Positions 1 through 25,389 of a stretch of 25,389 bases of DNA are shown one piece after another. The notes beneath the pieces are model-generated. The model did not search any database and was not told where the DNA came from. It saw only the letters and a list, made by a program, of their open reading frames with translations. The position numbers were made by a program, and so were the translations under genes. The stretch lies in the IMG/VR virus record IMGVR_UViG_3300042905_003842, positions 1-25,389 of that record; one strand, given 5' to 3'. This DNA is from a virus. Within the stretch, counting starts at the first letter, position 1. The number at the start of each line of letters is the position of its first letter.

Positions 1-24
1 GTCTTACTGTTTCAGCTGAAAGTT

Positions 25-930
25 TCACAAAAGACGCAGTTGTGATGCTATCCGACTTGCTCCCTTTTTCATGTTGCAAGCCAAGCAAGCACACTGCACG
101 TTGTGCCACTCATGGCCATGCACGCCGGCAGCAATTGGCACAATATGGTCAATGGTTCGGTTTCTTGGGTGAGGCGTTCGCGTTCGCTTGTTTACCAACC
201 AAGCGGGATTGCATTGCTTGCCACATAACTGGCATTGGTATGCGTCTCGCTCAGATACCTTGTTAATCGTAATTGAGGAATCGTATGGCACACCAGCCTT
301 TCTGCATCTCTTGCGTGTGTTGCCAGTGTGCCGACCAGCAAGCGCACGAGATACGCTGCCGTCCATACCGTGTGCGTCCCAATAGCACTGCATACAGCAG
401 TATTCTCGCTTGTCTGATGCTCGGTACTTGCGACGCGAAAACACCTTGGCGCAGTGCTTGCATGTATGCCACGTCCTTAATGCGTCATGTAGGCACTTTC
501 GGCTGCAATACATTTGCGAGCATGATGGCTGTCGGTAGAAACTGCGCCCGCATTGCAAGCACTCGACCTGTTCACCTTGAGATGGACGCCAACGGCGGCA
601 CTGCGGGCAAAACCGGCCTTTCCCAGTTTTGGAAACAAATGTCGAATTACACCGACTGCACTTAACGGTTTTTGCTCGTCGCCTAGCTATTGCCGACCTA
701 CGGCACTCAGCAGAACAATGCAGCGGATGCCTGCCACTAGTAACCTTGCTCGTCCATCGCCTTCCGCACTCAACGCACGTAGCCAGCTTTCCTTGGCTGA
801 TGCAAGCAGCCTTTGCCCTAGCTGATCGGCAAGAATCGCAATACAGCCTCGCACGTCCCTTGCCGTGGGCTTGCTTAACAGGAACGCCGCACGTAACGCA
901 CGACACACATTGCCTTTTCGTTCGGCACAT
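25..930 (-). CDS. HNH endonuclease with five Cys4 zinc-knuckle repeats
   Basis: The 301-residue product has at least five successive Cys-pair modules of zinc-ribbon or treble-clef type (CxxC followed by a second CxxC or CxxxC) over about residues 8-185. A C-terminal HNH nuclease domain follows: CQLC near 233-236, DH at 261-262, HN at 276-277 and a final Cys pair near 282-285. HNH enzymes cut DNA with a single metal ion; the knuckles probably bind DNA. The ATG at 930 is chosen; an in-frame TTG at 939 is possible, and neither has a clear ribosome binding site. The gene looks less GC-rich than its neighbours, which fits a homing or freestanding mobile endonuclease. The domain call is firm; a mobile role is inferred. 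Confidence 0.85.
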   Translation of the reverse strand: MCRTKRQCVSCVTCGVPVKQAHGKGRARLYCDSCRSARAKAACISQGKLATCVECGRRWTSKVTSGRHPLHCSAECRRSAIARRRAKTVKCSRCNSTFVSKTGKGRFCPQCRRWRPSQGEQVECLQCGRSFYRQPSCSQMYCSRKCLHDALRTWHTCKHCAKVFSRRKYRASDKREYCCMQCYWDAHGMDGSVSRALAGRHTGNTRKRCRKAGVPYDSSITINKVSERDAYQCQLCGKQCNPAWLVNKRTRTPHPRNRTIDHIVPIAAGVHGHEWHNVQCACLACNMKKGASRIASQLRLL

Positions 931-952
931 GCGTGCCAAACTAAAAACAACG

Positions 953-1279
953 TCAAACTGATTCGGCGTTTTGTCTTACAGATCGCCAGCCTTCCTTCTT
1001 GGCGTGGCACGACGCACACAGCGTCTGAAGGTTGTCAAGCGTATCCTGACCGCCCTTTGACTTGGGCACGATGTGGTCGACGTGTGCCTCTCGCCCTGTC
1101 ACCACTCGCCCGCATGTGCGGCACTGGTAGCCGTCGCGTGCCAGTGCCTCACGTCGTGCGAGCTTCCATCCCTTGCTGCAGTAGCCTCGAGCAGCGGCAC
1201 TGGGTCGATTGTCAGGGGCTCGCACACGCTTCCGCTGTGCTAGCCATGGCGGCCTGTATGTGGGGATCCGGTCGGGCAT
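953..1279 (-). CDS. HNH endonuclease
   Basis: This 108-residue protein has a compact HNH domain: CRTC at 53-56, HVDH at 66-69, the central Asn at 83 and CASCH at 88-92. Such small HNH proteins are common in phages, either as mobile nucleases or, when next to terminase genes, as helpers of DNA packaging (HK97 gp74 type). No terminase is visible here, so the role is open. The start at 1279 has AAGGG about six bases upstream, lying in the end of the preceding structural gene, which stops at 1281. Confidence 0.85.
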   Translation of the reverse strand: MPDRIPTYRPPWLAQRKRVRAPDNRPSAAARGYCSKGWKLARREALARDGYQCRTCGRVVTGREAHVDHIVPKSKGGQDTLDNLQTLCASCHAKKEGWRSVRQNAESV

Positions 1280-1280
1280 A

Positions 1281-1634
1281 TCAGCCCTTGAACATCACCG
1301 TACCGACGGTGCCCGTGCTGTTGGTCGTGGCGCTGACGAACTTCACGTACTGGGCCCCGAAGAGCTCATCGTTCAGTGCATACGCCCTGCCGTCTGCAGT
1401 GCTCGCCGAGAGCGTCACCTTAACCACCGCGCCGTCCTTGTCATACAGCTGGTAGAAGGGTCCGTTGCTGGCGTCCGACACCCACAGGTTGATCTGCGTG
1501 GCAGCAGTCGACATCGTGCCGACCTCGACGATCCCTCCCGCCATGTCGAACATGGGGATGGTGGCGCACGATGCCGTCGCCGTGAACAGCGTAAACGGGT
1601 GAACCTTGCTCTTGCGGCGAATCTTGCTTTCCAT
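1281..1634 (-). CDS. small putative virion structural protein
   Basis: This 117-residue protein has a basic N-terminus (MESKIRRKSKVHPFT) followed by a beta-rich, Ala/Thr/Ser/Gly-rich, cysteine-poor body ending in GTVGTVMFKG. That composition is typical of small phage head or tail decoration proteins, but I recognise no named family. The start at 1634 is chosen over a GTG or ATG-like start 15 bases upstream because AGGAG sits five to six bases before it. The next gene, an HNH nuclease, begins two bases after this stop, so the two are probably cotranscribed. Confidence 0.55.
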   Translation of the reverse strand: MESKIRRKSKVHPFTLFTATASCATIPMFDMAGGIVEVGTMSTAATQINLWVSDASNGPFYQLYDKDGAVVKVTLSASTADGRAYALNDELFGAQYVKFVSATTNSTGTVGTVMFKG

Positions 1635-1724
1635 GGTCGCTCCTGGCACGGGGTGATGAAGGCCCGATTCGTGGCCTGCGTTGTTTATACCGCTGCCTGG
1701 CGTGTTTTCCGCAGGTTTCCCGGC

Positions 1725-1814
1725 TCACCGCAGGTAAATCAGTGCCCAAGCCAACGCTGTCGCCAGCACGGTGGCGAGCACAGACACGACAGCCATGAAA
1801 CGGTTCAGGCTCAT
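1725..1814 (-). CDS. 29-residue single-span membrane peptide
   Basis: This very short ORF starts at ATG 1814 inside an ATGA overlap with the stop codon of the CAP-domain gene, with GGGAGG a few bases upstream. The product is MSLNRF, then an uninterrupted hydrophobic stretch of about 20 residues (Ala/Val/Leu rich), then a short basic end. It would make one transmembrane helix with almost no soluble part. The overlap and binding site support translation. The function is unknown; a holin-like or membrane-regulator role would be a guess. Confidence 0.5.
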   Translation of the reverse strand: MSLNRFMAVVSVLATVLATALAWALIYLR

Positions 1815-2176
1815 GGCACCCTCCCGAAGCACGCGCACCAGTAGGGCCCGTTCCCGGCATCGCAGACACCGACGCCGATGACGTTCGACGAGCCGCTCAT
1901 GATGTTCCACCGATGCCCAGGCGACCACAGCCAAGCAGACATGACTGCCTCTTCGGTCTTCTGGTTCCACGCGATGTTTTCCGCGGCCCTCGAGAACCCG
2001 AGCTTCATGATGTCACGCATCGTTGAATGCGTCATACGGTTCCGCCGTGCCATCGTGGTTGCCCAAGTCTGCGCGTAGTACATGAGGCTGGTGTCGGCTG
2101 ACAGCGGCTTCAGCGTCCACCACGATTTCGCCCTGGCGTCGTTGTGCAGCTTGATCAGCTTCTGCAGGTCATACAT
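1811..2176 (-). CDS. CAP/SCP superfamily protein
   Basis: This 121-residue protein has CAP (SCP/PR-1) signatures: the N-terminal helix with HNDAR (11-15), MTHS at 48-51, GF followed by AENIAW (61-70), a helix ending in SPGHR (85-89), and the closing strands GVGV and YWCACFG. Candidate members of the CAP His/Glu tetrad are H50, E66, E75 or E76, and H88. CAP domains are secreted proteins of varied function, including lipid binding and, in some bacterial members, proteolysis. No signal peptide is visible, so export would have to be by lysis or in the virion. The gene overlaps the HNH gene upstream by 8 bases and is ATGA-coupled to the 29-residue membrane peptide downstream. Confidence 0.85.
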   Translation of the reverse strand: MYDLQKLIKLHNDARAKSWWTLKPLSADTSLMYYAQTWATTMARRNRMTHSTMRDIMKLGFSRAAENIAWNQKTEEAVMSAWLWSPGHRWNIMSGSSNVIGVGVCDAGNGPYWCACFGRVP

Positions 2177-2507
2177 CGCCCTGCTCCCGTACCTCGCTCG
2201 TGAGGATTACCTGGGCCAAGCGGCGAACGTCAGGTCGCCACTTACGGTCGTCGCAGGCATGCCCGAGCCACCAGTGGCAGTCGCGAGGCGGCCCGCACAG
2301 AGAAATCAAATTTAGGGGATCTAGCTGGAGTTCCTCGCGGCCAATTCGGCGAGCGTGCCCTACCGGAATTACGTGATGGACCTCAAGGTTGTCTCTGGCA
2401 CCGCAGGCGGCGCACGTCGGGTACCGCTCAAGGTGCCGGCGACGTACGGCGGGCCAGCGAGAATCGCGGCCAAATGAGTCAAACGATTTCTTGAGCCAGC
2501 CGAACAT
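2169..2507 (-). CDS. HNH endonuclease
   Basis: This 112-residue protein has CAAC at 32-35, EVHHVIPV at 42-49 (catalytic HH), Asn 66 in LDPLNLISLC and a distal C71/C77-H78 zinc pair, the standard ßßα-metal HNH layout. It is the third HNH gene in the first 2.5 kb. It overlaps the downstream CAP gene by 8 bases. No strong ribosome binding site precedes ATG 2507, and a 161-base non-coding stretch lies upstream. The domain is certain; whether it is a homing nuclease or has a phage function is not. Confidence 0.85.
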   Translation of the reverse strand: MFGWLKKSFDSFGRDSRWPAVRRRHLERYPTCAACGARDNLEVHHVIPVGHARRIGREELQLDPLNLISLCGPPRDCHWWLGHACDDRKWRPDVRRLAQVILTSEVREQGDV

Positions 2508-2559
2508 GCTGGCAACGTAGCGGCAACGTCAAGCGGCTGTCTCTCGCCGCTATAGGGTC

Positions 2560-2575
2560 ATACCCAAATGGGTAT
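2560..2575. promoter_or_regulatory. 16-base perfect palindrome in intergenic region
   Basis: ATACCCA-AA-TGGGTAT has seven-base arms around two central bases. It lies in the 161-base gap (2508-2668) between the C5 methyltransferase stop and the HNH start. It has the look of a dimeric repressor site. I find no convincing -35/-10 pair around it on the minus strand. A short GGTGC-N6-GCACC hairpin (2654-2669) overlaps the methyltransferase stop; it has no T-run. Confidence 0.4.
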
Positions 2576-2668
2576 AGCCGTCTGTTCGCTCTATACGGTC
2601 AGAAACCTATGCCAGAATATCTTACGGCAGGTGTTTCGTAACGCCCGCCTACTGGTGCAAGAGCGCAC

Positions 2669-3496
2669 CTAAGCCGCCGTTACTTTGGCTTCCGCTTCGA
2701 TGATTGCCCGCCCAATGAATTCGACGACTTGCGGGACGACCGCGTTTCCAAGTCCCCTAAGTCTGTCCACCCGGCGGGGAACCCCATGAGCCACTCTACC
2801 CACGTCGGGTTCAGCGCTCCACCAGCCGCTGCATTGAGCGGCAGGCTGTTTCTTTTGTATTGGCTGGGGCCGCCGTTGTTCGATGCGTCCTGAACTGTCG
2901 GCGTGGGCCAAGTTTTGATCGCCTCCCGAAGATTGACGCCACCACTGCGGCGATTCCGTTTCGTTTGCCGAGATTCCGCCCCGCGCTGTGCGTCCCAGCG
3001 ATTGGGAGTAGGCAACAATCCAGATTCTTTCCCTGCGGTGCGGGGCACCAACGGCACAAGCCGGTACGCAGTGCCATTCCGCATCAAACCCGATGTCGGC
3101 CAAGTCTGCGAGTACGGTTCCGAGTCCTCTAGAAGTGAGCGCTCTGACGTTCTCCACAATGACCCATCGCGGTCGCACTTGGCGAATGATCCTTGCAAAC
3201 TCGTACCAAAGACCAGACCGCTCTCCTGCGAGTCCGGCACCTTTTCCTGCAAGGCTGATGTCTTGGCATGGGAATCCACCGCAGATGACATCAACGGACC
3301 AGTCCCTGTCGGCGGTGGGGAAAGTCCGAACGTCATCGTGTCGCGGGACGTTAGGCCAATGCTTGGCAAGGACACGGCTGGCGTAGTCATCTATTTCGAC
3401 TTGCCACTTGCAGACCATTCCGGCCATTTCTAGGCCAAGGTCAAAGCCGCCGATGCCGGCGAACAACGACCCAAAGGTCAATGGCTTCCTTTCCAT
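2669..3496 (-). CDS. DNA (cytosine-5) methyltransferase
   Basis: This 275-residue protein is a Dcm-type C5 methyltransferase that transfers a methyl group from SAM to cytosine in DNA. Motif I is FGSLFAGIGGFDLGLE (8-23). Motif IV is GGFPCQDIS with catalytic Cys 77. Motif VI is ENV (115-117), motif VIII is RRERIWIVA (154-162) and motif X is RGLGNAVVPQ (247-256). The target-recognition region between VIII and X is short and polar. The likely role is protection of phage DNA from host restriction, since no partner restriction enzyme is visible. ATG 3496 has no clear ribosome binding site; a TTG at 3481, preceded by AAGGA, is an alternative. A second long frame lies inside the gene. Confidence 0.95.
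   Translation of the reverse strand: MERKPLTFGSLFAGIGGFDLGLEMAGMVCKWQVEIDDYASRVLAKHWPNVPRHDDVRTFPTADRDWSVDVICGGFPCQDISLAGKGAGLAGERSGLWYEFARIIRQVRPRWVIVENVRALTSRGLGTVLADLADIGFDAEWHCVPACAVGAPHRRERIWIVAYSQSLGRTARGGISANETESPQWWRQSSGGDQNLAHADSSGRIEQRRPQPIQKKQPAAQCSGWWSAEPDVGRVAHGVPRRVDRLRGLGNAVVPQVVEFIGRAIIEAEAKVTAA
2680..3390 (-). CDS. protein encoded in second frame inside the C5 methyltransferase gene
   Basis: This 236-codon ORF lies wholly inside the methyltransferase gene, on the same strand but in another frame. It does not read like a random shadow. It has SLWRTSERSLLED, EPYSQTWPTSGLMRNGTAY, LVPRTAGKESGLLPTP, TWPTPTVQDA and GGALNPTWVEWLMGFPAGW in order. I recall near-identical motif strings in many phage and metagenomic proteins annotated as hypothetical or as methyltransferase fragments. 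An internal ATG at 3291 (MSSAVDSHAK) is a plausible true start. No ribosome binding site is convincing. It may be a real overlapping gene, a frameshift extension, or an echo of strong nucleotide conservation. Confidence 0.45.
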   Translation of the reverse strand: MTTPAVSLPSIGLTSRDTMTFGLSPPPTGTGPLMSSAVDSHAKTSALQEKVPDSQESGLVFGTSLQGSFAKCDRDGSLWRTSERSLLEDSEPYSQTWPTSGLMRNGTAYRLVPLVPRTAGKESGLLPTPNRWDAQRGAESRQTKRNRRSGGVNLREAIKTWPTPTVQDASNNGGPSQYKRNSLPLNAAAGGALNPTWVEWLMGFPAGWTDLGDLETRSSRKSSNSLGGQSSKRKPK

Positions 3497-3555
3497 GTCA
3501 CAAGTTTACTGGGCTGCACATCCTGCGCAATGCCATCTCACGACTCTCTCTAAGG

Positions 3556-3591
3556 TGTATAGAGCCGTTCCTGATTCTGGAAAATGGAACG
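3556..3591 (-). promoter_or_regulatory. weak promoter with inverted repeat upstream of the methyltransferase gene
   Basis: On the minus strand, TATACA (3561-3556) is a fair -10 element with TTTCCA as a weak -35 sixteen bases upstream (3583-3578). An inverted repeat CGTTCC-N14-GGAACG (3566-3591) spans the spacer and -35. It sits in the 117-base gap between the gene ending at 3614 and the methyltransferase start, where a separately controlled promoter would make sense. Only base matches support it. Confidence 0.3.
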
Positions 3592-3613
3592 ACCCTATGT
3601 TGTGGGAAGAGGG

Positions 3614-3931
3614 TCACAGCATCGGTGGATCGGGCGGCAGCAGCGCAACGGCCTCCGACCACGGCAGAACTTCGACGGCCTGCCCTAAGACGGCCTTGTC
3701 TGCCGCCTCCCACATGGCATGAAGCAGGCCGCCCGGTTCGATCTCCGTGAGAACGTCGGCCGATAGCATGAGCCGCCCGTCCGTTAGAACACGCGGCACA
3801 GGGCGGCATTTGTTGCTGCCGTGGATGCCGTGCAGTTCGGCCAGTCTGCCCGCCAACTGCGGCGTGAAGACGAGGGCGTACTGCCTCGCCTCGTCGTAGC
3901 TGATCGGGAGCGTGAGGTCGCCGAGCGTCAT
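3614..3931 (-). CDS. hypothetical protein coupled to the fibre-like gene
   Basis: This 105-residue acidic, Leu/Ala-rich protein starts MTLGDLTLPISYDEARQ and ends in a Pro-rich tail (LPPDPPML). It is probably cytoplasmic, with no signal peptide or membrane span. It starts in an ATGA overlap with the stop of the large repeat-containing structural gene, so the two are translated together. It could be an assembly chaperone or accessory of that protein. I do not recognise the family. Confidence 0.6.
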   Translation of the reverse strand: MTLGDLTLPISYDEARQYALVFTPQLAGRLAELHGIHGSNKCRPVPRVLTDGRLMLSADVLTEIEPGGLLHAMWEAADKAVLGQAVEVLPWSEAVALLPPDPPML

Positions 3932-5505
3932 GGGATGGCGGCTCCGATTGCGGTGTAGAGCGTGGAGACGCGGGAATCCAAAAGCGAAAGCGTCAAGGAT
4001 TCGCCGATGCTATAGAAGGCAAGCCGGCCAGACGTATGGTTAAAGAAAGTAGTAACGTTTCTGGCAAAAATAAGCATATTGTTTTCGTCGCCGCTCATAG
4101 AAGCCGCAGTAACAGTTGCATCCGCGCCCGCTGCCCTTCTGACGTAAGAGGCTGATCCCGACCGCGTAACACCAATAAGCCCGGCGACGTTATTCGCTGT
4201 TCCAGATGTTGATGTAGTCTCGTTTGACAGCCGGGTGCTGATGCTGGTTTCAGTGCCCGAAATGCCGATGATCTGTGATCTTGATGCTGTTTCTCCAGGA
4301 AGCGACGCACTTCCTAAATACGCATGCGCTCCAGAAGTTTGGGCCGTAGACACCCAGACGGCGGCGTGCCGATTGTCTTGCAATGCCGTACCGAAGGCAT
4401 AGTTGCTGTTTAGGTACTTCGTCGATCCGTTACCCACCAGCCCCGTCTTCCGGTTGTAGTCGCCGGAGACAAATGGCCCGTTATTCGTCGGTGCCGAGCC
4501 GACGAGCGGCGTCAGCGCACCGGACAGCGTGCGAGCGCCCATGAGGATGCAGGAGGCTTTGATGGCTGTCCATGTACCGTCCGACTTGCAGCCGGTGATG
4601 AACGTATTAATGGCGTCCCGAACGCCGGTTTCTAGTAGCTGCCCGTCCGCAGTTTCGACTGCGTTGATGTAAGCGTTCACGTCCGCGTCCGCGTAGTTCG
4701 GGGCGAGGGCGGCTCCGATTGCGGTGTAGAGCGCGGAGACGCGGGTGTCTAGGAGCGCCAGGTCTAGCGATTCGCCGATTGAATAAAAACCAAGCCGGCT
4801 AGCAGAAAACGCCGTGGCAGAGCCGCTGTTGTTGTCGGCATACACAAATACATTTCCGTTAAACGGAGTTTCGGACGCGGTCGTGTACGCAGTGTCCGAA
4901 CCATTAATGCGAATTAGCGTTGCATTTGACGCTGATCGGCGATACGCAAACAGTGTGCCGCTGGACGGAACAACGAGCGGGCTAGGCGTGGATATTGAGC
5001 TATTTCTAATACGCACGGAGGTGGTGGCTGGCGATGCAGTGATCGCACAACGAGTCGCGCCAGTGAGATTGAATCCAGCACCAATCGGAACATTGTTTGT
5101 CGCAGTTGCCGTGGAAACCCACACAGCATGAGAAACGCTATTTTGCGGGTCTGCGTTGTTGTTGCGACCGCTGTTCAAGTATTTCGTCGATCCGTCGCCG
5201 ACGAGCCCCGTTTTCCTGTTATAGTCGCCGCTAACGAAGTTTACGTTTGTGGGTGCCGTGCCGACCAACGGCGTAAGAGCGCCGGACAGCGTGCGGGCAC
5301 CCATGAGGATGCAGGAGGCTTTGATGGCAGTCCAGATGCCGTCGGTCTTGCATCCAGCGACAAAGTCGTTGATTGCCTTGGCGACGGCTGGCTCTAGGTT
5401 AGAGCCGTCGGCCGTGCGGACGGCGGCGAGGTAGGCCCGAGCGTCGGCGTCTGGTGCGACGTAGCCCGTAGCTCTAGGGCGCAGGAGCCGGGGATTCATG
5501 GGCAT
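3928..5505 (-). CDS. probable tail/receptor-binding protein with two tandem domains
   Basis: This 525-residue protein consists of two copies of one domain of about 255 residues, covering roughly residues 20-270 and 275-525. Each copy begins with A(D/N)V/DARAY-type helices, carries IKASCILMGARTLSGALTPL and FVSGDYNRKTGLVG, and ends FYSIGESL followed by LLD-R-VS-LYTAIGAA. The Ser/Thr/Asn-rich, beta-rich composition resembles LamG/concanavalin-type jelly-roll modules of phage fibres; that fold is inferred. Both copies carry one conserved Cys in GCK and one in ASCI. It starts at ATG 5505 with only a weak GAG upstream. The gene downstream is ATGA-coupled. Confidence 0.65.
   Translation of the reverse strand: MPMNPRLLRPRATGYVAPDADARAYLAAVRTADGSNLEPAVAKAINDFVAGCKTDGIWTAIKASCILMGARTLSGALTPLVGTAPTNVNFVSGDYNRKTGLVGDGSTKYLNSGRNNNADPQNSVSHAVWVSTATATNNVPIGAGFNLTGATRCAITASPATTSVRIRNSSISTPSPLVVPSSGTLFAYRRSASNATLIRINGSDTAYTTASETPFNGNVFVYADNNSGSATAFSASRLGFYSIGESLDLALLDTRVSALYTAIGAALAPNYADADVNAYINAVETADGQLLETGVRDAINTFITGCKSDGTWTAIKASCILMGARTLSGALTPLVGSAPTNNGPFVSGDYNRKTGLVGNGSTKYLNSNYAFGTALQDNRHAAVWVSTAQTSGAHAYLGSASLPGETASRSQIIGISGTETSISTRLSNETTSTSGTANNVAGLIGVTRSGSASYVRRAAGADATVTAASMSGDENNMLIFARNVTTFFNHTSGRLAFYSIGESLTLSLLDSRVSTLYTAIGAAIP
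3932..5460. repeat. two-copy tandem duplication inside the fibre-like gene
   Basis: Two blocks of DNA recur with a period of about 762-771 bases. One begins GCTCCGATTGCGGTGTAGAG at 3941 and again at 4712. The other begins ATGAGGATGCAGGAGGCTTT at 4541 and again at 5303. In the conserved parts identity is close to complete over 25-40 bases, while the middle of each copy is diverged. The difference in period reflects small in-frame indels. It is an intragenic domain duplication. Confidence 0.85.
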
Positions 5506-5535
5506 GGTGAAATGCGCTCTTGTGGTGAGATACGG

Positions 5536-5832
5536 TCAGTCGGTGTTCTTCAGCCAGTCGGTCACGTCGCTCGGCCTCAAGTAGCCCACGCGGCGGGCAA
5601 CCTCGCGACCGTCTCGGATGCGGATGATTGTCGGCACCATGTCAACCCGATGGCGTTCCATCGCCGCCTTGCCCTCGACCAGGCTGAGCCGGTGCGGGGC
5701 GTACATCTCGGGCTTGGCAAGCAAGTCCCGCTTCAGCTGACGGCAGGGCGGGCAACCCTCGCGGGTCACCACGAGCAGGTCGTCGGCGACCACGGGCAGG
5801 CAAAGCAGGATCCAGGCGGCGAGCGTCCTCAT
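5536..5832 (-). CDS. exported thioredoxin-like protein (CPPC)
   Basis: This 98-residue protein has a hydrophobic N-terminal segment (MRTLAAWILLCLPVVADD), probably a signal peptide or anchor. A minimal thioredoxin fold follows, with the redox motif CPPC at 27-30 and the cis-proline in DMVPTII (P67). It probably reduces or rearranges disulfides outside the cytoplasm, or acts as a redox partner of the Cys-rich lipoprotein encoded three genes upstream. ATG 5832 forms an ATGA overlap with the preceding stop and has GAGG seven bases upstream. It is the last gene of the run of small membrane and exported proteins. Confidence 0.8.
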   Translation of the reverse strand: MRTLAAWILLCLPVVADDLLVVTREGCPPCRQLKRDLLAKPEMYAPHRLSLVEGKAAMERHRVDMVPTIIRIRDGREVARRVGYLRPSDVTDWLKNTD

Positions 5833-6086
5833 TCCCGCACCTCGGCTTTCACCGGGACATGCCCGGCGCGAGGCTGCAGGGCGTACAGCAGGCGGGTCTG
5901 CTCGTTCACGGCGTTCGCGATCTCTTTCTGCGTCTCGCCCAACTGGCGAACGAATGAGCGGTGCTCTTCCACGAGGGGCAGAAGCACGTCGTTCCGCAGG
6001 ATCCAGCCAGCGGCCAGAGCCACGAGCACCGGGAAGCCCCAACGCTCGAGCACCGTGGACAGCGTCGCCCGTACTTCGTCGGTCAT
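5829..6086 (-). CDS. small membrane protein with coiled-coil tail (holin- or i-spanin-like)
   Basis: This 85-residue protein has one transmembrane segment near residues 14-32 (GFPVLVALAAGWIL) followed by a charged, heptad-like stretch (EEHRSFVRQLGETQKEIANA) and a basic tail. N-terminal span plus coiled coil is the layout of BhlA/UviB-type holins and of inner-membrane spanins; sequence alone does not separate these. ATGA overlaps link it to both neighbours. A lysis role is inferred from topology and neighbourhood. Confidence 0.6.
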   Translation of the reverse strand: MTDEVRATLSTVLERWGFPVLVALAAGWILRNDVLLPLVEEHRSFVRQLGETQKEIANAVNEQTRLLYALQPRAGHVPVKAEVRE

Positions 6087-6442
6087 CGGTTGAACTCCCG
6101 CTTCCAGCCTTCCATCAGCACCCGGTGCGACGATTCGCTGAACCACCACATGATGAGTGCCCAGATGATTGAGTTCACGACCGCCGAAAGGACGATCGCC
6201 CACAAGAAACCGAACTCCGCGTCGGAGTATCCCGAGCATGCGTGGTACAGCCTTTTCACGTTGCCAGAGACCGCGAGCCCATAGACCCGCTGCTCTCGTT
6301 CGCTGCGGCAGTGCTGCAGCTTGTCGGGCTCCCACGTCTCCACGCACAGCCGAACGAGGTCGTCCACCTGCCGCCTGCCGGCGATGTGCTTCCGCGGCCC
6401 GAGCCGACGCCAGACGTGTTCCTGCAGTTCTTCAAAGTTCAT
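6083..6442 (-). CDS. small protein with C-terminal membrane span
   Basis: This 119-residue protein is polar and basic for its first 75 residues, then has one strongly hydrophobic segment (FGFLWAIVLSAVVNSIIWAL) and a short charged end. The start at 6442 is chosen because it forms an ATGA overlap with the lipoprotein stop and AGGA lies directly before it; longer starts up to 6547 would overlap the lipoprotein gene. There is no recognised family. A C-terminal anchor is compatible with a lysis regulator or envelope factor. Confidence 0.6.
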   Translation of the reverse strand: MNFEELQEHVWRRLGPRKHIAGRRQVDDLVRLCVETWEPDKLQHCRSEREQRVYGLAVSGNVKRLYHACSGYSDAEFGFLWAIVLSAVVNSIIWALIMWWFSESSHRVLMEGWKREFNR

Positions 6443-6714
6443 TCCTGTTCGCTCGCTCTCTTGCATCGGCATGTCGGCGGGCACGGGCACGGCGTCCGGT
6501 GACCGTCGCCGTGGGTAATCCATCCGTTCTGACATTCGCCGCAGCATTCATCCGGCTTCGGCGTCGGGCTTGGTGCCGGGCCCTCGCGACGCAGGCGAAC
6601 GATCTCGCGGGCTGTCTGGGCCGCCAGGTCGCCCTCCCACGGGGCGGGCGGCAGGACTGCAACGGTGCAGCCAGCGGCGAACGAGAGGAGCCAGACCCAG
6701 TTCGTGTGACGCAT
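6439..6714 (-). CDS. Pro/Cys-rich putative lipoprotein (possible o-spanin)
   Basis: This 91-residue protein has a short basic start and a hydrophobic segment ending in LSFAAGC, a good lipobox with the lipid-modified Cys at about residue 15. A Pro-rich stretch (GPAPSPTPKP) follows, then a C-terminal region with eight cysteines (ECCGECQNGW, PCPCPPTCRCK). Proline-rich lipoproteins of this size in lysis regions are often outer-membrane spanins (Rz1 type), but the Cys-rich tail is unusual. ATG 6714 overlaps the peptidase stop by one base (TGATG). Confidence 0.65.
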   Translation of the reverse strand: MRHTNWVWLLSFAAGCTVAVLPPAPWEGDLAAQTAREIVRLRREGPAPSPTPKPDECCGECQNGWITHGDGHRTPCPCPPTCRCKRASEQE

Positions 6715-7709
6715 CAAAAAATGTCTCCTACCCAGTTCGGCAGCTTCTGTGCAGGCCAGCCGTTGAAGCCGCTGAACGCGATCATTTCGCGGTTCTTGAA
6801 GTCGGACCACTTCGACCAGAACGCACCCTCTGGAATGTCGATGTCGGTGCCGAGCACGCGGCGTCCGCCACCGTTCCATTTGTTCCAGCTGTTCTGGACC
6901 ATCACCAACGGCTCGCCGTACTTCTGCTTGATGATGTCGCGGTCATCCGCTCCAAGCACCGAGAGCGCATGGGCCCACCCGCCCTGTCTACGGCTCACGC
7001 CGTTCTCGTCTCTCGAGGAACTCCAGCCCTCGCCGCCGCACGTCGTCAGAGCAAAACCATTCGCGAGCAGGTCGCGGACTTGCTCCCACGTCGTGCAGCG
7101 TGTCGCCGTCCGCATCAAATGCTTGCGGCCGTGAGCCGTGATGTTGTCTGGCGGGACAGGACTGCCCCACTTGCCCGCTAGGCGACCGTTGTATTTCGTA
7201 AGGTCGAAGCCGAACTCCTCGTAGTTCTTGCGAGGCCACAGGCCGCTTTCCTCGCAAATAACTTTTGCCGAAGCACCGCAGTGCCACCCGTCGCCGTTGT
7301 GCCTGCGGTACCAATAAACCGCTTCACTGCTGCAAATCACATCCTTGTATCCCTCGACCGGCATCTCTGGCTTGTCTTCAATCTCGCCCGTCACCTCGTC
7401 GGGTCGGCCCGCAATTATTTCTGCACACATGGTGCAGACGGCGGCCGTTCGAGAACTATGGCTGACGCAATCGCCACGACTTTGTGCAGCACCCGGCAAG
7501 CAACCCGGGAACAGCTTTTCCATGTAGAGCCAGAGTGCCGTGAGCTTCCCGGCACCGGAGCCTTCGAGGCCACCGCTTGCAATCGCATCGGCGGCGTACG
7601 GATACAAGCCTTGCGACGACACCCACGCGTCGAACTCGGCACGGTCTTCTAGCGTGCTCGTGCACCCAACAAGCCCGGCCAGATATTCAGCGAGTGGTTC
7701 CCACGGCAT
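6714..7709 (-). CDS. papain-like cysteine peptidase
   Basis: This 331-residue protein has the catalytic elements of clan CA, family C1 peptidases in order. These are the oxyanion Gln 76 and nucleophile Cys 81 in AQSRGDCVSHSSRTA, His 247 in GGWAHALSVLG, and Asn 273 in VQNSWNKWN. No signal peptide is visible. A GDGWHCGAS segment (139-147) and several extra Cys fill the middle. It lies among small membrane proteins and just before a lipoprotein, so it could be an unusual endolysin, an envelope peptidase or a virion maturation enzyme. ATG 7709 has GAGGTG six bases upstream. The family call is good; the substrate is unknown. Confidence 0.75.
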   Translation of the reverse strand: MPWEPLAEYLAGLVGCTSTLEDRAEFDAWVSSQGLYPYAADAIASGGLEGSGAGKLTALWLYMEKLFPGCLPGAAQSRGDCVSHSSRTAAVCTMCAEIIAGRPDEVTGEIEDKPEMPVEGYKDVICSSEAVYWYRRHNGDGWHCGASAKVICEESGLWPRKNYEEFGFDLTKYNGRLAGKWGSPVPPDNITAHGRKHLMRTATRCTTWEQVRDLLANGFALTTCGGEGWSSSRDENGVSRRQGGWAHALSVLGADDRDIIKQKYGEPLVMVQNSWNKWNGGGRRVLGTDIDIPEGAFWSKWSDFKNREMIAFSGFNGWPAQKLPNWVGDIF

Positions 7710-7712
7710 ACG

Positions 7713-8177
7713 TCACCTCTGAAGCGCCGCCCAACCGACCGCTTCGCAGAGGTCGCCAAACTTCTGCCGCTCGCTTGCCCCAACGGCTTTCGCCTCAAGG
7801 CCCATCGTGGAGACGAACGCTTTCTCGATCGCAGCCCCGAGCCCGGCGTACTTGCCTGCAGCGTTGCCGCCGAGGCGGCTCCAGCCGATCGTGCTTGCGA
7901 TCCTGGTGAACTCGCGGAGCGAACGCGTGTCGGCAAACAATGCCTCGCCGTCCTTGTCCTCTGCCACGACCTTGCCTGACCGCACGAACAGGTCCGCGAG
8001 CAGGGCCCGGTCGGCGGGCGACGCGTCACGCATCACGTCCACCACCGGCTGCACCGCCGCCCGGAGCGTCGTGCTCGGCGTGTCGATGCTGGGGGCCACC
8101 GGAGCCGGCGACCTGGAGACCGGCACGCCGAACGCCGCCACGTACCCGAGGATGATTGCGAGAGCCAGGCGGTTCAC
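7713..8177 (-). CDS. exported or membrane-anchored hypothetical protein
   Basis: This 154-residue protein begins with a hydrophobic segment (NRLALAIILGYVAAFGVPV), probably a signal peptide or anchor, then a Pro/Ser-rich linker and an Ala-rich, helical soluble domain. The start is GTG 8177, chosen because AAGGAG lies five bases upstream, overlapping the stop of the preceding gene; longer ORF starts are not supported. The peptidase gene follows after three bases. No family is recognised. Confidence 0.65.
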   Translation of the reverse strand: MNRLALAIILGYVAAFGVPVSRSPAPVAPSIDTPSTTLRAAVQPVVDVMRDASPADRALLADLFVRSGKVVAEDKDGEALFADTRSLREFTRIASTIGWSRLGGNAAGKYAGLGAAIEKAFVSTMGLEAKAVGASERQKFGDLCEAVGWAALQR

Positions 8178-8179
8178 GG

Positions 8180-8446
8180 CTACTCCTTCGGGCTGGCCGC
8201 GAGCATCACGCTGATGAGCTTTTCGCAGAGGTCCACGCCGTCTTCGCACTTCGCAATCCGAAGGCGGTTGGCGATCTCAAGGATCGTCGTCATGTCTTCG
8301 AGGGCGGCGTCCGCCGGGGGCGGCGTGACTCGCGAGAGGAGGGCGCGGGCTTTCCCCCAGGCACCCACCACCAAGGGCGACGCCACGAGAGCAACTGCCG
8401 CCAAGGCAGCGACGACACGTAGGGCAAGTTCAGCATCGAAGGTCAC
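8180..8446 (-). CDS. small membrane protein (holin-like)
   Basis: This 88-residue protein has an N-terminal hydrophobic stretch of about 25 residues (LRVVAALAAVALVASPLVVG), then an amphipathic, charged C-terminal half with two Cys. Size, topology and the position just before a peptidase gene suit a holin or holin accessory, but no family match is claimed. It begins in an ATGA overlap with the preceding gene. Confidence 0.6.
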   Translation of the reverse strand: MTFDAELALRVVAALAAVALVASPLVVGAWGKARALLSRVTPPPADAALEDMTTILEIANRLRIAKCEDGVDLCEKLISVMLAASPKE

Positions 8447-8718
8447 TGCGGCACCTTGGCAAGGATGTACCGAATCAGCCTTTCGCCCTCGGGCGTCTTC
8501 ACCACGTCGCCGAGTAGCTTCACGACCTCGTCATCGACGGTGGTTTTGCTGCGGCTTGCAAGCCACTCCAGGGCATCGGAGACGATGATCCCTTTGCGAT
8601 AGCTGTCCGGCTCGTTGAGCACCCGCTGGGCGTAGCTCACCAGCGGCATCAGCTGCTGGATCATGGCGAGCGTGTCCCACCAGCTCGCGTCGTATGCACC
8701 GTATTCGTCGTCGGCCAT
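8443..8718 (-). CDS. hypothetical acidic protein
   Basis: This 91-residue soluble protein is acidic and helical (MADDEYGAYDASWWDTL at the start), with no signal peptide or span. GGAGGTG before ATG 8718 is a strong ribosome binding site, so this gene probably heads the 8718-5536 operon of membrane and exported proteins. It is ATGA-coupled to the small membrane protein downstream. No family is recognised. Confidence 0.6.
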   Translation of the reverse strand: MADDEYGAYDASWWDTLAMIQQLMPLVSYAQRVLNEPDSYRKGIIVSDALEWLASRSKTTVDDEVVKLLGDVVKTPEGERLIRYILAKVPQ

Positions 8719-8758
8719 GTGCCACCTCCATGCGGCGCGCCGACTCTAGGCTACCGCC

Positions 8759-9424
8759 TCAATGCGTCGCGGGCTGGAGGTTTCCGACTCGCGAAAGCAT
8801 GTCCATCTTGGCGTCGATGCCCACGGTCCAGTTGGCGTGCCAGGCGACACACGAGTCGGGCACCGTGAAGTCCTCCCCCTGCCACACCGTGCGGTTGCCG
8901 AGCGTTGCCCAGTTGCACACGCGGTCCGACGGCAGCACCGACATCGGGCATGGCAGCGACCCGTTCCGCTGCTCGCACTGGATCCGCAGCTGGTGAATCA
9001 CGTCTTGATCGGGCAAGTCCCAGATGTTCGCCAACTCCGAAATTAGTCGCCACCAGTCGCGGGTCTTGTGCGTCGGGCGGAAAAGCATCACACCGGCGCA
9101 CCACTGCACCACGTCGTCGCTGTATGCAATCTGGTGCATCTCCATCTGGCGGGCCTGGTCCTCTGCCCACTTTGCAAGCCCCGGCAGCAGGATGACGTCG
9201 GCATCCACGTAGAGAGTCGGCGTGGCGTCCAAAGGCAGCCGCAGCAGCAGGTCGAGCTTGTCCTGCATGCATGCGTTCCAGCCGGGCTGCTTGAACGATC
9301 CGCTTGGGCAACTCTGGCCGTACTCACGGACGAAGACTTCCGTGAACCCGGCAGCACGGGAAAGAACAAACCGCTCGCACATCTCTCGGTGGGTCGGCGT
9401 GTAGTACGTGGCGAGTCTCAACAT
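8759..9424 (-). CDS. glycosyltransferase (DxD, nucleotide-sugar type)
   Basis: This 221-residue protein has a GT-A-like layout: N-terminal LATYYTPTHREMCERF, a strand with LYVDADVILL holding a DxD metal/nucleotide-sugar motif (D74, D76), then SDDVVQWCAGVMLFRP, typical of GT8/GT77-like enzymes. It would transfer a sugar from a nucleotide donor; the acceptor (DNA base, virion protein or host surface) is unknown. It overlaps the preceding glycosyltransferase by 7 bases, suggesting a joint job. Confidence 0.75.
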   Translation of the reverse strand: MLRLATYYTPTHREMCERFVLSRAAGFTEVFVREYGQSCPSGSFKQPGWNACMQDKLDLLLRLPLDATPTLYVDADVILLPGLAKWAEDQARQMEMHQIAYSDDVVQWCAGVMLFRPTHKTRDWWRLISELANIWDLPDQDVIHQLRIQCEQRNGSLPCPMSVLPSDRVCNWATLGNRTVWQGEDFTVPDSCVAWHANWTVGIDAKMDMLSRVGNLQPATH

Positions 9425-10167
9425 GGGTGCATGGCCCTCAAGGCTGCGGTGCAGGTCGGTGGAACCTCGCGGTAGTGCGTCACCGGCTGCCGGTCGACCG
9501 TCTCAATCCACAGCGGGTTCAGGTGGTGCGCCCGATGCCATTCCGCGCTTGGCACGTGCGCACCACCTTCCCCGCCTATGTTCTGGATGCGTGCCACCAG
9601 CGGCCGGACCTCATACCTGCCGGCTCGCGTCACCTTGTCCACGATGGTGTCCCAGCTGACCTGCCGGTCGTCTGCCGGCCACCGCGTGCGGACGCTGTCC
9701 CACCGGTCACGCCACGTCGCCCAGCCCCAGGGCGTGAACCACTGCTCGCGGACAACCGACGACGTGTGCGGCAATTCCTCGGCCGGCGTCCGCTGGTAGC
9801 CGCAGATGGAAAACACGCTCTTGTCGTCGCGGTACTCGCGGAGCCCCCACTCGCAGAATCGGAGGAAGTCGCGGCCTGGCACGGTGTCGTCCTCGAGGGC
9901 CACGACCTGGTCATACTCGCTGAACCCCATACTCAGCGCGTAGTACGTGTTGCAGTTGCAGCCCAACTGCTTCTGCCCGACGTGAATGAACCGCGGCTCG
10001 CGAAACGCTTTCGCCAGCCGGATAACTTCCTTGTTCACCGGCTCAATGGAAAACGCCACGGGCTTGCCGTCGATGCCGTCGCATGCCGCGAGTGCCTCCA
10101 GCACGCGTGCCGTATAAGCCGGCCGATTACATAGCGTCATCACGATGCAGTAGTCAGCGGAAGTCAT
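9418..10167 (-). CDS. glycosyltransferase (family 2 / GNT-I-like)
   Basis: This 249-residue protein begins TSADYCIVMTLCNRPAYT, a GT-A first strand with the NRP turn. It has ALEDDTVPGRDFL with the acidic metal motif (EDD, 92-94) and WFTPWGWATWRDRW (143-156), a segment seen in GNT-I-like and related GT2 enzymes, followed by QNIGGEGGAH. ATG 10167 is chosen because GGAG lies about ten bases upstream; it overlaps the preceding helix-turn-helix gene by 14 bases. Together with the next gene it forms a two-glycosyltransferase pair. Confidence 0.8.
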   Translation of the reverse strand: MTSADYCIVMTLCNRPAYTARVLEALAACDGIDGKPVAFSIEPVNKEVIRLAKAFREPRFIHVGQKQLGCNCNTYYALSMGFSEYDQVVALEDDTVPGRDFLRFCEWGLREYRDDKSVFSICGYQRTPAEELPHTSSVVREQWFTPWGWATWRDRWDSVRTRWPADDRQVSWDTIVDKVTRAGRYEVRPLVARIQNIGGEGGAHVPSAEWHRAHHLNPLWIETVDRQPVTHYREVPPTCTAALRAMHPC

Positions 10168-10435
10168 GCACGCCCGTCTCCACCGTGTGCTCGACGCCGA
10201 CGTACCGCAGCTTCCAGTCAATCTGGCTCCACGCCGTCCGCACCTCGTCACACCGCAGGCGAATGACCTCCGGCGTAGGTGGTGCATCCTCGTGGCCGTA
10301 CCGCTTCCGCAGCCCCAGTTCCATTCGCAGCTTGGCGAGCGTCGACGCCGAGTAGTTCAGCCGACGGGCAATCTCCTCGAGCGGCACGCCGTCGCCCCAC
10401 ATCTTCGCGAACCGCTGCTGCGTTCTTTGGTTCAT
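10154..10435 (-). CDS. small helix-turn-helix protein (copy 1)
   Basis: This 93-residue protein has an N-terminal helix-turn-helix (about residues 6-42: FAKMWGDGVPLEEIARRLNY, then STLAKLRMELGL) and a C-terminal part with TPEVIRLRCDEVRTAWS. The same two-part layout occurs in the protein at 12016-12303, so they are paralogues. ATG 10435 makes an ATGA overlap with the methyltransferase stop. It probably binds DNA as a transcription or replication regulator; the target is unknown. Confidence 0.7.
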   Translation of the reverse strand: MNQRTQQRFAKMWGDGVPLEEIARRLNYSASTLAKLRMELGLRKRYGHEDAPPTPEVIRLRCDEVRTAWSQIDWKLRYVGVEHTVETGVHDFR

Positions 10436-10962
10436 TGGACGACCACCCACCAGCTTGGCGAAGCCTCAAGCGTGATTCCGCACGGGCCACCGCAGAGCTC
10501 GGCCACGGCGCGGCGAACCTCAAAGGGCGGCTTGTTGTAGTAGTCGTGCCCGGCGAGTATGCCGTTCGGCTTTAGCTTCATTGCCCACGCTCGGATGTCG
10601 CGGCACACGCCGTCGTAGCTGTGGTCGCCGTCGAGGTAGACGAATGACAGCGAGCGGTCGGCGAACTGTGACGCCGCTTCTGCCGAGTCCATTCGCAGCA
10701 CCGTCACGCGGTCGGCGTGCTCACCCGCTACCTCTGACGCCTGGCGGTAACGCTCCTCGTGCTCGGAGTCCGGCCCGTTCATGATGTCGTCGTAGCCTTC
10801 GATGTGGCACCAGCGGTCGACCATGAAGAACTTGTTCGGCCACAGCTTCAGGAACGCGCGCGAGTAGTTGCCCTCGGCAACGCCTACTTCCACGGCTGGC
10901 TCGGTGTGTCCGAGCGTCTGCACAAGCAGCGGAAACATATTGCGGTGGATTGGCTTCAGCAT
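10432..10962 (-). CDS. class I SAM-dependent methyltransferase
   Basis: This 176-residue protein has the Rossmann motif I AVEVGVAEGNYS (24-35), an acidic strand-2 end (FFMVDRW), and FVYLDGDHSYDGVCRDI followed by LKPNGILAGHDY, the Methyltransf_24/CmoB-like pattern of sugar, small-molecule and phage methyltransferases. ATG 10962 overlaps the RusA stop by 7 bases. Being directly upstream of the two glycosyltransferases suggests it may modify the same glycan; this is inferred. Confidence 0.8.
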   Translation of the reverse strand: MLKPIHRNMFPLLVQTLGHTEPAVEVGVAEGNYSRAFLKLWPNKFFMVDRWCHIEGYDDIMNGPDSEHEERYRQASEVAGEHADRVTVLRMDSAEAASQFADRSLSFVYLDGDHSYDGVCRDIRAWAMKLKPNGILAGHDYYNKPPFEVRRAVAELCGGPCGITLEASPSWWVVVQ

Positions 10963-11360
10963 GAGACCCTGACGGTTGTTCGTCCCTCCGTGCCGTATGA
11001 CTTCTCGACCACCAGCCGCCGCACCTGCGTGTCGTCGGCCCACGCCACGCCGTTGAGCGAATCAAGAATGCCTTTCGCCAAGTTGTCGAGGTCTGCCCGC
11101 GGCAGCTGCGGCGCGTCAGGCTTCACGCCGGACTTGTTCATGTGCGACTTCGGCCGGGCGAACACCACGTCGATGACCACCTCGGCAGGCTCTCCGTGCG
11201 GCTGGCATCCGGCGGCCTTCGCCGAAAGCGCGACCGCCTGGCGGTAGGCGTGGATGCGGTGATCGCTCGGCGTGTACGCGTGCCCGTGCTTGCCTCGCAC
11301 CGTGACTCGTGGGCGAGGCTGGGGCACTGGATCTCCAGGCACTTCAAACGTGATAGCCAT
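10956..11360 (-). CDS. rusA: RusA-family Holliday junction resolvase
   Basis: This 134-residue protein matches RusA: N-terminal strand TFEVPGDPVPQPRPR, a Lys/Pro region (VVFARPKSH) and the catalytic core RADLDNLAKGILDSLNGVAW followed by ADDTQV, where the conserved Asp residues bind the metal. It resolves four-way junctions formed in phage recombination and replication and fits with the RecT-type protein and DnaN clamp in this window. Length is normal for the family. Confidence 0.9.
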   Translation of the reverse strand: MAITFEVPGDPVPQPRPRVTVRGKHGHAYTPSDHRIHAYRQAVALSAKAAGCQPHGEPAEVVIDVVFARPKSHMNKSGVKPDAPQLPRADLDNLAKGILDSLNGVAWADDTQVRRLVVEKSYGTEGRTTVRVSC

Positions 11361-11375
11361 GCGGGCGAGTGTCTG

Positions 11376-11600
11376 TCACGCGTCAAGCGAAACGCCTTGC
11401 TCCGCAAGCATGGAATGCAACTCGGCACGGGCCTGCTCGATGGCGTCGTGGACGGCGGGCTCAAGCTCTTCGTGCTTCACTCGGTTCCGCAGGTACTGGT
11501 CGAACGACCACAGCGCGAGCCGAGCCCGTCCGCCTTGCAGCGCCGCCGAAAACTCTTCGGCCTCATCTGGCAGCAGGAATGACAGCGTTGCCCTAGCCAA
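11376..11600 (-). CDS. small conserved phage protein of unknown function
   Basis: This 74-residue protein starts at a TTG (11600) within the end of the GNAT gene, an 8-base overlap. ATLSFLLPDEAEEFSAALQG followed by ALWSFDQYLRNRVKHEE is a pattern I recognise from small uncharacterised phage proteins near recombination genes. It is soluble and largely helical. No close ribosome binding site is evident, so translation may be coupled to the upstream gene. Confidence 0.65.
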   Translation of the reverse strand: MARATLSFLLPDEAEEFSAALQGGRARLALWSFDQYLRNRVKHEELEPAVHDAIEQARAELHSMLAEQGVSLDA

Positions 11601-11994
11601 GATGTAGCACCCAGTCCTTGCCGTTTCGCGTGTAGTGCAGCACCTCGCGAAACCCGAGCGACCGGGCCAGCGGCACGCAATCGGGGGAGAACACAGCCAG
11701 CGGCTGGCTACGGTCTAGGTAGCTGGTAGCCACGAGCATGTGTGCCCCGAGCTTCACGAGGCCGCGGCGTCGCCACTCAACGGCCACGAACGCCTCCAGC
11801 GTCTGCTGGCCTCGCCACTCGTGCGAGGCTACCCAGGCGATCGGCAACCCGACTTGAACAACCACGATCGGCGTGTCTGTAAGCCGCGTGTAGATCTCGT
11901 CCTGCATCTCGGACGACGGCCGGCAGAGGTTCGCGGCGCAGTACGCCGCCACGAACGGCTCAAGGTCGGACACGGTGGTGAGTTCGGCTCGCAT
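11593..11994 (-). CDS. GNAT-fold acetyltransferase
   Basis: This 133-residue protein has the GNAT core: IAWVASHEW and LEAFVAVEWRRRGLVKLGAH, where VEWRRRGLVKLG is the acetyl-CoA binding motif A, then SPDCVPLARSLGFREVLHYT, the usual C-terminal GF element. It would transfer an acyl group to an amine of unknown identity. ATG 11994 follows the helix-turn-helix gene after 21 bases, with no strong ribosome binding site. A second, unrelated-looking GNAT gene lies at 15775-16161. Confidence 0.75.
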   Translation of the reverse strand: MRAELTTVSDLEPFVAAYCAANLCRPSSEMQDEIYTRLTDTPIVVVQVGLPIAWVASHEWRGQQTLEAFVAVEWRRRGLVKLGAHMLVATSYLDRSQPLAVFSPDCVPLARSLGFREVLHYTRNGKDWVLHLG

Positions 11995-12015
11995 GCCCGC
12001 AATCTGGCAAGCGTG

Positions 12016-12303
12016 TCAACCACGCAGGCGAATCAGCGGCACGCCCCACGCCTCGACCTTGCCGACGGCGCGCCGCTCTCGCTCGGACTCAGACCAACGT
12101 TCCCGAACTTCCGCCGACCGCAGCGCGATTTCTTCCGGCGTTGCGTCCACCCAGCGAACGTCTTCCTTGTCCCGCTTTGGCAGCTTTAGGCTGAACCGCA
12201 TCTGGTGTACATGCTGCCGGGAAATGCCGAGGGCTGCGGCGATTTCTGCCACCGCAGCCCCGGCGTTCCACATGTCTGAAAACATCTGCTGACGTGGTGT
12301 CAT
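12016..12303 (-). CDS. small helix-turn-helix protein (copy 2)
   Basis: This 95-residue protein starts TPRQQMFSDMWNAGAAVAEI, then AAALGISRQHVHQMRFSL, a clear helix-turn-helix. The C-terminal part contains ATPEEIALRSAEVRERWSES. Its design parallels the protein at 10154-10435 (helix-turn-helix, basic link, TPE-I-LR-EVR-WS). The start lies in an ATGA overlap with the DnaN stop, so it is coupled to the clamp. Either copy might regulate this operon. Confidence 0.75.
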   Translation of the reverse strand: MTPRQQMFSDMWNAGAAVAEIAAALGISRQHVHQMRFSLKLPKRDKEDVRWVDATPEEIALRSAEVRERWSESERERRAVGKVEAWGVPLIRLRG

Positions 12304-13415
12304 GCGTCCTGCGCGAGCGGCATAATCACGCCCGTCGCGTCATCGCAACGCAGGATGACAGCGGACGCGGCGTCAACTGCCTCGATTTCTACTGGCACTG
12401 CCAAGTCGTCCAGGTGCTTTAGGAAATCTACGACGAACGACGGGTCGAGCTTCACGCTGCAAGCCTGCCCGAACTGCTCCAACGGGCAGGTGACGCTGCT
12501 CTCGCCAGCCTCGGCAGCACGTCCCGTCAGGTGGATCCCGTCCGCCGTGAACACAAACTGCACGCCTAGGCTCTGCTCGCTCGTGCAGATCGCCGCCTGC
12601 CGGGTCGCCGCCAGCAGTTCCGCCGCCGACACCAACGAAGACTTCGCGTCCCGCTCTGGCAGCGTGTCACGCCACCGTGGGAACCGTCCGTCCGTGAGCC
12701 GAGCCGTGACCGTCGTGCCGTCGCACTCGGCGATAACCTCGTTCCCGGTCGCCTCCAGCTGGACGCTGCCCTCGGAGTGAGACGCGACGCGAGCCATTAC
12801 GGCAATCGCACGAGCCGGGATGAGCACGGTCCGGTCGTCCACCGCCTGGTCCACCTCAGCCTCGTAGACAGAAAGCCGGCGGCCGTCGGTGCCGACGAAG
12901 TGCACAGCCCCGTCCTTGACCTCGACAAGCACCGCCCCAAGGGCGTAGCGGCTGGACTCGTTGTCCGTGGCGTAGGCCACGCTCTTCACCGCCCGGCAGA
13001 ACTGGTCCGCCGGCAGACGGCAGACCGGCGTGGCGTCAGCAGGCTCCCACGTCGGGTACTCGGCAGCCGGCTCGGTCGGCAGATTCCACGAGCCACGGCC
13101 GACGCGAACCGTGCACAACGTGCCATCGGACGAGAGCGTAACGTTGTCTCCGTTGCACTCCTTCAGAATCGCCTGCAGCCGCGCCGCCGGAAGCAGTAGG
13201 GCGTCATCATGAAAGTCCAGACTCGTCTCTATCTGGAGTTCCAGGTCGCTGGCGGTGAGGCTGCCAGAGCCGAGCAAAACGTTCATCAAGATCGGCTTGC
13301 TCGCCTTGCCCGGCACCGCCGGGCTTACCGTCGCCAGCGCCGCCCGCAGGGCGGACAGGTCGAGGTGTGTGCCAGTACTTCTTCGCCTTTTCGTAGGGGT
13401 CGCCGTCGCTGTCAT
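12300..13415 (-). CDS. dnaN: DNA polymerase III sliding clamp (beta subunit)
   Basis: This 371-residue protein has full bacterial beta-clamp length and three repeated domains. Signatures include DLSALRAALATVSPAVPGKA (domain 1), FVGTDGRRLSVYEAEV (domain 2, the DGRRL motif) and a third domain ending ATGVIMPLAQDA, which matches the usual MPL/MPM clamp C-terminus. It forms a ring that tethers polymerase to DNA. A bacterial-type clamp in a phage is unusual and suggests replication partly independent of the host clamp. ATG 13415 has AAGGAA eight bases upstream. Its first 69 codons overlap a membrane-protein ORF in another frame. Confidence 0.95.
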   Translation of the reverse strand: MTATATPTKRRRSTGTHLDLSALRAALATVSPAVPGKASKPILMNVLLGSGSLTASDLELQIETSLDFHDDALLLPAARLQAILKECNGDNVTLSSDGTLCTVRVGRGSWNLPTEPAAEYPTWEPADATPVCRLPADQFCRAVKSVAYATDNESSRYALGAVLVEVKDGAVHFVGTDGRRLSVYEAEVDQAVDDRTVLIPARAIAVMARVASHSEGSVQLEATGNEVIAECDGTTVTARLTDGRFPRWRDTLPERDAKSSLVSAAELLAATRQAAICTSEQSLGVQFVFTADGIHLTGRAAEAGESSVTCPLEQFGQACSVKLDPSFVVDFLKHLDDLAVPVEIEAVDAASAVILRCDDATGVIMPLAQDA

Positions 13416-13530
13416 CTGAGGATTCCTTTCCCTTCGGTGTCATCGTCCTTCCAACGCTCACCCCCAACGCGAAGATGAGCACGTTCAAAATCGAACCCAG
13501 TGCGAGAATGCAGGTCTGCGTGATGCTCAT
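13207..13530 (-). CDS. small membrane protein overlapping dnaN
   Basis: This 107-residue ORF has an N-terminal membrane span (about residues 6-27: CILALGSILNVLIFALGVSV), then a polar, Gly/Pro/Asp-rich tail. The start is well supported: it makes an ATGA overlap with the preceding gene and has GGAGG nine bases upstream. However, about two thirds of the ORF (13207-13415) lies over the start of dnaN in a different frame. The membrane part is outside the overlap and likely real; the tail may be constrained by dnaN. Function unknown. Confidence 0.55.
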   Translation of the reverse strand: MSITQTCILALGSILNVLIFALGVSVGRTMTPKGKESSDDSDGDPYEKAKKYWHTPRPVRPAGGAGDGKPGGAGQGEQADLDERFARLWQPHRQRPGTPDRDESGLS

Positions 13531-13715
13531 TGCTGGCGGGCCTCCAGCTGCTCGAGTTCGCGTGCGAGCACCACCGTGCGGTTCGCGAGCGACTCAACCA
13601 CGCCGGCCGCCAGGAGCATCACCACGGCGGTCATGTTCTCCGTCGTCGGCAACCGGGCGCGGGCCCGCAGCTGCTCGGCGATCTCGGCAACGCCAATGGG
13701 GGCAAGATTGTTCAT
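13527..13715 (-). CDS. hypothetical short helical protein
   Basis: This 62-residue protein (MNNLAPIGVAEIAEQLRARA at the start) is mostly helical, with an ELEQLEARQQ end. ATG 13715 makes an ATGA overlap with the replication protein and has AAGGAGGAG upstream, a strong site. No membrane span is convincing, although AVVMLLAAGVV is hydrophobic. It bridges the replication initiator and the clamp region. Confidence 0.6.
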   Translation of the reverse strand: MNNLAPIGVAEIAEQLRARARLPTTENMTAVVMLLAAGVVESLANRTVVLARELEQLEARQQ

Positions 13716-14569
13716 GCAGACTCCTCCTTGAGTTTGAGTTTCTGTGCAAGCGCGGCGACCTCCTTTGGTCGCCGGTACGGGGCTGGCTGGTACTGGTCCT
13801 TCCAAGCCACAGGCTTCGGCCGTTCGTCTGGTCGATTGCCTGCCTGACGATGCGTGCCACCCCGGTCTTGGCACTTACTTAGCCAGACCGTAGTGAGCCA
13901 TCTACGCCAGTTCGATTTCCGTGCCTTCTTCGGGTTCGCCTTCAGCCACTGAGTGGCCTTAGCGAGTTCGACGGGAAGGTCAGCCGCCGGGTAAGCCTGT
14001 GACCATTCCGCACGGTCAGCGTCGGTGATGCCCTCCCAACCGTTTTCCGCAGACCACCGAAGCGGATCGGCCGGCTTCGAGCCAGACCGCGAAGCGGGCT
14101 TGCTCGGAGCACTCAAAGGATTAGAGGTAGAAGGAAGACAAGAAGAAGGATTAAAGGCGCAAGAAGCCGGGGGATTTCCCGGCTCCAGCGCCGGATTTCC
14201 CGGTTTTCCGTTTGGCTCTGGGAAAACGATGATTTCCGCCGATTCATCGGGTGGCGGCAGCCCTTCGTCACGCTCGTCGGGGTGACACCGCTGATGCTCC
14301 CCGAAAGTCGGGATCTCGAGCACCTTCACGTCGCCCGATTCGTAGGCTCGGACGAAGCCCCTATCGGCCAGCTGCTTTAGCAGGCCGAGTATGTCGCAGT
14401 TGTCGTACGGAAACAGTTCCGCTTTGATACGCAGCGGGCGGAACTCCATTCGCCCCTGGCTGTCGGCCAGCGTCCAGAGCCCGACGAAAAGCAGGCGTGC
14501 CATCGGATCGCACTCTGCCAAATATTCGTTCTTGAAGAACGACGGTTTAATGCTGCGGGTTCGGGCCAT
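13712..14569 (-). CDS. phage replication initiation protein (winged helix)
   Basis: This 285-residue protein begins ARTRSIKPSFFKNEYLAECD, then ARLLFVGLWTLADSQGRMEF and a winged-helix-like stretch with ELFPYDNCDILGLLKQLADR, a pattern familiar from phage replication proteins (lambda O / DnaD-like organisers). A Ser/Pro-rich linker (about 110-165) leads to a C-terminal domain with LKANPKKARKSNWRRWLTTV followed by WLSKCQDRG, often seen in this family. It probably binds the origin and recruits the helicase loader. GGAGG lies six bases before ATG 14569. It overlaps the PAPS-reductase-like gene by 23 bases. I see no iteron array inside the gene. Confidence 0.8.
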   Translation of the reverse strand: MARTRSIKPSFFKNEYLAECDPMARLLFVGLWTLADSQGRMEFRPLRIKAELFPYDNCDILGLLKQLADRGFVRAYESGDVKVLEIPTFGEHQRCHPDERDEGLPPPDESAEIIVFPEPNGKPGNPALEPGNPPASCAFNPSSCLPSTSNPLSAPSKPASRSGSKPADPLRWSAENGWEGITDADRAEWSQAYPAADLPVELAKATQWLKANPKKARKSNWRRWLTTVWLSKCQDRGGTHRQAGNRPDERPKPVAWKDQYQPAPYRRPKEVAALAQKLKLKEESA

Positions 14570-15782
14570 CCTTGGCCTCCGGTTCGTAGATTTTCCATTC
14601 CTTCCTGCGGCGCTTCATCAAGTCCATATACCTCTGGTAAGCGGCTGTTTTGGTCGGACTGAATCCGAGCCACCGGCACCAGTAGTCATTCCGCAAAATC
14701 GACTTGGCAATCTTGCGCCAGCTGGGAGCCTTGCCGAGCGTTTCAAGTTTCTTGTCTGCCTCGTTCGGTATCTCGTCTGGGTAGCCCCTTGCCTTCCACC
14801 ACTTCAGGTACACGGCAATCTTGTTTTTGTAGTGCTCGCCCGTTCGCGGCGGCATGGATCCGAGTAGGAACTGAACGTAAGACTTCCATGTATGCCCTTT
14901 TGGGCAAGAGATGTCTCCCTTGCCCAAGACGTTGCCGCGTTCATTCCCGTACAGCGCCCCGGTGTTAGCGCCAGCCACTCGCTCTACAAGCTTCCCCCAC
15001 ATCTCGGGCTCGACAACTTGATACAGCCACAGGCTCTGCCTCTGCGTGTCACCAAAGGGCTCGCAGATACGCATCTGGTGAATGGTCATTCCCGCCTGGT
15101 GCATGCGGTCATACAGCGGGTTGTATGTAGTCCGCGACTTTGCGGCGTACGTCCAGATGTCTTCCGTCTGCCAGTCGTAAATCGGGTAGACGTTCCAGCA
15201 GTCGTCAACCACGTTTGTGGTGTACGGCTTGCCATCCAGCATCGGCTTGTCTCTGGCAACAGTCCGGAAACGGTTCAAGCTTTCCTGCGTTCGGATTCCA
15301 ACAAAACAAGCCGTCCGCTTTCCGCGCCCGTACCACTGGGCGAACAGCGGAACAAACTCCTCAAACATCATGTTGGGGACATAGAAATCAAAGAAATCAC
15401 CCCGCTTGATTGAGATGTCTTCCTTGTCGCGAACCCACGTCTTGTTTTCGTCCCACGCGATCCATTCCGGCTCATGCTGGGAACAGCCATTCCAAGTCGT
15501 CATTGGTATTGCAACCCAATACGGCTCGATCCACTTGGCGTACTCGTCAAACATCTTGCGGGCATGGCGGATTGTCATCGTGAACTGACATTCCCAGTCG
15601 ATGAAAAGCACACCGATTGTCTGATCTCTTTTTTTTGCCTCCTCCATGACAAGGTGCATCATCGCCGTAGAGTCTTTGCCCGCACTAAAAGAGCAGTAGA
15701 CGCGTTCGCACGAGTCGAACGCCCACGCGATACGCTCCTTCGCTGCGTCCAACACGTTCTTTTCCAACATGCGTTTAGGCAT
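14547..15782 (-). CDS. ibrA: PAPS-reductase/DUF3440-like PP-loop enzyme (IbrA-like)
   Basis: This 410-residue protein is of the adenine-nucleotide alpha-hydrolase family. The PP-loop is CSFSAGKDSTAMMHLV (30-45), with DWECQF at 62-67 and CFVGIRTQESLNRFR (159-173). WNVYPIYDWQTEDIW is a PAPS-reductase hallmark, and a long C-terminal DUF3440-like part with WKARGYPDEIP follows. PP-loop enzymes adenylate substrates and some, such as DndC, act in DNA phosphorothioation. IbrA is the bacterial/prophage homologue of similar length. Its start at 15782 has GGAG seven bases upstream and overlaps the GNAT gene by 8 bases. Its partners are the ParB-like gene, an unknown gene and a GNAT gene. The symbol is by similarity; chemistry is unproven. 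Confidence 0.85.
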   Translation of the reverse strand: MPKRMLEKNVLDAAKERIAWAFDSCERVYCSFSAGKDSTAMMHLVMEEAKKRDQTIGVLFIDWECQFTMTIRHARKMFDEYAKWIEPYWVAIPMTTWNGCSQHEPEWIAWDENKTWVRDKEDISIKRGDFFDFYVPNMMFEEFVPLFAQWYGRGKRTACFVGIRTQESLNRFRTVARDKPMLDGKPYTTNVVDDCWNVYPIYDWQTEDIWTYAAKSRTTYNPLYDRMHQAGMTIHQMRICEPFGDTQRQSLWLYQVVEPEMWGKLVERVAGANTGALYGNERGNVLGKGDISCPKGHTWKSYVQFLLGSMPPRTGEHYKNKIAVYLKWWKARGYPDEIPNEADKKLETLGKAPSWRKIAKSILRNDYWCRWLGFSPTKTAAYQRYMDLMKRRRKEWKIYEPEAKDGPNPQH

Positions 15783-16161
15783 CTGGCCGCTCCATCCACA
15801 CAAAGTTCTTAGAAGCTTTTGTTTTCTTGAACCCAGCTTTGGCAAACGCCGGTGCGCTGGCCTTGGTGCACACAGCACGCAGTCTGCCTCCGTGGCTGGC
15901 AACAGCATGCTTCAACAAAGTCGCGAACAACCCCTTCTTCCGGTGCGATTCAACAACAAAACAGTCGGACACAAGCCTCCCGCGGACTGACATCCACCCC
16001 ACAAGCCGCCGGCCATCAAACGCTGTAATCCAAAGCTTGTCGTCGTCGTCATACGGGTGAACCCCAACCTGTCTTGCAATGTTTCTGCTGCCAAATACTG
16101 GACCGAAATGCTTGTAAAAATCCTTGTCAGCCCTGCTCATGTCTCGAATACGAACGCTCAT
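15775..16161 (-). CDS. GNAT-fold acyltransferase of the ParB/PAPS-reductase cassette
   Basis: This 128-residue protein has GNAT elements: LWITAFDGRRLVGWMSVRGR, SDCFVVESHRKKGLFATLLK (motif A, with HRKKGLF in the acetyl-CoA loop) and VCTKASAPAFAKAGFKKTKA (the usual C-terminal GF motif). It lies between the PAPS-reductase-like gene and the unknown gene, overlapping them by 8 and 35 bases. Phage Mu Mom, a DNA adenine-modifying enzyme, has a GNAT-like fold, so a DNA-modifying role is conceivable. That is inference; no Mom-specific motif is claimed. Confidence 0.75.
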   Translation of the reverse strand: MSVRIRDMSRADKDFYKHFGPVFGSRNIARQVGVHPYDDDDKLWITAFDGRRLVGWMSVRGRLVSDCFVVESHRKKGLFATLLKHAVASHGGRLRAVCTKASAPAFAKAGFKKTKASKNFVWMERPDA

Positions 16162-16549
16162 TGAAGGAAAACTCCATCTGGGGGTTTCGTCTGGTGCGGT
16201 ACTTCCACTCGTCTATGACGCGGTCTGCAATCCTGTTGGCCTGCAACCGCTCCGCATCAGTAATCATTCCCCACGCAGCTCGAGTCAAATGCTCTGGAAC
16301 TTGTGCGGCAAAAGCACACGCCGCCTGGCCTAGCCACGCCCGGTTGTTCGGAGGCTCATGTAGGTTCGCCTCGCTCGCATGTTTCCACTCAACAGTGACT
16401 TCCCGCATCGCAGCAGCTAGGCGATTGGCGTCCGACAGCAGCGACGCAGCGGCAGACGCAAGACGCCCCTCGTCTGCAGCGGACACATCCCGATACATGC
16501 CGGCAAGCCAGTCTTCCCATTCCGTGTACGGACGCAGATCAGCCTTCAT
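16127..16549 (-). CDS. unknown protein of the ParB/PAPS-reductase cassette
   Basis: This 140-residue, helical, soluble protein starts MKADLRPYTEWEDWLAGMYR and contains LAAAMREVTVEWKHASEANL, NNRAWLGQAACAFA and VPEHLTRAAWGMITDAERLQ. I recall this arrangement from small phage proteins that lie next to ParB-like and PAPS-reductase-like genes. It has AGAGGA just before its ATG and overlaps the ParB-like gene by 11 bases. No catalytic motif is evident, so it may be a structural or adaptor subunit. Confidence 0.7.
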   Translation of the reverse strand: MKADLRPYTEWEDWLAGMYRDVSAADEGRLASAAASLLSDANRLAAAMREVTVEWKHASEANLHEPPNNRAWLGQAACAFAAQVPEHLTRAAWGMITDAERLQANRIADRVIDEWKYRTRRNPQMEFSFNERSYSRHEQG

Positions 16550-17219
16550 CTAATTCCTCTTCAATTCGCTCCGCTTCCCATGCCTGCGAGAAGTCACGGT
16601 CAGCAAACAGTTCAGCCAGTCCGCTCACTTGGGTCAGCCGAAGCACTTCGTCGGGGTCCATTCCAAGTTCTTTGCCGATCTTCGCGTCGGACCAACGGCG
16701 ACGCTTAAGGTCGATCACGATCTCCGACATCGCATCGACGCGATGCTTGCCGCGGGCGCGGTTATGGCGAATGGTTGCCGCCATTCGGTCGCCCTTGTCG
16801 AGTCGCGTGTTGTTGATCGTCACGACCGGCAGGTAACCGAGCACCCGTCCACGCACGAGATCGCTTTCCTTGCCGACGCGGTGTCGGTGAAAGCCGTCAA
16901 CCACCTCGTGCACGTCCTCTCGCCGCCACGACACAATCGGCTGCGTGTATCCGTCTTCCGTAATGGAGTGCTCAAGCAACTTCATCTCAGGCGGCGCGAC
17001 GCTGTTCGGGTTGTAGTCGTTCGCCTGTACCGTGTCGTTCTTCACCCACAGCACCAGGTCTACTGGCTCGTCTTTGAACGGGCTCGCCTCGTGAAGCATT
17101 CGCCGTGCTTCGTTCAGAAACGCTACGGCGTCGTCCGTCCCAAGCTTGCTGAGTTGTTTGCAGAGTTTCTTGACCTCTGCTGTCATCGCCTTTACTGCCT
17201 CTGGATGCTTCTTCGCCAT
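16539..17219 (-). CDS. ibrB: ParB/IbrB-like N-terminal domain protein
   Basis: This 226-residue protein has the ParB-type core: VLWVKNDTVQANDYNPNSVA, then LLEHSITEDGYTQPIVS, EVVDGFHRHRVG (105-116, comparable to the ParB GHRR box) and ATIRHNRARGKH, with a helix-turn-helix near 178-199. It is like IbrB, the partner of IbrA, which is encoded three genes downstream. ParB-fold domains bind CTP or act as nucleases; which applies is unknown. ATG 17219 is preferred because GGAGG lies seven bases upstream. ATG 17300, in frame, would add 27 residues. Confidence 0.8.
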   Translation of the reverse strand: MAKKHPEAVKAMTAEVKKLCKQLSKLGTDDAVAFLNEARRMLHEASPFKDEPVDLVLWVKNDTVQANDYNPNSVAPPEMKLLEHSITEDGYTQPIVSWRREDVHEVVDGFHRHRVGKESDLVRGRVLGYLPVVTINNTRLDKGDRMAATIRHNRARGKHRVDAMSEIVIDLKRRRWSDAKIGKELGMDPDEVLRLTQVSGLAELFADRDFSQAWEAERIEEELDEG

Positions 17220-17312
17220 GTCGGTGCCTCCGGTTTGGAAATCAAAAACCATCGGCAATTGCATACTGGCTTCGGGCGCTTCGCAAACTTCCTGTTTCAT
17301 TGGCAAAAACCC

Positions 17313-17621
17313 TTACTTTTGCGTAGTTAGAGCTTGATACACCGCCTGCTTCAGCCCGCTGTCTCCGCGAGCCATGCCCGCTTTCTCAATCAGCCCGCCG
17401 CGCTCCATCGCGGCCAAGCGTCGCCACACTGCGTCACGAGTCATGCCGGCCCGCCTCGCGATCTCGTCGCGGTGAGCCGGCCCAGCGGCCAACGCCTCGA
17501 CGATCCGCCGCTCGTGCTCGCCTCGGAACTCGCGGGCCGCGGTGCCGGCGATCTTGCTGGTCACCGGGTCCGTCTTGCGGAAAAGCGGCAGGTCGATCGT
17601 TTCGGTGTAGTAGTCGCTCAT
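17313..17621 (-). CDS. winged-helix DNA-binding protein
   Basis: This 102-residue protein has DLPLFRKTDPVTSKIAGTAA, followed by REFRGEHERRIVEALAAGPA and the helix-turn-helix RDEIARRAGMTRDAVWRRLA, ending MERGGLIEKAGMAR. It is a MarR/winged-helix-like layout known from small phage proteins. AAGGAG lies about eight bases before ATG 17621. It directly precedes the ParB-like cassette, so it may control it; it stops 13 bases before the upstream-most ParB start. Confidence 0.75.
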   Translation of the reverse strand: MSDYYTETIDLPLFRKTDPVTSKIAGTAAREFRGEHERRIVEALAAGPAHRDEIARRAGMTRDAVWRRLAAMERGGLIEKAGMARGDSGLKQAVYQALTTQK

Positions 17622-17647
17622 GGTTCGTCTCCTTGCGACCCGCCGCA

Positions 17648-17674
17648 GCCGGCCCGGCTCATCACCGGACCGGC
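17648..17674. other. strong GC hairpin between two genes
   Basis: GCCGGCCCGG and CCGGACCGGC form a ten-base stem with one mismatch around a seven-base loop. It lies between the stop of the 52-residue secreted peptide and the binding site of the winged-helix gene. No T-run follows on the minus strand, so it may be a partial terminator, an mRNA stabiliser or part of a leader structure. Confidence 0.4.
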
Positions 17675-17693
17675 GCGGCAGGCTCTCACGGGG

Positions 17694-17852
17694 TTATCGG
17701 GCCGGCCTCGGGCGTGGTCGCTTGGGCTTGCAGACACCACCAGGGCAGCCGCCGCGCTCCGTCGCGGCGACCGCCGGAAGTTCCTCCGTGTCGTCGTTCG
17801 CGAACGAGACCGGGCAACACCACAAAGCCATCAACAGCACAATCCATCGCAT
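17694..17852 (-). CDS. 52-residue secreted peptide with cysteines
   Basis: This short ORF begins MRWIVLLMALWCCPVSFAND, a clear signal peptide, probably cut after SFA. The mature part is acidic at first (DDTEELPAVAA), has GGCPGGVCK with two Cys, and ends in a basic Pro/Arg tail (PKRPRPRPAR). AAGGAG lies seven to eight bases before ATG 17852, which strongly supports translation. It sits between the gene ending at 17875 and the winged-helix gene. Function unknown; export to the periplasm is inferred. Confidence 0.65.
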   Translation of the reverse strand: MRWIVLLMALWCCPVSFANDDTEELPAVAATERGGCPGGVCKPKRPRPRPAR

Positions 17853-17874
17853 GACAGGACTCCTTTCCTAAGGG

Positions 17875-18087
17875 TCAAAAACCGAACCGCGCCTCCATGG
17901 CGTTGTCGTACTCGTCCTCACAACCGCGTCGCCGTGCCGCCGCGGCGTAGCCCGGTCGCACCGGCACCGTGTTCTCCGCAGGCACACGGCACGGCTCGAC
18001 CGGCACGATCTGCTCGGCGTCCGCTGGCAGCTGCTCGCGCTGGCGGTGAGCGTCCAGTGCCGGTCTGTCTTGAATTGGCTTGCTCAT
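17875..18087 (-). CDS. hypothetical basic small protein
   Basis: This 70-residue protein is polar, with Pro, Arg and Glu rich in the middle and an ARFGF end. It starts inside an ATGA overlap with the RecT-family gene, so the pair is coupled; small partners of RecT in phages are sometimes accessory recombination proteins. Low complexity makes it hard to classify. Confidence 0.5.
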   Translation of the reverse strand: MSKPIQDRPALDAHRQREQLPADAEQIVPVEPCRVPAENTVPVRPGYAAAARRRGCEDEYDNAMEARFGF

Positions 18088-18761
18088 CTGGCCGCCTCCT
18101 CCGCGGCGATCTCCGCGGCGTCGAACTGCGGCTCGTTCTCCACCTCGTTCACTGTCAGAGCCGGCGTTGTCTGGCGGGCGTACCGCCTGTGCTGAACCGG
18201 CTCGTGGTGCACCGTGACGTTGACGCTCGGACGCATCCGATCCGCCTCGTCAGGGTCCACGATTCCGCTGAACCCGAACGCGTAGCGGATCGCCTGAATG
18301 GTGGCCTTGTGCCGCAGCATCCGGGCCGGCCACTTCTTCCACGGGTCCGTGCCCTGGCGACACTCGCCGAGGTACTCAGTCACCTCGATAGGGTGGCTGC
18401 GATCCTTGCGAAACACGCGTGCCGTAATCGCCACCAGTTGCCCGTTGTCGTCCAACTGGTCCCGGTGCTCGACACCGTCGAACTGCGGGTGGTTGTTCGC
18501 CATCGTGATCCAGCCGTCGATGCCGACGATCGGCTGGATGCCGCCTCCCCGCGTCGGGAAGGCATAGATTTCGCGAGTGACGGGGTTCAACCCGTACTCG
18601 TTGGCCACCAGGAGGAACGCCGCGAACTGCTCGGGCGTTGCCCCCTTGCACCCGCACGTCTCGCGGACAGTCGCCTCAAACGCCTTCGGCTCCATGCCAA
18701 ACTTGCCAGCCATCGTGAGCAGGATGCTTTTGCGGTCCTGCGTGGTTGCAATCTGTGTCAT
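18084..18761 (-). CDS. recT: RecT/Bet-family single-strand annealing protein
   Basis: This 225-residue protein has the RecT/Bet pattern: ATPEQFAAFLLVANEYGLNP, then EIYAFPTRGGGIQPIVGIDG and WITMANNHPQFDGVEHRD, with VEVTEY-type and CRQGTDPWKKWPARMLRHKA elements and FGFSGIVDPDEADR. It pairs complementary single strands during recombination. ATG 18761 is chosen over 18821 because AAGGA lies seven bases upstream. No exonuclease partner (RecE/Exo type) is visible in this window. RusA at 10956-11360 could act on its products. Confidence 0.9.
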   Translation of the reverse strand: MTQIATTQDRKSILLTMAGKFGMEPKAFEATVRETCGCKGATPEQFAAFLLVANEYGLNPVTREIYAFPTRGGGIQPIVGIDGWITMANNHPQFDGVEHRDQLDDNGQLVAITARVFRKDRSHPIEVTEYLGECRQGTDPWKKWPARMLRHKATIQAIRYAFGFSGIVDPDEADRMRPSVNVTVHHEPVQHRRYARQTTPALTVNEVENEPQFDAAEIAAEEAAR

Positions 18762-18835
18762 GCCGTGTCCTTTCGTGTGAAATCCCTCATCCCGCTTCAG
18801 CGTCCTGCCTCCACGGGGCACTACCCTCCGTGAAA

Positions 18836-18850
18836 CCCGGCTCCGCCGGG
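18836..18850 (-). terminator. short hairpin upstream of the RecT gene
   Basis: On the minus strand a six-base stem CCCGGC/GCCGGG with a three-base loop is followed by TTT. It lies between the gene ending at 18862 and the RecT start at 18761. With so short a stem and T-run it would be a weak terminator or attenuator. Confidence 0.35.
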
Positions 18851-18861
18851 GCTCCTATGTG

Positions 18862-19143
18862 TCATGGAAAAACGAACTTGTCGTGCTCGACAACAACCGG
18901 GCCGCAGCGACCAACGCCCGGCACATGGACCGCGACGTGGTACGTCTCAAGGTCAACGCGGTCTGTGACGACGCCGCGGACCAGATCGCCGTCGGCGTCG
19001 CGGAATTGGACGTTCGCCCCCACGTCGAAAACGTGGTACAGCGTGCCCCAGTGAAGTTCTGCCCGCGGCTGCGTCAGAGGCAGAAGCGTTGTCTCTTGCC
19101 AGCCGGCGACGGCCCCGGCGTATTCGCGATCCCCTGCGTCCAT
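18862..19143 (-). CDS. hypothetical protein under palindromic-operator promoter
   Basis: This 93-residue protein has MDAGDREYAGAVAGWQETTL at its start and a C-terminal small beta-barrel-like part (VQFRDADGDLVRGVVTDRV). ATG 19143 has AAAGGA nine bases upstream, and its leader TCACGAAAGGAC closely resembles that of the RecT gene. A promoter with two palindromic sites lies just upstream. The function is unknown; control resembles that of an early or lysogeny-linked gene. Confidence 0.6.
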   Translation of the reverse strand: MDAGDREYAGAVAGWQETTLLPLTQPRAELHWGTLYHVFDVGANVQFRDADGDLVRGVVTDRVDLETYHVAVHVPGVGRCGPVVVEHDKFVFP

Positions 19144-19164
19144 GTCTCGCGTCCTTTCGTGAGA

Positions 19165-19218
19165 TGCCGCCTGCGGTAGTTGCGACAAGCAAGATACCGC
19201 CTGCGGTAGTTCTGTCAA
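19165..19218 (-). promoter_or_regulatory. promoter with two palindromic operators
   Basis: TTGACA (19218-19213) matches the -35 consensus, followed after 16 bases by TATCTT as -10 (19196-19191). The palindrome TACCGCCTGCGGTA (19195-19208) fills the spacer. A second copy with one mismatch (19165-19178) lies exactly 30 bases away, and the unit around it is repeated, so the site looks tandemly duplicated. The -35 overlaps the stop codon of the 23-residue ORF. A repressor bound here would block RNA polymerase. Confidence 0.65.
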
Positions 19219-19286
19219 CTGGAAAGCCCCTCGGCAACGAGCCGAACCAGCACAATGAGAAACTCAACCCATAAATTCACGTTCAT
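19215..19286 (-). CDS. 23-residue hydrophobic micropeptide
   Basis: ATG 19286 has GGGAGG about eight bases upstream. The 23-residue product (MNVNLWVEFLIVLVRLVAEG then LSS) is an amphipathic to transmembrane helix. The strong binding site and defined stop favour translation, but at this length coding is uncertain. It lies between the gene ending at 19369 and the promoter for the 18862-19143 gene. It may be a leader peptide or membrane micropeptide. Confidence 0.35.
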   Translation of the reverse strand: MNVNLWVEFLIVLVRLVAEGLSS

Positions 19287-19318
19287 CGGAATGCCCTCCC
19301 TGGCATTGGTGTAGCCAA

Positions 19319-19352
19319 CCCGCCGCACCGGGCCCGAAGGCGACCCGGCGGG
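19319..19352. terminator. GC-rich stem-loop between small genes
   Basis: CCCGCCG (19319-19325) and CGGCGGG (19346-19352) pair in a seven-base stem around a 20-base loop that itself contains CGGGCCCG. It lies downstream of the 19369-19641 gene and could attenuate transcription. No T-run follows on either strand, so the call is weak. Confidence 0.3.
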
Positions 19353-19368
19353 CGAGCCGACAGGTATC

Positions 19369-19641
19369 TCAGGTCGCCTCGGCCATCCTGGCCGCCTCGC
19401 TGCTAAACCGCCGCTCGAGCTGCACCAGAATGTCCAGCCGCCTGTCGATCGCCGCCCGGTCACGCTCCCACGCGGCGGCGTCGCGGTAGCTGCCAGCGGC
19501 GGGGCGGGCGGCCGTCACCTTCGCAATTAGGTCGCCAAGGCAGCTGGCGATCTCGTTCCACTGGTCAGACACATGGCGGCTGACGGTCAGCCTCGGTGCC
19601 ACGGTCGCCGTCTCGGCCCTCGTTAGGTTCGTCGTCTTCAT
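19369..19641 (-). CDS. hypothetical helical protein under palindromic-operator promoter
   Basis: This 90-residue protein starts MKTTNLTRAETATVAPRLTV and has two long charged helices (ERDRAAIDRRLDILVQLERR), probably a coiled coil. ATG 19641 is chosen over 19665 because AGGAG lies about eight bases before it. A promoter with a palindromic operator lies 54 bases upstream. No family is recognised. Confidence 0.55.
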   Translation of the reverse strand: MKTTNLTRAETATVAPRLTVSRHVSDQWNEIASCLGDLIAKVTAARPAAGSYRDAAAWERDRAAIDRRLDILVQLERRFSSEAARMAEAT

Positions 19642-19694
19642 GGCTCTGTCTCCTGTCGTGTTCAACGTGGCTCACTCGTCCACGTCTGCCAACC

Positions 19695-19723
19695 AACATA
19701 TACCGCTATCGGTAGTTCGTCAA
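19695..19723 (-). promoter_or_regulatory. promoter with palindromic operator
   Basis: TTGACG (19723-19718), a 17-base spacer and TATGTT (19700-19695) form a good sigma-70-like promoter on the minus strand. The spacer holds the palindrome TACCGCTATCGGTA (19701-19714), a variant of the site at the two neighbouring promoters. It should drive the gene at 19369-19641. Confidence 0.65.
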
Positions 19724-19766
19724 GCACAAGAGCAGGAAAAACGAAAACAGGGAATTTTGCCGCGAG

Positions 19767-20009
19767 TTATGCGGTCTTTCGCCGACGCGTCGGCCTAGAG
19801 GGCTTGTCGCCCTTTTTGGCGTTTGAGCGTGTCGTCAGGTTCCGGCGGGCCTCAATGGCGGACTCGCGGCTGACGAGCCAAGCCCGTTCCCCGGCCCGCC
19901 ACCCCTCGAGCTTGCCTTCCCGCAGGAGATGCCGCACCCAGCCGTCCGTGCACCCAATGAGGGCGACGGCCTCTTCAACGGTCAGCCACGTTTTGTCGGG
20001 TGATGCCAC
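19767..20009 (-). CDS. excisionase/MerR-like DNA-binding protein
   Basis: This 80-residue protein has a helix-turn-helix of the excisionase type: TWLTVEEAVALIGCTDGWVR then HLLREGKLEGWRAG and ERAWLVSRESAI, where the second half is the wing-like segment that reads DNA. A Lys/Arg-rich tail follows. It lies next to the divergent integrase, as excisionases do, and could steer excision or repress. GTG 20009 has GGGAGG seven bases upstream; ATG 20015 is only one base from it, but could serve if the mRNA is leaderless. Its own promoter carries the palindrome. Confidence 0.75.
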   Translation of the reverse strand: MASPDKTWLTVEEAVALIGCTDGWVRHLLREGKLEGWRAGERAWLVSRESAIEARRNLTTRSNAKKGDKPSRPTRRRKTA

Positions 20010-20023
20010 GATCATGCCTCCCA

Positions 20024-20051
20024 ATACTACCGCCTGCGGTATCTGCGTCAA
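20024..20051 (-). promoter_or_regulatory. promoter with palindromic operator
   Basis: TTGACG (20051-20046), a 16-base spacer and TAGTAT (20029-20024) sit just before the excisionase-like gene. The palindrome TACCGCCTGCGGTA (20028-20041) fills the spacer and is the same sequence as at 19195-19208. The predicted start of transcription is within a few bases of the start codon, so a very short or absent leader is possible. Confidence 0.6.
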
Positions 20052-20061
20052 ATTGCCTTTG

Positions 20062-20105
20062 CCGGCCCCCCGCCGTACCCTTGGAATAGGGAGGCGGGGT
20101 GCCGG
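20062..20105. repeat. 44-base inverted repeat between divergent genes
   Basis: CCGGCCCCCCGCC (20062-20074) pairs with GGCGGGGTGCCGG (20093-20105), 12 of 13 positions matching, around an 18-base centre that itself has CCC and GGG flanking TTGGAATA. It lies between the excisionase-like promoter and the integrase side. It could be a bidirectional terminator, a protein-binding site or part of attP. The sequence does not decide. Confidence 0.6.
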
Positions 20106-20114
20106 AGAAGTAGA

Positions 20115-20258
20115 ATGGCGGGGGTAGGAATGAACGGAAGGCCAGTGATGACCAACCGTGCACCTGACAACCGTCACGACCACTACAACCGGAACCCTGA
20201 GAGTCAGCGAGAGCCCCCCGAACGCAAATGGATTACCCCCGCAAGAAAGCGAGCGTGA
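20115..20258 (+). CDS. possible 47-residue ORF upstream of integrase
   Basis: ATG 20115 follows GGAG by about seven bases and opens a 47-codon ORF that ends 32 bases before the integrase. The product is very polar and basic (MAGVGMNGRPVMTNRAPDNR at the start, ITPARKRA at the end), with no recognisable domain. It may be a real leader gene or chance in a GC-rich gap. Confidence 0.3.
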   Translation: MAGVGMNGRPVMTNRAPDNRHDHYNRNPESQREPPERKWITPARKRA

Positions 20259-20290
20259 CCTAGCCTTAGGACCACACAGGAACCGCAGCC

Positions 20291-21271
20291 ATGACACTAA
20301 GAAAGTTTTTTGACACGACATACCGCCCGCTGCGGCTACGTGGTCGCAGCCCGAGAACGACCGCCCTTTACTACGCGACGTTTTCTGCGTTCGCGAAATG
20401 GCTGCGAGCCGAGGGGATCGCCGAAGAGCCAGCCATTGAGCATCTAGAGGAACTGCTGCTGGCTCGGTACCTCGAGCACAGGGCATCGACCCGCAGCCCG
20501 TACACCGCAGAAAAGGAGCGGTCGCAGCTGATGAGCCTTGCGAGGCTGGCGTGGGAACGTCGAGTGCCGGGTATGGAGAGGCTGCCGACCTGTCCGCCCG
20601 GCATCCTCCCAGACCGCGTACCGCACTCGTGGAGCCTTGATGAGCTTCGCCGCCTGTTCGCGGCCGTCTCGGCAGCCAAAGGGCGCGTCGGTGCAATTCC
20701 GGCGGCTGAGTGGTGGCCGGCAGTTATCGCCGTCGCCTATGAGACTGGAGAGCGGATTGGTGCGATTCTTTCCGCAGCGGTCCACGACTACGAGCGACCG
20801 ACCGTGACGATTCAGCCCGAGGGGCGGAAGGGCGGGCGACGCGGCAGGACGTACACGCTGTCGCCGGAGACGTGCGACCGGCTGGACAAGATCGTGGCGT
20901 ATGGTGGCGACCGGCTGCTGCCGTGGCCATACGCCCACACCTACCTCTGGGCTCGACTCAAAAAGCTGCTGAAGCCTGCGGGGCTCGCCGGCAAGCGAAT
21001 AGCCTTTCATCAAGTGAGACGCTCGGCCATCAGTCACATAGCTGCAGCTGGCGGGGATCCCGTGGCCTTCGCCGGTCACGCTTCCGCCGCGATGACAAAA
21101 AAGTGGTACCTCGACCCCCGCATGTCGGAACGAGGGCCGAAACCACACGAACTACTGCCACGACTAGACCAACCCCACAACTCTGCCCCCCCCCCCCCCG
21201 CTTCACAAGACGCGCCACCCGCGCCACCCGCGCAGCCAGACGGCCACCACGGTGAGAGGCCAGCGGCCTGA
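20291..21271 (+). CDS. int: tyrosine recombinase / phage integrase
   Basis: This 326-residue protein has an N-terminal SAM-like core-binding domain (about 15-110) and the catalytic domain with Arg 155 in YETGERIGAIL, Lys about 180 in GRKGGRRGRTYTL, H240-x-x-R243 in FHQVRRSAISH, His 263 in AGHASAAMTKKWY and nucleophile Tyr 273. It would insert and excise the phage genome at an att site. It is the only well-supported plus-strand gene. AGGA lies nine bases before the ATG. A tract of 14 C bases near the end of the gene encodes part of a Pro-rich tail. Confidence 0.95.
   Translation: MTLRKFFDTTYRPLRLRGRSPRTTALYYATFSAFAKWLRAEGIAEEPAIEHLEELLLARYLEHRASTRSPYTAEKERSQLMSLARLAWERRVPGMERLPTCPPGILPDRVPHSWSLDELRRLFAAVSAAKGRVGAIPAAEWWPAVIAVAYETGERIGAILSAAVHDYERPTVTIQPEGRKGGRRGRTYTLSPETCDRLDKIVAYGGDRLLPWPYAHTYLWARLKKLLKPAGLAGKRIAFHQVRRSAISHIAAAGGDPVAFAGHASAAMTKKWYLDPRMSERGPKPHELLPRLDQPHNSAPPPPASQDAPPAPPAQPDGHHGERPAA
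21186..21199 (+). repeat. 14-base C homopolymer in the integrase 3' end
   Basis: Fourteen consecutive C bases, encoding APPPP, lie after the catalytic domain. Slippage would shift the reading frame of only the last 25 or so residues, leaving the catalytic core intact. It could be a phase-variation site or a sequencing length error. Confidence 0.9.
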
Positions 21272-21278
21272 AACGCAA

Positions 21279-21310
21279 CCGCCCCGGTCGGAGGGAGACG
21301 ACCAGGGCGG
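21279..21310. terminator. hairpin between convergent genes
   Basis: CCGCCCCGGTCG and CGACCAGGGCGG form an 11-base-pair stem with one C/A mismatch and an eight-base loop. It begins eight bases after the integrase stop and lies between that gene and the convergent gene ending at 21343, where a bidirectional terminator is expected. No T-run follows directly on either strand, so it may work with Rho or as a weak terminator. Confidence 0.55.
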
Positions 21311-21342
21311 CGCGGCAGCGGCGGAAAGGTGACGCCTGGCTG

Positions 21343-21528
21343 CTATTTTTCGAGTCGAGCCCGTAGCAACGCGACCTCCTCCAGCAGCCGCAATCGCTCG
21401 CGGAGCAGTCGGATCACGTCGGCGGCGAGCGTGCCGCTGGTGCCGGTGTACGCTCCCGAAAATTTACGGGCGCGGTGCTCCATTCTCGCGAGGTCGTCGG
21501 CGGTGAGCGGCGGTACTTCTTCACGCAT
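21343..21528 (-). CDS. small coiled-coil protein
   Basis: This 61-residue protein has MREEVPPLTADDLARMEHRA at its start and a Leu-rich heptad pattern at the end (RLLRERLRLLEEVALLRARL), a strong coiled coil. ATG 21528 overlaps the preceding stop by 8 bases. It may be a partner of the MazG-like protein or a regulatory dimer; the function is not evident. Confidence 0.55.
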   Translation of the reverse strand: MREEVPPLTADDLARMEHRARKFSGAYTGTSGTLAADVIRLLRERLRLLEEVALLRARLEK

Positions 21529-21946
21529 CGCGCCCCTCGTCAAACAAGACGATGGCCAGCAGGGAATACGCCGAGAGATCCAACAGCGTGTCGCGTACGC
21601 CCTCGTGCACCAGGCGGCCGGTGCGGCAGTAGGTCCGCAGCCTCTGGACCTTGTCCGCGATGCGGACCATGCAGCCACGCCACGCTTCGATGTTCACGAA
21701 GTCGGCCCCGCTTCGGACGTTCGCCAGTGGGTCTTCTTCGCTGCCGTAGTCGGCACTCTTGCTCTCGTGGAGTCGCCGCATCTCGTCGAGCAGGGCTACG
21801 AACGCCCGACTGCTGCGGTGTGCTCTGGGCAGTTCGGGCACCTTGCACGCGCCGCCCTCGCAACAACTGTCAGCGGGCGTTGCGTTGAGCCGCTCCAGCA
21901 CGGCGTTTCGTAGGTTGGCGTTTTGTTCTTCCAGCGTTGTCGTCAT
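21521..21946 (-). CDS. MazG/dNTP-pyrophosphohydrolase-like protein
   Basis: This 141-residue protein has an N-terminal Cys-rich stretch (SCCEGGACK) and a helical domain with LLDEMRRLHESKSADYGSEE, DPLANVRSGADF, MVRIADKVQRLRTY and VRDTLLDLSAYSLLAIVL. This pattern (KSxDYG, a helix with KxxR, DxxxDxxxY) matches small phage proteins annotated as MazG-like or dATP/dGTP diphosphohydrolase N-terminal domains. It may trim or adjust nucleotide pools. ATG 21946 has GAGG seven bases upstream; it overlaps the phosphoesterase end by 77 bases. Confidence 0.65.
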   Translation of the reverse strand: MTTTLEEQNANLRNAVLERLNATPADSCCEGGACKVPELPRAHRSSRAFVALLDEMRRLHESKSADYGSEEDPLANVRSGADFVNIEAWRGCMVRIADKVQRLRTYCRTGRLVHEGVRDTLLDLSAYSLLAIVLFDEGRDA

Positions 21947-23027
21947 CGGTGGTCCCTCTTAGGTCTCTGTCACAGAACAGTGGATACGCTCGCGTCACCT
22001 CGTGCCGGCCGTGGTCGATGATTGCCATGCCCTGGCACGGTCGCTCTGGTGACGCGACTCGTTCAGCGTATGGCGAGTGTCCAATCACGCTGCCGTTCGC
22101 CACGTAGCGGGCACCACGCAGCCAGCCCCACGAGTGGTAGTGCCCGAAGATGGTGAGGTCCGCTTTCCGCCCTGCGTCCCACCGTGCAATCGCCTTGCTC
22201 GCCGGCAGCGCGAGCCCGTAGACGCCACCAGCGAAACGTATGCTGTGACCGTGCGTAGTACGCACCAGGAACCCGTCGAGATCCACGTACCCTAAGTGCC
22301 CCTCGGCGATCTGCCACGAGACGTTCGCGTTCTTCTCTTCGCGGGCCAGCGTGAAGTACATCAGCTGTTCCCACGAGTGGTCTAGCTCCGTGGCGATGCG
22401 GTTTTTTTCGGTGCTGCGTCCGTGGTTGCCTGCGTTGGTGCAGACAATGACCTGGTCGGCATGCTGTGCAACGCTGTCGATGAGCCCACGCAGCCGCTCG
22501 GCGATCCACCGCGTAGCGTTCATCGGCGACAACTGCGCGACCTCGGCACAGTCTGGGTGGATGTGCCCCGTGATGAAATCGCCACCCAACCAGACGAGCA
22601 CGCGGCGGATGTCTGCCTGGTTCCTCTCGTGCTCAAGGCACTCCAAAAACCTTTCCTCCAGTTCGGCCATCCGCAGCTGGCAGACCTCTAGCGAGTAGTC
22701 GTTCTCGCCGTTTACGGTCTCGGGCAGAACGCGTTCCTCGCAGTGCACGTCGCTCAACATCAGCACGGCCGTGGCGGCATGCCTGCGACCCTTGACGGCT
22801 TTGGTCAAGGGCTTGCGTTTCGACGCCTGCAACCCTTGCAAACTCACGAGTGCGTCGGCACGCTCCCGCTCGCGGTCGATCTGGGCCAGCGCGGCTTTAT
22901 ACCTGTTTCGGTATGTCGCCAATTCAGCGCGCAGCCGTGCAAGCTCTGCGTCGGACGCAAGCTGCTCCGCGGACGCGACGTGCTCAAGCACCTGGTCGGC
23001 TAGCGTCTTTTTTGCTTGTCGATCCAA
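21870..23027 (-). CDS. calcineurin-like metallophosphoesterase
   Basis: This 385-residue protein has metal-binding motifs in order: LSDVHCEE, LVWLGGDFITGHIH, CTNAGNHGRSTEKN, TTHGHSIRFAGGVYG and FGHYHSWG. A coiled coil over roughly the first 75 residues precedes the domain. The substrate (DNA end, nucleotide or protein) is unknown. The start is TTG 23027 because AAGGAG lies exactly seven bases upstream; the ATG at 23075 would sit deep inside the preceding gene. The polar C-terminus overlaps the next gene by 77 bases. Phages use such enzymes as nucleases and nucleotide phosphatases. Confidence 0.85.
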   Translation of the reverse strand: MDRQAKKTLADQVLEHVASAEQLASDAELARLRAELATYRNRYKAALAQIDRERERADALVSLQGLQASKRKPLTKAVKGRRHAATAVLMLSDVHCEERVLPETVNGENDYSLEVCQLRMAELEERFLECLEHERNQADIRRVLVWLGGDFITGHIHPDCAEVAQLSPMNATRWIAERLRGLIDSVAQHADQVIVCTNAGNHGRSTEKNRIATELDHSWEQLMYFTLAREEKNANVSWQIAEGHLGYVDLDGFLVRTTHGHSIRFAGGVYGLALPASKAIARWDAGRKADLTIFGHYHSWGWLRGARYVANGSVIGHSPYAERVASPERPCQGMAIIDHGRHEVTRAYPLFCDRDLRGTTDDDNAGRTKRQPTKRRAGAAQRNAR

Positions 23028-23269
23028 TCGATGACTCCTTGTATTCCCGACGTGGGCCAGCCGCGTTCCCTGCACGCGGACATAATTGCCGCGGCATAGG
23101 CGTTCTTCTGGTGCACTGTCGGGTCGAACGCGGCGCGGACAATCTCTAGCTCGTCGCGTGCCTCTTGCGGCAGTCGGTCAAACCAAGACGCGAAGCCCGG
23201 CTTGCGCCCCTGTGCCCGCGACAGCACTTCATCCAGCAGGCTTTTTGCCGGTGCCTTTTGCTTTGCCAC
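23000..23269 (-). CDS. small putative DNA-binding phage protein
   Basis: This 89-residue protein starts at GTG 23269, with AAGGAGG about nine bases upstream. It has SLLDEVLSRAQGRKPGFASW followed by FDRLPQEARDELEIVRAAFD and MSACRERGWPTSGIQGVIDW, which ends like a helix-turn-helix. I know this WFDRLP...V/IQGVI pattern from small phage proteins, function unassigned. It overlaps the phosphoesterase start by 28 bases. Confidence 0.6.
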   Translation of the reverse strand: MAKQKAPAKSLLDEVLSRAQGRKPGFASWFDRLPQEARDELEIVRAAFDPTVHQKNAYAAAIMSACRERGWPTSGIQGVIDWIDKQKRR

Positions 23270-23411
23270 GCTTGGCTCCCTCCTTCGTGGGTTTGCTGCG
23301 GCGCAGGACGATCTCGCCGTCTTCATCGGGGATCGGACACGCCCCCTCAAAGTCGTCGTCGTGCAACGGCTCGGCGTCAAACTGCGGCTTGTCCGCCTTG
23401 GGCTTGGGCAC
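23229..23411 (-). CDS. small Lys/Asp-rich hypothetical protein
   Basis: This 60-residue protein starts at GTG 23411, with AAGGA eight to nine bases upstream. It has an acidic middle (LHDDDFEGACPIPDEDGE) and a basic tail (KPTKEGAKRGKAKGTGKKPA). The longer form from 23444 is possible but lacks a ribosome binding site. It overlaps both neighbours. Low complexity prevents a family call. Confidence 0.5.
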   Translation of the reverse strand: MPKPKADKPQFDAEPLHDDDFEGACPIPDEDGEIVLRRSKPTKEGAKRGKAKGTGKKPAG

Positions 23412-23850
23412 GTCGCTCTTCCTTTCTGGCGTTGCTGATCGCACGACGTACTAACAGTTTCCCCACAGCGTCAACAAACGGCAGGGAACGCTTGCCGGCT
23501 TCCTCGCGGAGCCAGCCGACAATCGTGTCCAGATTGGCTTCGCACCACTCGCAGCCTAGAGCGTCCATCTGGCGGGCCCTGGCGGTGCACCCGCAGGTCG
23601 GGCTTGCCTTGATGCCAATGCGGCCGAGCAGCTTTTTCAGTTCGGTTCCCGGCCCGCTCGACGGTCTGGGCGTGAAGCCGGGCGCGTAGTCGCGAGGGTA
23701 CGCCTCGTGCGACGTATCCACCAGCAGCTGATCGCCGTCCCGCTCAACGATGCAGGCGGCCACCTGCGCCAGCGTGTAGCCACGCTCGCGGCACCGGGCC
23801 TCGAGGTGCCGGACATGGCAGCGGACTAGGGCAGCGGGTTTGGCAGGCAT
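23377..23850 (-). CDS. conserved phage protein with Cys-rich motif
   Basis: This protein has about 157 residues and contains CGCTARARQMDALGCEWCEA followed by NLDTIVGWLREEAGKR and PFVDAVGKLLVRRAI. I recognise this string from many phage proteins of unknown function; the Cys and Trp cluster probably binds a metal. The N-terminal part (RGYTLAQVAACIVERDGDQL, then AYPRDY) is also typical. ATG 23850 is chosen; the ORF could open at 23886. It overlaps the upstream gene by 25 bases. Confidence 0.65.
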   Translation of the reverse strand: MPAKPAALVRCHVRHLEARCRERGYTLAQVAACIVERDGDQLLVDTSHEAYPRDYAPGFTPRPSSGPGTELKKLLGRIGIKASPTCGCTARARQMDALGCEWCEANLDTIVGWLREEAGKRSLPFVDAVGKLLVRRAISNARKEERRAQAQGGQAAV

Positions 23851-24437
23851 TTGGGGATCCCGAGGCCGCTGGGCACGCCGGCGCATGGATTGCTAATCGG
23901 CACCGGCACCTGCGGCGTCAGGCCGAACGAGTCGGCCGGTTCCGAGTCGTAAACGTCGTAGCAGTCGTCGGTGTCTTCCGAAAACTCGCCATCGCAGCAC
24001 GCACGAACCCACACGACGTTGTTGACTTCCTCTTCGCTGCTGCCGCCCTTGCTGCAGAAGACGTTGTAACTACTGACGTTTGTGTAACCGTTTTCCTCCA
24101 TCCAGGTCCGCACGCCTTCAACCCATTCGCCAGCCGCAACGGATCTAATCCTGTCGTTTGGGTCGTTGCCAACAAAGCGAAAAGCCAGCATGGAGAACAC
24201 GACGGCACTGGGACACGAGAAGCAGTAGCCCCGCAGCGGTGCCTCAATGAGTGGAACCGTGAGCTCGTTGTCTTCGTCGAGCACGCTCGGGTCGATGCAG
24301 CCGCCCTCCGGGTCCGACTCACAGCTGCAGCCCGGCTTGTCTTCGCATTCGCCCTGCACCACGCCGCCGAGGGTCGTACAGCTGCGGTTCTCGCACTTGT
24401 CGCAGCACGCGTTGCACGAAGCGCCGAGCATTGCCAT
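23826..24437 (-). CDS. Cys-rich hypothetical structural or secreted protein
   Basis: This 203-residue protein has about 19 cysteines, clustered at the N-terminus (ASCNACCDKCENRSC, then CEDKPGCSCESD) and scattered later, in an acidic background. No signal peptide is visible. Its place directly after two small structural genes suggests a virion component that may be disulfide-bonded or bind metal. GGAG precedes ATG 24437; ATG 24431 (two codons later) is also possible. Not a family I can name. Confidence 0.55.
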   Translation of the reverse strand: MAMLGASCNACCDKCENRSCTTLGGVVQGECEDKPGCSCESDPEGGCIDPSVLDEDNELTVPLIEAPLRGYCFSCPSAVVFSMLAFRFVGNDPNDRIRSVAAGEWVEGVRTWMEENGYTNVSSYNVFCSKGGSSEEEVNNVVWVRACCDGEFSEDTDDCYDVYDSEPADSFGLTPQVPVPISNPCAGVPSGLGIPKCLPNPLP

Positions 24438-24440
24438 GGG

Positions 24441-24788
24441 TCAGCACTCCGCGGCGATGACTATCCAGCCAAAGCCGTTGTTCGACATGCCGACCCAGTT
24501 GGAGCTCGTGTTAGCGGTGCCCAGTGTGACGAAGTAGTTGTAGGCAACCACGGTTCCGACGCTGTTCGTCGCTGGGTGAGCGCCGGCGTACGCGGTGACA
24601 ACTGCGGACGCGCCATTCTTCGCCCAGGTCGCGGTCGACCTCTTGCCTAGCAGCATTCGCACGCCGGGGTTGGGACCGGCGAACTCCTGGCCGCCAGCAG
24701 ACCGGTTGATCTTGTTGCCCTCGACCGCACGGACCGCAGCCCCTATGCGTTTGGCGTCGTCACTGGAAAAGCCGTAGATCGACGCCAT
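24441..24788 (-). CDS. small putative virion protein
   Basis: This 115-residue protein begins ASIYGFSSDDAKRIGAAVRA, then becomes Gly/Ala/Asn-rich and beta-like (AVVTAYAGAHPATNSVGTVV, ending GWIVIAAEC). It has no signal peptide. Similar small Ala/Gly-rich proteins near phage structural genes are head or tail decorations; the exact role is unknown. It lies between the 131-residue protein and the Cys-rich gene. Confidence 0.55.
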   Translation of the reverse strand: MASIYGFSSDDAKRIGAAVRAVEGNKINRSAGGQEFAGPNPGVRMLLGKRSTATWAKNGASAVVTAYAGAHPATNSVGTVVAYNYFVTLGTANTSSNWVGMSNNGFGWIVIAAEC

Positions 24789-24792
24789 GGGG

Positions 24793-25188
24793 CTACTCGC
24801 TAAGAATGACGTACTGCACCGGCTGGGCCGCCGTGTGGCTGGCAGCGGTCACGCCAGCCAGCCCGATCGTGATGCTCTTGTCCAGCCGCAGCGGGCCCGC
24901 GACGTCGTTCCGCTGCAGCCTGGCGAAGCCCTGCAGGGTCGTGCCGTCGTAGTGGCCGATCCGCACGTACTGCGTGCCGGCCGTCGCCGTCGCGATGTGC
25001 CGGAAGGCGGCATAGCCGGCGGTTGTGAGGGCCCCGAGCGACAGCGTTGTAACAGCTGTTCCAACCTCAACGACGCCGCCGACGGTCAGCCCCTTCGCCT
25101 GGTCGATCTGCTTCGACTCCGAGAACCGCTCCTCGAGGTTGCCATTCGACAGGTTGAGCGAGACGGAAACTTTGATTTCGTTGGCCAT
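24793..25188 (-). CDS. small putative virion structural protein
   Basis: This 131-residue, Ala/Gly/Thr-rich, beta-type protein starts MANEIKVSVSLNLSNGNLEE and has TVGGVVEVGTAVTTLSLGAL then QYVRIGHYDGTTLQGF. It has the composition of a phage head or tail decoration protein. It starts two bases after the stop of the truncated gene at the window edge. Its GG(V/I)VEVGT stretch resembles one in the 1281-1634 protein, which may be coincidence. Confidence 0.6.
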   Translation of the reverse strand: MANEIKVSVSLNLSNGNLEERFSESKQIDQAKGLTVGGVVEVGTAVTTLSLGALTTAGYAAFRHIATATAGTQYVRIGHYDGTTLQGFARLQRNDVAGPLRLDKSITIGLAGVTAASHTAAQPVQYVILSE

Positions 25189-25189
25189 G

Positions 25190-25389
25190 CTAGATCCTCA
25201 AGTCCGCAAGTAGGTTGGAAAAGTTCTTCTGTTCGTACGGGTAGACGTAGAGCAGGTCCGGCTCCTGCCCGACAGGTTTAGCCTGTCCTGTGTTGTCGAG
25301 CGGCACCGGGCTGGAGACTGGGTTGCCGGCCTTGTCCTTGATGACGACACGCTCGCCGCTCACCAGTTCGTTGAAGCCAGCGTCGTAGT
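25190..25389 (-). CDS. C-terminal part of a structural protein, cut by window edge
   Basis: The minus-strand frame is open from the edge to a TAG at 25192-25190 and codes for about 65 residues. They include YDAGFNELVSGERVVIKDKA, the Pro-rich NPVSSPVPLDNTGQ and the end DLLYVYPYEQKNFSNLLADL then RI. The sequence ends two bases before the next gene. The style is that of phage structural proteins; identity cannot be given from this fragment. Confidence 0.6.
   Translation of the reverse strand, partial: YDAGFNELVSGERVVIKDKAGNPVSSPVPLDNTGQAKPVGQEPDLLYVYPYEQKNFSNLLADLRI

What the first reader, a model, noticed from the sequence alone, without database searches (positions are those of the whole stretch)
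2680..3390. A second protein-like reading frame inside the C5 methyltransferase gene
The alternative frame is 236 codons long with distinct ordered motifs (SLWRTS, ETWP-like SQTWPTSG, RNGTAY, PTP repeats, ALNPTWVEWLMGFPAGW). I recall these from many phage and metagenomic proteins. The methyltransferase frame is also intact. A conserved overlapping gene would be notable, and it may cover the weakly conserved target-recognition region.
Basis: partly seen in the sequence, partly recalled or inferred. Interest (0 to 1): 0.75.

Follow-up and report, generated by a model that had tools for sequence, protein, structure and literature searches.

The report
Methyltransferase half hidden inside its partner
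A phage DNA-methylating enzyme is encoded as two proteins written in two reading frames of the same DNA: the annotated gene makes the catalytic half, and an unannotated gene inside it most likely makes the half that recognises DNA.

Summary
The 236-codon frame (2680-3390, minus strand) lies at +1 inside a C5 methyltransferase gene (alpha, 2669-3496), and it is a real gene (beta). In 129 distinct relatives beta has 7 stops against 403 expected after synonymous-codon shuffling; all other frames look normal. Overlap-aware dN/dS for beta is 0.33-0.71 across the overlap and about 1.1 on either side. Between motifs VIII and X alpha is nearly unconstrained (omega 1.06, then 0.77); only beta is clearly constrained there.

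Beta's LNPTWVEWLMGFPAGW is motif IX of C5 methyltransferases. Mycobacteriophage Rita gp76 carries I-VIII, the PTP repeats, this motif and X in one chain. Other phages (Alma, Juno112, Euratis) split the enzyme with overlaps of increasing length. Best explanation: beta is the DNA-recognition subunit (TRD plus IX) of a two-protein methyltransferase; alpha supplies I-VIII and X.

The published precedent is M.EcoHK31I, whose small subunit carries motif IX. It is therefore a known kind, but very widespread, absent from Pfam and NCBIfam, and usually unannotated in the records I opened. Beta's start codon, the complex itself and direct homology to M.EcoHK31I were not established.

The parts
2669..3496 (-). 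alpha: C5-cytosine methyltransferase catalytic subunit, 275 aa, motifs I-VIII and X; no motif IX in its own frame
   Evidence: PF00145 residues 7-174, E 1.4e-47; phrog_363 E 1.6e-90; AlphaFold2 model confident at about 1-165 and 240-275, pLDDT below 50 at 187-239
2680..3390 (-). beta: overlapping ORF in the +1 frame, 236 aa from the first ATG (true start not determined)
   Evidence: phrog_1008 E 2.8e-31; stop depletion, synonymous constraint, overlap-aware dN/dS
3238..3294 (-). candidate beta start codons: TTG 3294, ATG 3291, GTG 3240 (AGGA a few bases upstream); ATG 3390 is the mechanical ORF start
   Evidence: TTG/ATG at alpha codons 68/69 in excess across relatives (59 vs 34, 50 vs 34); at codon 86 (GTG) no excess, but upstream Shine-Dalgarno-like 7 vs 1.6 expected. 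Stops thin out from about codon 63 and are absent from about codon 83. Not settled.
3001..3183 (-). beta N-terminal conserved module (SFAKCDRDGSLWRTSERSL...SQTWPTSGLMRNGTAYRL...GLLPTP), opposite alpha motifs VI-VIII
   Evidence: column conservation; omega_beta 0.61 and 0.54 for alpha 103-135 and 136-165
2887..2913 (-). beta TWPTPTVQD, one of the PTP repeats; proposed part of the target-recognition region
   Evidence: WPTP conserved in relatives; the same repeats lie between VIII and IX in single-chain Rita gp76
2764..2814 (-). beta motif IX, LNPTWVEWLMGFPAGWT
   Evidence: about 95% conserved; synonymous agreement z about 40; omega_beta 0.33; aligns in register with the motif IX segment of single-chain enzymes, P 0.0095, and with Rita gp76, E 4.9e-10 for the beta profile
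2702..2764 (-). alpha motif X (RLRGLGNAVVPQVVEFIGRAI); begins where beta motif IX ends
   Evidence: conservation; omega_alpha 0.24, omega_beta 1.06
3254..3280 (-). alpha motif IV, GGFPCQDIS, with the catalytic Cys
   Evidence: CGGFPCQDIS nearly invariant; established knowledge of C5 methyltransferases

Best explanation
The gene encodes both subunits of a heterodimeric C5-cytosine DNA methyltransferase. Alpha (frame 0) is the catalytic large domain: SAM binding, the PCQ active site, motif VIII, and the motif X helix at its C-terminus. Beta (+1 frame, started inside the alpha gene) supplies the small domain: an N-terminal module, the PTP-repeat region acting as target-recognition region, and motif IX, which holds that domain on the catalytic core. 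Alpha alone should have no working DNA-recognition domain; the pair together should methylate a specific site, most likely protecting phage DNA from host restriction. Shown here: beta is a selected gene; it carries the segments that fill the VIII-X gap in a single-chain relative. Inferred: that the two proteins bind each other, that beta sets specificity, and the protective role.
For: Beta is a gene: 7 stops vs 403 expected; synonymous constraint begins near alpha codon 63, peaks at z about 40 over beta motif IX and vanishes after beta ends; omega_beta 0.33-0.71 inside, about 1.1 outside. A second, distant family (Salmonella phage epsilon15, 71 sequences) shows the same: 3 stops vs 293; omega_beta 0.22 and omega_alpha 1.06 in the variable region. 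Beta is the methyltransferase small domain: single-chain Rita gp76 matches the alpha profile at 1-164 (E 1.6e-46) and the beta profile at 237-352 (E 4.9e-10), with X following. Euratis beta matches phrog_116, a methyltransferase profile, at 392-495, just after the part matched by window alpha, 203-374. Euratis gp33/gp34, Alma gp83/gp82 and Paraburkholderia L187 have alpha ending after VIII and beta carrying IX and X. Ordinary single-chain enzymes with motif IX in frame have normal +1 stop counts. The alpha model is disordered where the small domain should be. Precedent: M.EcoHK31I small subunit holds motif IX (PMC3404938).
Against: No peptide, ribosome-profiling or activity data. The beta model is poor (pLDDT 59.7, pTM 0.21), so the fold is not confirmed, and no complex was modelled. 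The start codon is not pinned. No direct sequence comparison with M.EcoHK31I was possible, and its TRD was predicted to lie in the large subunit, whereas selection here places it in beta. A few metagenomic relatives (L008, L184, L208, L247) have the alpha N-terminus in the beta frame, possibly through sequence errors or decay.
Confidence: 0.86

Rival explanations
1. Shadow ORF: the open and conserved alternative frame is a by-product of conserved methyltransferase residues, high G+C and codon bias, with no product.
For: G+C-rich genes often have long open alternative frames; in the window alone P(open) is only 0.023.
Against: Synonymous shuffling keeps protein and codon usage yet predicts 403 stops against 7 seen; low-G+C relatives stay open (2 vs 111); wobble positions are constrained exactly over beta; omega_beta 0.33 over IX.
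Confidence: 0.01
2. Beta is a genuine overlapping gene with an unrelated role (for example a regulator or anti-restriction protein) rather than a methyltransferase subunit.
For: No Pfam or NCBIfam family, poor fold prediction, and an N-terminal module with no known counterpart.
Against: The PTP repeats and motif IX of beta occur in line with I-VIII and X in Rita gp76; alpha lacks a small domain; alpha is nearly neutral where its own TRD should be.
Confidence: 0.06
3. Programmed frameshifting fuses alpha I-VIII to beta TRD-IX in one chain, recreating the Rita-type enzyme, instead of independent initiation of beta.
For: Rita gp76 shows that the fused order exists in nature; the beta start codon is not fixed across relatives.
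Against: The beta frame is constrained well before the end of motif VIII (omega_beta 0.61 and 0.54 for alpha 103-165); a frameshift after VIII would never translate that part, and one before it would lose VI-VIII. Motif X stays in the alpha frame. Where annotators split the pair, beta was given its own start codon.
Confidence: 0.07

Closest known systems
M.EcoHK31I, two-subunit C5 methyltransferase (YGGCCR)
   Same: Two polypeptides; large subunit with motifs I-VIII and X, small subunit with motif IX (PMC3404938). From memory (Lee, Kam and Shaw 1995): the small subunit is read in an alternative frame inside the large subunit gene, as here.
   Different: A restriction-modification enzyme rather than a phage orphan. 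Its TRD was predicted in the large subunit; here selection places the region between VIII and IX in beta. Sequence relationship not tested.
M.AquI, two-subunit C5 methyltransferase
   Same: Alpha with I-VIII, second protein with distal TRD and IX (PMC3404938).
   Different: In M.AquI the second subunit also has motif X and, as far as I recall, the genes are not nested. Alma, Juno112, Euratis and Paraburkholderia L187 look more like this form; the window does not, because X is in alpha.
Single-chain phage C5 methyltransferase, Mycobacterium phage Rita gp76
   Same: Contains homologues of window alpha (I-VIII) and of the beta C-terminal half (PTP repeats, IX).
   Different: One frame, one protein; lacks the beta N-terminal module.
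PHROG 1008
   Same: Matches beta and the split second subunits; labelled DNA methyltransferase.
   Different: A label from clustering; it says nothing of nesting or of subunit function.

Membership tests
C5-cytosine DNA methyltransferase (PF00145), alpha | Motifs I, IV (PCQ), VI (ENV), VIII and X | tested here: met
   PF00145 E 1.4e-47; motifs conserved in 129 relatives; Foldseek best match M.HhaI, E 8.6e-18
C5-cytosine DNA methyltransferase (PF00145), alpha | Motif IX and TRD in the same chain | tested here: not met
   alpha 187-239 pLDDT below 50; alpha 166-223 omega 1.06; motif-IX-like sequence found in the +1 frame in 77 of 80 alpha-ascertained loci and in the alpha frame in none
M.EcoHK31I-type two-subunit C5 methyltransferase | Large subunit with I-VIII and X; small subunit with IX | tested here: met
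M.EcoHK31I-type two-subunit C5 methyltransferase | Small subunit nested in an alternative frame of the large one | tested here: met
   met for this locus: +1 frame, 2680-3390 within 2669-3496. That M.EcoHK31I is nested is from memory; the original paper is not held
M.EcoHK31I-type two-subunit C5 methyltransferase | Sequence homology to M.EcoHK31I alpha and beta | not tested
   its sequence was not at hand; E. coli hits are prophage copies, not identified as EcoHK31I
M.EcoHK31I-type two-subunit C5 methyltransferase | Both polypeptides needed for activity | not testable with these tools
   needs expression and a methylation assay
M.AquI-type split C5 methyltransferase | Second subunit carries both IX and X | tested here: not met
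   X is in alpha in the window; met instead by Euratis, Alma and L187
PHROG 1008 | Significant profile match | tested here: met
   E 2.8e-31 over beta residues 17-173

The most novel reading that the evidence does not exclude
Very many phage and prophage genes annotated as complete DNA cytosine methyltransferases are only the catalytic half. The DNA-recognition half, including the TRD, is encoded by an unannotated nested beta gene, and the stretch that annotation reads as the methyltransferase variable region evolves neutrally in that frame. The family also shows the whole series from one chain, through partly overlapping genes, to a fully nested gene.
Probability: 0.75. Interest if true: 0.68.

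Novelty: new member of a known kind. Interest (0 to 1): 0.55.

Why it matters
Fully nested same-strand gene pairs with good selection evidence are rare, and here two parts of one enzyme share the same DNA. It means that cloning or modelling the annotated gene alone would give an enzyme without its DNA-recognition domain, that specificity predictions read from the alpha variable region use a neutrally evolving sequence, and that annotation pipelines miss a conserved protein in many phages and prophages. The graded series of architectures makes the origin of a long gene overlap directly testable.

Tried and rejected
A first stop count defined the core by the alternative ORF itself and was circular for the observed value; it was redone with coordinates from the alpha alignment. 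Searches for beta in PDB by sequence gave nothing but chance matches. Pfam has no beta family. A direct profile match of the full beta alignment to five single-chain enzymes failed (probability near 0); only its C-terminal third aligned, weakly but at motif IX. The beta structure prediction was too poor to search with. RNA folding near the candidate start was unremarkable (z -1.4), so a structure-based nucleotide constraint there is not supported. Literature searches found no paper describing this overlap in phages; absence from this open-access library is weak evidence. PMC11855218 describes a different overlap, an out-of-frame HNH gene inserted in a mycobacteriophage methylase.

Full report
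WHAT IS THERE. The alternative frame is exactly as described: 2680-3390 on the minus strand, 236 codons, ATG start, with SLWRTS, SQTWPTSG, RNGTAY, two PTP stretches and ALNPTWVEWLMGFPAGW. It lies in the +1 frame of an intact 275-aa ORF (2669-3496) that matches Pfam PF00145 (E 1.4e-47). Below, alpha is the methyltransferase frame and beta the alternative frame. Beta has no Pfam or NCBIfam family but matches PHROG 1008 (E 2.8e-31), which is labelled 'DNA methyltransferase'. The window is a virus record with phage replication and metabolism genes.

IS IT A GENE. I collected relatives in two independent ways, with beta and with alpha as queries, plus phage and plasmid records. All 167 loci have both proteins, always with beta at +1. 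To control for conserved alpha residues and codon bias, I shuffled synonymous codons within each alpha gene. In 129 distinct sequences, alpha codons 105-246 have 7 stops in the +1 frame against 403 expected. The +2 and antisense frames give 995 vs 1012, 403 vs 460, 503 vs 424 and 684 vs 606. In the 76 sequences found through alpha alone it is 1 vs 236; in 20 low-G+C sequences, 2 vs 111. The N-terminal part of alpha (11-100) shows only mild depletion, 228 vs 308. Six ordinary single-chain C5 methyltransferases have normal +1 stop counts.

SELECTION. Agreement of synonymous codons among sequences rises above the shuffled null near alpha codon 63, is 13-23 standard deviations high over codons 100-153, about 40 over codons 226-243, and returns to background after beta ends. 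Overlap-aware dN/dS on 43 independent pairs gives omega_beta 1.14 (codons 6-60), 0.90 (66-102), 0.61 (103-135), 0.54 (136-165), 0.71 (166-223), 0.33 (224-246) and 1.06 (250-268). Omega_alpha for the same stretches is 0.25, 0.22, 0.50, 0.21, 1.06, 0.77 and 0.24. So between motifs VIII and X alpha is neutral or nearly so, and the selected product is beta. The estimator is a simple counting method without multiple-hit correction; the flanking stretches serve as internal controls. A distant family around Salmonella phage epsilon15 gives the same answer independently: 71 sequences, 3 stops vs 293 expected; in the variable region omega_beta 0.22 (0.16-0.30) and omega_alpha 1.06. In the epsilon15 record only alpha is annotated.

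WHAT BETA IS. The most conserved part of beta, LNPTWVEWLMGFPxGWTDL, has the pattern of C5 motif IX (compare RRLTPRECARLMGF in the single-chain controls), and the beta C-terminal profile aligns weakly but in register to that segment. In the window, beta motif IX (2814-2764) ends where alpha motif X (2764-2702) begins, the order found in single-chain enzymes. The strongest evidence is Mycobacterium phage Rita gp76, a single 389-aa protein: motifs I-VIII, several LLPTP repeats, RLAPAFSEWMMGWPAGWV, then GNGVVPQQ. The alpha profile matches its residues 1-164 (E 1.6e-46) and the beta profile its residues 237-352 (E 4.9e-10). Among relatives found with Rita gp76, 7 have this motif in the alpha frame and 51 in the +1 frame. 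In Alma (gp83/gp82), Juno112 (41/42), Euratis (33/34) and Paraburkholderia L187, alpha stops after motif VIII and the second frame carries IX and X, with overlaps from about 50 bases upward. The window type is the extreme: beta is fully nested and X is in alpha.

STRUCTURE. The alpha model is confident over about 1-165 and 240-275 and unfolded at 187-239; its best structural match is M.HhaI. Alpha thus has the catalytic domain and motif X helix but no small domain. The beta model has low confidence and is not used as evidence; a subunit that folds only on its partner would look like this, but so would a failed prediction.

MECHANISM. By the established architecture of C5 methyltransferases (PMC3404938), motifs I-VIII and X make the catalytic domain and TRD plus IX make the DNA-recognition domain. 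I infer that beta folds against alpha through motif IX, reads the target with the PTP-repeat region, and that the dimer methylates phage DNA. The beta N-terminal module is conserved here but absent from Rita gp76; it may be the docking surface. The start of beta is not fixed: TTG/ATG at alpha codons 68/69 (window 3294/3291) are in excess across relatives, and GTG 3240 has a Shine-Dalgarno-like AGGA upstream.

COMPARISON WITH WHAT IS KNOWN. [quoted passage not shown] from memory, its small subunit is also read in an alternative frame inside the large one. M.AquI is split after VIII with IX and X in the second subunit. The window works like M.EcoHK31I. Whether it is homologous to it could not be tested. 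One difference is that the TRD of M.EcoHK31I was predicted to be in the large subunit; in the two families tested here, selection places that region in beta, so that prediction deserves a second look.

SPREAD. Beta occurs in bacterial and prophage DNA of many phyla (150 of 160 further loci overlap alpha at +1 by the automatic check) and in isolated phages of Paenibacillus, Mycobacterium, Arthrobacter, Escherichia, Klebsiella, Salmonella and others. Annotation is inconsistent: some records list two 'DNA methylase' genes, Paenibacillus phage Shelly lists a 'g55 internal gene' of unknown function, and several others list alpha alone.

VERDICT. It is a known kind of enzyme arrangement in a large, mostly unrecognised phage family.

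Noticed in passing
L347 1171-2214 (Salmonella phage epsilon15): A well-studied phage has an unannotated nested beta gene of about 348 codons inside its 'DNA methyltransferase', with beta under stronger selection than alpha in the variable region.
   Followed up: yes
L343 996-2042, L342 1382-2307: A diverged methyltransferase family (GSCPCQGFSAAG, GYGNAIN) has its own nested second frame with LNPAHSRWLMGLPEAWD; the same layout in two distant families suggests one old origin or repeated evolution.
   Followed up: partly
L193 3652-5098: An actinomycete metagenomic locus where motif X and the RVDRLKGLGNAIVPQ stretch have moved into the beta frame, after an insert of about 150 residues.
   Followed up: no
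L338 4367-5128: An E. coli prophage copy whose alpha is marked as a pseudogene with an internal stop.
   Followed up: no
L337 2486-3037: A Nostoc plasmid alpha truncated after motif VIII whose +1 frame has the beta N-terminal half but no motif IX: probably decayed.
   Followed up: no
window 2169-2507, minus strand: A small HNH endonuclease gene just downstream of the methyltransferase (PF01844).
   Followed up: no
window 3928-5505, minus strand: A 525-aa protein made of two similar halves, both matching phrog_17104 of unknown function.
   Followed up: no
window 14547-15908, minus strand: A PAPS-reductase domain protein with DUF3440 on a phage contig.
   Followed up: no

Follow-up and report, generated by a model that had tools for sequence, protein, structure and literature searches.

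The cassette of four overlapping minus-strand genes at positions 14547-17219 of the window (the whole stretch analysed, a 25,389-base IMG/VR virus record) contains a conserved core of three genes, for a ParB-like protein, a small protein designated here as UNK and an IbrA-like protein, which occurs in hundreds of viral contigs. The core genes are inherited together, overlap in translation and are fused in some loci, and the fourth gene is one of several alternative enzymes that are added to the core and vary by clade. The best explanation, to which a probability of about 0.5 is assigned, is that the cassette is a phage base- or nucleotide-modification module, acting most likely on DNA, whose core stays constant and whose finishing enzyme can be exchanged; we infer the substrate and the product of the module. 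A modification module had been the general idea of the original prediction, and linkage, fusions and catalytic residues now support it as a putative assignment.

Gene arrangement and selection

The first core gene (16539..17219, minus strand) encodes a 226-residue protein of the ParB/sulfiredoxin fold and IbrB/YbdM type, and the second (16127..16549, minus strand) encodes the 140-residue, all-helical UNK, characterized by its AlphaFold2 model, its adjacency to IbrA and its fusions. A gene for a small GNAT acyltransferase of 128 residues (15775..16161, minus strand) lies between the second and third core genes as an optional tailoring gene. The third core gene (14547..15782, minus strand) specifies an IbrA/YbdN-type PP-loop ATP-pyrophosphatase of 411 residues, composed of a PAPS-reductase domain and DUF3440; its start at 15782 was deduced from relatives, and the open frame extends to 15908.

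Overlaps of 11, 35 and 8 bases had been claimed for these genes and are exactly confirmed, all on the minus strand. The 11-base overlap of ParB and UNK (16539..16549) is identical in the relatives L002, L003, L005, L011, L015 and L017. The overlap of UNK and GNAT (16127..16161), for which the junction sequences of the window, L003 and L005 were compared, measures 35 bases in the window as against 8 in L015 and L017. The 8-base overlap of GNAT and IbrA (15775..15782) is ATGCCTAA, and in L003 and L005, which lack GNAT, this overlap links the UNK gene straight to the IbrA gene. GNAT is an optional insert, located exactly at a start-codon junction that is clean when compared with these two loci. 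UNK reads on into the GNAT gene because the inserted gene displaced its usual stop. The earlier placing of UNK and GNAT between the ParB/IbrA pair holds for their position; the four genes differ in standing, UNK being part of the core and GNAT optional.

The dN values of the four genes are 0.02-0.10 against the relative L046 and 0.13-0.50 against L017, with synonymous sites near or at saturation; this low dN argues that all four genes are real and under selection. The repeated occurrence of the core in many viral contigs that diverge from one another places the arrangement far outside what chance would give. The IbrA-like gene further overlaps by 23 bases the next gene, for a phage replication-initiation protein (13712-14569), and RecT and a beta clamp are also neighbours of the cassette in the window. 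Primase/helicase, DnaB, NinG and primosomal proteins are the named families that occur most often in 97 flanking ORFs, and the module is located among early replication and recombination genes. No DNA match to positions 11000-20000 of the window was found in cultured phages.

Linkage and phylogenetic distribution

The co-occurrence of the homologues, proposed earlier as a check, was examined in loci retrieved with these same queries, and the counts that follow are hence not population frequencies. In the UNK-anchored search, the IbrA-like gene or its C-terminal module is present in 84/84 loci (83 with the main stretch and one with the C-terminal module only) and ParB in 79/84, the five misses being at contig ends; the core thus recurs together. 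The IbrA-anchored search recovered UNK and ParB in 35/36 loci each, while the EctC-anchored search, made with an ectoine-synthase-like partner described below, gave ParB in 79, IbrA in 78 and UNK in 70 of 80 viral relatives. All six viral relatives of the GNAT and both loci of the EctD-anchored search (2/2) lie within the cassette. Fusions join ParB to UNK in 20 loci, EctC to ParB in 20 loci, and UNK to a stand-alone DUF3440 C-terminal module in two. One viral locus with an EctC-like gene, L199, has no IbrA within 6 kb upstream.

In the IbrA tree (120 clusters at 90% identity), only one clade, of 76 members, has EctC or the stand-alone C-terminal module; GNAT, which some window-type cassettes carry, is confined to the other clade, of 42 members. 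GNAT and EctC were found together in none of 154 non-redundant loci, and since they never share a cassette, no EctA-EctC-like series of steps is seen within one phage. No paper describing UNK with ParB/IbrA, or EctC with a phage ParB, was present among the matches listed.

Properties of the core proteins

The ParB-like protein matches phrog_2159 (E 2.3e-70) and, below the Pfam cut-off, ParB_N (PF02195, E 2.3e-4). Its motifs NxYNPNxVAPPEM, DGxHR and TIRHNRARGxH consist of residues that are at least 95% conserved among 149 distinct relatives, and its C-terminal region resembles a helix-turn-helix by weak Pfam matches only. UNK, a separate gene in the window and joined to the C-terminus of ParB in other phages, has no Pfam or PHROG match, and its AlphaFold2 model (pLDDT 87.7) indicates that it belongs to a helical domain family absent from both collections. 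No match to this model was obtained among solved structures (Foldseek best E 1.5; VIA-align best Z 3.8), and one viral predicted structure was matched at E 3.3e-5; as judged from the model, the lack of a solved match does not prove a new fold.

In the IbrA-like protein, PF01507 (PAPS_reduct, E 5.3e-17) is followed in the same chain by PF11922 (DUF3440, E 7.7e-40), both above their cut-offs. The SxGKDS motif, the PP-loop residues S33, G35, K36, D37 and S38, and the residues G162-R164, E167 and S168 are all conserved in 76/76 sequences, so that the ATP-pyrophosphatase site is complete. The solved folds nearest to the AlphaFold2 model (pLDDT 85.7) are the PAPS domain of FAD synthase, APS/PAPS reductases and CysD, with Z of 13-15; NcsA, TtuA and TilS also appear in the fold lists.

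Alternative finishing enzymes

The GNAT of the window matches PF13673 with an E of 1.3e-5 and 25.6 bits, above the Pfam cut-off of 23.6, and is assigned to the GNAT superfamily. It matches no EctA model, NCBIfam at E 0.1 giving PRK10514 and PRK09831 only, both far below cut-off. The family phrog_1384, labelled as a Mom-like phage family in the available text of PMC11318856, is matched neither by the window GNAT (profile search, E 0.1) nor by those of L015 and L017 (E 1), and no relatives of the GNAT were found in cultured phages. In L073, a GNAT fusion with the stand-alone C-terminal module was suspected by eye and left uncounted, with an hhalign probability of 26% (E 0.0007) and no Pfam GNAT match.

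The sister clade carries the same core with an ectoine-synthase-like cupin (EctC-like; phmmer E 5.5e-28 to 5bxx, PF06339 E 2.9e-45), and two of its loci also carry an ectoine-hydroxylase-like enzyme (EctD-like; E 8.3e-44 to 3emr), of which no relatives were found in cultured phages. The iron site of the EctC-like proteins is kept (E57 and Y85 in 78/78, H93 in 77/78). Trp-21, fully conserved in 437 EctC proteins of ectoine operons according to the available part of PMC6344544, is lost in 77/77 distinct cassette copies. The retention of the iron site together with the loss of Trp-21 suggests that these proteins perform the same chemistry as ectoine synthase on another substrate. Asn-38 was also considered as a lost specificity residue and rejected; since the alignment shows His at this position in 5bxx, a solved ectoine synthase, only Trp-21 is used as a specificity marker. 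The single EctC with Trp-21, in L126 (entitled UNVERIFIED Bacteriophage), was left out of the 77; it comes after a frame that by eye resembles an aminotransferase, with neither IbrA nor ParB, and the locus is taken for a bacterial ectoine operon.

Comparison with known systems

The resemblance of the ParB-like and PAPS-reductase-like proteins to IbrB/IbrA, as originally predicted, is borne out by E. coli K-12 YbdM (ParB profile, 1.2e-87) and YbdN (IbrA profile, 7.5e-146), which belong to the same two families, and by the IbrA/IbrB annotation of the pair in Streptococcus phage CHPC1230. The K-12 genes are adjacent and overlapping like the cassette pair, with an overlap of 28 bases. The pairs of K-12, CHPC1230 and Flavobacterium VK42 are devoid of UNK and tailoring enzymes in the stretches examined. 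Because K-12 and several phages possess the pair in this form, ParB and IbrA can act alone.

All three core proteins are present in Mycobacterium phage Gaia (gp103, gp104 and gp106) and Pseudoalteromonas phage XCL1123, and Mycobacterium phage Nebkiss has an EctC/ParB match and a UNK match. Where the window has GNAT, the cassettes of these three phages have an ectoine-synthase-like domain, which in Gaia is fused to ParB; Gaia and XCL1123 also possess the stand-alone DUF3440 C-terminal module, unlike the window. Pseudomonas phage Amjad_SA (WAX22822-22824) and Microcystis phage Mwe-JY13 (XAI95147-95149) show the order of the window, ParB - UNK - IbrA, but without GNAT; the IbrA of Amjad_SA is 64% identical to that of the window. 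Their cassette proteins are annotated as hypothetical, or as ParB/sulfiredoxin and PAPS sulfotransferase.

Phage base modifications comparable with lysidine were reportedly predicted by Iyer et al. in 2013. The CmoA/CmoX/CmoY system of phage S-B43, which acts on cytosine, is a precedent for phage hypermodification; its ATP-dependent amide ligase (CmoX/CmoY) forms AMP and often has ParB-domain genes nearby (PMC12783734). That ligase is from another family than IbrA, the handle is made by a carboxymethyltransferase, and the available text of the source makes no mention of IbrA, UNK, GNAT or EctC.

Alternative explanations

Two readings based on sulfur were set aside by curated cut-offs and conserved-cysteine counts. 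That the IbrA-like gene is an auxiliary sulfate-assimilation gene coding for a CysH-like PAPS reductase, a frequent phage annotation, agrees with the PAPS_reduct match and with the annotation of such a phage gene as a PAPS reductase AMG in the available text of PMC10434257; it is nonetheless extremely improbable, given its score of 44 bits with the CysH model TIGR02057 (cut-off 254.2) and its near-constant pairing with ParB and UNK. The catalytic C-terminal motif of CysH, ECGxH, occurs in 0/198 IbrA-like proteins. Phosphorothioate-like modification of DNA by a DndC-type enzyme, part of the original prediction, is not upheld either and is judged very improbable. The Dnd system offers a comparable pairing of a ParB-like protein (DndB) and a PP-loop enzyme (DndC) in DNA modification (PMC10853773, available part), and weak DndC/BrxP profile matches to IbrA together with the cysteine C369 (74/76) agree with it; yet the DndC model TIGR03183 gives 21.3 bits against a cut-off of 290.4, and PADLOC DndC gives 27.6 bits across a 96-residue stretch. 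DndC has a distinct cysteine dyad according to the same source, while in the IbrA-like proteins C240 is found in 29/76 and there is no second near-universal cysteine. Two conserved cysteines had been considered from 35 sequences (C240 in 32/35, C369 in 33/35), and the pair was dropped as C240 fell to 29/76 in the wider, more diverse set. The cassettes have tailoring enzymes where Dnd has the dyad, and sulfur transfer leaves these acyltransferase and cyclase partners unexplained. A complete ATP-pyrophosphatase site with neither a conserved cysteine pair nor the CysH motif makes sulfur chemistry by the IbrA-like protein unlikely.

A target other than phage DNA, whether tRNA, protein or a free metabolite (an ectoine-like solute or a nucleotide signal, for example), is regarded as unlikely; the modification would then serve host takeover or counter-defence. 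EctD acts on free small molecules in bacteria, and many PP-loop relatives, including the above NcsA, TtuA and TilS, act on tRNA. EctC also acts on free small molecules in bacteria, according to the available parts of PMC4795551 and PMC6344544. The loss of Trp-21 in all 77 copies, however, makes true ectoine an unlikely product; EctB was not noticed in the cassettes in an unsystematic look, and both the position in a replication and recombination cluster and a subunit from a DNA-binding family speak for a DNA target. Somewhat less probable is a transcriptional co-activator pair, with the ParB-like protein as a nucleotide-gated DNA-binding regulator, IbrA as its sensing or modifying partner and GNAT acetylating a protein. 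PMC4490671 describes IbrA/B as co-activating the expression of prophage genes, and PMC9068703 places K-12 ybdNM in a regulated chromosomal operon, as far as the available text of these sources extends, and the CHPC1230 annotation, the strongly conserved ParB motifs and the helix-turn-helix-like region are consistent with this role. It does not explain the fully conserved ATP-pyrophosphatase site, nor the recurrent GNAT, EctC-like and EctD-like partners with intact catalytic residues, some of them fused to ParB.

Proposed function and significance

In the preferred reading of a modification module, IbrA would be delivered to DNA by UNK and the ParB-like protein, the latter using its nucleotide-binding fold and helix-turn-helix region. 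IbrA would activate a carbonyl or carboxylate with ATP by adenylation, as in TilS, NAD synthetase and GMP synthetase, and join the activated group to one that bears an amine. GNAT would next acylate the free amine in the phage of the window; sister-clade cassettes would use the EctC-like enzyme to close a ring with loss of water and the EctD-like enzyme to hydroxylate that ring. The phage DNA may thereby be shielded from host nucleases. Observations counted against this explanation are the pairs without UNK, the co-activator label, the separate occurrence of GNAT and EctC, the lack of an EctA match and the locus L199.

A bolder proposal, possible but doubtful, is that phage DNA undergoes hypermodification of a new class: a PP-loop ligase guided by ParB would add an amine-bearing side chain to a base, and ectoine-pathway-like finishing would yield N-acylated or cyclic-amidine bases. 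Such bases are, to our knowledge, not known in DNA. The predicted mass shifts, base aside, are +42 Da for an acetylating GNAT, -18 for the EctC-like and +16 for the EctD-like enzyme, and the isolated phages Gaia, XCL1123, Amjad_SA and Mwe-JY13, which carry the module, make a direct test possible.

Phage annotations have listed the ParB/IbrA pair for years with no mechanism, frequently under sulfur metabolism or partition. A near-constant third partner from a new domain family and the rotating finishing enzymes turn it into a specific biochemical prediction. If true, it would mean a new kind of base chemistry in phage DNA, and would suggest that viral genes now labelled 'PAPS reductase' include a set with no metabolic role.

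Composition and surroundings of the cassette

The four minus-strand genes at 14547-17219 of the window, a 25,389-base virus contig from IMG/VR, are joined by overlaps of 11, 35 and 8 bases, just as the original prediction had described. They encode a ParB-like protein (16539-17219; phrog_2159, E 2.3e-70), a 140-residue protein, here called UNK, without a match in Pfam or PHROG (16127-16549), a small GNAT (15775-16161; PF13673) and, as the last gene, a 411-residue IbrA/YbdN-type PAPS-reductase/DUF3440 protein (14547-15782), which beside the ParB-like gene bears out the proposed likeness to IbrB/IbrA. The IbrA gene overlaps a replication-initiation gene by 23 bases, and the neighbours include a beta clamp, a RecT annealase and a winged-helix protein. 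Against relatives, all four genes display few amino-acid changes with synonymous sites at or near saturation, so each of them makes a selected protein.

This beta clamp is a complete sliding-clamp gene (DNA polymerase III beta; 12300-13415, three Pfam domains); several viral contigs have relatives of it close to the cassette. It lies on the minus strand, as do the genes that follow. A DNA methyltransferase (2669-3496; phrog_363, E 1.6e-90) equips the phage with conventional DNA modification as well. A 525-aa protein (3928-5505) matches the uncharacterised family phrog_17104 (E 1.4e-159) over two stretches, and HNH endonuclease-like and exonuclease-like proteins are encoded at 25-939 and 21870-23075, respectively.

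A three-gene core and an optional GNAT

UNK is a core component of the cassette. A search with its own family alignment (28 sequences) returned at least 564 relatives from viruses, the top 80 of which were retained, together with 4 from GTDB contigs. These loci contain an IbrA-like gene or the C-terminal module of one in 84/84 cases, the main IbrA stretch in 83/84 and ParB in 79/84; the contigs of the five loci without ParB stop at or near the cassette. Gene orders vary (ParB-UNK-IbrA, UNK-IbrA-ParB, IbrA-ParB-UNK and others), so that the linkage of UNK depends on no single inherited arrangement. The IbrA-anchored search recovered UNK and ParB in 35/36 loci each. Fusion of UNK to the ParB C-terminus is seen at 20 loci, which comprise 15 distinct sequences and, at 90% identity, 11 clusters. 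The sole IbrA-ParB cassette among the 36 IbrA-anchored viral loci in which UNK is not detectable is L022. The structure model of UNK is all helical (mean pLDDT 87.7), with no convincing match among solved structures; across its 146 distinct copies, Glu-12, Asn-68, Gly-74 and Ala-108 do not vary, and Trp-55 is found in 145/146. A stand-alone copy of the C-terminal portion of DUF3440 (70-95 residues) occurs in 41/84 UNK-anchored loci, usually adjoining the full IbrA (e.g., L056 6329-6544, L061 6323-6541), and is fused to UNK in two loci.

The expected co-occurrence therefore holds near-constantly for UNK, ParB and IbrA, but GNAT is an optional insert on this core. It is missing from the close relatives L003 and L005 (IbrA 93% identical to that of the window), where UNK terminates in GATGCCTAA, which overlaps the IbrA ATG. 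The window GNAT starts exactly at this junction and itself terminates in GATGCCTAA; UNK has thereby been deprived of the usual stop and extends over 35 bases of the GNAT gene. A GNAT search with a family of 5 sequences returned 6 viral loci, all within this cassette; five have GNAT between UNK and IbrA, whereas L221, on the contig of L107, has it between IbrA and ParB. One more copy lies in L046, a MAG contig, and none was found in the cultured-phage collection. The MAG of L046 also holds a second, more distant ParB/IbrA pair (L208, genome G001).

Ectoine-type partners in a sister clade

The IbrA tree of 120 clusters separates a 76-member from a 42-member clade, with two sequences outside both. 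UNK is found in 41 members of the 42-member clade and GNAT in 4. Every ectoine-synthase-like cupin (EctC-like) falls in a 63-member subclade (support 0.969) of the 76-member clade; the 76-member clade also contains all stand-alone DUF3440 modules. These counts and those given below describe the loci retrieved with the queries used here and not the natural frequency of such cassettes.

In many cassettes, the EctC-like protein (PF06339, E 2.9e-45; E 5.5e-28 to 5bxx by phmmer) occupies the space that separates IbrA from the adjacent gene. Among the best 80 of 135 relatives in viral contigs, ParB accompanies it in 79/80 loci, IbrA in 78/80, UNK in 70/80 and the stand-alone DUF3440 module in 70/80; the clear exception is L199, with 6 kb upstream lacking IbrA and the contig ending just downstream. 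ParB fusions of the domain occur at 20 loci, among them Mycobacterium phage Gaia gp104, described by its annotators as an ectoine synthase/ParB multidomain protein. The iron ligands are retained (E57 and Y85 in 78/78 distinct sequences, H93 in 77/78), whereas Trp-21, fully conserved in ectoine-operon EctC and important for activity according to PMC6344544, is substituted in 77/77 cassette copies. Between IbrA and EctC, two loci encode a protein resembling ectoine hydroxylase (EctD 3emr, E 8.3e-44), and both viral relatives found (2/2) are in the cassette.

In the phage collection, the record L126 (MT835761.1), which bears the title UNVERIFIED Bacteriophage, has an EctC that keeps Trp-21 and follows an aminotransferase-like frame; it seems to be a piece of a bacterial ectoine operon and is probably contamination. 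Further inserts inside the cassette, taken across all loci, include nuclease-like proteins in L059 (2213-2743; PDDEXK_1, E 2e-4) and L171 (6483-7040; 3.8e-4), just under the Pfam cut-off, another in L086 (5328-6023) judged by eye alone, and one in L069 (4402-4941) that resembles a SAM methyltransferase by eye, with no Pfam match at E 0.01.

Predicted chemistry and substrate

The PP-loop residues S33, G35, K36, D37 and S38 and the motif G162-I163-R164..E167-S168 are invariant in 76/76 IbrA relatives, making it very likely, as judged from sequence, that the ATP-pyrophosphatase chemistry is intact. The IbrA model (pLDDT 85.7) resembles the FAD synthase PAPS domain, APS/PAPS reductases and CysD (Z 13-15); its likeness to TilS, NAD synthetase, GMP synthetase and tRNA thiolases is weaker. 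The DndC-type sulfur chemistry suggested originally fares poorly, as IbrA falls far under the curated DndC cut-off and has a single near-universal cysteine. A CysH-like reductase is likewise rejected, the curated CysH cut-off being far missed and its active-site motif absent in 198/198 IbrA-like proteins. Together with the acyltransferase and ring-closing partners, these observations favour, by inference, an adenylation with subsequent coupling of an amine over a transfer of sulfur.

The ParB-like subunit, with very conserved motifs, belongs to a DNA-binding, nucleotide-binding family; ParB-fold proteins are reported to bind nucleotides (CTP, ATP or GTP) and frequently come fused to further domains, including methyltransferases (PMC12704722). 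The commonest named families among 97 flanking ORFs are primase/helicase, DnaB, NinG and primosomal proteins. On both grounds, the substrate is most likely phage DNA or nucleotides to be incorporated into it, a reading given about even odds against its rivals combined. The proven phage pathway of CmoX/CmoY follows a similar logic with unrelated enzymes (PMC12783734).

The ParB/IbrA pair is already known as IbrA/IbrB, and as YbdN/YbdM in E. coli K-12, where UNK is lacking. Among the literature matches listed, which do not include the one older paper likeliest to overlap, no description was found of a near-constant third partner, of GNAT and EctC-like proteins alternating on a shared core or of an EctD-like partner. 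The window cassette is a variant of the IbrA/IbrB-type pair, and there is a real chance that it represents a new class of DNA hypermodification.
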